This document shows positions 1 through 64,000 of a stretch of 64,000 nucleotides of DNA, piece after piece. The position numbers and the translations under genes are program-made. The stretch spans positions 2,923,261-2,987,260 of the forward strand of contig NZ_CP047204.1 in NCBI RefSeq assembly GCF_030408735.1. The letters are read 5' to 3'. The notes under the pieces are model-generated. The model was not told the origin of the DNA and made no database searches. It worked only from the letters and a program-made list of their open reading frames with translations. Source of the DNA: Corynebacterium faecale. GTDB lineage: Bacteria > Actinomycetota > Actinomycetes > Mycobacteriales > Mycobacteriaceae. Position 1 is the first letter of the stretch. Every line of letters starts with the position of its first letter.

Positions 1-2
1 TC

Positions 3-671
3 CTCACGTTGGTGCCGTCCACCGTGCAGTCGTCGGTGGCGTTTACGTCGATAGCCAAGGGCAATGTCGCGGGCTCCATTGTTGCGGCGTCGCTGTCGAA
101 CCTGGCGGGCGTCTTCTTCACGCCTCTGTTGGTGATGCTGTTGATGACCACCGGTGGGAGAGCGGAGATTGATCTCCGGGTGTTCGTGGATATCTCCATT
201 CAGTTGCTCCTGCCGTTCATTATCGGGCAGCTCGCCAGGCGCTGGGTGAAGGGCTTCGCAGCCAACAAGGCCACCAAGATCGTGGATCGCGGTTCGATCG
301 CCATGGTTGTCTACTCTGCCTTCTCCGCGGGCATGGTCGCCGGAATCTGGTCCACGGTTAGTGTGTGGGATCTGGCGTTCATCATCGTGTTTTCGATCGC
401 GCTGGTCATGGCCATGCTGTGGTTGTCCATGTTCATCGCAGAACGCATCGGCTTCAACCGGGGTGATTCCATCGCAGTCCAGTTTTGTGGCACGAAGAAA
501 TCCCTGGCCACGGGCCTACCCATGGCAGCTGTCATCTTCGGTGGTGCGAATGTGGGTCTACTCATCCTCCCGCTGATGATCTTCCATCAGATTCAGCTCA
601 TGATCTGCGCCTGGCTTGCTGCCCGTTATGGCAGGGAAGCTGAGGAGCAGAAAGCCAACACGACCAGCTAG
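3..671 (+). CDS. Bile acid:sodium symporter-family transporter, C-terminal part (cut by window edge)
   Basis: The reading frame is open from the first bases, so the gene starts outside the window; about 222 residues are visible. The protein is almost wholly hydrophobic, with several membrane helices, and contains the stretch VPSTVQSSVAFTSIAKGNVA followed by a Leu/Val-rich helix, which is typical of the SBF-like (YfeH-type) branch of the bile acid:sodium symporter superfamily. Members sit in the cytoplasmic membrane and move organic anions with sodium; the substrate cannot be told from sequence. The tail is charged (REAEEQKAN). A strong hairpin follows at 701-737, so this is probably the last gene of its transcript. 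The TTG at position 9 is internal to the family's conserved region, so it is not the real start. Confidence 0.8.
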   Translation, partial: LTLVPSTVQSSVAFTSIAKGNVAGSIVAASLSNLAGVFFTPLLVMLLMTTGGRAEIDLRVFVDISIQLLLPFIIGQLARRWVKGFAANKATKIVDRGSIAMVVYSAFSAGMVAGIWSTVSVWDLAFIIVFSIALVMAMLWLSMFIAERIGFNRGDSIAVQFCGTKKSLATGLPMAAVIFGGANVGLLILPLMIFHQIQLMICAWLAARYGREAEEQKANTTS

Positions 672-700
672 CCTCCATCCATCCAGGACGTCAAGAGATC

Positions 701-745
701 AACGGTGACCTTCCCACCTTCAGTGGAGGTCACCGTTTCTGTTTT
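701..745 (+). terminator. Strong hairpin terminator after the symporter gene
   Basis: Perfect 11-bp arms: AACGGTGACCT at 701-711 and AGGTCACCGTT at 727-737, with a further partial inner stem, followed by a T-rich tail (TCTGTTTT). It lies 30 bases after the symporter stop codon. Confidence 0.75.
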
Positions 746-833
746 CCACAGCCCTTTTGTTCATCTACGCCCGCCATCACCTCAGCGGCCGCTGCTCGCT
801 TCCGGGGTTCCGCGCGCCACTACCAACACCCAA

Positions 834-849
834 TGTTTCACGTGAAACA
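834..849. promoter_or_regulatory. parS site (ParB-binding palindrome)
   Basis: Exact 16-bp palindrome TGTTTCACGTGAAACA, the consensus parS sequence bound by ParB. It lies between the symporter terminator and trpB, about 63 kb from the window's origin end. One of four perfect copies in the window. Confidence 0.95.
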
Positions 850-1020
850 TCACCGATGCCCGCGCACTGCGCCCACAATTCTTCTCTTCCACACCACCGC
901 CAGATGTTAGGGTTTTGGACAAGGCCAGACCTCTCTCCGGAAAGCAGTTCTGCCTGGTTACCCGCGTCAGATTGATGCCCGCACTCCCCACATCACTGTT
1001 CCCCAGAAAGCGCACACCAC

Positions 1021-2331
1021 ATGACCACCACCTCACGTCAGACCCTCATCAATGCCTACTTCGGCGAATACGGAGGACAGGTAGTCCCAGACGTCCTCCT
1101 CCCAGCACTCGATGAACTGGAGAAGGCCTATGTGGCGGCCATCGAAGATCCTGAGTTCCAGAAGGAGCTCAACGATCTCTACACCAACTACCTGGGACGT
1201 CCGACCCCGATCACCGAATGTGCGAACCTGCCTCTCGAGGGGCAGGGGAGGGGAGTGGCGCGGATCTTCCTCAAGCGGGAGGATCTGGTCCACGGCGGTG
1301 CACACAAGGGTAACCAGACCATCGGTCAGGCGCTGCTGGCGAAGCGTCTGGGCAAGACCCGACTCATCGCAGAGACCGGCGCCGGCCAGCATGGCACCGC
1401 CACCGCGATGGTGGCAGCACTCTTCGGCATGAAGTGCACCGTGTACATGGGGGCCAAGGACGTCGCCCGACAGCAGCCGAATGTTTACCGCATGCGCCTC
1501 ATGGGTGCTGAGGTGGTGGCTGTGGATGAACAGTCCGGCAACGGACTCAGCTCCGCCATCGACGTGGCCATCAATGACTGGGTGACCAATCTGGAGGACA
1601 CCCACTATCTGCTGGGTACCGCTGCCGGCCCACACCCGTTCCCCACACTGGTCAAGGATTATCACTCGGTGATCTCGCGTGAATCCAGGGAGCAGATGCT
1701 GGAGCGCACCGGTGCGCTTCCCGGTGCCGTGGTCGCCTGTGTCGGTGGCGGATCCAACGCCATCGGTGCCTTCGCACAGTACCTGGAGGATCAGCCGGGC
1801 AACTCCGATGTCCGCCTCATCGGGGTGGAACCGGCCGGTTATGGTTTCGACACCCCACTGCACGGTGCCCCGATCCACGAGGGCAATAAGCTCAACCTCC
1901 ACGGTTCGCATTCCTACGCGCTGGTGGATGATGAAGGCAACCTCCGCAATTCCCACTCCGTCTCAGCCGGCCTGGATTATCCCGGTGTGGGCCCGGAACA
2001 CGCACACCTCAAGGACACCGGCCGCGCAGAATACGTGGGAGCCACAGATGCCGAGGCGCTGCAGGCTTTCCGCATGCTCTCCCGTTACGAGGGCATCATC
2101 CCAGCCCTTGAATCCAGCCATGCGCTGGCCCACGCACTCAAGATGGCCGCCGAGGCGACCGAACCCATCAACATCCTGGTCAACCTCTCCGGCCGTGGCG
2201 ACAAGGATGTCGCCTATGTCCGCCAGCTCCTGGGCGATCATGCGGCCCTGGACCCGGCCACCGATATCCTCACTGAGGTTGATGTCCTCGGCGTGCTGGA
2301 TGACCTGACCCCGCAGGGCAACACCGACTAG
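1021..2331 (+). CDS. trpB: Tryptophan synthase beta subunit
   Basis: 436 residues. PLP-dependent enzyme that condenses indole with L-serine to tryptophan. The PLP lysine is in HGGAHKGNQT (about K96), the catalytic glutamate in ETGAGQH (about E118), and the phosphate-binding loop is GGGSN (about 242-246). The sequence follows the enterobacterial TrpB type closely (KREDL.HGGAHK, IYMGAKDV-like, GTAAGPHP.PT, ALESSHALAHAL), which fits the known gamma-proteobacterial flavour of corynebacterial trp genes. It is about 40 residues longer than E. coli TrpB, mostly at the C-terminus. No trpA or other trp gene adjoins it: a symporter precedes it and mcrB follows. It is therefore either a second, solitary copy or a displaced one; the window cannot tell which. 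The ATG at 1021 is used. Confidence 0.93.
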   Translation: MTTTSRQTLINAYFGEYGGQVVPDVLLPALDELEKAYVAAIEDPEFQKELNDLYTNYLGRPTPITECANLPLEGQGRGVARIFLKREDLVHGGAHKGNQTIGQALLAKRLGKTRLIAETGAGQHGTATAMVAALFGMKCTVYMGAKDVARQQPNVYRMRLMGAEVVAVDEQSGNGLSSAIDVAINDWVTNLEDTHYLLGTAAGPHPFPTLVKDYHSVISRESREQMLERTGALPGAVVACVGGGSNAIGAFAQYLEDQPGNSDVRLIGVEPAGYGFDTPLHGAPIHEGNKLNLHGSHSYALVDDEGNLRNSHSVSAGLDYPGVGPEHAHLKDTGRAEYVGATDAEALQAFRMLSRYEGIIPALESSHALAHALKMAAEATEPINILVNLSGRGDKDVAYVRQLLGDHAALDPATDILTEVDVLGVLDDLTPQGNTD

Positions 2332-2408
2332 CCATGCTTGTCGACGCCCCGCCCCCCGCCGCCGCAGGCAGGAGCGTGGGGCGCGAGGTTCACACCTACA
2401 GTGGAAGC

Positions 2409-4109
2409 ATGATTGATAAAAATGGCCATCCGCTTCTCAGGGGACTGGGGCAGAAATTTCTCCACCACTGTCTGGTAGATCAGAAATCGATACTTACCGA
2501 TGAGCTGATCTGGACCCAGGAAAACTTCCTGGAACTAAAGGATCGCTATACCGACAATCCCATAGAAACGTCTGAGTCCTTTGACATCAAGATTGTCACC
2601 CAGCTCCAAGGAGCCTCTAATGGAGCCCGGTTGCTCTTCGGGGAGCTTTACCTTCTACATCTACTGGTGCTCATCAACGTGAACCCGGCAACGAAGATCT
2701 CGCGGGTAGAGGCAGTCACTAGTCTGTGCGACCCTCCAGTGCGAGTGACCGATGAGGTTCGCAATGCGATTAACGCCGGAGGTGTGTTGAACGGTGGTAC
2801 CGGCTACAACACATCCCGGTTCCGTCAGTTCTGGGACCTCATTGATTTCGGGGTGATTTTCTCCGCTCTGACGGAGGATGAGAGGACAGCAACCGCCTCG
2901 GATCCAGAACAACTCGCGGCAGTAATTTTCCGTGATAGTGGGGAGCCGAAGAATCGGGCTCCACAGATCCGGCGGGCAATCAGTTTCCTTTTCATGCCCG
3001 AGCATTTCGCCCCGATCACTTCTGCCAGCCACCTGAAGAAGATCGATAAGCATTATGGCCACATCCTCACTCCGGAAGAGGCAACCTTCCCTTTGGAGAG
3101 ACGTGTCGCCGCCGCGCTGAAGCATATACAAAAGGAGAAGGGGAGGGACTGGTACTTCTACGACGAGCGCGAAGATTGGGATCCCACGCATGCCACCATC
3201 AAGGATGAAGATGACACTACAGAGCAAAAACAGGCAGTGGTAGAACAAGATACCTTTCAAGAACTCGCCGATGAACTCCTCGTGGATGTTGAGTGGCTCG
3301 ACGGATTGTTTGAGATCCTCGAGGCCAAGCGGCAGTTGATTCTCTATGGACCGCCCGGGACCGGAAAGACTTTCCTGGCCCGGAAACTGGCTGCCAGCCG
3401 CACCGCAGATCTCTCTTTCGTGCAGTTCCATCCCTCCTATTCGTATGAGGATTTCTTTGAGGGATTCCGTCCGGTCGCCGACGAGACGGGCGCGGTTCAG
3501 CTCAAGCTCCGGCACGGACCTCTGCGCCGGCTCGCAGAGAAGGCCACCGCCAATCCGGAGAAGGAGTTCTTCCTCATCATCGATGAGATCAACCGCGGCA
3601 ACCTGTCCAAGATCTTCGGTGAGTTGTACTTCCTACTCGAGTACCGGGATGAGGTGGTGGAGTTGATGTACAGCGGGGACCACTTCACTCTGCCCACAAA
3701 CCTCTTCATCATCGGAACCATGAACTCCAGTGATCGCTCCATCGCACTGGTCGATTCCGCCATGAGGCGTCGCTTCGCATTCATAGAACTGCACCCCGAC
3801 CTGAACCCCACCCATGACATGCTCCAAAGGTGGTGCGAAGGAAATAATGTGCCAGGTGGTGTGGTCGGCGTGTGGAAGGAACTCAACCGCCGGATCGGCG
3901 CCCATGCAGACCGACGTGATCAGATGATCGGCCCGAGCTATTTCATGAGGGAAAAGGCCACCACCGACGAAGGACTGAACAGGCTGTGGAACACCGAGAT
4001 CTTCCCACTTCTGGATGAGATGTTCTACGGTCAGCACGATCGCGTGCGAAAGGACTTCGCGCTCGCCGATATCCGTGCCGTTGCCAACCTGGCAGCGGGG
4101 GAGCAGTGA
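2409..4109 (+). CDS. mcrB: McrB-like AAA+ GTPase/ATPase of a type IV (modified-DNA) restriction system
   Basis: 566 residues from the ATG at 2409, preceded by AGTGGAAG; an in-frame ATG at 2334 has no ribosome-binding site and abuts trpB's stop. The N-terminal ~300 residues are a variable region, probably DNA-binding. The C-terminal half is an McrB-type AAA+ motor: Walker A GPPGTGKT, Walker B region LIIDEINRGNLSKIFGE and sensor-like GTMNSSDRSIALVD followed by AMRRRFAF. McrB hexamers recognise modified cytosines and power the McrC nuclease. The stop codon overlaps the McrC start, so the two genes are translationally coupled. Confidence 0.88.
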   Translation: MIDKNGHPLLRGLGQKFLHHCLVDQKSILTDELIWTQENFLELKDRYTDNPIETSESFDIKIVTQLQGASNGARLLFGELYLLHLLVLINVNPATKISRVEAVTSLCDPPVRVTDEVRNAINAGGVLNGGTGYNTSRFRQFWDLIDFGVIFSALTEDERTATASDPEQLAAVIFRDSGEPKNRAPQIRRAISFLFMPEHFAPITSASHLKKIDKHYGHILTPEEATFPLERRVAAALKHIQKEKGRDWYFYDEREDWDPTHATIKDEDDTTEQKQAVVEQDTFQELADELLVDVEWLDGLFEILEAKRQLILYGPPGTGKTFLARKLAASRTADLSFVQFHPSYSYEDFFEGFRPVADETGAVQLKLRHGPLRRLAEKATANPEKEFFLIIDEINRGNLSKIFGELYFLLEYRDEVVELMYSGDHFTLPTNLFIIGTMNSSDRSIALVDSAMRRRFAFIELHPDLNPTHDMLQRWCEGNNVPGGVVGVWKELNRRIGAHADRRDQMIGPSYFMREKATTDEGLNRLWNTEIFPLLDEMFYGQHDRVRKDFALADIRAVANLAAGEQ

Positions 4110-5266
4110 CCCGCCACCTCCACTGGAGGGAGGCATCTACCTACTCCCGCGTGGAGCTCAATCCCATGGAAGCCTCCTGGCTGATCACCGAGAGGATTGC
4201 AGAGGTGAGGCCAACCACGGTGGCGGGCATCGTTGATGTGGTGGTGGGCAATGTGTGTGGGGTGGTGTCAGTTGGTGATCTCCGAATCAGTATCGCCCCC
4301 AAGCTTCCGGTGAACTCGATTATCTGGATGATGCTCTACGCACGCACGGGGATGGTGTGGCGCCCTGAAACCTCCGCTCTTGGTTCCTCGGATCTGATCG
4401 AGGGCCTGGCCGAGGTATACGCCTTGATGCTGGGTGATGCCACCAGGACCGGCCTGCTTCGCGGTTATCAGACTGTGGAGAACACCGACTTCACTCTCCG
4501 GGGTCGGATACGGATGGCCGATCAACTCAGCCGCCATCATGGCCAACTCATTCCCCTGGAGATTGAGCATGATGATTACAACCACAACATCCCTGAGAAC
4601 CGTATCCTGCGATCTGCCATTGATGTGATGCTGGAGGTGCTGACGTGGGATCAACACCAGTCGACGGCAATCCGGAAGCTACAGAATCTCCGGGCACTCT
4701 TCGTCAACGTTGAGCCACTCACCCCGGGTACCCTGAGGCCGTTGTGGCAACCAGGCCGACTCAACGAACGCTTCATTCCGGTTATCACGCTGGCTGAATT
4801 CATCCTGGAACACACCGGCATCCAGGTGCATGCGGGGGAGCTGGGAGCCCAAGGAATCATTCTGAAAATGTGGGAGGTGTTCGAGGATTTCGTAGCCAGT
4901 GCCCTGCGACGGGAGGCTCCAGGGTTCACCACCCACACGCAATACAAGATCCATCTGGATACAGAGTCTGACTATCCGATCTACCCGGATCTGGTCCTCA
5001 CCGACGGGGGAGCGGTAGTGGCGGTGATGGACACCAAGTACAAAGTCGGCGCTCCGAAGTCCCAGGATCTTTATCAGGCACTGTCCTATGCCGTGACGCT
5101 GGGCCTTACCGAAGCCACCTTGATCTACCCACAGGCGAGGCCCATCCAGAGGATCAACGTCAACCGATCAGGGATCAGCATTCGCATCATGGGCATCGAT
5201 CTCTCCCGCGAACCCGATGCGATTCTGCAGAGCGTGAGGGAACTGGCTCGACCCACAGCACCCTGA
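4106..5266 (+). CDS. mcrC: McrC-like nuclease subunit of the McrBC restriction system
   Basis: 386 residues, GTG start overlapping the mcrB stop (GTGA). The N-terminus contains the beta-rich McrC segment (ISIAPKLPV). The middle holds TLRGRI and the conserved EHDDYNHNIPENRI. A PD-(D/E)XK nuclease core lies near the C-terminus: YPDLVLTD followed by VVAVMDTKYK. McrC binds McrB hexamers and cuts DNA carrying modified cytosine. The gene ends 8 bases before a parS site. No methylase accompanies the pair, as expected for a type IV system. Confidence 0.88.
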   Translation: MTRHLHWREASTYSRVELNPMEASWLITERIAEVRPTTVAGIVDVVVGNVCGVVSVGDLRISIAPKLPVNSIIWMMLYARTGMVWRPETSALGSSDLIEGLAEVYALMLGDATRTGLLRGYQTVENTDFTLRGRIRMADQLSRHHGQLIPLEIEHDDYNHNIPENRILRSAIDVMLEVLTWDQHQSTAIRKLQNLRALFVNVEPLTPGTLRPLWQPGRLNERFIPVITLAEFILEHTGIQVHAGELGAQGIILKMWEVFEDFVASALRREAPGFTTHTQYKIHLDTESDYPIYPDLVLTDGGAVVAVMDTKYKVGAPKSQDLYQALSYAVTLGLTEATLIYPQARPIQRINVNRSGISIRIMGIDLSREPDAILQSVRELARPTAP

Positions 5267-5274
5267 ATTGTGAA

Positions 5275-5290
5275 TGTTTCACGTGAAACA
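5275..5290. promoter_or_regulatory. parS site
   Basis: Exact TGTTTCACGTGAAACA, between the convergent ends of mcrC and the reductase-like gene, about 59 kb from the origin end. Confidence 0.95.
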
Positions 5291-5328
5291 TTGGCGGGGA
5301 GGTCGAGTGGCTTTCGTCGATAAGCACC

Positions 5329-6294
5329 TCAAGGGGCGCTGAACCGCTCCGTCGGCGGTGCCGGATTAGAGGCGGCGGGGTGGGTGTGATGGCCGCGCAG
5401 GGAAGTGGCGCACGCGATGCCCGCGGTGGTGCCCGTGCCGATCGCGATCGGGATCAGCTGCAAACCCACCGTGATATCGCCTGCGGCGTACACCCCGTCC
5501 ACACTGGTGAGGAAGAGAGAATTCACCACAATCTGACCTTCGGCGTCGACCTCACATCCCAGTTGAGTGGCCAGCTCGTTGGTGGGGTGGTGGGCATAGG
5601 AGAAAAACACCTTGCTCCCGTTAATCACCTCTCCGTTGGCCAACCGCACCCCGGTGAGGGCTCCGGGTTCACCGATCAAGCTCTCAGGCATGCCCTCCAT
5701 CACCTCGATACCATGACCAGAAAGTACGGCCCGCTGCTCCTCGGTGAACGGCGCATCCGGGGTGTTGATGATGCTGACGCTGTCTGCCCAGTCGAGCAGC
5801 TCCGCAGCATAGGCGGGCACATGCGCACCGGCTCCCAACACGATCACCCGTTGATTCTGGGCGGTGAGGCCATCACAGGCGAGGCAGTGGAATACATCGG
5901 TGCCGTAGTGGTCACGGAATCCGGTGATCTCCGGAAAGCTGTCACGCACACCGGTGGCCAGCACCACCCGCTGGGCGGTGATTCCGGTACCGTCCACCAC
6001 GGCGTGGAACAGACCATCCTCCTCACGGCGCAGGACGGAAACCGAGCCACGGTGGATGCTCACCGTGGGGTACTGCCGGAGGTCGGCATGGGCATCAGCA
6101 AGGAGTTGTTGTGCGGTAATCGGATCCCGCCCCAACAATCCGTGGGCATGGTCAGCGGGCAGGTTGCGCTGTTGGCCAGCATCAACCACCAGGGTTAAAC
6201 GTTGGTAGCGGCCCAGCCAGGTCGCCGCCGATAGCCCGGCGGGCCCACCACCCACCACAAGCACGTCCACGGCGGAGGGAAGCTGAGCACTCAT
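5329..6294 (-). CDS. Thioredoxin-reductase-like FAD/NAD(P)-dependent disulfide oxidoreductase
   Basis: About 321 residues from ATG 6294, with GGAGG 11 bases upstream; an upstream TTG at 6312 overlaps that site and is less likely. The N-terminal FAD-binding loop is [17 protein letters not shown]. The redox pair CLACDG matches the CxxCD of thioredoxin reductases, and a second Rossmann loop follows ([13 protein letters not shown]). The C-terminal FAD motif is VYAAGDIT. The family transfers electrons from NAD(P)H through FAD to a disulfide partner. The main trxB of this genome is probably the one at 54759, so this paralogue may serve another low-molecular-weight or protein thiol. It is divergent from ybdK and convergent with mcrC. 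Confidence 0.82.
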
Positions 6295-6410
6295 CACAGG
6301 GGGGACCTCCAAAGGGGGTTGCGGTCAAGAACACCGATCCAGAACACCGTTGGAGTCCCACTGTACGGAAACACCGGGTACCCCCCACCCGGAAAGAATA
6401 CTTAAAGTCA

Positions 6411-6446
6411 TTGCGGGCCCCTGCACCAACGGGCAATATAAGTCCA
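6411..6446 (+). promoter_or_regulatory. Probable leaderless promoter of the ybdK-type gene
   Basis: TTGCGG at 6411-6416, a 17-bp spacer, then CAATAT at 6434-6439. The ATG at 6446 lies where transcription would start, and no Shine-Dalgarno sequence is visible. Leaderless starts are common in actinobacteria; this call is inference. Confidence 0.4.
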
Positions 6447-7540
6447 TGCGCACCTATGGAGTAGAGGAAGAACTGCTGGTGGTGGATGCAGTCACTCTGA
6501 CTCCATTGCCAGCCGGGGATCAGGCCGTGACCTTGAGCGGAGGAAATGCGGCAAGCGGGCACCATATCACCACCGAGTTCCAACGGGAACGGATAGAGAT
6601 CGCCTGCCCGCCGCAGCTCACCCTTGAGGATCAGCTGGAGACAATCAGGGCGGGCCGGGTGTTGGCCGAGGCCGCAGCCAACCAGGTGGGTGCCCGCGTG
6701 GTGGCTCTGCCCACCGCCCCGGGTCGTGTGACCCCGCACCTGGTTCCGGATCTGCGTTTCATCAAAATCAGTAAGCAGTTCGGTTTCACGGTGAAGGAGC
6801 AACTTACCTGCGGGTACCATGTTCATGTTCTGGTGTACTCCCGCGAAGAGGCCGTGGCGGTGCTGGATCGGATCCGCGTGTGGTTACCGGTCATGGTGGC
6901 GCTGAGTGCCAACTCCCCGTTCTGGCAGGGGGTTGATACTAATTTCGCCTCCTACCGCTATCAGGCGTGGAACCGGTGGCCCACCGCCGGCCCAACCGAT
7001 GTGTTCGGTTCCGCCGACGCATATGACCTCCACCAGAAGGCGTTGCTGGACACCGGGGTTCCGTTGGATACCGGCATGCTCTACTTCGATGCCCGGGTCT
7101 GCGAACATCACCCCACCATTGAGGTGCGGGTGGCTGATGTCTGCCTGGAGGCGGAACACGCCGCGGTGATCGCCACGCTGATCCGGGCCCTGGTGGAAAC
7201 GGCTGCGCGGGACTGGGCGACGGGCAACCCGGCACCTGATGTCCCCGCATCGATCCTGGAGATCTGGTCCTGGCAGGCCAGCCGTTATGGGATTGACGCG
7301 CAGCTCATCGATCCGGAAACCGGCGCCCCGGCACCCGCCAGGTCCGTGCTTGACCGGCTGCTGAACCACATCCGTCCGGTGCTGGCGGAATACGGGGAGC
7401 AGGAGACAGTCGAGGCGATGGTGTCCGACATCCTGCGCGACGGCACCGGGGCGCGGCGCCAGCGCGCGGCTTATGCGATGCGCAATGAGCTTATCGACGT
7501 CACCGCCACCGCCCTGGACATCACCCACCGCAGCGCCTGA
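6446..7540 (+). CDS. Carboxylate-amine ligase of the YbdK / glutamate-cysteine ligase 2 family
   Basis: 364 residues from ATG 6446. The family signature opens the protein ([14 protein letters not shown]), followed by the conserved [12 protein letters not shown] and the active-site histidine segment CGYHVHV. A later [21 protein letters not shown] segment matches the GCS2 fold. YbdK-type enzymes have weak gamma-glutamyl-cysteine ligase activity in vitro, but their physiological product is unknown. Length is normal for the family. A longer in-frame reading from 6350 runs through the divergent promoter region and lacks conservation. The gene ends 15 bases from the converging Rieske oxidoreductase. 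Confidence 0.85.
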
Positions 7541-7555
7541 AACTCAGGGCATTGG

Positions 7556-8980
7556 TCAGGGGGTAGGCCGTGGCGGCAGGGGACGGGTCGCCGGGCCATT
7601 GAGAATCTCCCCGTCAACGGTGAACCGTGAGGCATGGCAGGGGCAATCCCACGTTCGTTCCGCCCCATTCCATGCCACCTGACAACCAAGGTGGGTGCAC
7701 GCACTGGACACCGCATGAAGCTGGCCATCCTCATCCCGGTAACCGGCGACCTTCTTCCCACAGGAGTTGACGATCCCGCCCTCACCGGGCGCCAGATCAG
7801 TGATGTCCGGCTGCTTCAGGCTGAGCACACGATCACCAACCATCCTCGCGGCCACCCGGGTGTTCTCGGTGAGGAACTTCGGTGCAGCGGCAAAAGGCTT
7901 GACGCGGGTGGTGGAGAACAGTCCCGCCCAGGGATTACGACGTTGCCCGATGGCATCGGTGATGAGCATCCCAGCGAGTGTGCCGGCTGTCAGGCCCCAC
8001 TTCTTCAGACCAGTGGCCACATAGACCCGCTTCGATCGCGCATTGACCCGTCCGATATAGGGGACACCGTCATCGGGCATATAGTCCTGGGCTGACCACT
8101 TGTGCTCGAAGGATTCCACCTTCCAGTGCTTCTGGACAAACTCACCCAGCTGCTCATAACGCTCCGGTTGGGCCTTGGGGGAACCGGTGTGATGGCTTTC
8201 TCCCAACACCATCAACAACTCACCACCGTCATGGGGCACAGACCGGATGGAGCGCATCGGGGAACCAACCGCCATCAGACTGGCACCGGGAAGATCGCCC
8301 TCCACCCGTGTGGTGAGCACATAGGAACGGGAAGCGTGAGCGCGGATAAACAACCCAGCGCGGTCGAGGAACGGCATGAGGGTGGCCACCACGACATGCC
8401 CAGCCCGAATCTGCCCCCGTGGGGTGTGGACGATGCAACCACCATCATTTTCATCCACATCGGTGCCCCGGGTATTTTCATAGATCTCCACCCCGGCCTC
8501 CGTGGCCAGGCGGGCGAGGCCGGCGGTATAGCGTCCCGCATGGAATTCCGCCTGATTATCAAAACGCATCCCACCGTGGGTGGGGAAGGGCAGCGGCACA
8601 TCCTTATCCAGGAAGGCGGGCAGGCCAGCATGCTTGGCAGCCCTGGTCTCAGCCTCCAGGAGCTTCCACTCCGAGGCGTTGGTGGCGTAGATGAAAGATG
8701 AGCGACGACGGAAATCACAGTCAATACCTTCATCGACGAAACCCGCGATGCGTTCCTTGGCTGATTCCATGGCCATGGCATAGTGGCCGGCACTGTCACT
8801 GCCGTGGGTCTTGGCGAGGCGGGCATAGGTGCGATGATGCTGGCTGGTTACCTTGCCGGTGGTGTATCCGGTGGTTCCGGTGCCGATTCTGCCCTGGTCA
8901 ATCAGACACACCGATCTACCCTCCCGGGCGAGCAGCAGGGCAGTGGTGAGCCCGGTTATGCCACCTCCGATCACTGCCAC
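7556..8980 (-). CDS. FAD-dependent oxidoreductase with C-terminal Rieske [2Fe-2S] domain, N-terminus frameshifted
   Basis: 474 readable residues from a GTG at 8980. The protein opens directly with the FAD-binding loop (AVIGGGITGLTTALLLAREG), has a DAO-type substrate domain, and ends with a Rieske cluster: CTHLGC and CPCHASRF provide the Cys-His/Cys-His ligands. This family oxidises amines or related compounds with an iron-sulfur relay; the substrate is not known. The natural N-terminus appears to lie in another frame upstream (see 8981-9081). The reading frame is blocked by a TGA at 8996-8998, so the GTG at 8980 is only a rescue start. A protein starting there would lack about 36 residues ahead of the first beta strand. 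It may be inactive, or the shift may be a sequencing error. Confidence 0.7.
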   Translation of the reverse strand: MAVIGGGITGLTTALLLAREGRSVCLIDQGRIGTGTTGYTTGKVTSQHHRTYARLAKTHGSDSAGHYAMAMESAKERIAGFVDEGIDCDFRRRSSFIYATNASEWKLLEAETRAAKHAGLPAFLDKDVPLPFPTHGGMRFDNQAEFHAGRYTAGLARLATEAGVEIYENTRGTDVDENDGGCIVHTPRGQIRAGHVVVATLMPFLDRAGLFIRAHASRSYVLTTRVEGDLPGASLMAVGSPMRSIRSVPHDGGELLMVLGESHHTGSPKAQPERYEQLGEFVQKHWKVESFEHKWSAQDYMPDDGVPYIGRVNARSKRVYVATGLKKWGLTAGTLAGMLITDAIGQRRNPWAGLFSTTRVKPFAAAPKFLTENTRVAARMVGDRVLSLKQPDITDLAPGEGGIVNSCGKKVAGYRDEDGQLHAVSSACTHLGCQVAWNGAERTWDCPCHASRFTVDGEILNGPATRPLPPRPTP

Positions 8981-9081
8981 ATCAGCGGTCCGGTGTCACC
9001 ATCAAGTTGGGGAAAGTCCTGTGACTGAGCATCTTCCAGCCACAAGAATGAGTGCTTGGCCTGATTTACCTGAGCGGTCAT
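8981..9081 (-). pseudogene. Out-of-frame N-terminal coding segment of the Rieske/FAD oxidoreductase
   Basis: Minus strand from ATG 9081 reads MTAQVNQAKHSFLWLEDAQ, then a Leu-Asp-Gly-Asp-Thr segment, a typical leader of this family just before the FAD loop. It then runs into TGA at 8971-8973. The frame of the main ORF differs by one missing base (or two extra), which must lie between 8981 and 8995. This is a single-base frameshift separating leader and body. Confidence 0.65.
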
Positions 9082-9133
9082 AACTTCGATGCTACATATG
9101 ATCCAGATCACATGTCCGCGGACACCTTCGACC

Positions 9134-9198
9134 TACATAACGTCACAAGATCTTGGGGGAAACCGCCCCTTTTCCCAGAAATCTTGTGACGTTATGTA
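9134..9198. repeat. Large inverted repeat with perfect 18-bp arms
   Basis: TACATAACGTCACAAGAT at 9134-9151 is the exact reverse complement of 9181-9198. The 29-base spacer is itself partly self-complementary (G-rich then C-rich). There is no T-run, so it is not a standard terminator. It lies upstream of the oxidoreductase and beyond the cspA terminator. Function unknown; it could be an operator or a small mobile remnant. Confidence 0.85.
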
Positions 9199-9355
9199 CG
9201 TTTCGCTCCTTCCCGTCCCCGGCAAAAGCATGCAGGGACAGGAAGACACAGCAACCGGAAGCGCACCTTCGGAAGTGACGGCGTGGGGGGTTAAGGGGTT
9301 AAGCCCTTTAGCCCGCCCTCAAGCAATTAACCCACTTACGCCTGCTGGGGAATGG

Positions 9356-9385
9356 AAAAACCGCCACACCCGGAGGTGTGACGGT
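9356..9385 (-). terminator. Terminator of cspA
   Basis: On the minus strand an 11-bp stem (one G-T pair) with TCCG loop, arms at 9375-9385 and 9360-9370, followed by TTTTT. It starts about 20 bases after the cspA stop codon. Confidence 0.85.
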
Positions 9386-9407
9386 CAATCTTTAGAGAGA
9401 GTGGAGC

Positions 9408-9611
9408 TTACAGCGGGCGAACCTGCTGAGCCTGAGGACCCTTAGCGCCCTCGCCGAGCTCGAACTCAACCTGCTGGTTCTCCTCGAGGTTGCGGAAGCC
9501 GCCACCCTGAATCTCGGAGTAGTGGACGAATACGTCAGCGGATCCGTCGGAAGGAGCGATGAAACCAAAGCCCTTCTCAGCGTTGAACCACTTCACAGTT
9601 CCCTGTGCCAT
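9408..9611 (-). CDS. cspA: Cold-shock domain protein
   Basis: 67 residues, the standard length. A single cold-shock OB-fold with both RNA-binding motifs: RNP1 KGFGFI and RNP2 VFVHYS, opening with [16 protein letters not shown]. These proteins bind single-stranded RNA/DNA and prevent or melt RNA structure. It is a single-gene unit with its own terminator and a long upstream region (9612-9800) that contains a hairpin at 9736-9766. Such long leaders are usual for csp mRNAs. Confidence 0.95.
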
Positions 9612-9735
9612 TTTAATACCTTATTTCTTATGAGGTGATGCTACGTTCGCCAGCATGATTCACTGACGCCCGGGTCGTTAAAACTCCTCGGCGACCATCA
9701 ACCTCCGCAGTTACTGCTTGGTTGAGGAAAAACCG

Positions 9736-9766
9736 GGTGCTCGCGTGTAATTCTTTTGCGAGCACC
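9736..9766 (-). terminator. Hairpin in the cspA upstream region
   Basis: Perfect 9-bp arms GGTGCTCGC (9736-9744) and GCGAGCACC (9758-9766), 13-base loop. Read on the minus strand it is followed by CGGTTTTTCC, so it resembles an attenuator or terminator within the cspA leader, or the end of a small RNA. Which of these is not clear. Confidence 0.4.
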
Positions 9767-10283
9767 TAGACACTGCATACAGAAACCGCGACCAACAACT
9801 AGTGTGCCACAGATTGGCGATTAATAATAGTGTCTCGGCTGATTTCTAAGAAAAATGGGGTGGAAAAGGGTCAACCGGGGGAGGTGAATCGTTGCCCAGT
9901 CAAGAAACCCAGCTGCGCATTCCGGTGGCTCAACCAGCAGGTTAAGTGGGTATCCACTTCTTCAACCACTGCGATCACCCACTTCCACGGGACTCAAGCA
10001 GCCGAGCTGAATTTCTTTTCACCGATTCAGCAAACACCGCTGAGAACAAACCCAAGCCGTCTGAATGCTGGCGAAAAAGAGTCATTCAATCAAGCACCAG
10101 CCCTTATTGGCGGCTGATCCCCGCACCCAACCACGCCGCGTAGCGCCAGTTCCTGACGGGGTCCGGTGTCAAAATTAGCTTTTCTATCAAAACTAATCTG
10201 GACACTATCCGCCACGATCAGATTGCCCAAAGAAGCCCCGAAAAATCCCCAAACCCAGCGCCCAGCGCCCTACGCCCTATGCC
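9767..10283. other. Intergenic region without a convincing gene
   Basis: The open frames here (for example 9830-10117) show no recognisable motif or good start. An imperfect inverted repeat lies at 10166-10205: GTGTC and ATTAG on the left, CTAAT and GACAC on the right. Otherwise nothing was recognised. Confidence 0.5.
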
Positions 10284-12578
10284 CTACGCCGGAAGCAGAT
10301 CCGAGGGTTCACCATGTGTGGTGATCACAAGCTCGTCACGCGCACGGGAGGCCGCCACATACAGCAGTGCGCGTTCCATCTGGAGGGCTTCTTCGCGCTC
10401 GGCTTCGGCCAAACCCGCCATCACCAGCTTGAACGGCAGGACATCCTGGGTGATGCCCAGCAGCACCACGTGGGTGAATTCCATGCCCTTGGCTCCGTGC
10501 ATCGTCATCACGCTGACTGCTTCGCGTGATGCCAATTCTGCGTTCTTGGTTTTCACCGCCTGGATGCCATGATCTGCCAGACCATTGACCGCGCGGTTAA
10601 TCAGGGGGCGGGTGCGGGTGAGCACACCGATGTGGGCATCGTCGTCCCCGTCCTGCCATCCGGCTATCAATTCGGCCACTGCAGAAATCTCTTCGCCTTC
10701 GGTGGCGAAGCGGAGCAGTCGTGGCAGGGGACCGGAGCGGGCGGAACGGTAACCGTGGGTGGAGTCCTCCTCGCCTTCAGAGTCGATCCATTCACCGGTG
10801 AGCACACCGAGTGCATAACCCAGGTTCTCCCGGGTGGTGCGGTAGTTGAGTGTCAGGCGCCGTGAGGCACGCCCGCGGGTCTCAATGCCAAAGCGGCTGA
10901 GCACATAGCGCTGGCCGTAGATCCTCTGGTGGGAGTCTTCGGCGAGGAAGATGTCATTTGCACCCGGTCCAACCGAGGCACGGAGGAATTTCCAGTGGCC
11001 GGCGTGGAAGTCCTGGGCTTCGTCGATAAGCACGTGATCGAAGGTGCGCTGGCCGGTGGACTGGAAACGGTTGTCCAGAACCACAGCAGCGATGGTGGCC
11101 AGCCCGACATAGGAGAACTGGCCATCACGTGCCGTGGACTTCATGAAGGCTTCTATCAGTGGCCAGACCTGTTTGCGTTGTGCGCGGTTCAGGGAGGTGC
11201 CGCGCCCCGGGCGCGGAACCCGGAGGTAGGCAGCCTGCGTGGTGATCTGGTTGGCCAGCACCACGGCTTCGAATTCCTGGGAGAGAAAGGTTCGGTTGGC
11301 GATCTCCGGCGACAGATCCGGCCCAGCCAAGAGGAGTGCATCCATCCAGTGCTGTTTGGTGTCATTGTCAGAGAGCACACGGGCCTGGCGGGAGGCCCTG
11401 CCCATCACCTGCTCGGTTGCGGCGACCAACTCAGACAGGGCGGCATCATCAAGGATCTTCCGCACGAGGGCATCAATGCCACTGATCCACAGACCGCGTT
11501 CACCGGGTTCACCCGCTTCGGGGAAGGCGGGGTTGAGCGCATTCATCTGGGATTTGAGGCTCTCCGCAAGCCCCCGGGTAAAGGTGGTGAGAAGGACGCG
11601 GGGTGGGGCGCTATCAAGCATCGGTGTGGCACCGTTCGAGGTGACCAGGCGGTTGGCGCGGTGAACCACCACCACGGTCTTGCCGGTGCCAGCACCACCG
11701 GAGACGCGGCCGGCGCCGGAGAAGTTCTGCTCCACGATTGCCTGCTGATCCGGGTGGATGAACACGCGCCAGGAGTGGAAATCACCGGAATCGATGACCT
11801 TACGCAGTTCATCGGTATTCACGTTTTCGATATAAGCGAACTCCATGCGGGCGCCGGGCTTCTTCAGGCCCTCGATGATCGCCTTGTCCGAGTTGCGTTC
11901 CTCCTCGGTCAACGCGTCGGTGGTCTTGATGCCCAGGCTTTCACGTATTTCCTCGATGGTGAAGCCCGCGACGATACCGAGCAGCGCATCGCGTTCCCAT
12001 GCCGGGCTGCCCTCGAGCACATCCTCGATATTGTCCTCGGAGTCCAGCCCCATCACCACCTGGGTGGCTGCGGGTTCGATGCCGAGCTCCTGCTCCAGCA
12101 GCTCCGGCGTGTATCCACGGTTCTCAAATGCGTCACGGGGCTTAGGCAGGTCAACGGTGACCTCCTGCTCGGCCTGATGGTGCGCGGTTGCCGCTGCCTT
12201 CTCTGCTTTGCGACGCGATTCCAGGTCCGCGGTGGTTTGACGTACTGGCGCCGTCTCCTCAATCAACCGCGTGATGCCGTTGACCGGGTTCACATCGAGA
12301 CGAATCTTCTTAGCCTTCTCGATGCCCTCATCATGCGGGTACACACCAGCTACAATGAAGTGTTGTTGAAACTCGTCGGTGAGTTCAAACATCACAGCCC
12401 GGTACTGCAAGTTGACGCGGCCGGTGCGGGCGCGGGGATCAACACTGCCGATGATCGGTTCCACGTTCAGCGCCGGGGAAGTGGGGTCCTGGCCTAGCTT
12501 GTCCAGGAAGTCCATGGTGACTTTTTTGATGCTGCCATCCAGATTGAGTGAGCCATGGATACTGATTGACACAGTCAT
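10284..12578 (-). CDS. UvrD-like superfamily 1 helicase of the defence operon
   Basis: 764 residues. The first ~280 residues lack helicase motifs and include an acidic/basic linker. The motor follows: Walker A GGAGTGKT (about residue 296), Walker B VLIDEAQDFH (about 519), the LNYRTT motif, MTMHGAKGMEF (about 701) and the closing motif YVAASRARDELVI (about 742). UvrD-type enzymes unwind DNA 3'-5'. The start lies 13 bases after the stop of the 2102-residue helicase, so it is the last gene of the operon and probably works with it. No nuclease motif was noticed. It differs from housekeeping UvrD/PcrA in its long N-terminus. Confidence 0.85.
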   Translation of the reverse strand: MTVSISIHGSLNLDGSIKKVTMDFLDKLGQDPTSPALNVEPIIGSVDPRARTGRVNLQYRAVMFELTDEFQQHFIVAGVYPHDEGIEKAKKIRLDVNPVNGITRLIEETAPVRQTTADLESRRKAEKAAATAHHQAEQEVTVDLPKPRDAFENRGYTPELLEQELGIEPAATQVVMGLDSEDNIEDVLEGSPAWERDALLGIVAGFTIEEIRESLGIKTTDALTEEERNSDKAIIEGLKKPGARMEFAYIENVNTDELRKVIDSGDFHSWRVFIHPDQQAIVEQNFSGAGRVSGGAGTGKTVVVVHRANRLVTSNGATPMLDSAPPRVLLTTFTRGLAESLKSQMNALNPAFPEAGEPGERGLWISGIDALVRKILDDAALSELVAATEQVMGRASRQARVLSDNDTKQHWMDALLLAGPDLSPEIANRTFLSQEFEAVVLANQITTQAAYLRVPRPGRGTSLNRAQRKQVWPLIEAFMKSTARDGQFSYVGLATIAAVVLDNRFQSTGQRTFDHVLIDEAQDFHAGHWKFLRASVGPGANDIFLAEDSHQRIYGQRYVLSRFGIETRGRASRRLTLNYRTTRENLGYALGVLTGEWIDSEGEEDSTHGYRSARSGPLPRLLRFATEGEEISAVAELIAGWQDGDDDAHIGVLTRTRPLINRAVNGLADHGIQAVKTKNAELASREAVSVMTMHGAKGMEFTHVVLLGITQDVLPFKLVMAGLAEAEREEALQMERALLYVAASRARDELVITTHGEPSDLLPA

Positions 12579-12591
12579 TTAAGTGTCCTTC

Positions 12592-15500
12592 CTACGAGTT
12601 CAACAGTGCGGTGGGGATGTCATCGGCGCTGAGCGAATCCGCATGCAGCGCGGTCCAGCCCTTGTTTAGAAGTACGGCATCGGCTTCATCATCCGCTTCG
12701 AAGAGGAGAACAACCTTCTCCTGCGGCCACACCAGAACGGTGGCCACGGATTCCAATTCCTCGCCGAGCACCTCGGTGGGAGTGACGCCGGCGCTTGCGA
12801 GCGTGCGCAGCGCCTTTTCCACTTCCATATCGTCAGCGAATTCTTCAAAGGCGTCCTCCCAACCGGCAGCCACGGCTGCGTGCTTATCCACGCCAACCTC
12901 ATCAGCTGCCGCGACCTCCACTGGGGAAGTGGCAGTCTTGTTGGTGGACACCACCAGTGCATCATCAGGGGCCAACCACATGAGGTTGGCAAGCGTGAGG
13001 AAGGTATTCCAGACATCCTCGGGAAGATCGTCTGGGCCGTCGGTGAGGAGTTTGAGTTCCTTAGCGCGGAGTTTCTTGTTGCCCATGATGCAGCGGAGCT
13101 GGATCTGATTCATCAGGGTGCCCACGGGGTGCCCATCCTGTTTCGAGGGGGCGTGCGAGAACACATGCAATGCCATCGCATGCGCATACTCAGACCAGGC
13201 TGGTTTCGTGGGTTCTGCAAGATAGGCCAGGAGGAGATCCACGGGGGACCCCTTCATCAGCTTCAATGAGGCCTGATCCAATATGGGGTTCCTGCTCACC
13301 AGCGCCTCAGCCTTTGGATGTACCCACGCAGGTTCTTCAGTTACTGGGTCGCCGAAGCTGTCGAGGTCTTTCCACGTCAGGTTCCAGGGCAGCACCGGAT
13401 CCAGTTCATTGGTCAGGCGCGTGCGCTTTTCAATATCGGAATGAACCCGGAAGGCAGTAGCAGAAATGTGGGCTGATTTACCGTCGAGGAAAACGCCCAC
13501 TGAACGGTGATTGCCGTTGAGGGGTTCAAAGAAGAAGTCAGGGCGGGTGTAGACATACTCCCGCTCGGCACTCATCCGCCACCGCATTCCACCGGTGAAG
13601 GTGATGTCCAGTTGAGGTCGGCCATCAAAGACACGGTCCACGATGGTGGCGTGACGGGCCTCCAGTGCCTTGCGGATCAATACCCGGAAGCGGAGCTCCA
13701 GCTTGGACTCTTCTGAAGGGGCAGGACGGGATTCCTGAATGTTCCACTGCGTTGTGGTCGGATCCACGTTCTCATCCGGGGCGGAGGTATCCAGCAGGAT
13801 AGCACTCAATGCGCCCTCCGCAGCGGCGCGAGACGTCACTTCCATGGAGCGACTGCGGACATAGGGGAGGAGGCAGTCCGGGCAGGCCAGTCGGTGATCA
13901 TTCTGGCATTCGCAGGAGTTCACCCGCTCCCAGGCTCGGCTGAGCAGGTTGTGCACCGACTCAGGATCAGTGAACTGGGAAAGGTAACCGGTGCCACCGG
14001 GAACCTTGTCATGGAGGAGGAGCGCATCTACGGAACCACCGTCCTGGCGTGCAACCTGAACCGTGGCCACATCCAGGTGGGTTGGATCGCCACCCAATAC
14101 CTCCTTGAAGCCGAGTTTGATCGCAGCAATCAGGCTCGGCACGGTGAGGGTGTCAGCGGCACTGGTGAAGCGGTCCGGGATCAGCAGGAGAACACCCTGA
14201 GTGCGCAGTGTGCGTCCGAGTGCGAAGGCGACGGTGTCTTCTTCGGACTCATTACGCTGTGGGCACCAGGGGCGGTGATCATGCCAGGTGTTGGAACCGG
14301 CCTCAGAGTCCAGGTGCCCGCAGTGCTTGCAGACCCGGAAGAGCGGGGCATCAATCTCACCGCCGCTCAAGGGCAGTTTCTGCCCATTGCCCTGACCGAG
14401 GTTGAGCCAGCGGATCTCCACCTGCCGCAGGTGCTCCACGCCGAAGCCCTCCGTGAGGTACCAGGATGCACCGCGGCCACCATCGGGAACAGTGAAACTG
14501 ACATGTTGGTGGAAGCGGGCGGAGTAGCGGTCATCGCGGTTGTCGGAAATGATGGCGCGGGTCTGCTCCACCTCGGATGAGACCTTGCGCATCTGCACCA
14601 CATCGATGATCTGCCCCTTGTCTGCAAATCCTGGCGATCCACATTCCGGGCAGGAACCTGGGGTGTGATTCTCCCCAAGGAGGATTGCTGAGTAAGAACA
14701 AGAAGGACACATCCGCCACTGTTCGATGGCTGATCCCTGATGGCCGATCTCCACGACGTCGATGGTGGCGGCAATGCCCTGGGCATAGAACGTGGCGCCT
14801 GGCGCGAGCTCGAAAAGCGCGGAGGAGACACCGCGGGAGTAGGAATAGGCTTCAGTGTCAAAGACCATTTCCTGCGGATTGAACTTGGACACCGCTACGG
14901 ATAGTTCCACGGAATCATCCAGGAGGGTGAAGTTGGGCAGCAAACCGAAACGCTCCATGGACCCAATCCAATGCTGGCCCTCCACGATGGATTGCAGTTG
15001 ATAATTCACATGCCGGAGGGAGGCTCTGATGATCCGCTTTTCTTCTTTGAGTTCACGATCATGCTCATCAGACCGGAGGCTGAGTTCGTCGAGTCGCTCA
15101 TTCAGGAGACCGCGACGGGAGTGGAGATCATATTGTTCGTTTTTCCATGTTTCACGTGAAACATTGATCTTTCCGATGAGGGAGTCCGCCTCATCACTGA
15201 AGGCCCAGGAACGGAGACTTGCCACCGTGTCGCCATCGACATGACCGTTCAGAGAGCTGATGAAGGAATCAAGAAGATCATCAATCCCGGTGCGCACCCG
15301 GGCGACGATGATGTCAGCCAGGGCCGGTTCGCCGGGTATTTGATTAAACACATCCACCGCGGTGGCGAGTTCAGGGATTTCCGCCTGGGTATCGATTGAA
15401 TCCACCAGATAGGCGGTGAACTGACGGTTGAGGATTTCCACCGCCGACAGGAACGCCACCGGGGGAGTCACCGAACCAGAGATCACCGACAACGGCTGGT

Positions 15501-18500
15501 TCAGCTTGGGAAGTGTGATGCCACGGCCCCGCACCAGGGCGATCACCAGGGAGTTACCGGTGAGGCGCCCGGCGCGACCCACACGCTGCACATAGCTGGC
15601 CACCGAAGTGGGCAAAGAGGCAAGCATGACGGTGGATAGATCACCGATATCAATACCCATCTCCAGCGTCGGGGTGGCCACGAGAACGTTCGGGGCATTG
15701 GGTGCGGTGGTGGTGGAGGAACGGAAGGACTGTTCCAACTGCAGGCGGACCTTCTTGTCCAGCAAACCGGTGTGTTCCTTGGCCACCACGGTGCGTGGTT
15801 CCCTGGCCGAGTAGAGGCGACGATAATAATTGTCCTCCACTTGCAGGGCTGCCTGATGCCCCGCACAGCCGGGAGTGAAACATGGATGTCCATCCAGACG
15901 ATCGCGGACAGTGGCGGAGACACCGATGCGGGAATGGCAGATGGTGCATTCCAGAATGCATGGTTCAGCTTCTGCCCCGATGCGGATGCGGTCCGCGCTC
16001 AGACCGTAGATGGTGCCGCCGGAGTCAGTGGGCGTTGAGTCAAGGATGTGGCGTCGGGAGAGCTCGTCGAAAAGCTTGGCCACCGCGGTGGCCGCATCGT
16101 GTGTGCCCAGACCAAGCAATTTGGCCGTCCAGATGGCAAAGCGCCCCCGTGGACTTCCCAACGGGGTGGTGCCGGTGTCACGTCGGGCAGCGGTGGTCAG
16201 CTGTGGGCCCACCCGGGGAAATTCTGGTGAACCGCCTCTGGGGAAAGCGGGGATGCCGCGTGCACGTGCCTCCCGACGGTTCAACAGATACGCATTGCCA
16301 TCATCTCTGAGATAGGGCTGCAACCATTCATGATGGACACCGCCACGCAGGCGGGTCATCTCCAGCACGCCCTGGACCCACGCCAATTGCAGGGCGCGGT
16401 TGTTCATCTCCAGGGTGGGGGAGGCGACGGCTGTGAGCGCCTCAGCTGCGGCTGTGAGCGCGGCTGCCTCCGGGGTGTCCACGCTGATGGTGAGCGAACC
16501 CGTCAGCGCCAGGGAGCGCGTGAGATGCGCACGTTGGCCGAACTCCAGCACCAGGTCAAAGCCGAGGCGTCTGCGCGCCTCGCGGTTTGCTTCTCGACGC
16601 TCCGAATCCGTGGCATCAGGGTGCCAATAACTTTTGAACTGATCAAAATCCACCAGGTCCGGTGGCAAGAGTTCATAGCGGGAACGGGGATCATCGGCTA
16701 GCTCCATCAACCGATCCGGGAGCTGATCCAGGGTGACTTCACCATCACCGACCGCGCGCCGAGTGAAGGTACGCAGCGCGAAAGCTCGCGAACGAGCCTG
16801 GACGAAACCGGCGCGGTGGGCGGCATCCTGAACAGAGTCGGTGAAGATGAGTGTTTTCTTCTCCGCGGGATCCAACTCGGGCATCCCGAAAAGATTGGAC
16901 AGCGCCACGGAGAGCAGAGTGGCCACCGAGGAGCCGATAAAGCGGATGGAATCATTCTCACCGCAGGAAGGACAGCGCTGTTCACCGGCAAAATCATCCG
17001 CATCCGGGCCGAAGTGCGTGAGCACCGGGATGGACTGTTCACGCTCTAGTTCCTCATCGCGCGGGGTGCGGGTGGAAAGTTCCCGGGTATCGGTGTGCAG
17101 CCACAACACGGCAGATTCACCATCGGTACCACGCGGCCCTGCAACAGCCCGCCCGGCGTCAATGGCATTACGGTATTCAGAGGTGGCATCCAAGAGTGGG
17201 CGTTGACGTTCCCGGTTCTTCAGCGATCCGGTCCGGATGGCCGGTCCTTCCATCAGGGGAGCATCGGTGCCAGGTTCCAGCTCCGTCATCCACCCGGCAC
17301 GACCACAGCTGCGGCAATAACAGGCGGGCAGCCAGGGAACGTTGTCCTCGCCGCTCTCTTCCGCCGGGCCGTCATCAAACCACCGGAACAGCTGACCATC
17401 CTCAGGGATAGCAATGGCCCGGTCAATCCGCGAGACCTCACGAACCCAGAGATGGGTCTCCACACCGGGGAGCCTCTTGCCACCCCACTTATCCTCAACA
17501 CCCCACGCGGACCGCAGATACGCAATAGCGGTCAGTGCATGGGTGATGAACTCCCTGGACTTTTCTTCTCCCAGCAACCGGAACGTGGAACCCAGTACCA
17601 GTTCGGGCAGCGTGCTGGTCTGATCCTGTTCACGGTGGGTCATCGGCACTGCCGTAGAAGCATGCTCAAGCAGGGCAGCGGTGAGTTCATGATCAGCGAA
17701 GTTGGCGATGGCTGGTTTCAGATCTGGCGCGCAGTGCCAGATCTTTTCACAGAACACCTCAAAGGTGCGCTCGGCATAACCGTTAGCTGCGTCCTCTTCT
17801 GCGATGAGATCCAAGATTTCATTGATCAACTCAACAGCGGGGAGGTCTCGGCCCTCTGCGTCCAGTGTGGAACTACCGAAGGTGGCAACGATCTCCTCCC
17901 GCCACTCATCAATGGTGAGAGTCTTCTCTGAGACGATGGCATGATCGGCGAAGCGTTCACCAAAGATGGTGTGCGCGAATTCCAGCATGGGGTTGGTGCC
18001 GTCACCGGGGGCCTTATCGGATCCCAGGGTGGCTGAGGTGGCCACCGGCACTACCTGTCCAAGAGGGCGGGCAGCGGCCTCCCCATCAAGGAAACCCGTT
18101 GGCTGATGCGACTTCAGCTGTAAACCCAGACGACGCAGCAACAACGCCACATCCGTGCCCTGAGCGCCGTCATAGGTATGGAACTCATCCAGAACCAGAT
18201 ACTGCAAAGACTCCGCGGAATGTTCCCAAATCTCACGGTCATTACTGCGCAGCAGTAGCTGATCCAACATCTTGTAATTTGTGAGCAAAAGATCCGGTGG
18301 ATCCTGACGCATCTTCTCACGGTTGGTGATCAAAGACTTCTTACTCACCTTGGTAGCACCACTACCGGAGGATTCACCGGTGTAGATACCTGCGGTGACA
18401 CCTTCCAACTCTGGGTGCTCGGTGAGCAGCTGGGCCAGGCGATCAGCCTGATCATTGGCCAGGGCGTTCATCGGATACAGCAACAGCGCTTTTACTCCAC

Positions 18501-18900
18501 GCTGCCCCTGGGCCCGCATGCGTCGGGCATGATCCAGGATGGGGTAGAGGAAGGACTCTGTCTTACCCGAGCCGGTGCCGGTGACCACCAAGGTGGGATC
18601 AGGACGCCGCTCGCCGTGCTCATCAACCGACCGCAACCTGCGAAACGCTTCCGCCTGGTGGTGGTAGGGCACGAAGTGTTCCGGTAACCATGACAGCACA
18701 CCCTCCCAGTCCCGCGCCTGGGCATAGGGGAGACGACTCCTCACATACGGTCCGTGGAACATCCCGGCATCAGCATCACCGAGGAACCGCTTGAGCGCCT
18801 CCCCGGTCTCCTGATCCGCAAGCGAGAAGCTGGTGGTCAAGTATTCCGTGAGACCTTCAAGGATATTGCCGGCCACATGGGCTGGGATGAGCGTGGACAT
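12592..18900 (-). CDS. Giant DEAD/DEAH helicase with DUF1998 and C-terminal nuclease-like domain (DrmA/DrmB- or MrfA-like)
   Basis: 2102 residues from ATG 18900, preceded by TTGGAGATCC. Order: Walker A GTGSGKTESF (about residue 105); DEFH box LDEFHTYDGAQG (about 235); a long insertion with zinc-knuckle-like pairs CRSCG and CPSCG; helicase C half with TPTLEMGIDIG and QRVGRAGR (about 1080-1110); further Cys pairs (CPSC...CPEC about 1400, CKHCGH about 1530); DUF1998 with HDKVPGGTGY (about 1633) and CPDCLLPY (about 1672). A last domain holds RPDFFFEP and GVFLDGKSAH, resembling the Vsr-like end of such helicases. DISARM systems carry a helicase (DrmA) and a DUF1998 protein (DrmB) as separate genes; here both features are in one chain, close also to YprA/MrfA. 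It carries a perfect parS within the coding sequence. Confidence 0.85.
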   Translation of the reverse strand: MSTLIPAHVAGNILEGLTEYLTTSFSLADQETGEALKRFLGDADAGMFHGPYVRSRLPYAQARDWEGVLSWLPEHFVPYHHQAEAFRRLRSVDEHGERRPDPTLVVTGTGSGKTESFLYPILDHARRMRAQGQRGVKALLLYPMNALANDQADRLAQLLTEHPELEGVTAGIYTGESSGSGATKVSKKSLITNREKMRQDPPDLLLTNYKMLDQLLLRSNDREIWEHSAESLQYLVLDEFHTYDGAQGTDVALLLRRLGLQLKSHQPTGFLDGEAAARPLGQVVPVATSATLGSDKAPGDGTNPMLEFAHTIFGERFADHAIVSEKTLTIDEWREEIVATFGSSTLDAEGRDLPAVELINEILDLIAEEDAANGYAERTFEVFCEKIWHCAPDLKPAIANFADHELTAALLEHASTAVPMTHREQDQTSTLPELVLGSTFRLLGEEKSREFITHALTAIAYLRSAWGVEDKWGGKRLPGVETHLWVREVSRIDRAIAIPEDGQLFRWFDDGPAEESGEDNVPWLPACYCRSCGRAGWMTELEPGTDAPLMEGPAIRTGSLKNRERQRPLLDATSEYRNAIDAGRAVAGPRGTDGESAVLWLHTDTRELSTRTPRDEELEREQSIPVLTHFGPDADDFAGEQRCPSCGENDSIRFIGSSVATLLSVALSNLFGMPELDPAEKKTLIFTDSVQDAAHRAGFVQARSRAFALRTFTRRAVGDGEVTLDQLPDRLMELADDPRSRYELLPPDLVDFDQFKSYWHPDATDSERREANREARRRLGFDLVLEFGQRAHLTRSLALTGSLTISVDTPEAAALTAAAEALTAVASPTLEMNNRALQLAWVQGVLEMTRLRGGVHHEWLQPYLRDDGNAYLLNRREARARGIPAFPRGGSPEFPRVGPQLTTAARRDTGTTPLGSPRGRFAIWTAKLLGLGTHDAATAVAKLFDELSRRHILDSTPTDSGGTIYGLSADRIRIGAEAEPCILECTICHSRIGVSATVRDRLDGHPCFTPGCAGHQAALQVEDNYYRRLYSAREPRTVVAKEHTGLLDKKVRLQLEQSFRSSTTTAPNAPNVLVATPTLEMGIDIGDLSTVMLASLPTSVASYVQRVGRAGRLTGNSLVIALVRGRGITLPKLNQPLSVISGSVTPPVAFLSAVEILNRQFTAYLVDSIDTQAEIPELATAVDVFNQIPGEPALADIIVARVRTGIDDLLDSFISSLNGHVDGDTVASLRSWAFSDEADSLIGKINVSRETWKNEQYDLHSRRGLLNERLDELSLRSDEHDRELKEEKRIIRASLRHVNYQLQSIVEGQHWIGSMERFGLLPNFTLLDDSVELSVAVSKFNPQEMVFDTEAYSYSRGVSSALFELAPGATFYAQGIAATIDVVEIGHQGSAIEQWRMCPSCSYSAILLGENHTPGSCPECGSPGFADKGQIIDVVQMRKVSSEVEQTRAIISDNRDDRYSARFHQHVSFTVPDGGRGASWYLTEGFGVEHLRQVEIRWLNLGQGNGQKLPLSGGEIDAPLFRVCKHCGHLDSEAGSNTWHDHRPWCPQRNESEEDTVAFALGRTLRTQGVLLLIPDRFTSAADTLTVPSLIAAIKLGFKEVLGGDPTHLDVATVQVARQDGGSVDALLLHDKVPGGTGYLSQFTDPESVHNLLSRAWERVNSCECQNDHRLACPDCLLPYVRSRSMEVTSRAAAEGALSAILLDTSAPDENVDPTTTQWNIQESRPAPSEESKLELRFRVLIRKALEARHATIVDRVFDGRPQLDITFTGGMRWRMSAEREYVYTRPDFFFEPLNGNHRSVGVFLDGKSAHISATAFRVHSDIEKRTRLTNELDPVLPWNLTWKDLDSFGDPVTEEPAWVHPKAEALVSRNPILDQASLKLMKGSPVDLLLAYLAEPTKPAWSEYAHAMALHVFSHAPSKQDGHPVGTLMNQIQLRCIMGNKKLRAKELKLLTDGPDDLPEDVWNTFLTLANLMWLAPDDALVVSTNKTATSPVEVAAADEVGVDKHAAVAAGWEDAFEEFADDMEVEKALRTLASAGVTPTEVLGEELESVATVLVWPQEKVVLLFEADDEADAVLLNKGWTALHADSLSADDIPTALLNS
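15148..15163. promoter_or_regulatory. parS site inside the giant helicase gene
   Basis: Exact TGTTTCACGTGAAACA within the coding sequence, read on the minus strand as Asn-Val-Ser-Arg-Glu-Thr. About 49 kb from the origin end. Confidence 0.93.
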
Positions 18901-19068
18901 GGATCTCCAACCGAAAAATCACCGAGGGAAGAAAACAACTGTTCTGCCTAGAAAGATTACCCGGCAGCCTTGACACGCTTCCGAAGTCCAAGGATTTTCA
19001 CTGGTTAAGCCTTCAGAAACCGAAATTCAAGCAGGCATTTCCTAATTACATTTATAGGATTATAATTT
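18901..19068. other. Junction between giant helicase and silent cassette
   Basis: 168 bases that contain the helicase ribosome-binding site (GGAG near 18907) and, at 19021-19068, a very AT-rich stretch with TATAAT at 19061 (plus strand) and TATAAA-like words on the minus strand. It may supply a promoter for the helicase gene, because the operon transcript would otherwise cross the antisense cassette. Confidence 0.4.
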
Positions 19069-19148
19069 AACATTGATTATGAAAAGGACTATGGCACCTG
19101 GACCACCCCATCCGGCCCCATACCCGTCGCCTCCACCTACCGCATCGC
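19069..19148 (+). repeat. Left 80-bp inverted repeat of the methylase switch
   Basis: Matches 20534-20613 in inverted orientation at 79 of 80 positions (the mismatch is T at 19121). Identity ends abruptly at the left (19068/20614) and falls off at the right just after 19148. It forms the start of the silent cassette. Confidence 0.92.
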
Positions 19149-19845
19149 ATGGCGAACCATGGCGGCGACGACCGGTTACCGAACTATTTATCCGGCAATC
19201 ATTCCTGAAGGTGCTTACCATGTCGATCTTGTAATGAGTGCGGGGCATGTTGAAACTAACGCAAAAACCGTCTTGGCAGGTTTAGTTCTCTCTTCGCTGC
19301 TGATTGATTTCCAGTTCAGATCAACGGGATCTGGGCATATACGTGGCAGCAATGTTGATTCTCTCCCTTTGCCAAAAGACAACTCTCTAATCCCCCTAGC
19401 TGTACGAGCCTACCTGCGACTGAACTGTCTTACTGCAGCTTATGCTCCGCTATGGAAAGAGATAACCGGTGAGCCTTGGACAGCTGATGTGCCACTGCGT
19501 AAAGGCCGAGAGCGACAGGAAGCACAGAATGAGATCGACGCCCTCGTCGCCCTTTCCCTGGATATCACCGCGGATGAGTTGTGCATGATCTACCGGACGC
19601 AGTTCCCCGTTATGCGTCGCTATGACCGGGAGGATCTCTACGACGCTAACGGACGTAAAGTGCCGAACGGTATTAGAAAGGCACATCAACAGAATGGTTG
19701 TGAGGAAATCCTTTCAACAAGTCAACGAACCTGGGTGCATCCTCAATCTAAAAAGGAGTATGTCTACGAGTATCCCTTCTCCTCACTTGATAGGGAGAAT
19801 GGGCTCCGAGAAGCCTATGGTCGTTTCCAGGGGTCAGTTATCTAG
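19069..19845 (+). pseudogene. Silent inverted copy of the methylase C-terminal (specificity) domain
   Basis: 258 codons with no start codon or ribosome-binding site, beginning exactly at the 80-bp repeat and ending TAG at 19843. The protein aligns throughout with residues 1280-1538 of the neighbouring methylase: ITGEPWTADVPLRKGRERQ, ADELCMIYRTQFPVMRRYD and RTWVHPQS are shared. The middle (PAIIPEGAYHVDLVMSAG, FRSTGSGHIRGS) differs strongly. It lies on the opposite strand, tail-to-tail, overlapping the methylase 3' end by 12 bp. Length is nearly the same (777 against 780 bp). The open frame has been kept with no internal stop, which suggests it is used at times rather than decaying. It looks more AT-rich than the methylase N-terminal part. 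Confidence 0.88.
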
Positions 19846-22800
19846 TAATACTTCTTCATACTTGAGATAGGCCGTCCGTAAGTCCTTCTCGCGATCCCGC
19901 ACTTGGAACGGATACTCAAATAGGTAGGTGACTCCAGATTGGGGATGAATCCAGGTGCGTTGCTCCTGGGTGAGTTCTTGACCTTCCTGCAGTTTTTTCT
20001 GCAACACCATCACTTCTTTGGGTACTTTGCGCCCGTGACGATCGAACCTATCTTCCAGGTCATAGCGACGCATTACTGGGAACTGTGTCCGGTAGATCAT
20101 GCACAGTTCATCGGCGGTAACCCCGAGTGATAGAGCGACAATCCCATCAATCTCGATCTGAGCTGCGCGACGATCGATGCCTTTTCGCAATGGGACATCT
20201 TTCGTCCAAGGTTCACCAGTGATCATTTCCCATAGCTGGGAATAAGCAGTGGTCAGGGAATTGAGCTGCAAATATAGTCTCTCAAGCAGCTTCTTTAATT
20301 TGGGATCAATCTGAAAAGGTATGCGGCGAACAATGTCATTAAATATATGGCTGGAGCCACTTGAACGAACAAAGTAGTCGCTTAACATTGAACTCATCAC
20401 GGCTCCAAGCTGCACCGTTTTTTGGGCCGTTTCGGCTGAACAGGCGTTCACGGTGTGAACGTGTGTAGAGCCTGGCGGAATAATTGAGGGATACACGGTT
20501 CTGAAACCAGTAGTAGCCGCCATTTCCCGCCAGGCGATGCGGTAGGTGGAGGCGACGGGTGTGGGGCCGGATGGGGTGGTCCAGGTGCCATAGTCCTTTT
20601 CATAATCAATGTTTTCGGACAAGTCACGATTGGGCTGGTAGGCCGTTGCAGGTATGAAGTCTTCCGGTAGCGCCTCAAGGTCAATCTCAGCCCAATCCTT
20701 GTTGCTACTCATGGTGGGATTGGGTTGTTTGATCATTGGCGTTGATACTCCGAGATGAGGCCCTTGAAGAATTACATCATCCCATGAAGCTGGGTGCCCC
20801 CACCCGACATCAAAATAGCCTTTCTTTTTATCGGCGCTTTCATGCCACCCACTAGAGAACGACAGTCCCAGTTCTTTTACTCTCGGGGCGGCAGCCAGTT
20901 TCTCAAGCACTGCAGCGGCTTCGGTGTTCACGGTATAAACCATTCGGGCTTCCAAGAGGGACGTAGATTCATCTTCGAGGATGGACTTCCATACCTTCAA
21001 CACATGTTCATCTACCTGTAAAATGCGATCACGGTGTGGGCGACGATCCCAGTTTCCTTCATCATCTTTCAAACCAGGCAGAGGCCCTGAACCATCGTGG
21101 TTGAGAGAATCCGCCACAGTGTGTGGATGGTAAAGAGAAGCAGCATTCAAGAACGACACTGATTCACCAGGTTTGCTGTAAACGTTTATCCCGTAAGAGA
21201 CCAAGTTATGAACATCGAATAGCCTTAATTCATTAATAAATTGCCAATGTCTGCGCAGCCGTAAGTATGCCCCTCTACGAAGTGAAGCTGCTTTCTTTTC
21301 GGTGAAGTGGGATTCGGGGTGAATCAATGAAATTACGCCGGTATCAGACGCAATGGTCCAAGTGCGTTCCATAAATCCCCGGTAGAGATCCGGCTGCTGC
21401 CCCCGGAGATGAGGATACGTAGCTATATCACCGAGGAATGCTGCGGCGGCTATGGTTTCCCCGACTCCTCGCAAAATCACTTGAGTGGCTTCAACATGGT
21501 GTCGAAGTCCCTCGCGGCGTTCACGCTTTTCCTGCTGGGTGGGTTTATGGGCCAATGAGAACCACGGATCCACTTCCGAAGAAAGAGCGTCCAGATCTGT
21601 ACGCGGACGGACCCATGGCGGATTACCAACCTGCAGATCAAAACCACCCTGGGCAAACACGGCACCAAAATCAAGGTCCCAGTGGAAGAACCCCTGCTGC
21701 TCAGCAATACCTCGTACTGTCTCAAGCCACGGATGAGCATTGAAACACTTCTCAATGCTCAATGCGTTGGCGAACTGCCAGTCAGAATTCTCTGCAGCAT
21801 TCAGGTCCGCCCATGAACTGTTCTCATTGATCAGATACTGCCCGGCATCTTTCTTCTTCACTGCAACATCAGTTCCAAGGATGTCACGCAAAGCTGCCAG
21901 CCACTCGTCAAGGTTAGGCAGGGAAGTGCGATCGGAGTGACCTTCAGTGGGAACGACATCCAATGGCCAGAACCACAGTGCACACCAGGCGTCCATCACT
22001 AGGCGAAGCCGGTTGTAGGCACCATTGAGATTCTCAAAGAGATCCTTTTCGATCTGTTCCCGCGTGACGTTCTTGGCGGTTCGATCATTTTCCCGACCCC
22101 AGATATCGATGTCACGGCGAGCCTGGTCTTCCGCAATACGTAGACGAATGAGGGCGAAGCGCCATAGGGTTTCCACACGTCGGGCCAGGTTCTGCAGAGC
22201 AGTAGTCTGCGTCTTATTCGGCATCAACCGGATCTGCTTGCGCCACTCCTTGAGTGCCTTCTGCTCTTCCGCAGCGATGTCCTTGAGATCCTTGGCATCA
22301 GCTACAGCACCCCAGCCATTGGATGGAAGAAGGAAGTGATGAATGCCCTCAGCAAGCATCACCCCGGTCTCGCCAGCATCAACGGCTTCCGCGATATCAG
22401 TCAAAGACCGCCTCTTAGGAACAGCCGTCAACCATTCCTTCTTCTTCAATTGGTTCAGCGCGTAAGTAGAACGTGAAGCACCAACAAGGGAGTTTCCTCG
22501 GCGCAGATGCAATCCGAACCAGGGGGCTTTGAGATCTGCCGTCATGGTGTCCAACCAGAGCGAGATTTCGGCCAGCTCGACGGCAGTGGCGTTGAGGTCC
22601 ACGCCGTAGACCTGGTGCAGCGCGATGTGTGCTTTGACCTTTTGCAGTTCCTTCGTGCGATCTTCTGAAGGAATCTGCTGGTCAAGCTCTTGCTGACGAA
22701 GTTTGATGTACAGCTCCGCCAACTGACGAACTGCCTCCACGGCGAAGGCACCAGAGCCCATGGCGGGTTCACAGATGGTCAGGCTGAGGACATCTTCAGC

Positions 22801-24450
22801 TGTGGTGATTCGTCCTTCTTCTTTAAGGACCTCAATGGCCTGTCCAACCGTGAACTCAGTAAGCACCTGTGGAGTATAGAAAGAAGCAGAGCGCTCACGG
22901 TCGCGGGAGGACTGGCGGAAGACGAAGGAGCCGCGTGCATGTCGGCGACGCTGGCGCATGGTGCCGCCTTCAGCAGCTTCAACTTCCTCTTCAACGAAGC
23001 TGTCCTGGGGGACGGTATCCGCCTTGGCTACCGGCAGGACCCATGAGCCTTTCTCCGGGTTGCCCTTGGGGGCAACCTCAAAGAGGTCTTCTTCGGCGAT
23101 AAAGCCAGTGTAGGACATCAGCCCCTCATAGACCTGTCCGAGCTCAGTGACACCCAGGGTGGCGTAGGAAATGAAACCACGGTCCCGGCCGGCCTGCTGC
23201 TTGGAAAGCAACAGGTTCTCCAAGACCTGGTTGAGGGTGGCATTGGAGAGTTTTACCCGGTCTATAAGAGCCGTGGCTGTGGATTGGAAGAGATCCGCCG
23301 AGAGGTTGCGGAACTGCAGGCCCTTTTCACCTGCATCAGGATCAAAATCCGGATTCTCGGGATCCTCCGGATCATTACCCTTATCAACTAGTTTGAACAG
23401 CACCTGCAGTGATCCATAAAGGTGGGTGCCACTGCGGGCTTGTTGGGTGACTGGGGGAGTAAGGATCAGTTCCCGGAGACGGGAGAGCCCATAACCGTCG
23501 TCATACTCAGGTGTGCCGGTAGGGAGAATTTCTAGTTCCGGAGAAGCCTCCGCGAAGAGCAAGAAGAGAATGCGATAGAGGTAACGCAGGGATTGTTTCG
23601 CCAGCTCATTGCCGTCAATGTCCTCAATGCTGATGCCTTGTTCCCGGTGGCGGGTAAGAACATCATTGCCAAGAAGTTCAATGGATTCCCGTACCGCGTT
23701 GCGGAGCTCACCGGAAACCTTGACGGCATGCTCACGGGATTCTTCGATGGTGGAAGACCACCAGGTAGTGCCATCAGCTGCGCGTTCAATGTTTTCCCTG
23801 GCCAGGGCCACTGCAGCGCGCTGCATCTCACCCTTGGCTTTGGTTTCATTTCTTTCCACCACCAACGCCAAGTTGATGGCCAGATGGCGGCCCAGGGGCC
23901 AGGACTCGCGCTCAGCAAGCACCACCCAATCTCCGGCCAGGACCACCACGAATTCCGGTGGGGTGTCTGATAGGAAAAGATCTCCCACTAATTTGGCTGC
24001 GGTGGCGGTGTCATCCTGCTTGTCTTTGACCAGCACACCACCGATCAGCGGGGTATTGGTGAGATCCTCTGGGGTAGCGATGGACTCCGCAGCAATGACA
24101 ATCATGCTGCCGGCGTTTCCGGCCCAGCCCTGGTAGGAAATAGTGTCACCCGCACGGTGCAGCGTCCGGAGCTCAGGTACGCCATAACCAAAGGCCTGAC
24201 GGATTAGAACATGGGCATCCTCCGGTGAGGAATCCTCATCCAGCAGGGAGAGTTCGGTCTCCAGCTGGCCCCGCATACCGGTGAAGCGGGTCCACGGGGA
24301 GGGGTGACCAGACTCGTCTTCTTCCTTCTTCCAATCCCGGATACACTCAACTACCCGTTTGGAGAAGGACGCACCTTTTGTCTCATCGGTGGTGAGAAAG
24401 TGATCGCTAATCCACTCTTCAACGTTGACGATGGAATCATATGCGGCCAT
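19834..24450 (-). CDS. Eco57I-type N6-adenine DNA methylase of a DISARM-like system, with switchable C-terminus
   Basis: 1538 residues from ATG 24450, with AAGGAGG overlapping the end of the upstream gene. A long N-terminal region precedes the AdoMet motif CEPAMGSGAF (about residue 560), a second motif VYGVDLNATAVELAEISLW, and the catalytic N6-adenine motif NPPW (about 943). The C-terminal ~260 residues (from about 1280) include CMIYRTQFPVMRRYD and match a silent inverted copy next door; this region probably carries target recognition. In DISARM the methylase marks host DNA so that the helicases act on foreign DNA only. The gene lies 5 bases downstream of drmD and is probably coupled to it. 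Its last ~780 bp look more AT-rich than the rest. Confidence 0.88.
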   Translation of the reverse strand: MAAYDSIVNVEEWISDHFLTTDETKGASFSKRVVECIRDWKKEEDESGHPSPWTRFTGMRGQLETELSLLDEDSSPEDAHVLIRQAFGYGVPELRTLHRAGDTISYQGWAGNAGSMIVIAAESIATPEDLTNTPLIGGVLVKDKQDDTATAAKLVGDLFLSDTPPEFVVVLAGDWVVLAERESWPLGRHLAINLALVVERNETKAKGEMQRAAVALARENIERAADGTTWWSSTIEESREHAVKVSGELRNAVRESIELLGNDVLTRHREQGISIEDIDGNELAKQSLRYLYRILFLLFAEASPELEILPTGTPEYDDGYGLSRLRELILTPPVTQQARSGTHLYGSLQVLFKLVDKGNDPEDPENPDFDPDAGEKGLQFRNLSADLFQSTATALIDRVKLSNATLNQVLENLLLSKQQAGRDRGFISYATLGVTELGQVYEGLMSYTGFIAEEDLFEVAPKGNPEKGSWVLPVAKADTVPQDSFVEEEVEAAEGGTMRQRRRHARGSFVFRQSSRDRERSASFYTPQVLTEFTVGQAIEVLKEEGRITTAEDVLSLTICEPAMGSGAFAVEAVRQLAELYIKLRQQELDQQIPSEDRTKELQKVKAHIALHQVYGVDLNATAVELAEISLWLDTMTADLKAPWFGLHLRRGNSLVGASRSTYALNQLKKKEWLTAVPKRRSLTDIAEAVDAGETGVMLAEGIHHFLLPSNGWGAVADAKDLKDIAAEEQKALKEWRKQIRLMPNKTQTTALQNLARRVETLWRFALIRLRIAEDQARRDIDIWGRENDRTAKNVTREQIEKDLFENLNGAYNRLRLVMDAWCALWFWPLDVVPTEGHSDRTSLPNLDEWLAALRDILGTDVAVKKKDAGQYLINENSSWADLNAAENSDWQFANALSIEKCFNAHPWLETVRGIAEQQGFFHWDLDFGAVFAQGGFDLQVGNPPWVRPRTDLDALSSEVDPWFSLAHKPTQQEKRERREGLRHHVEATQVILRGVGETIAAAAFLGDIATYPHLRGQQPDLYRGFMERTWTIASDTGVISLIHPESHFTEKKAASLRRGAYLRLRRHWQFINELRLFDVHNLVSYGINVYSKPGESVSFLNAASLYHPHTVADSLNHDGSGPLPGLKDDEGNWDRRPHRDRILQVDEHVLKVWKSILEDESTSLLEARMVYTVNTEAAAVLEKLAAAPRVKELGLSFSSGWHESADKKKGYFDVGWGHPASWDDVILQGPHLGVSTPMIKQPNPTMSSNKDWAEIDLEALPEDFIPATAYQPNRDLSENIDYEKDYGTWTTPSGPTPVASTYRIAWREMAATTGFRTVYPSIIPPGSTHVHTVNACSAETAQKTVQLGAVMSSMLSDYFVRSSGSSHIFNDIVRRIPFQIDPKLKKLLERLYLQLNSLTTAYSQLWEMITGEPWTKDVPLRKGIDRRAAQIEIDGIVALSLGVTADELCMIYRTQFPVMRRYDLEDRFDRHGRKVPKEVMVLQKKLQEGQELTQEQRTWIHPQSGVTYLFEYPFQVRDREKDLRTAYLKYEEVLLDN
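20534..20613 (-). repeat. Right 80-bp inverted repeat of the methylase switch
   Basis: Lies inside the methylase gene and codes residues from about 1280 onward (Asn-Ile-Asp-Tyr-Glu-Lys-Asp-Tyr). It is the inverted partner of 19069-19148 and is in the same codon phase as the cassette copy. Confidence 0.92.
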
Positions 24451-24455
24451 GAGGT

Positions 24456-27290
24456 TTAGGCCTCCTTCTGCTGATGAGCGGGCACGATCAGTGCAAGTGG
24501 GCGGATGAGTTCACGGTCGGGTTCGAGGGAGTTGGCGAGTGAACGTTGTTCGTCGATAAGCTTTGTGGCCAGCGCAAGGCCCGAGGAGCGCTGGCCAGCG
24601 CTCCTCCCGGATTCCCAGGCCTCGGAACGTTTCAGCCAGTGCCCGATACGGTTTTTGGCTCCGCTGCGGGCAGCCATCATCATCGGATTGAGCTGGCCAC
24701 GGGCAGCTTCCACGGTGTCAGCGATGAGCTTGTTGGTGGCATCCGGAATCACGGCGTCACCCATATTCACGGCCGTGTCTCCCAGGCCGATGTCATGGAT
24801 CCACCTGACCACATCGGGCAGTACCTGGGCCTCATAACGGCTGGTAGCGGCGACAAAGGCGCGGGAGACCACCTGGCCACGGCGGTTGGTCAAGGTGGCC
24901 ATGAGCAGGACAGTTGGTTCAGCGACGTTGCCGGAAATGGCTGGGATGGTCCGGCGGCTCAGGCTAGCCAAGGCACGGTCGGAGGCCCATTCACTCACCG
25001 GATGCAGCGGTCCGAGGAAGTGGGCGGTGGGCCAGGTGGAACCGGCATCACCAGTGCGGGCAGCCTGGAGGCGTTCATCACCGCGCATCGCAGAGGTGGC
25101 CAGGATGAGCTTCTCTTTCACCTTCCGATCAGCAACATAATCCTGGGGAAGAAAATCGAGGCGCCGGCGTAGATCCTCCGGGGGCGTCAGCTCAGCGATG
25201 TCATTCTTGTGCTCAATGTAGCCAACCCCGCCACGGCCGATGGTGTCCTGGGGGACACCGTTGAAGGCCTCCGACAGAGCATCGTTGAGGTAGTCGATCT
25301 CGCGTGGGTACAGGCTGCTCAAGGTTGCTTGGGGTTCAAGCGTGGCAGCATCTTCTTCATCTTCATCGAGGCCGAGTTCCGCGAGCAACCAATCAATCTC
25401 GTCCATGCCCTCAGGCAGATCGCCACCAATCAGATCCTCCGGGTTGGCCACCACATCATCGAATTCACGGATGCCGCGGAGTACATCGCGGATGGTGTCT
25501 TCCTCCATCTTCTCTGAGTGCTTGCCCATGAGGGAGGAGGCATCACCGAGGAGTTTGTGGGCTTCATGTTCACGCTCAATGAGGCGTTCCAGCACATGGA
25601 GTTCACCAACTTTGCCGCCATCGGTTGGGTCGAGCAGGAGAGTGGCGATCTGCGGATTATGGGTCTGCCCATAACGATCAATACGGCCGTTACGCTGCTG
25701 GATTCTGATCAATGACCAGGGGATATCGTAGTGCACCAGGTTGTGGCACAGGGAATGCAGGTTCACACCTTCAGAGGCGACATCGCCGGTGATCAGGACG
25801 CGGATGGGGGAGTCGGTGCGCTTGAAGGCATCAACAAGCCTCATCTGTTCCTGGTCCGTCAGGCCACCGTGCATGATCTCCACGGCTGCCTTGGGCAGTT
25901 TGAGGTACTTGGTCAGGTTCTCCTGCAACCAATGCAGGGTGGCGACGCGCTCAGAGAAGATCACCACGCGGGTGTCTGAGTTCTTGGCAATGCCGATCTC
26001 CTGCAGATAGAGCACCAAGTTGCGGAACTTGGCGGAGTTCTCCGGCGTGATCGCGGTGTTGAGTTCCCGGAGGCGTTCCAGGGCGGTGCGTTCTGGCTGT
26101 GACGGGCCGCGTTTGAGGCGGTTATTGAGTGTTTCATCGAGCGCGGCGGGGGAGGAGAGGAAGGCCTTGACCAGAGTCCACGGGAAGAGACGGTCCTTCA
26201 CCGGGTTGTCCGCGCCCGGAGTAATCCAGGTGGAGTCGAGTTCACGCGCAACGGCATCTTCTTCCGGGGAAGCATCAACCGGGATGTTGCGGGGTTCATT
26301 GCGTTCGGCCCACTTGGCACCGACCACGCTGGCTACCTCTTCGCTGTTGCGGTGGCGACGGATGATCAGGCGCTTGGCGGCCTCATGATCGATCGTGCCG
26401 TCCGGTGCCACTGACGTGGGATCCAGCAGGCGGAGGATCTCCTTGAAGGATTCTGGATCACCATTGTGCGGGGTGGCAGACGCCAGGATCAGGGCATCGG
26501 TGGTGGGGGCGAGGGTGCGGGCCAGCTGGTTGTTCTGGGTGCCCACGTTGGTGGCGTTGTGGATCTCATCCATCACCACGGCATCCCAGTGGACTTTCTC
26601 CAGCTGGGCCCGATATTTGGGTGATTTGAGGGTGTCCATGGAGACGATCACCCGTGGGAAATACGTGAACGGGTTGCGGGAGGCCGGGAGTTTCTGGCGA
26701 ACCTGTTGGATACCCACGGAATCCAAACGCACCAGGGGAATGGCGAAGCGGGTCCACATCTCCTGCTGGAACTGTTCCATGATGTGGCGAGGGGTGACCA
26801 CCAAGATGCGTTCACCGCGGCCACGTCGGATGAGTTCCGCCAGGATCATGCCCATCTCCAAGGTCTTGCCAAGGCCCACGGCATCAGCGATGAGCACGCG
26901 GGGACGCAGGTTGTCCGGGGAGAGGGCCTTCTTCACTGCTGCCAGCTGATAACTCAAAGGATCAGCGAGCATCTCATCGGCTACGGCGAGATCCTCCTGA
27001 TAGAGGGGAACCGGGGTCTGACGGAGTGTTGTTTCCAACCACAGGCGGGTGCGCCGATAGGCAGGGGATTCATCAGCGATGACCTCCACTGCGGTGGGGT
27101 CGAGGATTTGGATGTCTTTATCCAAGGCAGTGTAGAACGTAGCCGGTTGATCGCGCACATAATCACTCAGGCCCCGGACCTTCAGGCGGAAGCCATCAGT
27201 AGAGCGGGCGACGTTGGTGACCAGCCAAACCTCATCCCGAACTTCAATGGTGACACCGGGAGCCAGCTGATGAGTGCTTAAATCGGACAT
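24456..27290 (-). CDS. drmD: SNF2-family helicase, DrmD-like, first gene of the defence operon
   Basis: 944 residues. SF2/SNF2 motor: Walker A ADAVGLGKTLE (about residue 138), DEIH box VVMDEIHNATN (about 239), and helicase C half with FSERVATLHWL, GDVASEGVNLHSLCH and the arginine-finger motif QQRNGRIDRYGQ (about 500-540). A charged ~400-residue C-terminal region follows. DrmD is the SNF2-like subunit of class 1 DISARM, where it is encoded directly before the adenine methylase, as here. The start ATG 27290 has no Shine-Dalgarno sequence; TATATC eight bases upstream suggests a leaderless transcript. Confidence 0.85.
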   Translation of the reverse strand: MSDLSTHQLAPGVTIEVRDEVWLVTNVARSTDGFRLKVRGLSDYVRDQPATFYTALDKDIQILDPTAVEVIADESPAYRRTRLWLETTLRQTPVPLYQEDLAVADEMLADPLSYQLAAVKKALSPDNLRPRVLIADAVGLGKTLEMGMILAELIRRGRGERILVVTPRHIMEQFQQEMWTRFAIPLVRLDSVGIQQVRQKLPASRNPFTYFPRVIVSMDTLKSPKYRAQLEKVHWDAVVMDEIHNATNVGTQNNQLARTLAPTTDALILASATPHNGDPESFKEILRLLDPTSVAPDGTIDHEAAKRLIIRRHRNSEEVASVVGAKWAERNEPRNIPVDASPEEDAVARELDSTWITPGADNPVKDRLFPWTLVKAFLSSPAALDETLNNRLKRGPSQPERTALERLRELNTAITPENSAKFRNLVLYLQEIGIAKNSDTRVVIFSERVATLHWLQENLTKYLKLPKAAVEIMHGGLTDQEQMRLVDAFKRTDSPIRVLITGDVASEGVNLHSLCHNLVHYDIPWSLIRIQQRNGRIDRYGQTHNPQIATLLLDPTDGGKVGELHVLERLIEREHEAHKLLGDASSLMGKHSEKMEEDTIRDVLRGIREFDDVVANPEDLIGGDLPEGMDEIDWLLAELGLDEDEEDAATLEPQATLSSLYPREIDYLNDALSEAFNGVPQDTIGRGGVGYIEHKNDIAELTPPEDLRRRLDFLPQDYVADRKVKEKLILATSAMRGDERLQAARTGDAGSTWPTAHFLGPLHPVSEWASDRALASLSRRTIPAISGNVAEPTVLLMATLTNRRGQVVSRAFVAATSRYEAQVLPDVVRWIHDIGLGDTAVNMGDAVIPDATNKLIADTVEAARGQLNPMMMAARSGAKNRIGHWLKRSEAWESGRSAGQRSSGLALATKLIDEQRSLANSLEPDRELIRPLALIVPAHQQKEA

Positions 27291-27304
27291 GTATTAACGA
27301 TATA
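27288..27304 (-). promoter_or_regulatory. Possible leaderless promoter of the defence operon
   Basis: On the minus strand TATATC (27304-27299) followed by eight bases and the ATG at 27290. No ribosome-binding site. Inference from spacing only. Confidence 0.35.
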
Positions 27305-27480
27305 GGACGGGGGTGTTTGTGCTGGATATGGGCGCACCAGCACCATAGAAATCTCTTCTAAGTCAGATAAAACGAAGGACTCTACCTGAGATCCTGTAAG
27401 TAGCGAACCTATCAGCTAGGAAACTTCACCGGTACCGTGATCGTTCTACATATAAGGCGCTCTAGCGTAGCCATCAAGGC

Positions 27481-27493
27481 TAATCTGCCCCTA
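27481..27493 (+). promoter_or_regulatory. Possible leaderless promoter of the small membrane gene
   Basis: TAATCT at 27481-27486, six bases, then ATG at 27493. No Shine-Dalgarno sequence is present. The -35 region is unclear. Confidence 0.35.
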
Positions 27494-28104
27494 TGGAATC
27501 ATTTTTACTAACCATTCTTGCTTCGTCTTCTGCATCTCTCATCACAGGCTTCTTTACATGGAAGGCTGCCATCGGTGCGCAGAAACGGGCAGCATCGATC
27601 GAGAAACAGAATAGAGAAATCGACCAGGAAACCACCGAGAATAAAGCACAACTCCGTGCTGTTGCAGACTATTTCCAGGAGGTTGCCCAACTCCGAAAAG
27701 AATGGCGAAGGCAGTCAGAGGCTGAGATATCTGCACATAAATCCCACCAGGGTGAATCCGCAGCAACTAAGGCGGCACTAGAGCTCAGACACCAATACCT
27801 AACAGATCTTCGGAATGCCACGAGGTCTCTAGACCTCTATATTTACGACCAACAAATCAGCAGAGAAGTTGAAAGAATAATAGAAATCGTGGGGGATACG
27901 TTTGTAAACTCAGAAACGGATTTCCGTGAGTTCAGTAAGGCAAACCACGAAAGTATATTCAGAACGATACACTATCGGGTTCTTAAAGCTCACGACCAAG
28001 CCTTTGATGAATTATTGGATCAAGTACTTGATTCTCTCTATTTACTATCTCGAGAACAATTTGGGTTCTGGAAGAAACCCGATTTCAAAGGCCTATTCAC
28101 CTGA
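27493..28104 (+). CDS. Small membrane-anchored coiled-coil protein, unknown function
   Basis: 203 residues, not recognised. An N-terminal membrane helix (FLLTILASSSASLITGFFTW) is followed by a long charged, probably coiled-coil stretch (residues ~28-85, rich in Glu, Gln, Lys and Arg) and a helical C-terminal half with many aromatic residues (FRTIHYRV, SLYLLSREQFGFW). The topology suggests one helix in the membrane with the rest in the cytoplasm. It is visibly more AT-rich than the surrounding genes and is divergent from the DISARM-like operon across a 200-bp region. That position suggests it belongs to the defence island, possibly as a membrane-associated accessory or effector, but nothing in the sequence proves this. 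Confidence 0.6.
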   Translation: MESFLLTILASSSASLITGFFTWKAAIGAQKRAASIEKQNREIDQETTENKAQLRAVADYFQEVAQLRKEWRRQSEAEISAHKSHQGESAATKAALELRHQYLTDLRNATRSLDLYIYDQQISREVERIIEIVGDTFVNSETDFREFSKANHESIFRTIHYRVLKAHDQAFDELLDQVLDSLYLLSREQFGFWKKPDFKGLFT

Positions 28105-28557
28105 AATAGGAACCGAGGAGCACCGAAGTTCCCATCACCCAAGAAATGCGAGAACTACATATTCCCTTGAGGTCCACACGCTCGTTGCGAACAGATCATG
28201 TCTACCATTCTTTATTCAAATCATAGCTAGGTGATTTTTGATGGGTGTTCACTGAGATTGAACCATCTAGGGGAGGTACTGGCTCCGGGTCAGCTTTTCT
28301 TATTTTCTCTATGGTTCTTGCCAAGTTCAGAGAAGAGCATTTCCACGCCGTACAAGATTCCCAACACGGGGCACGTCATCAATTTTCCACTCTCAAGTGA
28401 ACACCCGCCTGACTGTCCCAAACGCGGGAGCCCCCATGTGATAACCCGGCGGTCCAGTAAGCCCCTCCCTAACTAAATCTGGAACGTTCCAAACGTTCTC
28501 CTCCCATTCATCTGGAATTGTTCGCCCCATAACCATCGCGCCTTAGCCTCAGTGACT
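28105..28557. other. Intergenic region upstream of the ABC transporter operon
   Basis: No gene recognised; an open frame at 28231-28476 lacks any motif or good start. The right end holds the palindrome at 28480-28491 and should contain the promoter of the transporter operon. Confidence 0.5.
28480..28491. promoter_or_regulatory. Candidate LacI-family operator 1
   Basis: Perfect palindrome TGGAACGTTCCA with a central CG, the usual shape of LacI-family operators, 67 bases before the first gene of an operon that ends with a lacI-type gene. A half-similar AACGTTC follows at 28492. Confidence 0.55.
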
Positions 28558-30354
28558 ATGAGCCAAAGGAACACTGCGATCGCCCGCAAGAAGTGGACGC
28601 AACGCCTCTTGCAACCCGCGAATATTCTCGCAGTCCTGATGGCAGCACTCTTCGTCTACATCATGGCCATCCCGGTGATCATGATGATCAAGGATGCCGT
28701 CACCGTTCAGCCTGCAGATGGTGGGAGAACCGGGCAGACCCCGGGAGAGCCCACCAGCTACTATCTGTGGCGTGCACTGCGATCCCCAGTGTCTGCAGAT
28801 CTTTTCTGGACTCCGCTCGGGAATACAATCTCGATCGCCCTCGTGGTAATTTTTTTAACCCTAATTTTTGGAACGTTCCTAGCTCTGCTGGTGCAGAAGA
28901 CCAACATTCATGGACGTAAGTGGTTCGCGAGTGCCCTGATCATCCCGTATGTGCTTCCCAGCTGGACGTTTGCTCTCGCGTGGCAGTCAATCTTCACCAA
29001 CCGCACCACCGGTGGCCAGTCAGGATGGTTGGAAAACCTTGGTCTTAATCCACCGGATTGGCTCGCTTATGGGCGCATACCGATGATCATCATTTTCACG
29101 CTCCATTATGGGCCACTGGTGTTCCTGCTGGTGAGCAATGCACTGGCACGGATCGACAGTCGTAATGAAGAAGCAGCACTCAATGCCGGGGCAACCCGCG
29201 GTACCGTTCTGTGGAAAATCACGCTTCCGTTGCTGCGTCCGGCGATTCTCTCCGCATCCACCCTGGTGCTGGCGAAGTGCATTGGTGAGTTCGGCGCAGC
29301 CTATGTGATCGGTCTGCCGGTGAACTTCTCTGTGTTGTCCACAAGCCTTTATCAATCCATTAACACACGGCAGACCGGTGTCGCGGCAGTTCTGGCGGCA
29401 GCCCTCATCCTCATCGGTGCAATCGGACTCTTCGTGGATTACCTCTTCCTCCGCAATGCACGGAAATATGTCACCATTACGGGCAAGGGAAACAGCTCCC
29501 GCGTCACTAGCCTCGGTACCTGGCGCCCCCTTGCCACCACCGCTGCGGCGCTGGCCTTCTCAGTCTCCGTGATTCTTCCCCTCGGCACACTCCTGCTATC
29601 CACTATCATGCGTACCCCCGGGCTGTTCGAGTTCTCTAATTTCACCCTGGACTATTGGATCGGCACCAACCTTCCCACCCAGGCATTCCGTGAGGGCCTA
29701 CTGATCAATGACAAACTCTGGTCAGCCCTATGGAACACGGTATGGATCGCAGCGATCGCCGCCGCCATGGCCGCCGTGATGGGCATGCTCACCGGTTATG
29801 CAGTCACCAGAACAACATCTTCACCTCTGGCCAACTTCCTCAAGCAGCTGGCATTCATCCCTTATCTGGTGCCTGGCATCTCTTTCGCAGTGGCCTACTT
29901 GTCCCTGTTCGCGGTGCAGCGCGGACCTATCCCGGCGCTCTATGGAACCACGTTCATCCTCATCCTGATCCTGGCGGCCGATGAGGTACCCTTCGCCTCC
30001 CGTTCAGGGATCAGCTCCATGATGCAGCTGGGCAAGGAATCAGAGGAGGCCTCCCTCAACTCCGGTGCGTCATGGACCCGGACCATGCGCAAGATTGTCT
30101 TTCCCATTCAGAAATCCGCCCTGGCAGCAGCATTCGTCCTACCATTCATCTCCGCCACTCAGTCCCTGTCACCGGTGATCATCCTGGCCACCCCGGAAAC
30201 TAATTTGCTCACCACCTTGTCCATGAACCTGGTTGATTACGGCTACACCCATGCCGCCAACGGTGTCACCCTGATCATCTGCGTGGTGGCGCTGCTGGGC
30301 ATGGTGATCACCCGCAAGGTGCTCAAGGTGGATATGGGCAAGGGGATCTCATGA
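28558..30354 (+). CDS. ABC importer permease with two fused membrane domains (Fe3+/phosphonate/polyamine type)
   Basis: 598 residues from ATG 28558 (a GTG two codons earlier is possible). Two homologous six-helix halves, each with the cytoplasmic EAA loop: EEAALNAGATRGTVLWKI in the first half and EEASLNSGASWTRTMRKI in the second, where the ATPase docks. FbpB-type permeases are fused in this way and work with one ATPase and one binding protein, both encoded downstream. The substrate is not evident. The ribosome-binding site is weak. Confidence 0.85.
   Translation: MSQRNTAIARKKWTQRLLQPANILAVLMAALFVYIMAIPVIMMIKDAVTVQPADGGRTGQTPGEPTSYYLWRALRSPVSADLFWTPLGNTISIALVVIFLTLIFGTFLALLVQKTNIHGRKWFASALIIPYVLPSWTFALAWQSIFTNRTTGGQSGWLENLGLNPPDWLAYGRIPMIIIFTLHYGPLVFLLVSNALARIDSRNEEAALNAGATRGTVLWKITLPLLRPAILSASTLVLAKCIGEFGAAYVIGLPVNFSVLSTSLYQSINTRQTGVAAVLAAALILIGAIGLFVDYLFLRNARKYVTITGKGNSSRVTSLGTWRPLATTAAALAFSVSVILPLGTLLLSTIMRTPGLFEFSNFTLDYWIGTNLPTQAFREGLLINDKLWSALWNTVWIAAIAAAMAAVMGMLTGYAVTRTTSSPLANFLKQLAFIPYLVPGISFAVAYLSLFAVQRGPIPALYGTTFILILILAADEVPFASRSGISSMMQLGKESEEASLNSGASWTRTMRKIVFPIQKSALAAAFVLPFISATQSLSPVIILATPETNLLTTLSMNLVDYGYTHAANGVTLIICVVALLGMVITRKVLKVDMGKGIS
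28870..28879. promoter_or_regulatory. Candidate LacI-family operator 2, inside the permease gene
   Basis: GGAACGTTCC again, 389 bp downstream of the copy at 28481. Two operators at such a distance could support DNA looping by a tetrameric or dimeric repressor. It may also be chance. Confidence 0.4.
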
Positions 30355-30464
30355 CCCACGCACCACCGGCGCGTGCCGGCCCAAGACACCCCAGACACCC
30401 AGAGCACAAACATCCAGGCCCCCACAACAACTCCACCCCACCTCTTCCAAGGAGCACCCCAGCA

Positions 30465-31628
30465 ATGAAGGCTAAGCACCTCATTACCACGACCGCCCTC
30501 GCTGTCACCGCCATCACCCTCACGGCCTGCGCCCCGAGCACCACCGAGGCAGACACAGAGAATGGCGCCACCACCAACGCCGCGTCCGTGGAAACCACCA
30601 TTGAAGACATCGACATTGAAACCCTGCTGGAAGCAGCAAAGAACGAACCAGCACTGAATGTGTATGACGGCACCTCCAAGATCGAGGAGATCGCCGAGAA
30701 CTTCGCAGATCACTACGGACTGGAGATCACCGGTGCCAAGGCGGATGCCTCCGAGATCACCGAGATGATGATCCGTGAGCATGAGGCCGGCAACATCCAG
30801 AGTGACGTCTTTGCCCTGTCCGACCTGGCGGCAGTGAACAATGAGCTGCTGGCCAACGGTAGCGCCATCGCGTGGCTGCCTGCGGATATCGCAGAGAACA
30901 TGGATGAGTCTGCCATCAACCCACCAGTGGTCATCAATGATCCGTCGCTGTTCGCCTACAACGGTGCTGTTCATGATGTCTGCCCGGCAGAGAACATCTG
31001 GGAGTTCACCGATGCGGAGTCCGGTCTGCGCCTAGCTATGCAGGACCCACTGAATGATTCCGGTTCCCTGGACTGGTTCTCCCAGATGTCCCAGTTCGCC
31101 GCTGATGAGTTGGAGACCTCCTACGCTGATTATTTCGGTGAGGAATTCTCCGGAGACGATGTGGCTGAGGAGTTCGTGGCCAAGCTCGCATCCAATGATC
31201 CACTGCTGACCAAGTCCTCCGAGGAGGCGTCTGAGGCTGTCGGTGCACAGGGTCAGACCGACCCACCGATGGGTCTGATTTCTTCTGCCAAGTTCCGCAA
31301 CAATGAGGAGCTGGGTTATGACCTCGCTGCCTGCGACACCTTGGAACCATTCGTGGGTTATGCCAATCCGAAGGCCATCGTGATGGCTGCGGGTACAGAT
31401 TCCCCGAACGCGGCGAAGCTTTTCATCCACTGGATGTACACCCAGGATGGCATTGAGCCACAGATCGCTGACGGCAAGATCTCGACCAACTCTGAGATCG
31501 TGCAACCGGAGGATCCAGCCAATGTTGGTGAGCTCACCGACCGCATCTTCACCTTCGATGGTTCTGGTGTGGACAATGACTGGGCCAACCGTGAGAACTG
31601 GTCCGACGTGTGGCGCATGAACTCCTAA
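30465..31628 (+). CDS. Extracellular solute-binding lipoprotein of the ABC importer
   Basis: 387 residues from ATG 30465, preceded by AAGGAGC. The signal peptide MKAKHLITTTALAVTAITL ends in a lipobox (LTACAPS), so the protein is lipid-anchored at the outer face of the membrane. The mature part has the cluster-D/type 2 periplasmic-binding fold seen in FbpA, polyamine and 2-aminoethylphosphonate binders (for example VYDGTSKIEEIAENFADHYG near the N-terminus). It captures the solute for the permease encoded 110 bp upstream. A longer frame from 30351 covers a Pro/His-rich stretch without signal-peptide character and is not the true start. Confidence 0.87.
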   Translation: MKAKHLITTTALAVTAITLTACAPSTTEADTENGATTNAASVETTIEDIDIETLLEAAKNEPALNVYDGTSKIEEIAENFADHYGLEITGAKADASEITEMMIREHEAGNIQSDVFALSDLAAVNNELLANGSAIAWLPADIAENMDESAINPPVVINDPSLFAYNGAVHDVCPAENIWEFTDAESGLRLAMQDPLNDSGSLDWFSQMSQFAADELETSYADYFGEEFSGDDVAEEFVAKLASNDPLLTKSSEEASEAVGAQGQTDPPMGLISSAKFRNNEELGYDLAACDTLEPFVGYANPKAIVMAAGTDSPNAAKLFIHWMYTQDGIEPQIADGKISTNSEIVQPEDPANVGELTDRIFTFDGSGVDNDWANRENWSDVWRMNS

Positions 31629-31664
31629 TGCCCACACACTAATAATCACGAGAACTGAGAAACC

Positions 31665-32774
31665 ATGCCCACCATTGAATTATCCAGGCTGACCAAGACA
31701 TTTCAACGCAATCAACCCCCGGCTGTTGATGGCATTGATCTGCGCATCGAGGACACCGAGTTGTTGTGCCTGCTCGGCCCGTCGGGCTGTGGCAAGACCA
31801 CCACCCTGCGGATGCTGGCAGGTCTGGAGAGTGTCACCTCAGGTTCAATCACTGTGGGTGATCAGGTGTGGGATGATTCGGCCAAGGGGATAGCGGTGCC
31901 GGCGAACCGTCGACAAGCGCCCATGGTCTTTCAGTCCTACGCGCTTTGGCCGCACCTCACCGTCGCCGAGAACGTGGCCTTTGGCCTCAAAACCGCTGGC
32001 ATTGCGGCGGCGGAGCGCACCGGGCGCGTCCGGGAGGTACTGAGCACGCTGTCCATCGACTCCTACGCCGACCGCTTCCCGGCTGACCTCTCCGGTGGCC
32101 AGCAGCAGCGTGTTGCCCTGGCGCGCGCGCTGGCGCTGCGCCCTGAGGTGATGCTTCTCGACGAACCCCTCTCCAACCTGGATTCCCAACTGAGGCTACG
32201 CATGCGTGCGGAGTTACTTGATCTGCACCGTGAAACCGGCACCACGATGGTGATGGTGACCCATGATCAGTGGGAGGCCATGACGCTGTCCACCCGAATC
32301 GCGGTGATGAATGAGGGCCGGATCGCCCAGGTGGGAACACCACACGAGATCTACACCGATCCACAGAGCCGCTTCATTGCCCAATTCATCGGTAACCCAC
32401 CGATCAACATGGTGGAACTGAACGATCCCGGCCCCCTAGCCATCCAGCTGCGACACTATCTTGAGGCCCACTGGGGCCAAGACTTGGCTCAACAGGTGGC
32501 CGCGGTGGGTATCCGCCCGGAAGACATCCGGCGCAACACCACTCCCACCCCGGGAGCCCTTACTGTGGATGCCACCGTTGTCTCCGCGGCGCCCACCGGC
32601 GGTTCCTGGATCGTGGAGACACAGGTGGGTGGCGATGCTGCCGGCACCACTAACCGCCTGCACAGTTCACTGCTCCACGCCCCAGACGCCCGGGCTAACG
32701 ATCCCATCACCCTCATTGTTGATGACCGTAAAATTCTTCTATTCGACTCCACCGGCCACCGCATCACCCCTTAG
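31665..32774 (+). CDS. ABC importer ATP-binding protein (FbpC/PotA type)
   Basis: 369 residues. Walker A GPSGCGKTTT, Q-loop FQSYALWPH, signature LSGGQQQRVALARA, Walker B MLLDEPLSNLD and H-loop VTHDQWEAM. A C-terminal TOBE-like domain (~residues 245-369) follows, as in the CUT1/Fbp/Pot ATPases. It powers the importer encoded by the two preceding genes; 36 bp separate it from the lipoprotein gene. Confidence 0.9.
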   Translation: MPTIELSRLTKTFQRNQPPAVDGIDLRIEDTELLCLLGPSGCGKTTTLRMLAGLESVTSGSITVGDQVWDDSAKGIAVPANRRQAPMVFQSYALWPHLTVAENVAFGLKTAGIAAAERTGRVREVLSTLSIDSYADRFPADLSGGQQQRVALARALALRPEVMLLDEPLSNLDSQLRLRMRAELLDLHRETGTTMVMVTHDQWEAMTLSTRIAVMNEGRIAQVGTPHEIYTDPQSRFIAQFIGNPPINMVELNDPGPLAIQLRHYLEAHWGQDLAQQVAAVGIRPEDIRRNTTPTPGALTVDATVVSAAPTGGSWIVETQVGGDAAGTTNRLHSSLLHAPDARANDPITLIVDDRKILLFDSTGHRITP

Positions 32775-32780
32775 GAACCT

Positions 32781-33575
32781 ATGCCCACCTCTCTCATCAC
32801 CCCCCGCGCCCTGCTTCTTGATTTCGGCGGCGTCATCGCCACCACAATCAACGTCTCAGGCTGGGAGGATTCCCTGGCCACCAAGGTCATTGACCTGCTG
32901 GTCCAAGCACAGCTGAACCCACCTTCCCGCGAGATTATCATCGCTGATATCCAGGCCGGCCGTGCCGCTGACAGCCACTGGAAGAACGCCATGTCCAGGC
33001 TCCGTGCACCCCAGGAACTGACCTATGAGCAGTTCTGGTGCGAATTTGTCGCCTGCGACTGGGATGACCAGGCCCGGGAAGTCCTGCGCGAACACGCCGC
33101 TGAACTCTGCCTGGAAATGGGCCGTGTCCGCCAGCGTCGTGAACTGCGCCCAGGCATGATCGAGCTGCTCGATTACTGCGATGAGCACAGAATCTCCGTC
33201 GCCATCGCCTCCAATGCACTCAGTGGGGAAGTCCACCGCGAGTTCCTGGCCAGCCTCGGGCTGAGCAACCGCTTTGTTGCAGAGTGCTACAGCGACGAAC
33301 TCCGTGTCCGTAAACCCAACCCTGCCCTCCTGGAGACGGCTGCGGCCCGATGTGGTGTCCCCATCGGGGAGTGCTGGTATGTAGGCGATACCGTTGACAG
33401 GGATGTTGTTGCAGGTCAGCGCGCCGGGGTGGGTGCCAACATCACCATGGAGGTCTGCACTGCGGGCAGTCCACTGTATCCCTCCCTGACCTGGTTGAAA
33501 GCTGATGCCGTGGTCGCGGATCCCCATGAATTACTGTCCCTGCTGCAGACACGCGTTGGTGCAGTCAGGCTATGA
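32781..33575 (+). CDS. HAD-superfamily hydrolase encoded with the ABC importer
   Basis: 264 residues. HAD motif I is DFGGVIA, where the second aspartate of the usual DxD is replaced by Gly as in several HAD subfamilies. Motif II is IASNA, and motifs III/IV are RKPNP and YVGDTVDRD. Such enzymes usually cleave phosphate esters or phosphonates. It lies 6 bp after the ATPase gene and overlaps the lacI-type gene by ATGA, so it is in the operon. This suggests the importer brings in a phosphorylated compound or phosphonate that the HAD enzyme processes; this is inference. Confidence 0.8.
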   Translation: MPTSLITPRALLLDFGGVIATTINVSGWEDSLATKVIDLLVQAQLNPPSREIIIADIQAGRAADSHWKNAMSRLRAPQELTYEQFWCEFVACDWDDQAREVLREHAAELCLEMGRVRQRRELRPGMIELLDYCDEHRISVAIASNALSGEVHREFLASLGLSNRFVAECYSDELRVRKPNPALLETAAARCGVPIGECWYVGDTVDRDVVAGQRAGVGANITMEVCTAGSPLYPSLTWLKADAVVADPHELLSLLQTRVGAVRL

Positions 33576-34549
33576 ACCCGAGGGTAACCATCATTGATGT
33601 TGCGAAGGCTGCCGGAGTATCCAAATCCACTGTCTCTGCGGCGCTCACCAACAATCCCACGGTCAATACCCAAACCAGGGAAAAGGTCCTGGCCACGGCC
33701 ACTGAACTGGGATACCGCCCCAACAGATTAGCCCGTTCGCTGGTGCAGAAGAACAGTGGTGTGATCGGCATCGTCGTCCGGAACCTACGCAATCCCTATT
33801 ACGTGGACGTTGTCGGTGGCATCGAACAGGCTTGTGATGTCCACGATCTCATGCCGATCATCAGCCACAGCCGCGATAGGGCAGAGGTGGCATCATCTGC
33901 CATTGATCAGCTATTGGAGCTGCAGGTCCAGGGCATCATCGTCATCTCTTCCCGGGTCAACATGGAGACTGTACGCGCGGCTGCTCAATCCGTCCCGGTG
34001 GCGGTGATCGGTCGGTTCAGTGATGATATCGGTGGGTTATTCAACATCGTCGGTGATGATCATGCCGGTGGTCGTGTCGCCACTGCCCATCTGGCCGATC
34101 TTGGTCATGAACGGATCGCCTATGCTACGTCCTCCACACGGTTGGCCGCCCTCTGCAGGCAGACCGGGTATGAGGATGAGCTGAGCAGCCGTGGTCTGAC
34201 GTCTTTCGTCGCGCAGGTTGAGCACCCTCGGGAGACGGTGGTCGCACTGCGCCAGGCGGGTATCACGGCCGTGGTGGCGCACAATGATGTCACCGCTGTT
34301 GCCCTCATGAACGCAGCACATGAAGAGGGGATCGAACTTCCCCGCGAGATGTCGATCGTGGGTTATGACGACACGACCCTGTGTAATTCCGCACGCCCCA
34401 CCCTTACCAGCATTCAGCAACCACAGCAGGAGATGGGCAGGTTGGCGGTGGAACACTTATGGTCGGTCAGTCAGGGTGAGCAGGTGGATCTGGGCAGGGT
34501 CGAACTGCCCCCCACGCTGACGGTGCGCAGATCCACCATCGCTATGTGA
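33572..34549 (+). CDS. LacI-family transcriptional regulator
   Basis: 325 residues. The N-terminal HTH and hinge are classical: TIIDVAKAAGVSKSTVSAAL, then GYRPNRLARSLVQ. The rest is the periplasmic-binding-like effector domain. It overlaps the HAD gene by 4 bp (ATGA) and is the last gene of the ABC operon, so it probably controls the operon and itself in response to the imported compound. The palindromes GGAACGTTCC at 28481 and 28870 are the likely operators. Confidence 0.9.
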   Translation: MNPRVTIIDVAKAAGVSKSTVSAALTNNPTVNTQTREKVLATATELGYRPNRLARSLVQKNSGVIGIVVRNLRNPYYVDVVGGIEQACDVHDLMPIISHSRDRAEVASSAIDQLLELQVQGIIVISSRVNMETVRAAAQSVPVAVIGRFSDDIGGLFNIVGDDHAGGRVATAHLADLGHERIAYATSSTRLAALCRQTGYEDELSSRGLTSFVAQVEHPRETVVALRQAGITAVVAHNDVTAVALMNAAHEEGIELPREMSIVGYDDTTLCNSARPTLTSIQQPQQEMGRLAVEHLWSVSQGEQVDLGRVELPPTLTVRRSTIAM

Positions 34550-34565
34550 CCAGGAATGGCACGAC

Positions 34566-34589
34566 GGGGGGAGCACCATAGCTTCCCCC
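34566..34589. terminator. Hairpin between convergent genes
   Basis: 9-bp stem (one G-T pair): GGGGGGAGC at 34566-34574 and GCTTCCCCC at 34581-34589, 6-base loop. No T-run on either side, so termination is only probable. Confidence 0.5.
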
Positions 34590-34596
34590 TCTGCAC

Positions 34597-35562
34597 TCAG
34601 GCAGTCTCGAACGCGACTTTCAACTGCCGGCCGATGTGCCGACGAGCGACCTCAGCATCCCCAATGACACCACCAAGGTAGACGAAGGGGTGCACCTGAC
34701 CGGCAAACTGGACAAGGCTTACCGAGTTGCCAGCTTCCCACATGGCTCGTCCATATGCATGACTTTCCGCTACCAGAGGGTCACACTCAGCGACCACGAT
34801 CGTGGCGGGGGCCAATCCTGTCAGATCATCATTACGCAGTGGTGAGATTCTTGGATCAGTTCGGTCAGTGTCCCCGGTGTACTGATCGACGAAGTAGGTC
34901 ATGTCCCGGGCCGTCAGGTAGTGCCCTTCGCCGTAGGTCGCGTAGGAATCGGTGTTCATTCCCGCAGGGTCGGTAACCGGGTATATAAGCACCTGGTGCA
35001 GTGGGGCCGGGTCGTGATTCCGTAGCTGCTGAGCAATGACAGCCGTAATGTTTCCTCCGGCACTGTCACCTCCTATGGCCACCTTTTCTGCGTTGATCCT
35101 CAGTCCAGATTCATCGTCCAGAATGGCGGTGACTACGGCTGTCGCATCATCAATGGCGGCGGGGAACGGGTGCTCGGGAGCGAGCCGGTAGTCGACGCTG
35201 ACAGCAACCGCACCGGCCTCAGCAGCGAGCATCCTCACCGTGGTGTCCGCAAGATCAAGGGTGCCCATGACCCAGCCTCCACCGTGGAAGTAGACCACGC
35301 AGGGTAAGGATTCCTCGGATTCGAAGGGGACATAAACCCGTACTGGGACACCGGCGATCTCGGTGTCACGCACTTCATGCATGGCTACCGGTTCACCGGT
35401 GAGGGGGATCGCCTGGGCAAGATCAATGCGGTTCTGCTCCGCTGTCTGGGTATCCAGGGGTGGAGAATCGGCGGTGATATCGAGGAATTTCTGGGCATCG
35501 GGATGAACTGACACGGTTACTCCTGAGTGAATCGAGTCGATGATGAACGGTGTCCGCGCCAT
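34597..35562 (-). CDS. Alpha/beta hydrolase, hormone-sensitive-lipase (family IV) esterase
   Basis: 321 residues from ATG 35562; an in-frame TTG at 35592 is less likely. Family IV marks are present: the oxyanion motif HGGGW, the nucleophile elbow GDSAGG, an aspartate in AECDPLVAES and the catalytic histidine in QVHPFVYL. These cytoplasmic enzymes hydrolyse short-chain esters or lipids. It is a single gene, divergent from the SDR gene. Confidence 0.87.
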   Translation of the reverse strand: MARTPFIIDSIHSGVTVSVHPDAQKFLDITADSPPLDTQTAEQNRIDLAQAIPLTGEPVAMHEVRDTEIAGVPVRVYVPFESEESLPCVVYFHGGGWVMGTLDLADTTVRMLAAEAGAVAVSVDYRLAPEHPFPAAIDDATAVVTAILDDESGLRINAEKVAIGGDSAGGNITAVIAQQLRNHDPAPLHQVLIYPVTDPAGMNTDSYATYGEGHYLTARDMTYFVDQYTGDTDRTDPRISPLRNDDLTGLAPATIVVAECDPLVAESHAYGRAMWEAGNSVSLVQFAGQVHPFVYLGGVIGDAEVARRHIGRQLKVAFETA

Positions 35563-35777
35563 CTTAAGTCGCACCGGCTTAACTATGCTCAAATTTTTGA
35601 TTTATCCCACCAGTGTGGTCGCTGGTTCAGCTTCACCTGAACTAACCTTGGAGCAGCACAGGAACCCTACCCATCAGGTTCCACTTACCGTTCCTGTTCT
35701 TCTACGCTGCGGTAACTCCCCAGCCCAGCCTAGAACCGGATGAAACGCCTCCCCAGACGAAGGAGTAGATCACCCAT

Positions 35778-36626
35778 ATGACTTCCCAAGAGGGCAGGTC
35801 CGACGCTGCCCACGCCCAACCCGCACGCACTCTCCTTGTCGGTTGCGGGCGCACCGCCACGCGCCTGGGGGAGAACCTCGTGGCCAGTGGTGGGGAGGTG
35901 GTGGCACTTCGTCGCACCACCGATGAACTTCCCGCCTCTTTCACAACATTGTCGGTGGATCTTCTTGAACCGGTGGAGCAGCAACTACCCGAGGTGGATG
36001 CGATGGTCATCACCCTCACCCCTGGGATGAATCAGCCCCCGGACCATCCAAACGGGTACCTGGATGCGCTTAATCACCTTGCCCACGCCCTGCCCAACAT
36101 CCCTGAACGGGTGGTGTTCGTGTCCTCCACCAGAGTGTTTGAAGGCAAACCAGGGGAGCAGGTGCTCACCGAGAAAGACGCCCCAGCACCAATAACACCC
36201 AGGGGCGAGACCCTGCTGGAAGCGGAACAGGCAGCCACATACCTGTTCAACGCACACATCGTGCGCCCCGCGGGGATCTATGGGCCGGGCCGCGAGATGA
36301 TGATCCGGAAGGTGGTGAACCAGACCCCGGTCCACTACGCGCAGCGAACCAACCGCATCCACGAGGTGGATCTGGCCCGCGCCCTGGAAGTCATGCTCAC
36401 GCTGGATGCTCCACCCCGACTTGTCCACGCCGTGGATCAACAGCCTGCAACCATGGGAGAGGTGGTCACGTTCATCGCTGATCAACTCGGGTTACGCCCA
36501 CCTCCGGCGCTCCAACCTGAGGAGGCCGGCGGCACCGTCCTTGGTGGTGGATTACTCCTTGAGACACTCGGCTCCCTGCGCTATCCCACCTTCGAGGCGG
36601 GTTACCGTTCCATGATCACTCAATAG
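35778..36626 (+). CDS. NAD(P)-binding SDR/epimerase-like protein (YeeZ type)
   Basis: 282 residues, ATG 35778 preceded by GAAGGAG. The Rossmann loop LLVGCGRTATRLGENL uses the GxGxxxxxL spacing of atypical SDRs. Later motifs VVFVSSTRVFEG and IVRPAGIYGPGRE are those of extended SDRs, though the usual Tyr-xxx-Lys pair is not obvious. Substrate unknown. Single gene. Confidence 0.78.
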   Translation: MTSQEGRSDAAHAQPARTLLVGCGRTATRLGENLVASGGEVVALRRTTDELPASFTTLSVDLLEPVEQQLPEVDAMVITLTPGMNQPPDHPNGYLDALNHLAHALPNIPERVVFVSSTRVFEGKPGEQVLTEKDAPAPITPRGETLLEAEQAATYLFNAHIVRPAGIYGPGREMMIRKVVNQTPVHYAQRTNRIHEVDLARALEVMLTLDAPPRLVHAVDQQPATMGEVVTFIADQLGLRPPPALQPEEAGGTVLGGGLLLETLGSLRYPTFEAGYRSMITQ

Positions 36627-36870
36627 CGAAAGCCCCTCATCAGAGGGACGGTGGGGATAAAGGGGTTGCGTCGATAAGCACACCGCCGCACATCGCCGCG
36701 CACCGCAGCGGCGGCACGCTCGACGCACCCATGCGTTCCGGTTCAGCCGTGGCGGAAGCACCGATGGTGCACCCGTCAGGCATCAAACTTGGAATACGCC
36801 TGTTCACACCGTGGAGCTGGGCTAGGGTCACGTGTCTATAGCAACGTCCTAGATGAGGAGCTTCACGTCC

Positions 36871-38109
36871 ATGACCGCTGTCTCGCAGTCGGCTCTCCCC
36901 ACCCGTCAGAACACCGGGAACGCAACGTGGATCGTCGTGGTGGTCTGCGGTGTGATTGCAGCGATGCACATCTGGAAACTGCCCAGCGCACTCTCGGAGG
37001 TCCAGGCCGATCTCACCATCAGTTTGGTGCAGGCCGGACTGTTGCTGGGGTTGGTGCAGCTGGCGGGAATGCTCGGCGGAATCCCGGCATCCATCATCAG
37101 TGAGCGCGTGGGGCTGCGCCGAACCATGGCGCTCGGCTTGGGCCTGCTGGTGGTGGGCACAGTGATCAGTGCCCTGGCCAGCACCTCGGAGGTGATGATG
37201 GCCGCCCGCGCTCTGGAAGGCATCGGGTATCTCGCGGTAACCGTGGTGGCTCCGGCATTGATCCGTCGAGAGACCCCGACCAGCCGGTTGACCATCGCGC
37301 TGGGCGCGTGGGCCGGGTTCCAGGGGATGGCCACCTTCATTGCTGTGCTGGGCAGCTCACTGCTTCTTCAGGTCACTGATTGGCGCATCTGGTACTGGAT
37401 GATGGCTGCGATCACTGCCGTGGGGATTCCACTGTTGTTGAAATACACGGTCCGGGATCCCCAGCGAGAAGGTGGGGTGGGAGCAGCTTTCCACCGCGTG
37501 TGGGTAACCATGCGCAGCTGGAAGCCGTGGGTCGCCGGTGCGGTCTTCGCCTGCTACACCCTCCAGTGGACAGCCGTGATCGGATTCCTGCCCACCGTCT
37601 ATCAGGAATACGGGATCGGAACCGTGCTGGGCGGGGCGTTGTCCGCGGTCGCCGGTGGGGTCAACGCGGTCGGCGCGGTGCTGGCCGGATTCCTGCTTCA
37701 GCGCGGATTTTCAGTTCGACCGCTGGTGATCACTGCTTTCCTGGTCATGGGCATCACGTCCTTCGGTGTCTATGCCGTGGACTGGTCGACAATCCCTGGG
37801 ACATTCATTGCGCAGTTCATCCTGGTCTGTATGTTCTCCATGATCGGCGCCCTGATCCCCACCTCCATGTTCCGAGTCGCCGTGGATCTGGCCCCGACCG
37901 GGGGTTCAACGCCCGCCGTGGTCGGCCTCATGCACCAGATGCAGAACTCCGGTAATTTCCTCGGCCCCATTCTGTTGGCATGGTTGGCCGCCCAGGCACA
38001 AGGCTGGCACACCTCCTGGTGGCTCACGGCCTCAGCTGGCATCCTCGGCATCGCTTTGATCATGCTCTTCTCCGAGAAACGCTTGGGCGTTTCCATAAGC
38101 GGGAGTTGA
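36871..38109 (+). CDS. Major facilitator superfamily transporter
   Basis: 412 residues from ATG 36871, with GAGGAG 10 bases upstream; an earlier ATG at 36853 would overlap that site. Twelve hydrophobic segments, with the MFS loop 2-3 motif ERVGLRRTMALG and a duplicated half structure. It resembles the CynX/NimT branch, but the substrate cannot be assigned. The transcript ends at the strong hairpin at 38146. Confidence 0.83.
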   Translation: MTAVSQSALPTRQNTGNATWIVVVVCGVIAAMHIWKLPSALSEVQADLTISLVQAGLLLGLVQLAGMLGGIPASIISERVGLRRTMALGLGLLVVGTVISALASTSEVMMAARALEGIGYLAVTVVAPALIRRETPTSRLTIALGAWAGFQGMATFIAVLGSSLLLQVTDWRIWYWMMAAITAVGIPLLLKYTVRDPQREGGVGAAFHRVWVTMRSWKPWVAGAVFACYTLQWTAVIGFLPTVYQEYGIGTVLGGALSAVAGGVNAVGAVLAGFLLQRGFSVRPLVITAFLVMGITSFGVYAVDWSTIPGTFIAQFILVCMFSMIGALIPTSMFRVAVDLAPTGGSTPAVVGLMHQMQNSGNFLGPILLAWLAAQAQGWHTSWWLTASAGILGIALIMLFSEKRLGVSISGS

Positions 38110-38145
38110 GCCAGCCGGCCATGCCTTAAAACTGGACCAAAGGCC

Positions 38146-38177
38146 AAAGGGCCGGGTTCCTGGGAACCCGGCCCTTT
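38146..38177. terminator. Strong bidirectional terminator
   Basis: Perfect 15-bp arms AAAGGGCCGGGTTCC (38146-38160) and GGAACCCGGCCCTTT (38163-38177). The A/T ends serve both directions. It lies between the convergent MFS and peptide transporter genes. Confidence 0.92.
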
Positions 38178-38209
38178 AATGCTTTACGACGTTGATTCTC
38201 ACGCCTTAA

Positions 38210-39736
38210 TTAGCGCACGTCGATAAACTTCTTTGCCACCCAATTCTTGGAGGCGATGATCACGATACCGATGATGATCGTGACCACACCGACGGTGATG
38301 AAGAAGGTCTTCTCAGCACCTGCATCGGTGGGATCGTAGTAACCACCCAGCGTGCCGGAAAGTGACGTACCCATGGACACCGCCATCAACCAGACCGCGA
38401 ACATGCGGGACTGGAAGGCCTGCGGGGCAACCTTGGTGGCCAGGGAGTTACCAACAGGGGAGAGCAGCAGCTCAGCGATGGTGAACAGGAAGTACACCCA
38501 GATAATCAGCACCATCGGGGTGGAGTTCGCGGCACCTCCTGCAAACGGGAGGAAGAAGAACAGCGCGCAACCGATGACGATGTTGGCCACACCGAATTTC
38601 ACGGCCGTGGACCACTGCTTAGATCCCAACTTGGTCCACAGGGTGGCGAAGATGCCGGAGAAGATGATGATGAAGATCGGGTTGAAGGAGTTGATCAACC
38701 CTGGTGGCAACTCCAGGCCGAGGAGGTTGCGGTCCAGACGGGCATCGGAATAGACGGCCAGCACGGTGAATTGGGTCTGGAAGATGGCGAAGAACAGCAC
38801 ACCACCAATGAACATGGGGATGAAACCGAGCAGGCGGGACTTCTCAGCAGCCGAGGTCAGCGGGGAGGAGTACATCTGGAACAGCAGTCCCACGGCGGCG
38901 ATCAGGGCGATGGCGGCGGTGATATTGGACAGCCATTCCAGCTTGATCAGACCCGTGGCGATGAGGATGACCACGCCGGCCACAACAGCAACGGCGCCAC
39001 CGATCCACTTCGGGTACTCAGACTTGGGCAGTGGGTTGGGGATCTCATGTCCTGCGGCGCCGATGGTGGTCTTGCGCATGATGATGTACTGGATCAGGCC
39101 AGCAGCCATACCCACGGCGGCAATACCGAAGCCCCAGTGGAAGCCACCCCAACCCCAGATGGCGTTGGTGATCAGTGGGCCGAAGAGGCCACCGATGTTC
39201 ACACCCATGTAGAAGATGGAGAAACCGGCATCGCGGCGGGTGTCGGTGTGGGAGTAGAGCTGTCCCAGTACCACCTGCGCAGCGGTTTTCACACCACCGG
39301 AGCCCAGACCAATGAGGACGAGGCCGATGGCGAGGCCCACATAACCAGGGATGAGTGCCAGTGCCACGTGGCCGACCATGACCACGATGGCGGAGTAGAA
39401 GAGGGTCCGTTCAGACCCGAAGACGCGGTCCGCAAGGAATGATGCGACCAATGAGGTCATGTAGACGAAACCGCCATAGGCGCCCACGATGGACAGGGCC
39501 GCGGTTTGCTCCATACCCAGTCCGCCATTGGTGACGGAGTAGTACAGATAGAAGGCGAGGATGGACTGCATGCCGTAGAAGCTGAAACGCTCCCACATTT
39601 CCACGCCGAAGAGATTGGCCAGGCCCCATGGCTGGCCGAAGAATTTCTTTTCACGGTGAGCTTCAGCAACTGCCACTCCAGTTGAGGAGTGGGAAGGTTC
39701 TGGTGGCACACCGTCATTTGTGAGATCGGTGTTCAT
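38210..39736 (-). CDS. Proton-dependent oligopeptide transporter (POT/PTR2 family)
   Basis: 508 residues from ATG 39736 (an in-frame start at 39760 is unsupported). The signature region for proton coupling is present near residue 50: GVEMWERFSFYGMQSIL, with the ExxER motif. About 14 membrane helices follow, as in bacterial DtpT-type carriers. It imports di- and tripeptides with protons. Single gene. Confidence 0.9.
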   Translation of the reverse strand: MNTDLTNDGVPPEPSHSSTGVAVAEAHREKKFFGQPWGLANLFGVEMWERFSFYGMQSILAFYLYYSVTNGGLGMEQTAALSIVGAYGGFVYMTSLVASFLADRVFGSERTLFYSAIVVMVGHVALALIPGYVGLAIGLVLIGLGSGGVKTAAQVVLGQLYSHTDTRRDAGFSIFYMGVNIGGLFGPLITNAIWGWGGFHWGFGIAAVGMAAGLIQYIIMRKTTIGAAGHEIPNPLPKSEYPKWIGGAVAVVAGVVILIATGLIKLEWLSNITAAIALIAAVGLLFQMYSSPLTSAAEKSRLLGFIPMFIGGVLFFAIFQTQFTVLAVYSDARLDRNLLGLELPPGLINSFNPIFIIIFSGIFATLWTKLGSKQWSTAVKFGVANIVIGCALFFFLPFAGGAANSTPMVLIIWVYFLFTIAELLLSPVGNSLATKVAPQAFQSRMFAVWLMAVSMGTSLSGTLGGYYDPTDAGAEKTFFITVGVVTIIIGIVIIASKNWVAKKFIDVR

Positions 39737-39832
39737 TCTGATCATCGTTCCGCAGATCACAGCCCGAATCCAATCCTGACCACTGGTTATGTTGCGGAAA
39801 CACCACCTGCCTCAGCGGCCTGAAATTAACTA

Positions 39833-39848
39833 TGTTTCACGTGAAACA
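39833..39848. promoter_or_regulatory. parS site
   Basis: Exact TGTTTCACGTGAAACA about 85 bases upstream of the POT transporter, 24 kb from the origin end. Confidence 0.95.
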
Positions 39849-40290
39849 TAGCCATCCCACACCATGGGACGGCCCACCACCCCCGATATTCATGACACAA
39901 GAAGGGCTACATGTCTTTTTTGCACCCCACAATCCCACAAAGCTGCCACGTCGGTGCGGATAAATGCCCGATATTGGTGACGGGAGTGTCAAAACTACCC
40001 ATTTTCACCCAACCCCGAAACCACCCAGCCACATGGTCCCCGAACGTGATCCATGGCAAAAAGGAGAGTGAGTTTCAAATAAGTCACACTTAATAGCGGC
40101 ACAGAAGGACGCAGGCAAGCCGCAGATGCGCATTCCCCCACCCCGCTTGGGGATGTTTTTTCATTGGGGAAGCCTGCGCAGGCGACACCTTCCCCACAAT
40201 CACTGGATAGATATCTAGATATTCCGGCACGCTGCACGCACTCTTCCACGCTGCCGGAGTAGACACCTCCAGGCCCTACTGTCCCTCCAG
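39849..40290. other. Intergenic region without a recognised gene
   Basis: Low-complexity and AT-mixed sequence, with no convincing start or motif on either strand. A short C/G-run hairpin with a T-run lies near 40141-40160 (CCCC, GCTT, GGGG, ATGTTTTTT) and could be a weak terminator. Confidence 0.45.
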
Positions 40291-40416
40291 CCACTCACGC
40301 ACCTCGCGGAACCTGAAGAGATCGCCGAAACCCTGGTCTTCCTCACCTCTGACGCGGGTTCCCACTACACAGGTCAGATCCTCTCGCCCTCCGCGGGCGC
40401 GTACCTCGCTGGTTAG
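40291..40416 (+). pseudogene. C-terminal remnant of a short-chain dehydrogenase/reductase
   Basis: The frame ending TAG at 40414 reads AEPEEIAETLVFLTSDAG and then HYTGQILSPSAGAYLAG, the typical C-terminus of FabG-like SDRs (pattern PEEIA, FL.SD, TGQ). Upstream, similarity continues only in broken frames (AGVDT in another frame near 40255) and no Rossmann start is seen. It is a decayed gene end. Confidence 0.7.
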
Positions 40417-40652
40417 TCCCACGTTTCCTCGAACCTCGTTGCTCACAAACGAACGAACACGCCCCGAAACCCTTCAAAACCAGCTCAAAACACCCCCTTT
40501 GTTCGTCTGTGAGCAAAACCCCAGCACACCCCTTGACTGCAACCTGTGTGGGGCACCCACACGCGTCGCAAAGCATGACCCACCCCGCGTACACCTAAAC
40601 CCCACCGCCACAGGTGCAAACCAGCGACAGCGGGGTAGGGGGATAAAACAAC

Positions 40653-41453
40653 CTACTTGTTGTCGGCGCTCAGCCAGACGGAGGTGAACGGCGCGTTGGA
40701 GGCAACAGCGTCACGTACGGCCTGGGTAACCACGCGCTTGGCGGTGGCCACGGCATCAACCACGGTGGCGTTCTTGGCCAGCTCGGCGGTGATGACGGCG
40801 GCGAAGGTGCAACCGGCACCGGAGACGCGGTCCTCGCCGATCTTCGGTTCGGAGAACACGTGGTAGTTGGAGCCGTCGAAAAGGACATCGATGGCGTCCT
40901 CGCCGGGGAAGTCCATGCCACCCTTGACCACGACATACTGCGGGCCCTGCTCATGGATGAGACGGGCTGCTTCCTTCAGGTCATCGAGGGTTTCCAGCTT
41001 CTCCACACCGGAGAGGGTGACGGCCTCGAAGTTATTAGGGGTGATCACGGTGGCCTGTGGCAGCACCTTGGCGCGCAGGGCGGTGTCGGTGTCCAGCGCG
41101 GCACCGGGTTCCTGGCCCTTGCAGATCAGGACGGGATCCAGCACCACGTGCCGGAACTTATTCTCCTCCAGGGCACCCGCGACGGTGTCGATGGTTGCCG
41201 GGGTGCCCAGCATGCCGATCTTCACCACATCCAGATCATGGGCGCCGGTGGCTGCCTCGATCTGGTTGGCAATGACCTGAGGATCCACCGGCACGAAGCG
41301 GTGGTTCCAATCATTCTTCGGGTCGAAGGCGACGATGCACGTGATGGCACCTAGCCCATAGACATCCAGCTGCTGGAATGTCTTCAGATCGACCTGGATA
41401 CCGGCGCCGCCGGTTGCCTCTGAACCTGCAATAACAAATGCGTAATTGACCAC
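40653..41453 (-). CDS. pdxK: Pyridoxine/hydroxymethylpyrimidine kinase (PdxK, ThiD-like ribokinase family)
   Basis: About 266 residues from a GTG at 41453; a TTG at 41492 gives 279 residues but adds a basic leader without conservation. The opening FVIAGSEATGGAGIQVDLK is the substrate-binding signature of the ThiD/PdxK family. IVAFDPKNDWNH matches the Bacillus-type PdxK rather than plain ThiD. The ATP site and catalytic aspartate are in DRVSGAGCTFAAVI. It phosphorylates pyridoxine-type B6 vitamers and perhaps HMP. It is divergent from the small gene at 41532. Confidence 0.8.
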   Translation of the reverse strand: MVNYAFVIAGSEATGGAGIQVDLKTFQQLDVYGLGAITCIVAFDPKNDWNHRFVPVDPQVIANQIEAATGAHDLDVVKIGMLGTPATIDTVAGALEENKFRHVVLDPVLICKGQEPGAALDTDTALRAKVLPQATVITPNNFEAVTLSGVEKLETLDDLKEAARLIHEQGPQYVVVKGGMDFPGEDAIDVLFDGSNYHVFSEPKIGEDRVSGAGCTFAAVITAELAKNATVVDAVATAKRVVTQAVRDAVASNAPFTSVWLSADNK

Positions 41454-41531
41454 CCACACAAACTTACGAGGTTTTCCCCGATATGGGAACAATTGCCCCC
41501 GTTAATTTCCTCACCCGTAAACTCAGGCCCC

Positions 41532-41876
41532 ATGAGCAAAGTTATCCATGTGCGTACTGAAATCGAAATTCCCGGCAACCCCTCAGCCATCCACGTCGCA
41601 GAGATGAGGGAGCTTGACCGCGCAACATCTGAGTCCCCGGCCCTCTGCACCATGGTGCGCATCATTGAACTCGCCGGCACCGGTGCCGGCGAGACCGTCA
41701 CCGGCGCCGGTGTGATCGGCGGCAACCAGGTGGGTCTGGCCGCCGAACCCAATGAGACCGTTCCACACCCGGATTCCTACGCTGATTTCCCCGATATCAA
41801 GGCGAAAATCATCACTGCCGAGGAGTTCGAGGGACTGTGGGTGGAGGCCATCACCAAGTTCCCTCAGGTGGCCTGA
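41532..41876 (+). CDS. Small hypothetical protein
   Basis: 114 residues from ATG 41532, not recognised. It is soluble and acidic, with no membrane helix; a Gly/Ala/Thr-rich middle (GTGAGETVTGAGVIGG) is flanked by helical charged segments. The codon use looks native and the frame is well kept. It is divergent from pdxK and ends 4 bases before the converging secreted protein. TAAACT about ten bases before the ATG could be a leaderless promoter element. Confidence 0.6.
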   Translation: MSKVIHVRTEIEIPGNPSAIHVAEMRELDRATSESPALCTMVRIIELAGTGAGETVTGAGVIGGNQVGLAAEPNETVPHPDSYADFPDIKAKIITAEEFEGLWVEAITKFPQVA

Positions 41877-41880
41877 TCAT

Positions 41881-42594
41881 CTAGCTGCTGAGGGAGGACC
41901 CTGTCGCGCCGCCACCAACACCGGGCCCACCGGTCCCACCGGCGCAGCGGATGATCGGTTCATAGGCCTTCTCCAGCACCTCATAGCCATCGCTGGCCAA
42001 CAGATCGATGTTCCTCTGGGCCTTGGTGCTGAACTGACCGCGGGGGACCAGGTTGATCAGTTGGAGTTCCTCCACCATGTGGGTGGCGCGACTGGTGGTG
42101 ATCAGCAGTGGCTCCCCATCAGGACGGAAATGGCTGCCCCTCATCGTGGCCGCCTCGGTCGCCACAGTCAGGGACATGGAGTACTGGAACCTCACGATGT
42201 CGAAGATCTCATTGTTTCTAAACCCCGCTCGTTTCGCGGCGTTATTCACTCGCTGGGCGGCACCGTTGACCTGGGTGCCCCGGAAATCCCTGACGGAGGT
42301 GAAATCGCGTTTCCCCCAGTTATTGAAGACATGGTTGGTGATGGCCGCGATATCGTGGACATCACTCAACGGGATGTCCCTATGCAGAGCCCAATAGGAA
42401 TCAAGGAGGGCAATTTCCAGTCCCTCCTGCACCTTGAGCTTTTCCTTGTCTTCCTTATCGAAGCTGATGGCACAGATTCCCTCCATGATCTCCAGGTCAT
42501 AGGCCTGGGCCGCGGGGGCGGTGATCGCACCCAGGAGAAGTCCTGAGGTGGCGACGGTAGCGAGGGCGGCAAGGAGGGAACGGCGGATACTCAT
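41881..42594 (-). CDS. Secreted protein of unknown function
   Basis: 237 residues from ATG 42594. A clear Sec signal peptide (SIRRSLLAALATVATSGLLL, cleavage likely after APAAQA) precedes a mature, mostly helical part. The mature chain begins YDLEIMEGICAIS and ends in a Gly/Ser-rich tail (GGTGGPGVGGGATGSSLSS). There are only a few Cys residues and no known catalytic motif. Likely exported to the cell envelope. It has its own ribosome-binding site (AAGGA) and follows the azlCD terminator. Confidence 0.7.
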   Translation of the reverse strand: MSIRRSLLAALATVATSGLLLGAITAPAAQAYDLEIMEGICAISFDKEDKEKLKVQEGLEIALLDSYWALHRDIPLSDVHDIAAITNHVFNNWGKRDFTSVRDFRGTQVNGAAQRVNNAAKRAGFRNNEIFDIVRFQYSMSLTVATEAATMRGSHFRPDGEPLLITTSRATHMVEELQLINLVPRGQFSTKAQRNIDLLASDGYEVLEKAYEPIIRCAGGTGGPGVGGGATGSSLSS

Positions 42595-42620
42595 CAAGGA
42601 AACGGTCCTTAAAGACGGTT

Positions 42621-42655
42621 GAAAAAAAGACAGGGGGCACCAGTCACGGCACCCC
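42621..42655 (-). terminator. Terminator of azlCD
   Basis: On the minus strand an 8-bp stem with two wobble pairs (arms 42648-42655 and 42634-42641) and 6-base loop, then TTTTTTT shortly downstream. It lies between azlD and the secreted-protein gene. Confidence 0.6.
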
Positions 42656-42758
42656 TCGGCTAAAAATTTTCCTCATCGTATCGTAGTATCGCTACATCTG
42701 TCAGTCCCTCCCGGGTCAGATGGCGAAAGTTGATACATCAGCCACCCCCACCAGAAGG

Positions 42759-43106
42759 CTAGAACACCAGGTTCACCAACATCATGTAGGCCACGGTTCC
42801 CCCCACGATGGACAGACCTGCGGACCGACGCCACCAGTGCAACAGGGCGGTGACGGACACCGCGATCAGCGAGGCTGCGATACCGCCGGGTTCACCCGTC
42901 TGGGAGAACAGGGTGTAGATGACCAGCACCACCATCACGCCCACCGGCATGGTTCGGCCCAGCACCGCCATGAGCTGGTTGTTCTTCACCCCGCGCATGG
43001 CCGCAAACGGGAAGAGGCGGAGCAGCACGGTGATGATGGCGACGGGAATCAACACCGCCGCCACCTGCCCCGGGCTGACCCCGATGGGGAGTCCGTAATC
43101 ACCCAT
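42759..43106 (-). CDS. azlD: AzlD-family branched-chain amino acid exporter, small subunit
   Basis: 115 residues, four hydrophobic helices. The helix pattern LLRLFPFAAMRG and GRTMPVGVMVVLVIY is typical of AzlD/BrnE. With AzlC it forms an amino-acid exporter like BrnFE. The start overlaps the azlC stop by 8 bp, indicating coupled translation. Confidence 0.85.
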   Translation of the reverse strand: MGDYGLPIGVSPGQVAAVLIPVAIITVLLRLFPFAAMRGVKNNQLMAVLGRTMPVGVMVVLVIYTLFSQTGEPGGIAASLIAVSVTALLHWWRRSAGLSIVGGTVAYMMLVNLVF

Positions 43107-43821
43107 TCTCGGGTGTCCTCAGTTCCATCCTGCGGTCCAACCCTTCGAAACGGAACCGGAACAACAGGATGACAAAGTAGACGGTCAGGGCGATCACGAG
43201 CATCTGCCCGGGCGCCACCAGACCGGATATCAGTGCCAGCACCACGGCTGTCAGCGGGAGGGACCAATCCTTGTTGTTGCGGAACGCCTCCCAGGACAAC
43301 ACCACAAATAATGCGGTGAGGGCGAACTCCATGCCACGCACACCCTCTGGAAGGGCCTGGCCTGCCACCGCCCCGATGATGCCGGGGATCACCCACAGCG
43401 ACTGGCACACGATCTGGATGGTCAGTGTGCGGGTGCCACTGATCGCTCCGGGTGGCCTGGCGGAGGCGATGGCATAGGCCTCATCGGTGAGCGCATAGGT
43501 GGAATATGCGCGGCCGGGCTTCGAGGTGATGCTGTTGCGGGGAAAGGTCAGGCCGTAGAAGATATGGCGGAAGTTCACCATGAAACCGGTGAGCAGGGCA
43601 GAAAAAGGCCCCACACCGGCGGAGATCAATCCGATGGCTAGATATTCCATGGAACCTGCGTAGATCACCACCGAGAAGATCGGTGTCCACCACCAGGCAT
43701 AACCGGACTGGACCATGAGCAGCCCGAAGGCCAGACCCAGGGGGATCAGTCCCAGACCGACCGCACTGGTCTCCCTGATCCCACCGCGGATCTCCCGAAG
43801 CGTTTCCGAACTCACAGGCAT
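43099..43821 (-). CDS. azlC: AzlC-family branched-chain amino acid exporter, large subunit
   Basis: 240 residues with about seven hydrophobic helices. AzlC marks: ETSAVGLGLIPLGLAFGLL, IFSVVIYAGSMEYLAIG and FMVNFRHIFYGLTF. Together with AzlD it should export branched-chain amino acids or methionine, by homology with BrnFE. No Lrp-type regulator is adjacent, unlike the usual brnFE locus, so this may be a second system. Confidence 0.87.
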   Translation of the reverse strand: MPVSSETLREIRGGIRETSAVGLGLIPLGLAFGLLMVQSGYAWWWTPIFSVVIYAGSMEYLAIGLISAGVGPFSALLTGFMVNFRHIFYGLTFPRNSITSKPGRAYSTYALTDEAYAIASARPPGAISGTRTLTIQIVCQSLWVIPGIIGAVAGQALPEGVRGMEFALTALFVVLSWEAFRNNKDWSLPLTAVVLALISGLVAPGQMLVIALTVYFVILLFRFRFEGLDRRMELRTPENG

Positions 43822-43853
43822 CGAGCTTTCCGGCCCCCAAGTGATGGGGCCCT

Positions 43854-44459
43854 CTAATTGTCCGTCGGGTCCGAAGGGTAGGTGGAGTAGAGGGGTAGTG
43901 GCATCGGCTGTCGACGCATCACATCACCCCAGACATCCACGCGTCCCGGCGCGAGGATATCGGATGGAAGCGCAGGTGCGACAAACCAGTCACCCTGTTC
44001 GATCTCGCGGTTCAGCTGTCCGGGTGCCCATTCGGCGTACCCCGCGAAGAACCGCATGCCTTCGAGATCGCCCTTGACATCTGAGGGTGGGACTCGCAGA
44101 TCCACGTGCACCAGGCGGTTGGCCAGTTTGTTGAAGGGACTGGAGGCACCGATGTCCACGCCGGGTTTGGTCACGCCGAGTCCCACCACTGCCTGCTGGC
44201 TCAGGGGACCTCCGATGTAGAGTGCCTGTGGCTTGGCGGTGAGGTCTGTCCATTCGGGCAGGACATTGGCCACGGCGAGGTCGCTGCGGGCGGCCAGGTT
44301 CACACCGAAGGTGGTGGTGTGGGAATGTTCGATGACGAGCACCACACTGCGGTTGAACTCCTCGGAGGTCAGGTCCGGTGCGGCGACCAGGAGCATCCCG
44401 GGGGCAACCTCATTGCGCTCCAGGGCGTTGAAGAGTCGGTCTGCATAAAAATCACTCAT
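43854..44459 (-). CDS. YqgE/AlgH family protein (UPF0301)
   Basis: 201 residues from ATG 44459; an earlier start at 44522 lies well within the upstream gene and adds no conserved sequence. Family motifs: GMLLVAAPDL near the N-terminus, then FNRSVVLVIEH, YIGGPLSQ and FFAGYAEWAPGQL. The function is unresolved in all bacteria. It overlaps the cca stop codon by 8 bp, so it is co-transcribed with the tRNA nucleotidyltransferase gene. Confidence 0.87.
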   Translation of the reverse strand: MSDFYADRLFNALERNEVAPGMLLVAAPDLTSEEFNRSVVLVIEHSHTTTFGVNLAARSDLAVANVLPEWTDLTAKPQALYIGGPLSQQAVVGLGVTKPGVDIGASSPFNKLANRLVHVDLRVPPSDVKGDLEGMRFFAGYAEWAPGQLNREIEQGDWFVAPALPSDILAPGRVDVWGDVMRRQPMPLPLYSTYPSDPTDN

Positions 44460-45921
44460 CTTGTTCTCCTTCCCACCATGCCTTGAGCTCAGCGATGGCA
44501 TCATCACGCTCGAGCGGTCCACGCTCGAGTCGCAGTTCCTTGAGGAAGCCCCAGGCTTTACCCACCTCGGGTCCCGCTGGAATGTTCAGAATCTCCATGA
44601 TCTCATTGCCGTCCAAATCAGGGCGCACCCGTGCGAGATCTTCGCGGGCGGCGATATCGGCGATCCGCTCCTCCAGATGATCGTAGGTGGCCTGGAGGCG
44701 CTGTGCCTTCCTTCTATTCCTGGTGGTGCAGTCAGCGCGGACAAGTTTGTGCAGGCGGGGGAGCAGGTCACCGGCATCGGCGACGTAGCGTCGCACGGCG
44801 GAGTCTGTCCACTGGCCTTCACCGAAGCCGTGGAAACGCATGTGGAGGAAGACCAGCTGGCCCACCTCGGACACCATTTGTTTGGAGTACCGGAGTTTGC
44901 GCATGCGCCTGCGCACCAGTTTGGCACCGACCACCTCATGCTGGTGGAAGCTGACGCGGCCATCCTCGCTGAAGGCGCGGGTATCCGGCTTGCCGCAGTC
45001 ATGCAGCAGCGCCGCCCAGCGCAGAACCAGGTCGGGGGATTCCTCCTGATCGATGGCCTGACGCATCACCTGGAGGGAGTGTTGGTACACATCCTTGTGC
45101 TGCATGTGCTCATCCTGGGTCATTTGCATCGCGGGGAGCTCGGGGTAGATCACCTCGGCGATGCCGGTGTCCACCATGAGGTCAATGCCATCCTCGGGGC
45201 GTTTGCCCAGGATCATCTTGTCTAATTCCACCTGTACGCGTTCGGCGGTGATGCGGCTGATCTGGCTGGCCATCTCCGTCATGGCCACCACCACGCGATC
45301 GGCCACGGTGAAACCCAGTTGGGAGACGAAGCGGGCGGCGCGGAGCATGCGCAGCGGATCATCGTTGAAGGACTGTTCCGGGGTGGCCGGGGTGTCCAGC
45401 TGCTTATGGAGCAGATCCTGCAGGCCACCGACGGGGTCGTGGAAGGTCAGTTCCCCTTCACCGTTGATCTCCACGGCCATGGCGTTGACTTTGAAGTCCC
45501 GGCGGATGAGGTCGCCGTCGAGGGTGTCACCGAAGGTGACCTCGGGGTTGCGCGAATTTCCGTCATAGATATCGGAGCGGAATGTGGTGATTTCAATCTG
45601 TTTGCCGTGTTTCTCGGCGGACAGGGTGCCGAACGCGATGCCGGTATCCCACACCACATCGGCGTAATCATCCAGAATGGCGCGGGTCTGTTCGGGACGG
45701 GCGGAGGTGGTGAAATCGAGGTCATGACCCAGGTCGCCTAAGAAGGCATCCCGGACCGAACCACCCACCAGATACAGGGAATGACCCTGTGCGCTGAAGG
45801 CTGCGGCCAGTGGTGTGAGGATGGTGGAGAGGTCCCCGATTGCCTGGTGGGCGCGCGCCATGAGTGCGAGACGGTCCACCTGGGGGTCCGTCTCTCGGTT
45901 CTGAGCATCCTGGGAATTCAC
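44452..45921 (-). CDS. cca: CCA tRNA nucleotidyltransferase
   Basis: 489 residues from GTG 45921. The nucleotidyltransferase core has LVGGSVRDAFLG and the two carboxylates HDLDFTT, then RRDFKVNAMA. The RNA-binding RFVSQLGF segment follows. A C-terminal HD domain (LLHDCGKPDTR, HQHEVVGA) places it in the actinobacterial CCA-HD group. It adds or repairs the 3' CCA of tRNA. TAGACT seven bases before the GTG, with no Shine-Dalgarno sequence, suggests a leaderless transcript. A longer frame to 45972 is not supported. Confidence 0.9.
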   Translation of the reverse strand: MNSQDAQNRETDPQVDRLALMARAHQAIGDLSTILTPLAAAFSAQGHSLYLVGGSVRDAFLGDLGHDLDFTTSARPEQTRAILDDYADVVWDTGIAFGTLSAEKHGKQIEITTFRSDIYDGNSRNPEVTFGDTLDGDLIRRDFKVNAMAVEINGEGELTFHDPVGGLQDLLHKQLDTPATPEQSFNDDPLRMLRAARFVSQLGFTVADRVVVAMTEMASQISRITAERVQVELDKMILGKRPEDGIDLMVDTGIAEVIYPELPAMQMTQDEHMQHKDVYQHSLQVMRQAIDQEESPDLVLRWAALLHDCGKPDTRAFSEDGRVSFHQHEVVGAKLVRRRMRKLRYSKQMVSEVGQLVFLHMRFHGFGEGQWTDSAVRRYVADAGDLLPRLHKLVRADCTTRNRRKAQRLQATYDHLEERIADIAAREDLARVRPDLDGNEIMEILNIPAGPEVGKAWGFLKELRLERGPLERDDAIAELKAWWEGEQDE

Positions 45922-46030
45922 GGATCTGAGTCTACCCAGTGACCCTGCCGCGGAACATAATGCGGAACACAATACTGTCCCTCGCCGGGGATCGGGTGGT
46001 TCATTAATACCGATTGCCGGGTGATCACGA

Positions 46031-46044
46031 TACGATTACACAAA
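46031..46044 (+). promoter_or_regulatory. Probable leaderless promoter of the NUDIX-murJ operon
   Basis: TACGAT at 46031-46036, seven bases, then ATG at 46044; no ribosome-binding site. The -35 element is not clear. Confidence 0.4.
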
Positions 46045-47000
46045 TGAGTGACGTGAAGCCAGAGGGGACTACCAGCGGGGCGCCTAAACGTAGGCGCCGC
46101 CGCCGTTCTCGTCGCCCTTCAGGTCAGAACCAGAATCCACGCAGCACGCAGGATCAGCAGCAGGCGGGCGGGGAGAACACCGGCAAGTCCCGTGCCCCCT
46201 CCGATAATGCCACTGGCACCGAGGGCGCCAAGGGTGCCACAGCCAACCCGAACCGTCGCAAGCGGTCACGTCGCCGTGGCCGCACTGGCGGCGGTGGAAA
46301 CACCAGCGGCAGCAACTCAAGCAGCAACTCAAGCAGCAACTCAGGCACCGCCGGCACCGGCACCAGCCAGCAGACCACCGCAACCCCCGGGACCAGGGGG
46401 GAGGGCAGGTCAGGGGGGCGTCGTAAAGCATCGAACCAGCGACGACGCCCGCACCGCGGCAACCAGCGGGTGCACCAGGCGGGGCAGCTGTCCCGGATGG
46501 AGACCTCCAATGAGACTTCCGCCGGTGGGTTGGTGGTGTCCGGGCTCGCGGAATCGGTGGGCGCGGATAACCAGGTGGATCTGTCGAAGATCTATGTGGC
46601 GCTGATCGGGCGGCTGGATCGTCGCGGGCGGTTGTTGTGGTCGATGCCGAAGGGCCATGTGGAACCCGGTGAGGATAAGGCCGCGACCGCTGAGCGTGAG
46701 GTGTGGGAGGAGACCGGCATCCACGGTGAGGTCTTCACCGAGCTGGGTGTGATCGATTATTGGTTCGTGTCCGAGGGCAGACGCATCCATAAGACGGTGC
46801 ATCATCATCTTCTGCGTTATGTTGATGGCGATCTCAATGATGAGGATCCGGAGGTCACCGAGGTGTCCTGGATCCCCGCGAACCAGCTGATTGAACATCT
46901 GGCGTTTGCCGATGAGCGCAAGCTCGCCCGTCAGGCGCATGACATGTTGCCTGAATTCGCCCGCCGGGAGAAGGCGGAGGGAAGGGCAACGCCCCGGTGA
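46044..47000 (+). CDS. NUDIX hydrolase with basic low-complexity N-terminus
   Basis: 318 residues from ATG 46044. The first ~160 residues are disordered and very basic: [13 protein letters not shown], then [16 protein letters not shown] and an Asn/Ser/Gly tract encoded by a 12-bp tandem repeat (AGCAGCAACTCA, three units near 46312). The catalytic NUDIX box starts [20 protein letters not shown]. The same gene, next to the secreted protein and murJ, is found in mycobacteria (MutT4 type). It hydrolyses nucleoside diphosphate-linked compounds; the exact substrate is unknown. Its stop overlaps the next GTG start. Confidence 0.88.
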
Positions 47001-49810
47001 CAGGGAAAGTGACGGCGGACATGCATCCAGCGATGATCCCGGTCAACCCACCGGGAATGCACCCACCTGGAACGCACCCCGCGGGCAGGCTCCCCGTCAT
47101 ACGTCGGCTCGTGGCTGCTGTGACCACGGCCACGTTGGTGGGCGTCAGTGGCGCCTTCGGTGGCGCGCCCGGCATAATTCCCGGCCCAGGCACCGCCCAC
47201 GCCCTGCCGCTTCCCCTTGCTCCCGATGATCCGGTGGTGGCTGATACCTGGGTTGACCCCTTCGCCCGCACCGATGACCAGAACCACGATGTGGACATTG
47301 AGGTCACCGGTTTCAATTTCACCGGCGCGCTCACCCTGGGTGAGAAACTGGTGGTGCAGGTCAAGGTGTCCAATAACACCGATGATGTTCTGGATCAGGT
47401 GACCCTGTTGGTGCAGCGCCAGGGTGCCGCCACCAGCAATGTCACTGCCCGCATGGCGCTGGCCGCCGATGGCTTGAACAATTATCCCTATTACGCCACG
47501 CAGATGGTGCTCGATGGGACCGTTTCCCCGGGGGAGTCCACCGAGACCACGCTGCGTATCCCCACCGATGCCGATGAGTCCATCACCCTGGCCATCACCC
47601 AGCCCGGCACCTACCCGGTGCGCATCGCGCTGTCCGGTCAACTCGACGGCACGGCTACCCACCTGGATTCGCAGCGTTTCCTGCTGCCGGTGAGCGGCGA
47701 GCCCGTCCCCGGCGCGGAGGAACCGGGGGGCACCCCGACCACCGTGTTGTACCCCTTCACCGCAACCACCGACGTGCTCGGTGGGGAGACCGGCGAGGCA
47801 CCTGAGGCGCCCCCGCTGCTGATGGGTTCAGATGCGCTTGCCGGTGAGCTTGCGGCCGGTGGCCGGCTGAGCATGCTTATCGACGCCTTCCTCTCCTCCT
47901 CCCCGGATGTCCAGCGGGCCTCATGTCTGGCCATTGATCCGGAACTGCTCAACGTGATTGACCGCATGGCGGGTGGTTACACCATCGCCGAGGAGCGGGG
48001 GAGTACCGCCCGGCAGAATCAGCGCCTGCGGGAGTTGTGGACCACCTCCAATGAACCCACCAACACCACCCCGGGCACCGGGACCACCGATGCGTCCGCA
48101 TTCCTGGAGAAACTCCGTGAAGCTGCCGCCACCACCTGCACCGTGGCCCTGCCCTGGTCCAACACTGATCTGGATGCCGTGACCGCCACCGGCAACCAAT
48201 GGTTGCTGCGCGAGGCCCTGCAGCGGGGAAGCACCGTCCTGGAGGACATCCTCGGTGTGCCCCCGGTGGACAATGTGGTGATCCCGGGCAGTGGTTATGT
48301 CTCACCGGCGACCGCCGCCAACCTCGGATGGGCGGACACCACGAGCCAGGAACTCACCCTCGAGCAGGCCTGGGAGGTGGATTCCGTGACACCTGTGCCC
48401 TCCAGTGGACGGGCTGATCAGACCGCCCTGGATGCCCCGGCCTCCACCCGGGCAGGCGCAACGGCAGCCCCGCCCCGGGAACCGGTTCAGGTCCTGGTGG
48501 CTGACAACACCGTATGGGCGACACCCTCCGCGGACCGGTTCCACCAGCTGGCCCCCGGCATCACCGCGGTGAGTTATCAAGGCTCCCTGGCCGCCACCCT
48601 GGCCACCCTCGGCCCCTCCCCGGAGACCGCCGGATATTCCAACCCGGATTCCCGCTTCGATTTCACCCTGGATTCCCAGGCCGCCCGCACCATGACCGGA
48701 CAAGGCGCGATCCGCCTGACCGTGGACAACGGTGACGCGGACACCCCGGTGCTCATCATGCCCCCCACCACCATGGCGGCAGAGGATGCCGAGATGCTCC
48801 TGGACACCACCGCCGACCTCTTCGACACCGGTGCGGCTGAACCCTTCACCCTCAGCGGATATCTCACGGCCAATGCTCAACAGCGCGAGGATCTGGCCAC
48901 CGCCACCCAGGTCAACGGGATGCCGGGGGAGACCTCCTTCGGCGCGCCCTTCGATGACGCGTCCGCCATCACCGACACCGAGATCCTCCGCGCCACCCAG
49001 CAGGCCACATATATCGATGATCTCACCGGCATCATGTACAACGACGAGGGCATCGTGCTCACCCGTTATGGTTTCAGCGCACCCCTGCGCCAGGATCTGC
49101 TGCGCGCCCTGACCACCAGCGGTCGCCGCTCCTACACCGGACACACCACTGCCACCCGCGATGCCGAACAGCTGCTCAATCAAAACCGCGACGCCCTGCA
49201 GAAACTGCGCAGCTCCGTGGCATTGCTGCCACCGGGCAATGTGTACACCCGCACCTCCAGTTCCTCCCCGCTGATCATCGTGGCCCAGAACGGACTGCCA
49301 CTGCCATCAGCAACCCAGATCCTGTACTCCGCGCCGGGTGATGCCCAGGTGAACACCCCGGGCATCGTGCGCATCCCGGCGCGCGGTTCCATCACCCTCC
49401 AGATGACGGCCGACCTCCCGGATGACAACCAGCGCACCGACCTCACCGTCTGGCTGGCCTCTGCGGATGGTGCCACCATCAGTGATCCCGTGGAGATCTC
49501 CGTGCAGCCACGACCCAATCTGGTGGGCACGGTGGGCATCGTCGCTCTCGGCATCCTGGTGCTCGGTGCGCTGCTGGTGTTCCGGGTGTTCCGGATCAGA
49601 CGGAAGAAGGGGTCCGCGGGCGACAATGCCCGGACAGCACCACATTCCGCACCCCGTTCTGCACCACCGTCAGCCACAAGAACCGTGGCGCGGCCGATGG
49701 CGCCGGGGAACGTGGGGGAGGGGCGTCGTAAAGCATCGCGTTATGTTCCGCGCGGCCACGGGCGCGCTGACGATGGCTCCGGATCGCCCAAACCACCCGG
49801 AAACAACTAA
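46997..49810 (+). CDS. Large secreted/membrane-anchored protein (DUF6049-like) of the murJ operon
   Basis: 937 residues from GTG 46997, which overlaps the NUDIX stop (GTGA). An N-terminal signal region ([20 protein letters not shown], then [10 protein letters not shown]) and a C-terminal helix ([20 protein letters not shown]) with a basic cytoplasmic tail (RIRRKKGS, later GRRKAS) make it an envelope protein with a large outer domain. The outer part is rich in Thr, Ala, Pro and Asp. It corresponds by position and layout to the mycobacterial Rv3909-type gene before murJ. Role unknown; its place suggests cell-wall work. The GRRKAS tail shares a 19-bp DNA word with the NUDIX gene. Confidence 0.82.
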
Positions 49811-49883
49811 CGTATCCGTTCAATCAGTCCACATCGACGTGCCCGCCCTTCCATAGGCGGGTGCACGAACAGAATGGTCACCA

Positions 49884-52800
49884 GTGAGTTCCACTCCGAA
49901 AAACCCGGGGCAACGGACGGGACAACGGTCCCGCATCGTCACTCCGACTCCTCCGGCACCCGTGCCGGAGCATCGTAAGAAACAACCACCCCGCAATCCC
50001 AGCACCTCCGGGGAGGACCGGTCCGGTCTGAAGAGCGCCCCCTCCGGTGCGACCCCCGTGGGTCATGCCGTCAGCGTCGCTGCTGCCTCCAGTGGTGTTG
50101 TCTCCCCGCCGGCTGAGGCCGCACCGGAGACCGTGGCCACCGCGCATGAAGCGGCCCCCGCGGTGGAGTCGGCCGGGGCTGTCGCGTCAGCTGTCGCTGT
50201 GAAGTCAACCACTGCGACGTCGACCGCGGCGGGCGGCACCGGTTCAGGCCCTGGCGGTTCAGGCGGCACGGGCTCCGGCACCGGCAGCACCGCCACCGCC
50301 GTGGTCGAGCGGAAGGAAACCTCCGATGCCGACGTGGTGCGGTCCACCGGGTCCATGGCTATTGCCACCCTGTTGAGCCGCATCACCGGATTCCTGCGCA
50401 CGGTGATGATCGGTGCGGCGTTGTCCCCGGCGATCGCGTCGGCGTTCAACACCGCCAACACCCTGCCCAACCTCATCACCGAGATCGTCCTCGGTGCGGT
50501 CCTCACTTCCCTGGTGGTGCCGGTGCTCACCCGCGCGGAGAAAGAGGACGCGGACCGCGGCTCCGGGTTCTTCCGACGGCTGCTGACACTGGCGCTGTCG
50601 CTGCTGGCTGTGGTCACCGTGCTGTCCGTGGTGGGTGCACCGCTGCTGACGCGGATGATGCTGGACACCGACGGCCAGGTGAACGTGAGCATGTCCACGG
50701 CGTTCGCCTACTGGTTGCTGCCACAGATCTTCTTCTATGGACTGTTCGCCTTGTTCCTGGCGGTATTGAACACCAGGGAGATCTTCAAACCCGGTGCCTG
50801 GGCGCCGGTGGTGAACAATGTGATCACCCTGCTGGTCCTGGGCACCTACATGGTGATGCCGTGGCGCCTGGATGTGGATGCGCAGGTGGGTCTTTTTGAT
50901 CCGCAGATCCTGTTCCTCGGGATCGGCACCACCCTGGGTGTGGTGGTGCAGACACTGATCATGGTGCCGTTCCTGCGCCGCGCGGGTGTGGATATGCGCC
51001 CACTGTGGGGACTGGATGACCGCCTCAAGCAGTTCGGTGGCATGGCCATGGCCATCGTCGTGTACGTGGCCATCTCCCAGCTGGGTTATGTCATCACCAC
51101 CCGCATCGCCTCCCTGGCGGATGCTGCGGCACCGTTTATCTACCAGCAGCACTGGCTGCTGCTTCAGGTGCCCTATGGCATCATCGGTGTCACCCTCCTG
51201 ACCGCGATCATGCCGCGGTTGTCGCGTAATGCGGCGGAAGGTGATGACCGCGCGGTGGTGGCCGATCTGGGTCTGGGTTCCAAGCTGACCTTCATCGCGC
51301 TGATCCCCATCGTGGTGTTCTTCACGGCCTTCGGTGTGCCGATCGCCAACGCCCTGTTCCAGTGGGGCGAGTTTGATGCGGGCTCAGCCAACATCCTCGG
51401 TTGGACGTTGAGTTTCTCCGCCTTCACCCTGATCCCCTATGCACTGGTGCTGCTGCACCTGCGTGTGTTCTACGCACGTGAAGAGGCCTGGACACCCACC
51501 TTCATCATCGCCGGCATCACCGCCACCAAGATCGTGCTGTCCCTGGTGGCCCCGCTAGTGTCCACCTCCCCTGAGCGTGTGGTGGTCCTGCTCGGTGCCG
51601 CCAACGGTTTCGGTTTCGTGGCCGGCGCGGTGATCGGTGCGTATCTGCTGCGCCGCAAACTCGGTCTGCTGGGTATGCGTTCCCTGGCCATCACCTCCCT
51701 GTGGGCCCTGGGCTCCGCGGTGGTCGGCGCCGGTGTGGCCTGGTTGCTGGGCCTGGGTATCCAGGCGGTGATCGGGGACTGGCTGTTCGGCACCCTGGGA
51801 TCCGTCGGGTTCCTGATCTACCTGGGTGTGATCGGCGTGGTGTTCCTCATTGTCACCGGTCTGGTCCTGTCCCGCTCCCGCCTGCCCGAGGTGCAGAACC
51901 TGGGCAAGGCACTGGCACGTATCCCCGGCGTGGGTCGCTTCATCCGCCCGGATGAGGATCTGTCCCTGGACGTGGGTGAGGCCTCCGAGCGTGAACTGTC
52001 CAGCCAGATCATCGTGGCCAATGAGTTCTCCTCCACACCGGTGCCACCACCGATGTCCGCCGGCATTGTCCGCGGCCCCCGCCTGGTGCCGGGTGCACCG
52101 GTCTCCGATGGCGAGTTCCGCCTGCTGGCAGATCACGGTGGTGTGCCGGGTGCACGCTTCTGGCAGGCCCGCGACATGGCCACCGGCAGGGAAGTGGCCC
52201 TGGTCTTCGTGGACACCTCCGGCAATGCCCCCTATGCACCGCTGACCCCCGCGGCCGCCGCCGGTGTGGCCTATGAGGTGCAGCGCCGCACCAAGAAACT
52301 GGCCGCGCTGGACAGCCCCGCGATCGCGCCCAATATCCGCACCCAGGCCTACCGCAATGGTTGCCTGATCGTTGCGGACTGGGTGCCGGGCAGCTCCCTG
52401 GCCAAGGTTTCCGAGGAGGGCGCGGATCCACGCGCAGCCTCCTACGCCCTGGCCAACCTCACCGACGCCATGGCCGATGCCCACCAGGCCGGCGTCTCCC
52501 TCGGCCTGGACAACAAGTCCCGCATCCGCATCAACACCGACGGCCACGCCGTGCTGGCCTTCCCGGTGGTGCTGCCGGAATCCACCCGCGAGCGCGACAC
52601 CGCCTCCGTGGCCGCAGCGTTGACCATGCTTATCGACGCCTCTTCCGCACCCGCCGATGTTGCGGTCCTGTGTTCCGAGGCCCGCGCCATCAACGCCGAA
52701 GACACGGAATCCCTCCATGCACTGGCGGACGCACTGCGCGATTGTGGCCTGTACAAGGAGGACGAGGAACCGGTCCAGCTCCAGGTGGACAAGGAACGCA

Positions 52801-53471
52801 CCCCACGCCCCGAGAGGCAGTCCGGTTTCGGTGCACCGGAGTATTCCCTGAAGATGATGGCCACCATCGCCATCGTGGTGTTCCTGCTGGTCTCCATGGT
52901 GGCTGTGGTGACCGCCTTCCTCACCAGTTTTGTCAGTGGCGACAATGAGGAATCCCCACTCGGATCCGCCGATTCCACCACCGTGTCCGCACCAGCTGAG
53001 CAGGAACCGGTGGGACCACCGCTGTACCTCAACCTCACTTCCGCACATGTGTGGGATGAGGGCATGGGTGATGAGGTGGATGTGGTCACAGACGATGACA
53101 CGGACACCGCCTGGACCTCCACCGGCTCCACCGGCATCCTGGTGACACTGGAAGACCCGACCCAGCTCGCACACGTGGTCCTGACCCCGGGTGCCGGCGC
53201 TGATGCCAGCGTCACCTCCACCGTGAAGCTCTTCGCCTTCACAGCCGCAGAACCCACAGCACTGTCCCAGGGCATCGAGGTCGGTGAGCTTGTCTTTTCC
53301 TCCCGCAGCCTCGCCCACCGCGTGGCCCAGCCAGATAACCTGCCGGCTGATATCCGTTCCGTGGTGATCTGGGTGGATGAGGTGAACTCCACGGCATCTG
53401 ATTCTGACTCTGACTCAGACGATGACGAGGCGACCATGCAGATCGCCGAAGTGGAGATGGCCGGCTGGTAA
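49884..53471 (+). CDS. murJ: MurJ lipid II flippase fused to pseudokinase and outer C-terminal domain
   Basis: 1195 residues, GTG start. A disordered Pro/Ala/Thr-rich N-terminus (~150 residues) is followed by a MurJ core of about 14 helices (residues ~155-680), beginning STGSMAIATLLSRITGFLRT. A cytoplasmic kinase-like domain follows (~740-960) without the usual HRD and DFG catalytic motifs, then a membrane helix (MMATIAIVVFLLVSMVAVV, about 990) and an outer beta-rich domain resembling a discoidin/CBM fold. Mycobacterial MviN has the same plan; there the pseudokinase domain, once phosphorylated by PknB, binds FhaA and restrains wall synthesis. MurJ flips lipid II across the membrane. The gene is third in the operon. 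Confidence 0.92.
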   Translation: MSSTPKNPGQRTGQRSRIVTPTPPAPVPEHRKKQPPRNPSTSGEDRSGLKSAPSGATPVGHAVSVAAASSGVVSPPAEAAPETVATAHEAAPAVESAGAVASAVAVKSTTATSTAAGGTGSGPGGSGGTGSGTGSTATAVVERKETSDADVVRSTGSMAIATLLSRITGFLRTVMIGAALSPAIASAFNTANTLPNLITEIVLGAVLTSLVVPVLTRAEKEDADRGSGFFRRLLTLALSLLAVVTVLSVVGAPLLTRMMLDTDGQVNVSMSTAFAYWLLPQIFFYGLFALFLAVLNTREIFKPGAWAPVVNNVITLLVLGTYMVMPWRLDVDAQVGLFDPQILFLGIGTTLGVVVQTLIMVPFLRRAGVDMRPLWGLDDRLKQFGGMAMAIVVYVAISQLGYVITTRIASLADAAAPFIYQQHWLLLQVPYGIIGVTLLTAIMPRLSRNAAEGDDRAVVADLGLGSKLTFIALIPIVVFFTAFGVPIANALFQWGEFDAGSANILGWTLSFSAFTLIPYALVLLHLRVFYAREEAWTPTFIIAGITATKIVLSLVAPLVSTSPERVVVLLGAANGFGFVAGAVIGAYLLRRKLGLLGMRSLAITSLWALGSAVVGAGVAWLLGLGIQAVIGDWLFGTLGSVGFLIYLGVIGVVFLIVTGLVLSRSRLPEVQNLGKALARIPGVGRFIRPDEDLSLDVGEASERELSSQIIVANEFSSTPVPPPMSAGIVRGPRLVPGAPVSDGEFRLLADHGGVPGARFWQARDMATGREVALVFVDTSGNAPYAPLTPAAAAGVAYEVQRRTKKLAALDSPAIAPNIRTQAYRNGCLIVADWVPGSSLAKVSEEGADPRAASYALANLTDAMADAHQAGVSLGLDNKSRIRINTDGHAVLAFPVVLPESTRERDTASVAAALTMLIDASSAPADVAVLCSEARAINAEDTESLHALADALRDCGLYKEDEEPVQLQVDKERTPRPERQSGFGAPEYSLKMMATIAIVVFLLVSMVAVVTAFLTSFVSGDNEESPLGSADSTTVSAPAEQEPVGPPLYLNLTSAHVWDEGMGDEVDVVTDDDTDTAWTSTGSTGILVTLEDPTQLAHVVLTPGAGADASVTSTVKLFAFTAAEPTALSQGIEVGELVFSSRSLAHRVAQPDNLPADIRSVVIWVDEVNSTASDSDSDSDDDEATMQIAEVEMAGW

Positions 53472-53484
53472 ACCGACCATCATG

Positions 53485-53541
53485 ATCGCGGGGTGTCTCC
53501 GGGAGCTTTAACAGCACCCAGGGCACCCCGCGATTTTTTAT
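53485..53541 (+). terminator. Terminator of the NUDIX-murJ operon
   Basis: 11-bp arms ATCGCGGGGTG (53485-53495) and CACCCCGCGAT (53524-53534), followed by TTTTTTA. Confidence 0.9.
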
Positions 53542-53856
53542 CCCGTCCCTGAATCGGGTGGAAAATCATATGAACAGGGCGCACACCCACCAACCTTGAA
53601 CAGCAGCTGTGAGCTTGCTGAATTACAAAGGTGTGATGCAGTGCGTCAGCCAAGGGTGGGTGGCAGATACCTCCTCAGCCCACTCTCAGACCCACGACAT
53701 GGGCCCACACGCTGGACTTTCACACCCGGCAGCACACCTGAAGCGCCCACCAACTGAAGTGTGCATTCTGCACTTCAGGCCACCATGGGCCACCCATACT
53801 GGCGGGGCGCGCAACAGCTTTGGACGGGGAAGCGCTGGGACGAGGGGGGAACCAGG
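53542..53856. other. Upstream region of sigM
   Basis: 315 bases with no recognised gene. It must contain the sigM promoter. A -10 or -35 pair could not be chosen with confidence. Confidence 0.4.
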
Positions 53857-54510
53857 ATGACAGTGATGCCGGGAGTCAAGCAGCCAGTTGAGTGTGGGGA
53901 GGAACCCACCGACGCCGAACTGGTGGCCACCTTCGTCGGGGGAGACCACCGCGCTTTCACCACGATCGTCTCCCGCCACGAAAAGCACCTCAAATGGGCC
54001 GCCCGAAAATACGGAAAGAACGAAGACGACGCCCATGACATCCTCCAGGAGGCACTGCTCAAAGCCAGCCGCAACATGCACCTCTACCGCGCGGAAGCAG
54101 CACTGTCCACCTGGCTTCACCGACTTGTTCTCAACAGCGGTTTCGACTGGGCCAAACACCGCACCCGCAGGGAACTGGCCATCCTCGACGACACCGACAC
54201 CACACCAGCCGAGGATCCCCGCCTGACAGTTGATCCCCTCGGATACCTCGACGTGGCCCTGACCATCCGCCAAGCCATGGACACCCTCCACGTGGATCAG
54301 AGAAACGCCCTCCTCCTGGTGGATCTCGGCGGATACGGCATCGAGGATGTGGCCAGATTCGAGGGAGTGAAACCCGGCACCATCAAATCGCGCCGGGCAC
54401 GGGCCAAGAACCAACTTCGGGGACTGTTGCAGGAGGATTTCTTCCCCGGCGATACCGAGCGTGATGCCGGCGGGGATCCCGTGCACGCGAAGGGAATCAC
54501 CACTGCCTGA
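53857..54510 (+). CDS. sigM: ECF RNA polymerase sigma factor SigM
   Basis: 217 residues from ATG 53857, preceded by GAGGGGGG at good spacing; the frame is open to 53761 but that part is not conserved. Sigma region 2 includes RAFTTIVSRHEKHLKWAARK and DDAHDILQEALLKASR; region 4 has ALLLVDLGGYGIEDVARFEG and the HTH KPGTIKSRRARAKNQL. It lies directly before trxB and thioredoxin, as in other corynebacteria, where SigM responds to disulfide stress and drives thioredoxin and Fe-S genes. No anti-sigma gene is adjacent. Confidence 0.9.
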   Translation: MTVMPGVKQPVECGEEPTDAELVATFVGGDHRAFTTIVSRHEKHLKWAARKYGKNEDDAHDILQEALLKASRNMHLYRAEAALSTWLHRLVLNSGFDWAKHRTRRELAILDDTDTTPAEDPRLTVDPLGYLDVALTIRQAMDTLHVDQRNALLLVDLGGYGIEDVARFEGVKPGTIKSRRARAKNQLRGLLQEDFFPGDTERDAGGDPVHAKGITTA

Positions 54511-54758
54511 TGCGATGTTGTGAAGTAGTGAACACACGCACCCGCCTGTGATGTTGAGGCTAAAGCAGTCGCTTATGGAACCTTTGTCGGTGGCTGGGGC
54601 GTTGACTAAGAAGGAACTACTCAGATGTCACTGAATATGGTGGCTGGCTCCCGGCCACCTACACTTTAGGATGATGTGTGGTCACGTGTTCAGCACACAC
54701 CCCGCTGGCTCTCCAACCGTCGGGGAATGAAAATCGCGTTTAAGGAAACAGGAAGTCA
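54511..54758. other. Intergenic region before trxB
   Basis: 248 bases; apart from the ECF-type promoter candidate at 54577-54605 no other element was recognised. Confidence 0.4.
54577..54605 (+). promoter_or_regulatory. ECF-sigma-type promoter candidate for trxB
   Basis: GGAACC at 54577-54582, 17-bp spacer, then CGTTGA at 54600-54605. The GGAA...CGTT layout is that of actinobacterial SigH/SigM-class promoters, which control thioredoxin genes. It lies about 150 bp upstream of trxB. Confidence 0.45.
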
Positions 54759-55700
54759 ATGTCTGAAGAACAGTCCAAGATCCACGATGTTGCCATCATC
54801 GGTTCCGGTCCTGCCGGTTACACGGCTGCCGTTTATGCCGCACGCGCTGATCTCAGCCCCATCATGTTCGAGGGTTATGAGTTCGGCGGTTCCCTCATGA
54901 CCACCACCGATGTGGAGAACTTCCCCGGTTTTGAGAAGGGCATCCTGGGTCCTGAGCTCATGGAGAACATGCGCGCGCAGGCCGAACGTTTCGGTACCGA
55001 GATGCACATGGAACTGGTTGACCGCGTTGATCTCACCGGCGATATCAAGAAGGTGTGGGTCGGCGACGATGAATACCAGGCACGTGCCGTCATCCTGGCC
55101 ATGGGTTCCGCACCGCGGTACCTCGGTGTCCAGGGTGAGCAGGAACTGCTCGGCCGTGGTGTCTCCTCCTGTGCCACCTGCGATGGTTTCTTCTTCCGCG
55201 ACCAGGACATCGCCGTCATCGGTGGTGGTGACTCCGCCATGGAGGAAGCCACCTTCCTGACCAAGTTCGCCCGCACCGTCACCATCGTGCACCGCCGCGA
55301 TGACTTCCGTGCCAGCGCCATCATGCTTGAGCGTGCACAGCAGAATGAGAAGATCCGTTTTGTCACCAACAAGACCGTCGAGCAGGTCGTGGAGGCCGAC
55401 GGCAAGGTGGCAGGCCTCAAGTTGAAGGACACCGTCACCGGTGATATCTCCGATCTCGACGTGACCGCCATGTTCGTGGCCATCGGTCATGACCCACGCT
55501 CTGAGATGCTCCTGGGCCAGGTCGGATTGGATGATTCCAACTACGTGGTGGTGGAGCACCCCTCCACCCGCACCGATGTCCCCGGCGTGTTCGCCGCGGG
55601 TGACCTGGTGGACAGCCACTACCAGCAGGCCATCACCGCTGCGGGTTCCGGATGTCGGGCCGCGATCGATGCAGAACATTACCTCGCCGCCCTCGGCTAA
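54759..55700 (+). CDS. trxB: Thioredoxin reductase
   Basis: 313 residues, the usual length. FAD loop [18 protein letters not shown], redox-active CATCDG (about residues 137-140), NADPH loop [14 protein letters not shown] with the HRRD that fixes NADPH specificity, and C-terminal FAD motif GVFAAGD. It reduces thioredoxin with NADPH in the cytoplasm. The partner thioredoxin is encoded 263 bp downstream. Confidence 0.96.
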
Positions 55701-55804
55701 AGTAATATCTAAGTAGTTCGTTTAGACGTTGGGCAAAATGCAGCCATCTTGTTGCTGTTTCGTTGCCCGGCGCTACACCCATAATGTGAATCGGCCGTTA
55801 GCCT

Positions 55805-55833
55805 GGGAGCAACCGCTAGTTACTAATGCGTTG
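55805..55833 (+). promoter_or_regulatory. Weak ECF-type promoter candidate before thioredoxin
   Basis: GGGAGC at 55805-55810 and CGTTG at 55829-55833, 18-bp spacing, similar in layout to the trxB candidate but with a poorer -35 element. Confidence 0.25.
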
Positions 55834-55963
55834 AAAGGTTGCATGGCGCTAGAATCCATCTCCGTTCAACCTGAGGCGACACCGCACTGACAACCTGCGG
55901 GGAGCAATCGCGTCTCACCCCATGACATCCCATGTCGCCCGATATAAGCCATAAGGAACAACC

Positions 55964-56287
55964 ATGAGTAATGTAATCGCAGTTAACGAGCAGAACTTCA
56001 AATCCACTGTCATCGAGTCCGATAAGCCGGTCATCGTGGACTTCTGGGCGGAATGGTGTGGCCCCTGCAAGAAGCTGAGCCCCATCATCGAGGAGATCGC
56101 TGGCGAGTACGGCGACAAGGCCGTCGTGGCCAGCGTTGACGTGGACTCCGAGCGCACCCTGGGCGCCATGTTCCAGATCATGTCCATCCCCTCTGTCCTG
56201 ATCTTCAAGAACGGCCAGAAGGTGGATGAGTTCGTGGGGCTGCGCCCGAAGGCTGAGATCGTGGCAAAGTTGGAACAGCACCTATAA
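55964..56287 (+). CDS. trxC: Thioredoxin
   Basis: 107 residues with the classical active site WAEWCGPCKK (Cys pair about 32 and 35) and the cis-proline loop IPSVLIFKNG. It is a small cytoplasmic disulfide reductase that receives electrons from TrxB. A 263-bp gap from trxB suggests its own promoter. Confidence 0.96.
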   Translation: MSNVIAVNEQNFKSTVIESDKPVIVDFWAEWCGPCKKLSPIIEEIAGEYGDKAVVASVDVDSERTLGAMFQIMSIPSVLIFKNGQKVDEFVGLRPKAEIVAKLEQHL

Positions 56288-56293
56288 CCAACG

Positions 56294-56320
56294 ATCTATC
56301 CTCATATATTTAAGATAGAT
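56294..56320 (+). terminator. Weak hairpin after thioredoxin
   Basis: 7-bp arms ATCTATC (56294-56300) and GATAGAT (56314-56320), AT-rich loop, followed by TT only. Weak. Confidence 0.3.
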
Positions 56321-56384
56321 TTATGCGACCAGCGAAAAACTCCCAGTTCTCATGGGATCTAGTGTGAACAGTGAAAGGACCAGG

Positions 56385-57572
56385 GTGTCAGACGTCTTGA
56401 GGGTGGGTGCACGTAGCCCACGCGTCGCCGAGGTGCGCCATACACTCGCACGACTCGGTGTGATCGAAGGGTATACCCGGGATATGTCGGCTAAGACCGA
56501 GTCCCGCAAATACCACGAGGAGGACACCTTCTTCGACGACGTCCTGAGCAACCACCTCAAGGCGTTCCAGCAGGCCCGTGGCATCATCCCCTCCGGTGAG
56601 ATCGATCAACTCACCCTGCGGGTACTCCGTGAAGCCTCCTACACCCTGGGCGCCCGCGTCCTGTCCTATCAGCCCGGCAACCACCTGGTCGGCGATGATG
56701 TGGTGGAGGTGCAGACGCACCTGCATGAACTCGGGTTCTACACCGAGCGCATTGACGGCCGCTTCGGTGAACACACCCACCGCGCGGTGATGGATTATCA
56801 GCTCAACTACGGCATGCAGGTCGACGGCATCTGCGGACCGGACACAATCCGTGCCCTGGGTCGCCTGGGTCTGCGCATCAAGGGCGGCTCCGCCAATGCC
56901 ATCCACGAACGTGAACGCGTGCGCAACGCCGGCCCGAGGCTCACCGGTAAGCGTGTGGTCATTGACCCCGCCCTCGGTGGGGCCAACAAGGGCCAGATCG
57001 TCCAGGGACCTTTCGGAGAGATCAGCGAAGCCGAGATCCTCTGGGACCTGGCCACCCGCCTGGAAGGCCGCATGATCGCCACGGGTGTGGAGACAATCCT
57101 GTCCCGCCCCCACATGGATGACCCCACCCCGGCGGACAGGGCCTCCATCGCCAACGCCTTCGGTGCGGACCTCACCCTGAGCCTGCAGTGCGATTCCTAC
57201 CCCAATGACAAGGCCAATGGCGTGGCCACCTTCTACTTCGGTTCAGAGGCCGGCACCAGCTCACTGACCGGTGAGACGCTGTCCTCCTATATCCAGAAGG
57301 AGATCGTCGCCCGCACACCGCTGTCCGGTTGTGGTTCCCATGCACGCACCTGGGAGATGCTCCGCCTCACGCGGATGCCCACCGTGGAGATTGTCACCGG
57401 GTACCTCACCAACCCCCAGGATCTGGCCACGCTCACCGATCCGGCCATGCGCGATCAGATCGCCGAAGCCATCGTGGTGGCCGTCAAACGCCTCTACCTG
57501 CTGGATGAGGATGAACAGCCCAAGACCGGCACCTTCAAGTTCAGTGAGCTGTTGAAGTCCGAGACAGAGTAG
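56385..57572 (+). CDS. cwlM: CwlM: amidase-like regulator of peptidoglycan synthesis
   Basis: About 395 residues from GTG 56385, with AAGGA five bases upstream; in-frame starts at 56352 and 56364 are possible. Two peptidoglycan-binding modules (about residues 10-85 and 100-165; AFQQARGIIPSGEID and DYQLNYGMQVDGICGPDTIR) precede an amidase_3 fold (~185-385). The zinc ligands are degenerate: the usual DPGHGG reads DPALGG and the later SLH reads SLQ, while the glutamate in SEAEILWDLA remains. Mycobacterial CwlM is likewise a pseudo-amidase and, when phosphorylated, activates MurA. The same role is expected here. It converges on the GNAT gene. Confidence 0.9.
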   Translation: MSDVLRVGARSPRVAEVRHTLARLGVIEGYTRDMSAKTESRKYHEEDTFFDDVLSNHLKAFQQARGIIPSGEIDQLTLRVLREASYTLGARVLSYQPGNHLVGDDVVEVQTHLHELGFYTERIDGRFGEHTHRAVMDYQLNYGMQVDGICGPDTIRALGRLGLRIKGGSANAIHERERVRNAGPRLTGKRVVIDPALGGANKGQIVQGPFGEISEAEILWDLATRLEGRMIATGVETILSRPHMDDPTPADRASIANAFGADLTLSLQCDSYPNDKANGVATFYFGSEAGTSSLTGETLSSYIQKEIVARTPLSGCGSHARTWEMLRLTRMPTVEIVTGYLTNPQDLATLTDPAMRDQIAEAIVVAVKRLYLLDEDEQPKTGTFKFSELLKSETE

Positions 57573-57586
57573 GATCCCCCACTCCG

Positions 57587-58255
57587 CTAGTGCACCTCCA
57601 CGCTGGCCAGCAGCAGCTGTGCCTCCATGGCGGACATCAGCGGGTCCTGTGGGGGCATCTCCATGCGCAGGCGCGGGAGCACCGGGTGGTCAGCCACCAC
57701 TTCAAAACCGGCTGATTCCAGCATCTCCACCTCGATCAATCCGATGCGGTTGCGTTGGGCGGCGATCTCCCGCACTGTTGGATCCAGGCCTATGGAACCG
57801 TTGATCTTCAAGTCGCGGATACCGAAGGCCTCAACCGCCGGCACCTCCATCTTGATGAGGTCGACGAGGGCGGCGTCGAGAAGCACCGCCTCCATGCCCA
57901 CTCCGCGAAACACCTCGTCGATGAAGAGGCTGGTGATCAACGCGGCGTCTTTAGACACCGGTGCGGTGGGCAGGGTGGCGGCACCGGGCGCGTAGTCGCG
58001 CAGGCAGTAGAGCACCGTGGAGATCGCCGGCGCCGAGGGAATGGGGTCCGGGTTGAGATAACCGATGGAATAACCGCAGGTCTTTTGCTCAAAAAGCGTG
58101 GTGGACAGCCACGCCTCCTTCTCAAATTCCGGATGGCCGGATTTCTCCACCGCGGCCACTGCTGTAGCTTCAAGCTCCCAGAACACCGACCGTCTGGCCT
58201 GTGGGTGCACCAGTGAGAGATTGTCCTGGGCGATGGGAAACAATGACGCCTGCAT
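57587..58255 (-). CDS. GNAT-like acetyltransferase of unknown substrate
   Basis: 222 residues from ATG 58255 (a GTG three codons earlier at 58264 is possible), with GAGAGG nine bases before the ATG. The central part LITSLFIDEVFRGVGMEAVLLDAALVDL has the R-G-x-G-like acetyl-CoA loop of GNAT enzymes in a loose form. It lies 22 bp downstream of parB on the same strand, and the same neighbour is common in corynebacteria. Function unknown. Confidence 0.7.
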   Translation of the reverse strand: MQASLFPIAQDNLSLVHPQARRSVFWELEATAVAAVEKSGHPEFEKEAWLSTTLFEQKTCGYSIGYLNPDPIPSAPAISTVLYCLRDYAPGAATLPTAPVSKDAALITSLFIDEVFRGVGMEAVLLDAALVDLIKMEVPAVEAFGIRDLKINGSIGLDPTVREIAAQRNRIGLIEVEMLESAGFEVVADHPVLPRLRMEMPPQDPLMSAMEAQLLLASVEVH

Positions 58256-58277
58256 GTCAGTCACCCTCTCGAGGGGA

Positions 58278-59423
58278 TCAGGAAGGGCCCTGGATCAGGC
58301 CCATGATGCGTTCGAAATCATCCTTGTCGCCGAATTCGACAACAAGCCTGCCCTTACGCTTGCCCATCATCACCGAGACCTTGGTGTCCAGGTTGTCAGC
58401 CAGCGATTCCGCGGCACGGGTGAACACCTCCGGGGTGGGTGCCTTTTCACGCGGTGGCTTCTTCGCGTCCTCGTCGCCACGGTTCTGCAGCAACACCACC
58501 TCCTCGGTGGCACGCACGGACAGGCCTTCCGCGATGATGCGGGTGGCCAGGGCGTCCTGGGCCTCCTCGCCGGCCTTCAGACCCAGGATCGCGCGGGCAT
58601 GACCGGCGGACAGCACACCGGCCGCCACCTTGGTCTGCACATTGACAGGAAGATTCAGCAGACGGATCATGTTGGTGATCACCGGGCGGGAACGGCCCAG
58701 CTTGTCAGCCAGCTCAGTCTGGGTGACCCCGAACTCCTCCAGCAGCTGCTGATAGGCCGCGGCCTCTTCCAGTGGGTTGAGCTGCACCCTGTGGATATTT
58801 TCCAGCAGGGCATCGCGCAGCATCGCGGAATCATCGGTTTCACGCACGATGGCGGGAATGAACTCCAGCCCCGCACGCCTGGAGGCACGCCAGCGGCGCT
58901 CACCCATGATGAGTTCAAAACCCTCACCGGCCCGCCGCACCACGATCGGCTGCATGAGCCCGAATTCGCGGATCGAATGCACCAGTTCATCGAGTGCCTC
59001 AGTATCAAAAACCGCCCTCGGCTGCTGCGGATTAGGCACGATCGAATCGATCGGGATCTCCTGATAGGAGGCTCCAAAATCGCTTGTCGACGTTCCATCC
59101 ACCGGCTCCTGCTCAACCGGCACGGTTGGCTGTGGAATCTCAGCCGACGGTGGCGGGCTGGTGGGCTGAGGTGTGGCCACCGGGCCCTCAGGGCGGGCTG
59201 GTGTATCCGGCTTGGGGATCGACGGCATGCCGATGCGTGGTGCGGCCTCCGGGCGACGACGCGCGCGTTCACCCACGGCACCACCGAGGATGATGTCCGC
59301 CGCGCCACCACCGAGACCTGGGGAATCTGTCGGGCCGGATGGGATCAGTGCGGCCAGACCGCGCCCCAGACCGCCCTTACGCTTCTCCGCATGGGACTTG
59401 TCGGAACTCTTGTTCTGGGCCAT
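58278..59423 (-). CDS. parB: Chromosome-partitioning protein ParB
   Basis: 381 residues. A Lys/Arg-rich N-terminus ([12 protein letters not shown]) is followed by a Pro-rich linker, then the CTPase domain with [13 protein letters not shown] and GERRWRA, the HTH DNA-binding domain ([23 protein letters not shown]) and a C-terminal dimerisation domain. ParB binds the parS sites (four in this window), spreads and clamps on DNA, and loads SMC at the origin. It is preceded by parA in the same operon. Confidence 0.97.
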
Positions 59424-59477
59424 CTTCTAGGACGCACCTTTCATACCGCACAACACAATGTAGATATTTATAGAAGT

Positions 59478-60410
59478 TTACTGCTTATCGGCCGGTTTTA
59501 CGCCCACCGGACCGGAATCCTCTGAAGGCAGGAAATCTCCACGGGTGGCCAGCTCCTTGGCGGCATCCAGGTAGGCCATCGCGCCTCGGGAACCCGGATC
59601 ATAATTGATCACGGTCTGCCCATACCCCGGAGCCTCGGAGACCTTCACCGAGCGGGGGATCTTGTTGCCCAGCACCACCGCACCGAAGTGCTCATTGACC
59701 TCGGTGGCCACCTGTTCAGCCAGGTTGGTGCGGGCGTCATACATGGTCAACAGGATCGCGGAGATGTGCAGATCACGGTTGAGGTGCTGACGCAGCATGG
59801 TGATGTTGTTCAGCAGCTGCCCCACACCCTCCAGGGCGTAGTACTCACACTGGATCGGGATGAGCACCTCGGTCACGGCGGTCATGGCGTTGATGGTGAG
59901 CAGGCCCAGTGATGGCGGGCAGTCAATGAGCACATAATCAAACTCGTGCTTGTTGATGAACTCCAGGCCCAGCGCATCCGCCAGGCGGTATTCGCGGCGC
60001 ACCAGACTGACCAGTTCAATCTCCGCGCCGGCCAGATCGAGGGTGGCCGGAATGCAGAAGAGATTCTCATGGGCGGTGGTCTTCTGCATGGCTTCATCAG
60101 CACTGCACTCACCGATGAGAAGTTCATAGGACGACAGGGTTCCGGAGCGGTGCTCCACACCCAGTGCGGTGGAGGCGTTACCCTGCGGATCCAGATCCAC
60201 CACCAGCACCTTCTGCCCATAGATGGCCAGGGAGGACGCCAGGTTCACGGTACTGGTGGTTTTACCCACCCCGCCCTTCTGGTTGGCGATGGTAATCAAC
60301 CGTGGCTGCGGCGGTTTCGGCAGCTTAAGGGAGTTGGGGGTCATCACCTGCGCCGCCCGGCGTGCCGCCTGGGCAATAGGTGTGTCTTCCCACGAAGTAT
60401 TGTCATCCAT
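59478..60410 (-). CDS. parA: Chromosome-partitioning ATPase ParA
   Basis: 310 residues. Deviant Walker A QKGGVGKTTST, Walker A' VVDLDPQGNAS and Walker B DYVLIDCPPSLG. ParA binds DNA without specificity when ATP-bound and moves ParB-parS complexes to the poles. The gene lies 54 bp upstream of parB. Confidence 0.97.
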   Translation of the reverse strand: MDDNTSWEDTPIAQAARRAAQVMTPNSLKLPKPPQPRLITIANQKGGVGKTTSTVNLASSLAIYGQKVLVVDLDPQGNASTALGVEHRSGTLSSYELLIGECSADEAMQKTTAHENLFCIPATLDLAGAEIELVSLVRREYRLADALGLEFINKHEFDYVLIDCPPSLGLLTINAMTAVTEVLIPIQCEYYALEGVGQLLNNITMLRQHLNRDLHISAILLTMYDARTNLAEQVATEVNEHFGAVVLGNKIPRSVKVSEAPGYGQTVINYDPGSRGAMAYLDAAKELATRGDFLPSEDSGPVGVKPADKQ

Positions 60411-60523
60411 CGACGTCTACCATCCCTTATCTTCTCAGTGGCATCACATCCACATTAGTGCGTTGGGCCATGTTCATTCCACCACAGCTGACCCAACTGT
60501 GGATGATGGGGAAAACAGGTGTG

Positions 60524-61153
60524 TTATTTTTCCCGTTTGATGGAAATCAGGGTGGTCGGTTCGCTGAGCAGCGTCTCGCCGACCGTGTACACCTTGATGT
60601 CACCACCACCGGCGTTGCGGATCGCCTTGGCGTCGCGTTCGATCTCCTCGTCCACGCTGGCGCCCTTCATGGCGATCATCCTGCCACCGACCTTCACCAG
60701 GGGCAGGGACCAACCCGCAAGACGCCCCAACGGCGCCACGGCACGGGAGGTGACCACATCCACGTGCCCCACCTGCTTGCGCACCACCTTCTCCTCAGCG
60801 CGGCCACGGATGACGGTGACATTATCCAGACCGAGCTGCTCCACCACTTCATCCAGGTAGACGGAACGCTTCAGCAGCGGCTCGATGAGAACGATCTGCA
60901 GATCAGGGCGGGCGATCGCCAGCGGGATGCCCGGCAGACCGGCGCCGGAACCGATATCGGCCACGGTGATTCCCTCCGCCATGGCCTCGCCGATGACACC
61001 ACAGTTGAGGATGTGGCGGTCCCATAGGCGGGGAATCTCCCGGGGCCCGATGAAACCACGGATGGATCCGTCGGTGGCCAGGGACTCGTGATAGGCAATG
61101 GCCTTGTCGAGGTTGTCCCCGAAAAGTTCAGCGGCTGCTGGTGGCATGGTCAA
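60524..61153 (-). CDS. rsmG: 16S rRNA (guanine-N7) methyltransferase RsmG (GidB)
   Basis: 209 residues from TTG 61153, with AAGGAG ten bases upstream; ATG 61147 is the alternative. SAM-binding motif ADIGSGAGLPGIPLA, followed by a VLIEPLLKRSVYL segment and VTSRAVAPL. It methylates N7 of G527 of 16S rRNA. In the origin cluster it lies between yidC and parA; the jag gene that often separates them in mycobacteria is missing. Confidence 0.93.
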   Translation of the reverse strand: MTMPPAAAELFGDNLDKAIAYHESLATDGSIRGFIGPREIPRLWDRHILNCGVIGEAMAEGITVADIGSGAGLPGIPLAIARPDLQIVLIEPLLKRSVYLDEVVEQLGLDNVTVIRGRAEEKVVRKQVGHVDVVTSRAVAPLGRLAGWSLPLVKVGGRMIAMKGASVDEEIERDAKAIRNAGGGDIKVYTVGETLLSEPTTLISIKREK

Positions 61154-61213
61154 TGGAAAGATTCTCCTTGGACTGGGTGGGATCCTGGTTTGTTATAGAC
61201 AACTATAACGACA

Positions 61214-61246
61214 ACAGCCACCGACCAGACGTTGGGCGGTGGCTGT
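61214..61246 (-). terminator. Hairpin after yidC
   Basis: 10-bp arms ACAGCCACCG (61214-61223) and CGGTGGCTGT (61237-61246), 13-base loop, followed on the minus strand by moderately T-rich sequence. Probable end of the rpmH-yidC transcript. Confidence 0.5.
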
Positions 61247-61265
61247 GGTGCGATACGCAAGGAAC

Positions 61266-62219
61266 TTATTTCCTGCGCTTCTTCTGGTTGACCGGCTTGG
61301 CTCCCGGCTTTGGAGCGGTCGACCGCTTAGCGGCCTTCTTGACCTCTTCTTCGGCAGCTTCCTCGGCATCCATCTTGGAGAAGATGTAGCGCTGCTGGAA
61401 GAAGGTCCAGACGTTGTTGGACATCATGTAGATGAGCAGACCGATGGTCCAGATGAAACCGGTGAACAGGATGGTGGCTGGCATGAACCAGAGCATCATC
61501 TTGTTCATCATCTGCATCTGCATGGCCATCTGATCGTTGGCCGGAGCAGCCTGCTTACCGCTGCGCTTGCGCTCCTCCTGACGGTTGACCGACAGACGGG
61601 CATTCATGTGGGTGGCCACCACGATGATGAGGATCATCGGTGCGGCAACCACTGCGATGCCCACGCGGGAGAAATCAACCGGCTGGAAAGCCTGGAAGGC
61701 CTCCGTGGGCATGGTGATGAAGGAGGACAGCGGCACACCAAACAGACGGGCATCCAGGAAGGACTGAACCTCATCCACAGGGAAGATGTAGTTCGGGGTG
61801 TTGCGGTTCTCCTCGATGGACATACCCAGCTGGCCGAAACCCTCACCGGTACGGTTGAAGGACCGCAGCACGTGGAACAGACCCAGGAACACCGGGATCT
61901 GGACCAGCATCGGAAGACAGCCCGCGATGGGATTGACTCCCACCTCCTTCTGGAGTTTGCGGGTTTCCTCCATCATCTTCTGCTGATCGTTCTTATACTT
62001 TTCGCGGATCTCCTGCATGCGCGGAGCCATGTCCTGCATCTTGCGCTGTGAACGCATGGTGTTGACCATAGGCTTGACCAGAACCACACGAACGGTGAAG
62101 GTCAGGAACATGATCGACAGGGCCCATGTGATTCCCAGATCAGGGCTCAGCACAAGGCTGAACGCCTGGTGCCAGAACCACAGGATGGCCGAAATCGGCC
62201 AATAGATGAAGTTGAGCAC
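61266..62219 (-). CDS. yidC: Membrane protein insertase YidC
   Basis: 317 residues from GTG 62219. The five-helix insertase core is present: ALSIMFLTFTVRVVLVKPMV, then the coiled hairpin with MQEIREKYKNDQQKMMEETR and GVNPIAGCLPMLVQIPVFLG. The basic C-terminus (KPGAKPVNQKKRRK) binds ribosomes. It inserts membrane proteins alone or with SecYEG. Confidence 0.96.
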   Translation of the reverse strand: MLNFIYWPISAILWFWHQAFSLVLSPDLGITWALSIMFLTFTVRVVLVKPMVNTMRSQRKMQDMAPRMQEIREKYKNDQQKMMEETRKLQKEVGVNPIAGCLPMLVQIPVFLGLFHVLRSFNRTGEGFGQLGMSIEENRNTPNYIFPVDEVQSFLDARLFGVPLSSFITMPTEAFQAFQPVDFSRVGIAVVAAPMILIIVVATHMNARLSVNRQEERKRSGKQAAPANDQMAMQMQMMNKMMLWFMPATILFTGFIWTIGLLIYMMSNNVWTFFQQRYIFSKMDAEEAAEEEVKKAAKRSTAPKPGAKPVNQKKRRK

Positions 62220-62277
62220 TCTGAGTCGAAACTCCTCGGTTGTTAATAAAGATTATGTACTTTTGACGCCATGCTTT

Positions 62278-62577
62278 TCACTTGACGGTCTCGGTGATCC
62301 AGTAACCGGGATTGGGCACCGGGTCATATCCTCCCGGATGCCAGGGCCCGCACTTGGACAACCTGGCAGCAGTCAAGACGCCACCCTTACCGGCACCATG
62401 CACAGATACTGCCTTCAATGCATACGTACTACAGACGGGATCAAAGCGACAGGTGGAACCCATCTTAAGGCCCGACAAATATTTTTGGTAGACGCGAACG
62501 GCACCTGCAAGCAACTTCGCAGCAGGCCCTCTGGGTTCTGGCATGACCAGTGGATCATCACTTACCGGTTCGTGCAC
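62278..62577 (-). CDS. yidD: Membrane protein insertion efficiency factor YidD
   Basis: 99 residues from GTG 62577, overlapping rnpA by 20 bp; an internal ATG at 62544 would give 88 residues. Conserved [29 protein letters not shown] and HPGGYDPVP define YidD. It aids YidC-dependent insertion. Confidence 0.9.
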
Positions 62578-62959
62578 GACCGGCCTTTGTCAATCCATGT
62601 CGGATATCCCGTTCCAAATCCGCCGAGGTGGCCTCACCCGCACCGGCCAATGCCCGGATCACCACATGATGGGTGGGGGAGAGGAGCTCAGGTGAGTCGG
62701 CCGCGACGGTGGCGCACACATGACGAAGCCGCCGGGAGGTGCGGTGACGAACAACCGCATTCCCGACGGCCTTGGAAACGATAAGGCCGAACCGTGGACC
62801 ACCGAAAGAGGCGACATCGCCTGAACTTTCAGTGCCATCCAACGATTCGGCACTATCCCACAGATGCACAACCACTGTTTTACTTCCGGAGCGTCGACCC
62901 TTCCTCATCGTGGTGCGGAATTGCACGGATGAGTTCAGTTTATTCTGCGCAGGAAGCAA
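62558..62959 (-). CDS. rnpA: Ribonuclease P protein component
   Basis: 133 residues from TTG 62959. The N-terminus [20 protein letters not shown] and the RNR-type helix [20 protein letters not shown] are characteristic of RnpA, the protein cofactor of tRNA 5' processing. It follows rpmH by 28 bp. Confidence 0.92.
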
Positions 62960-62987
62960 GGTTGCAACACCTGAATTGTTGACGCTG

Positions 62988-63131
62988 CTACGCAGTCAGC
63001 TTCTGGCGACCCTTGCGACGACGAGCCGCAACGATTGCGCGACCGGCGCGGGTACGCATACGAAGACGGAAGCCGTGAACACGTGCACGACGACGGTTGT
63101 TCGGCTGGAACGTCCGCTTGCCCTTTGCCAC
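62988..63131 (-). CDS. rpmH: Ribosomal protein L34
   Basis: 47 residues from GTG 63131, with AGGAG upstream. Reads [20 protein letters not shown] and continues basic to QKLTA, the full-length L34. It is the first gene of the rpmH-rnpA-yidD-yidC unit, transcribed away from dnaA. Confidence 0.97.
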
Positions 63132-63653
63132 GTTAAACACTCCTAATATTTTGTTGTCGGGTCACCGGACACACCGGTACGACGGACCTCCCTTGCGATG
63201 ATGGCCAGTGACGGCCTCGCAACAGCCCGATTCCGGGGAACGATCACCCAACAGAGTTTGGATGATTCGAATTGAGGTGTAGCCCCGATAAAGGAAGCCA
63301 CTGCTGCACTTCATGTAAAAGTGCTGCGCTCAAAGCACATTCGTGATGACGCGGTCATTAGGTTTAATAACCGAGCCCATACGATGCGACAGACTAGGCC
63401 AGCTTACGGCAACTTGACATGCAAAAACAAATTGACTTAGCCACATTTAGTGGGTGCCCCTGAAATTACAAAGGTGGCATTAACTGCTGGTGAGTGGGTG
63501 TATTGCCCGCCCAAACGCTTTTCAGAGCCGTCTCAGCCAAGGTGGGCACCTGAGCCCGGAAAGCGAGTTTCCACAGGGGTTGGACAGGGGGATTGACCTG
63601 CGGGTAACAATGAAAACAGCACATTGTTTCAACACCTTGTGAAAAGTTCCACC

Positions 63654-63662
63654 TGTGGATAA
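63654..63662 (-). promoter_or_regulatory. DnaA box
   Basis: TGTGGATAA, the exact complement of the consensus TTATCCACA. Confidence 0.85.
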
Positions 63663-63762
63663 CTTTTAAACCCCAGCTGATACCTGCGGTTTAAAATTAC
63701 AAAAACCCAGGTAGAAACGGTTTACGAGACAATGCATTATTTCCACAGGCCATGCGCTATCC

Positions 63763-63771
63763 TGTGGATAA
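63763..63771 (-). promoter_or_regulatory. DnaA box
   Basis: TGTGGATAA, exact consensus on the minus strand. Confidence 0.85.
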
Positions 63772-63787
63772 GTAATTTTGAGAAAAG

Positions 63788-63807
63788 TTGTCCACAGCTG
63801 TGGATAA
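63788..63807. promoter_or_regulatory. Paired, inverted DnaA boxes
   Basis: TTGTCCACA at 63788-63796 (one change from consensus) faces TGTGGATAA at 63799-63807, forming a near-palindrome two bases apart. Confidence 0.85.
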
Positions 63808-63982
63808 CCTTGTGGAGACAATGGTGAGAGCGCTTTCAGGGTGTGGAAGACACTGTAGAAACACCCTGGGTCACCCCGTGGACAAAGTTTGAATTCTTGT
63901 CATCTCCCGGACGCCTGAGTCCACAACAGAATTTAACCTTTTTGCAACCAGCATAAAGGCGGAAAGCTAGACGTTTCGTTAC

Positions 63983-63988
63983 AAGGAG
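63983..63988 (+). promoter_or_regulatory. Ribosome-binding site of the gene starting after the window (expected dnaA)
   Basis: AAGGAG 12 bases before the window end. The origin context makes dnaA the expected next gene; its start codon is not in the window. Confidence 0.65.
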
Positions 63989-64000
63989 ACACCCTAAATA

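Follow-up and report, generated by a model that had tools for sequence, protein, structure and literature searches.

ARMADA was described in 2025 as an anti-phage system (Bell et al. preprint, PMC12458937), and its type II form is defined there by a BrxHII-like helicase, a PglX-like methylase, a YprA helicase and a GajB-like helicase encoded in strict order. According to the same preprint, the YprA helicase of this type is most similar to that of Druantia, ArmD carries a RelE-like domain at its N-terminus, and mutation of the NPPW motif abolishes defence in E. coli. How the system tells self from phage is not stated in sections 5 and 6 of PMC12458937, and words starting with 'phase' or 'invert' are absent from its main text.

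Changeable specificity is described for other systems. The pneumococcal SpnIII/cod hsdS genes are accompanied by silent inverted specificity sequences with several repeat pairs of 15 to ~300 bp, and the locus harbours a tyrosine recombinase, yet switching is possible without it (PMC7096588, PMC6620402); in BREX, phase variation of pglX/brxX by homopolymer slippage has been described (PMC6326788). Amongst CC-licensed PMC papers, the titles and the starts of the abstracts yielded no description of an invertible ARMADA or DISARM methylase. Invertible specificity is in itself a known principle, from type I hsdS and, reportedly, from BREX, for which Goldfarb and colleagues are said to have described in 2015 inverted pglX pieces together with a recombinase; the case presented herein concerns armB of ARMADA. 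The set of loci presented resembles type I hsdS in its silent inverted specificity sequences and, in five of the eight relatives but not in the window itself (i.e. the whole 64-kb stretch of Corynebacterium faecale DNA analysed), in the presence of a recombinase within the locus. It differs in that type I hsdS switches a separate specificity subunit, whereas in ARMADA methylase and recognition part are fused in one protein of a helicase-based defence, and it is this recognition half that would be exchanged.

The operon and its silent armB tail

The operon runs from 27290 to 10284 on the minus strand, in the order BrxHII-like helicase, PglX-like methylase, YprA helicase and GajB-like helicase. 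The armA gene (24456–27290, minus strand) encodes an SNF2/BrxHII-like helicase that is DrmD-like, scoring 308 bits with the PADLOC DrmD model and 328 bits with the NCBIfam DISARM_DrmD model, the latter being under that model's cut-off of 610. In its present, active form armB (19834–24450, minus strand) specifies a PglX-like adenine methylase of 1538 aa, with PADLOC matches to REase_MTase_IIG (2478 bits) and DrmMI (194 bits), Pfam matches to Eco57I and MmeI_Mtase, and an NPPW motif at residue 943. The product of armC (12592–18900, minus strand) is a YprA-type helicase of 2102 aa with the Pfam domains DEAD, Helicase_C and MZB, which is nearer to DruE than to DrmA (PADLOC DruE3 269 bits vs DrmA 68 bits). 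Finally, armD (10284–12578, minus strand) encodes a GajB-like UvrD-family helicase by PADLOC and Pfam; its Pfam matches are helicase domains only, from residue 276, and the N-terminal part, where a RelE-like domain was sought, is without a match. A plasmid-borne E. coli cluster of identical order matches all four proteins of the window at 28–36 %. Taken together, the sequence of the operon fits ARMADA type II (ArmA-B-C-D). About 5 kb from its end, an AAA ATPase gene is followed by a McrBC-type gene (PF10117) at 2334–5266, likely to be a type IV restriction pair.

The first-pass annotation had called the methylase DISARM-like, a label that gives way to ARMADA type II on both gene content and gene order. 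DISARM class 1 does have DrmD and DrmMI, which are homologous to the SNF2 helicase and the PglX-like methylase of the window. Its operon is also expected to contain DrmA and the PLD-domain protein DrmC, whereas the window has a YprA protein nearer to DruE and a UvrD helicase. Membership of this class was rejected, the fourth gene being that of a UvrD helicase, no PLD match being found in the four proteins with Pfam, and DruE models far outscoring DrmA for the YprA protein. BREX likewise has a PglX-like methylase of varied sequence, as is ArmB, and the predicted fold of ArmB is BrxX-like; a BREX assignment was discarded, as the PglZ of that system has no Pfam match amongst the four operon proteins. 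Because the best PADLOC model for the methylase is a type IIG one, ARMADA may be hidden by automatic annotation.

With ARMADA type II as presented in PMC12458937, the window shares the four helicase and methylase genes, their order and the NPPW motif, and it differs by carrying, in the interval from armB to armC, a second armB tail that is silent and inverted. This silent partner (19069–19845, plus strand) spans 777 bp and is open to its stop, and it meets the active C-terminal tail of armB (19834–20613, minus strand; residues 1280–1538, 780 bp, 259 codons) tail-to-tail with a 12-bp overlap. Both are headed by an 80-bp inverted repeat. One arm bounds the silent cassette on its outer side (19069–19148, plus strand) and the other lies within armB (20534–20613, minus strand; residues 1280–1306); the two arms are identical at 79 of 80 positions and share their codon phase. 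Inverted in silico, the cassette yields an in-frame protein of 1537 aa, compared with 1538 aa at present. The near-equal open partner, the overlap, the repeat and the full-length inversion product had all been claimed from the first reading of the sequence, and each holds, with both frames verified; the further claim that the partner is promoterless receives weak backing from a simple sigma-70 consensus scan, in which no plus-strand site was found at 18800–19069.

The similarity between the arms does not continue in the 40 bases beyond them, and inward of them identity drops to ~50–60 % before climbing again towards the common C-terminus. A search of the organism's own genome with the 80-mer gives two matches, namely the two arms, and the other inverted repeats of the 64-kb window, amongst those listed, are four pairs of 32–34 nt at 71–84 %. 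No dyad with arms of at least 6 nt was found inside the repeat at the thresholds used. When the cassette was shuffled (mononucleotide), none of 2000 versions kept the silent frame open. Silent and active tails are 60 % identical over residues 1280–1532; the identity is 48 % over residues 1316–1400 and 60 % over 1401–1538. As pairs amongst other ArmB proteins have a median identity of 44 % over residues 1316–1400, the active and silent modules are about as different as those of separate species. In the alignment block 1271–1300, the mean identity of the silent copy with the aligned ArmB proteins is no more than 39 %, and hence protein conservation does not explain the 79/80 match of the arms within one genome. 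The near-identity of the arms speaks for a recent exchange, either by inversion or by conversion.

The repeat, which has its start at residue 1280 of ArmB, lies in a domain predicted to fold like target-recognition domains. The region where the active tail diverges most (20275–20505, minus strand; ~residues 1316–1392), with its silent counterpart at ~19177–19405 on the plus strand, falls within this predicted domain. Fold matches of a separate model of the domain include, amongst those listed and ordered by Z-score, M.BseCI, CamA and BrxX/PglX. Whole ArmB models superpose on BrxX with an rmsd of more than 20 Å, and weight is therefore placed on the separate domain model only. From this model, we infer that a flipped tail would change the methylation motif, and a natural exchange confined to half of the predicted recognition domain would point to ArmB as the subunit that determines the target.

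Inverted armB tails in related loci

Within the family, 401 genomes were sampled with a threshold of at least 448 bits for an ArmB-like match; at least 67 of these have such a match, and at least four of the 67, the window included, have an adjoining tail on the opposite strand. For the genus, 49 of 242 genomes have a tail match, five of which (again including the window) carry an opposite-strand tail beside armB, and a class-wide sample of 394 genomes contributed at least one further locus (G721). These cassette counts are lower bounds, since the first looks at family and class often scored two to five candidates per genome. In sum, an inverted ArmB tail occupies the space between armB and armC in at least eight further actinobacterial ARMADA loci; it was seen in seven of them and is inferred in G721, the two contigs of which break within the outer repeat. 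The others belong to Skermania sp. ID1734 (L057), Gordonia phthalatica (L058) and Williamsia sp. CHRR-6 (L059) and, within Corynebacterium, to L174, L175, C. efficiens YS-314 (L176) and L177. In all nine loci, i.e. the window and its eight relatives, the tails are inverted and tail-to-tail. Amongst 24 independently fetched ArmB loci (one of which, L039, ends inside armB), neither an inverted tail nor an ARMADA-cassette recombinase was found.

The extent of the cassette varies, starting at residue 1280 in the window vs ~1033–1038 in Skermania, Gordonia and L177. In L174 and L175 it begins at about the same residue as in the window, and both are without a recombinase in the locus; the match at the boundary is a perfect 38 nt in L175 and only 17 nt in L174. 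Two consecutive silent ArmB tails, both inverted, are present in L175 (9743–11225), and in nucleotide alignment they have 17 of 18 nt in common at the boundary and little else.

Several arrangements were left out of the cassette count, namely a piece in L061, same-strand scraps and the broken contigs of G542. In L061 (5679–9508 of C33, a second contig of G130), a diverged ArmB tail piece of residues 1209–1477 and a nearby armC lie on opposite strands, separated by an AbiEi-like gene, and the contig ends at that place. A same-strand second tail in G524 (L133) was also not counted, its armB being broken by an opposite-strand ORF of 332 aa (7587–8585) that by eye has the look of an IS30-type transposase. 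Same-strand C-terminal ArmB scraps (~residues 1400–1535) number one to three per genome in at least eight Corynebacterium genomes listed (L179, L180, L182, L183, L060, L063, G1231 and G1271), some of them containing stops, and in several of these genomes unrelated ORFs separate the scraps from armC. The scraps look like repeated tail replacement with cargo.

Recombinases and apparent traces of exchange

Five of the eight relatives encode a tyrosine recombinase (PF00589) between the cassette and armC, and these are of two different kinds; the remaining three have none in the locus. The first kind occurs in Skermania, Gordonia and Williamsia, each with a PF00589 match, and in G721 (64 % identity), the measured pairs being 64–70 % alike. 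Invariant amongst its members are R140, K167, H221, R224, H247 and Y256, which we take to be the catalytic residues of a tyrosine recombinase. The PF00589 protein of L177 is a different one and has an integrase SAM-like domain. In the four first-kind loci, the match between active and silent copies starts at one common site, with short inverted arms around AGGTTCG/AGGTTCA, and this start site is the putative core of the tyrosine recombinase.

Further relatives of the first kind, at 60 % identity or more, occur in other actinobacteria as protein database entries without gene context, and six of the 17 other matches, less similar at 40–44 % by tblastn, have no ARMADA gene beside them within 15–16 kb. 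Amongst the matches listed, the phage proteins nearest to it are integrases, from a Curtobacterium phage (48 %) and from mycobacterial and Gordonia phages (40–46 %); in an IMG/VR scan for the recombinase, 39 stretches matched a pattern, none of which encodes a relative of the ARMADA recombinase. A decayed locus is seen in L140 (G264; 8168–8980), where a recombinase fragment of the ARMADA type is followed by an armC fragment.

Williamsia provides an apparent case of inversion. Here ArmB residues 1–559 run into residues 1118–1528 in a different frame, and a piece with residues 556–1528 lies on the opposite strand, fused to residues 1026–1120 of the outer copy. The 12-bp sequence GAACATGACGGT stands at both junctions and also in the other tail copy, inside CTCGAACATGACGGTTCGGG. 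The simplest reading of this arrangement is that armB was split by an inversion, with an inner site recombining with a similar sequence close to the region of methylase motif I, although the split may instead be an assembly fault. In Skermania and Gordonia, near-identical blocks (e.g. 270/274, 231/233 and 259/263 nt) alternate with diverged ones at ArmB residues ~1056–1100, ~1180–1218 and ~1295–1332 to 1392. With several repeat pairs alternating with variable blocks in this way, segments could be shuffled in these two loci, as the set of segments exchanged would depend on the block in which the crossover falls, and three segments would allow up to eight forms. The repeat of the window (residues 1280–1306) overlaps the third near-identical block of Skermania and Gordonia, and thus the duplication in the window extends no further than the final variable segment plus the tail that follows.

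In the window itself, no recombinase or remnant of one was detected in the 168-bp gap between the cassette and armC, and the organism's own genome has no gene matching the ARMADA recombinase at an E-value of 1e-30. Three PF00589 and eight PF00239 matches are present in that genome, at most candidates for acting on the cassette, and weak recombinase matches at 62.6–62.9 kb of the window (E 0.03–0.6) were dismissed as they fall on the ribonuclease P protein gene. The outer core sequence seen in the relatives, AGGTTC(A/G)GT, has two occurrences in the window (11288 and 61763), neither of which lies in armB or the cassette. The comparison with relatives for swapped ends had a divided outcome: inverted tails were indeed found, but with the flipped protein as query, the present form matched at 70 % across the region, and none of the 120 matches listed was closer. 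Given that no recombinase is encoded in the locus and that one orientation was seen, switching in the window may proceed slowly, depend on a factor supplied in trans, or have ceased. The short Corynebacterium form (the window, L174 and L175) may rely on an enzyme of the host or on general recombination, or may by now be without any means of exchange.

Alternative readings and the proposed mechanism

The invertible specificity switch that the first-pass annotation had claimed gains from at least eight relatives with the same arrangement, five of which have a tyrosine recombinase and one (Williamsia) an apparent inversion, at a different pair of sites; where it falls short is in the window, which has no recombinase and one orientation. 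For this set of ARMADA loci such a switch is well supported at the sequence level, and for the window's own copy it is likely. Counting against it are the lack of a recombinase in the window and three of the eight relatives, the boundary of merely 17 nt in L174, and the single orientation. Some plausibility attaches to a locked descendant, in which an ancestor switched, both the recombinase and the outer stretch of the silent copy were then lost from the lineage, and the cassette is now a spare that is exchanged rarely if ever. Agreeing with such a history are the recombinase-free locus, a cassette that starts from 1280 rather than ~1033–1038 as in Skermania, Gordonia and L177, and the same short form, likewise without a recombinase, in L174 and L175. 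This is a possibility to be taken seriously, albeit the less probable course, as 79/80 arms in a poorly conserved stretch, along with the open silent frame, point to recent exchange, and pneumococcal inversion at long repeats is reported to go on without a local recombinase or RecA (PMC6620402).

A donor of gene conversion, whereby armB is altered by copying from the silent tail with no flip, would also be expected to leave homogenised blocks, and the pair of consecutive silent cassettes in L175 would suit a donor array. We nonetheless hold it to be improbable, considering that all nine loci are inverted tail-to-tail, that recombinases lie beside five of them, and that Williamsia has an apparent inversion. 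Least probable of all is an inert relic, left either by a duplication long ago or by incoming DNA that replaced the tail. This part of the genome does collect such remnants, as is evident from the same-strand ArmB scraps, some with stops, in at least eight Corynebacterium genomes listed; however, the open frame, the near-identical boundary, the placement between armB and armC, and at least eight recurrences, five of them with recombinases, are difficult to reconcile with an inert remnant.

It is thus considered fairly probable that the window carries an ARMADA type II operon with an exchangeable specificity tail on ArmB, its methylase and presumed targeting subunit. Recombination across the repeat, either inversion or conversion from the silent copy, would swap the second half of the predicted recognition domain together with the C-terminal domain. 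Cells would therefore carry one of two ArmB specificities, and the sequences used for self-marking and those attacked would both change. In related loci the adjoining tyrosine recombinase probably performs the exchange, and several repeat pairs would permit segment-wise shuffling; in the window, the locus of which encodes no recombinase, such events would be infrequent and due to general recombination, or else driven in trans. On a broader scale, we give even chances to the idea that Actinomycetota ARMADA evolved a combinatorial specificity shuffler served by at least two tyrosine recombinases, in which three variable armB segments lie between several inverted-repeat pairs and up to eight ArmB specificities would let the self-mark and the phage target vary within a clone, the window being a reduced, one-segment form. 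The two tails give matched protein pairs for motif mapping, and their exchange would raise the question of how a helicase-based system may change its self-mark without attacking its own, not-yet-remarked chromosome.
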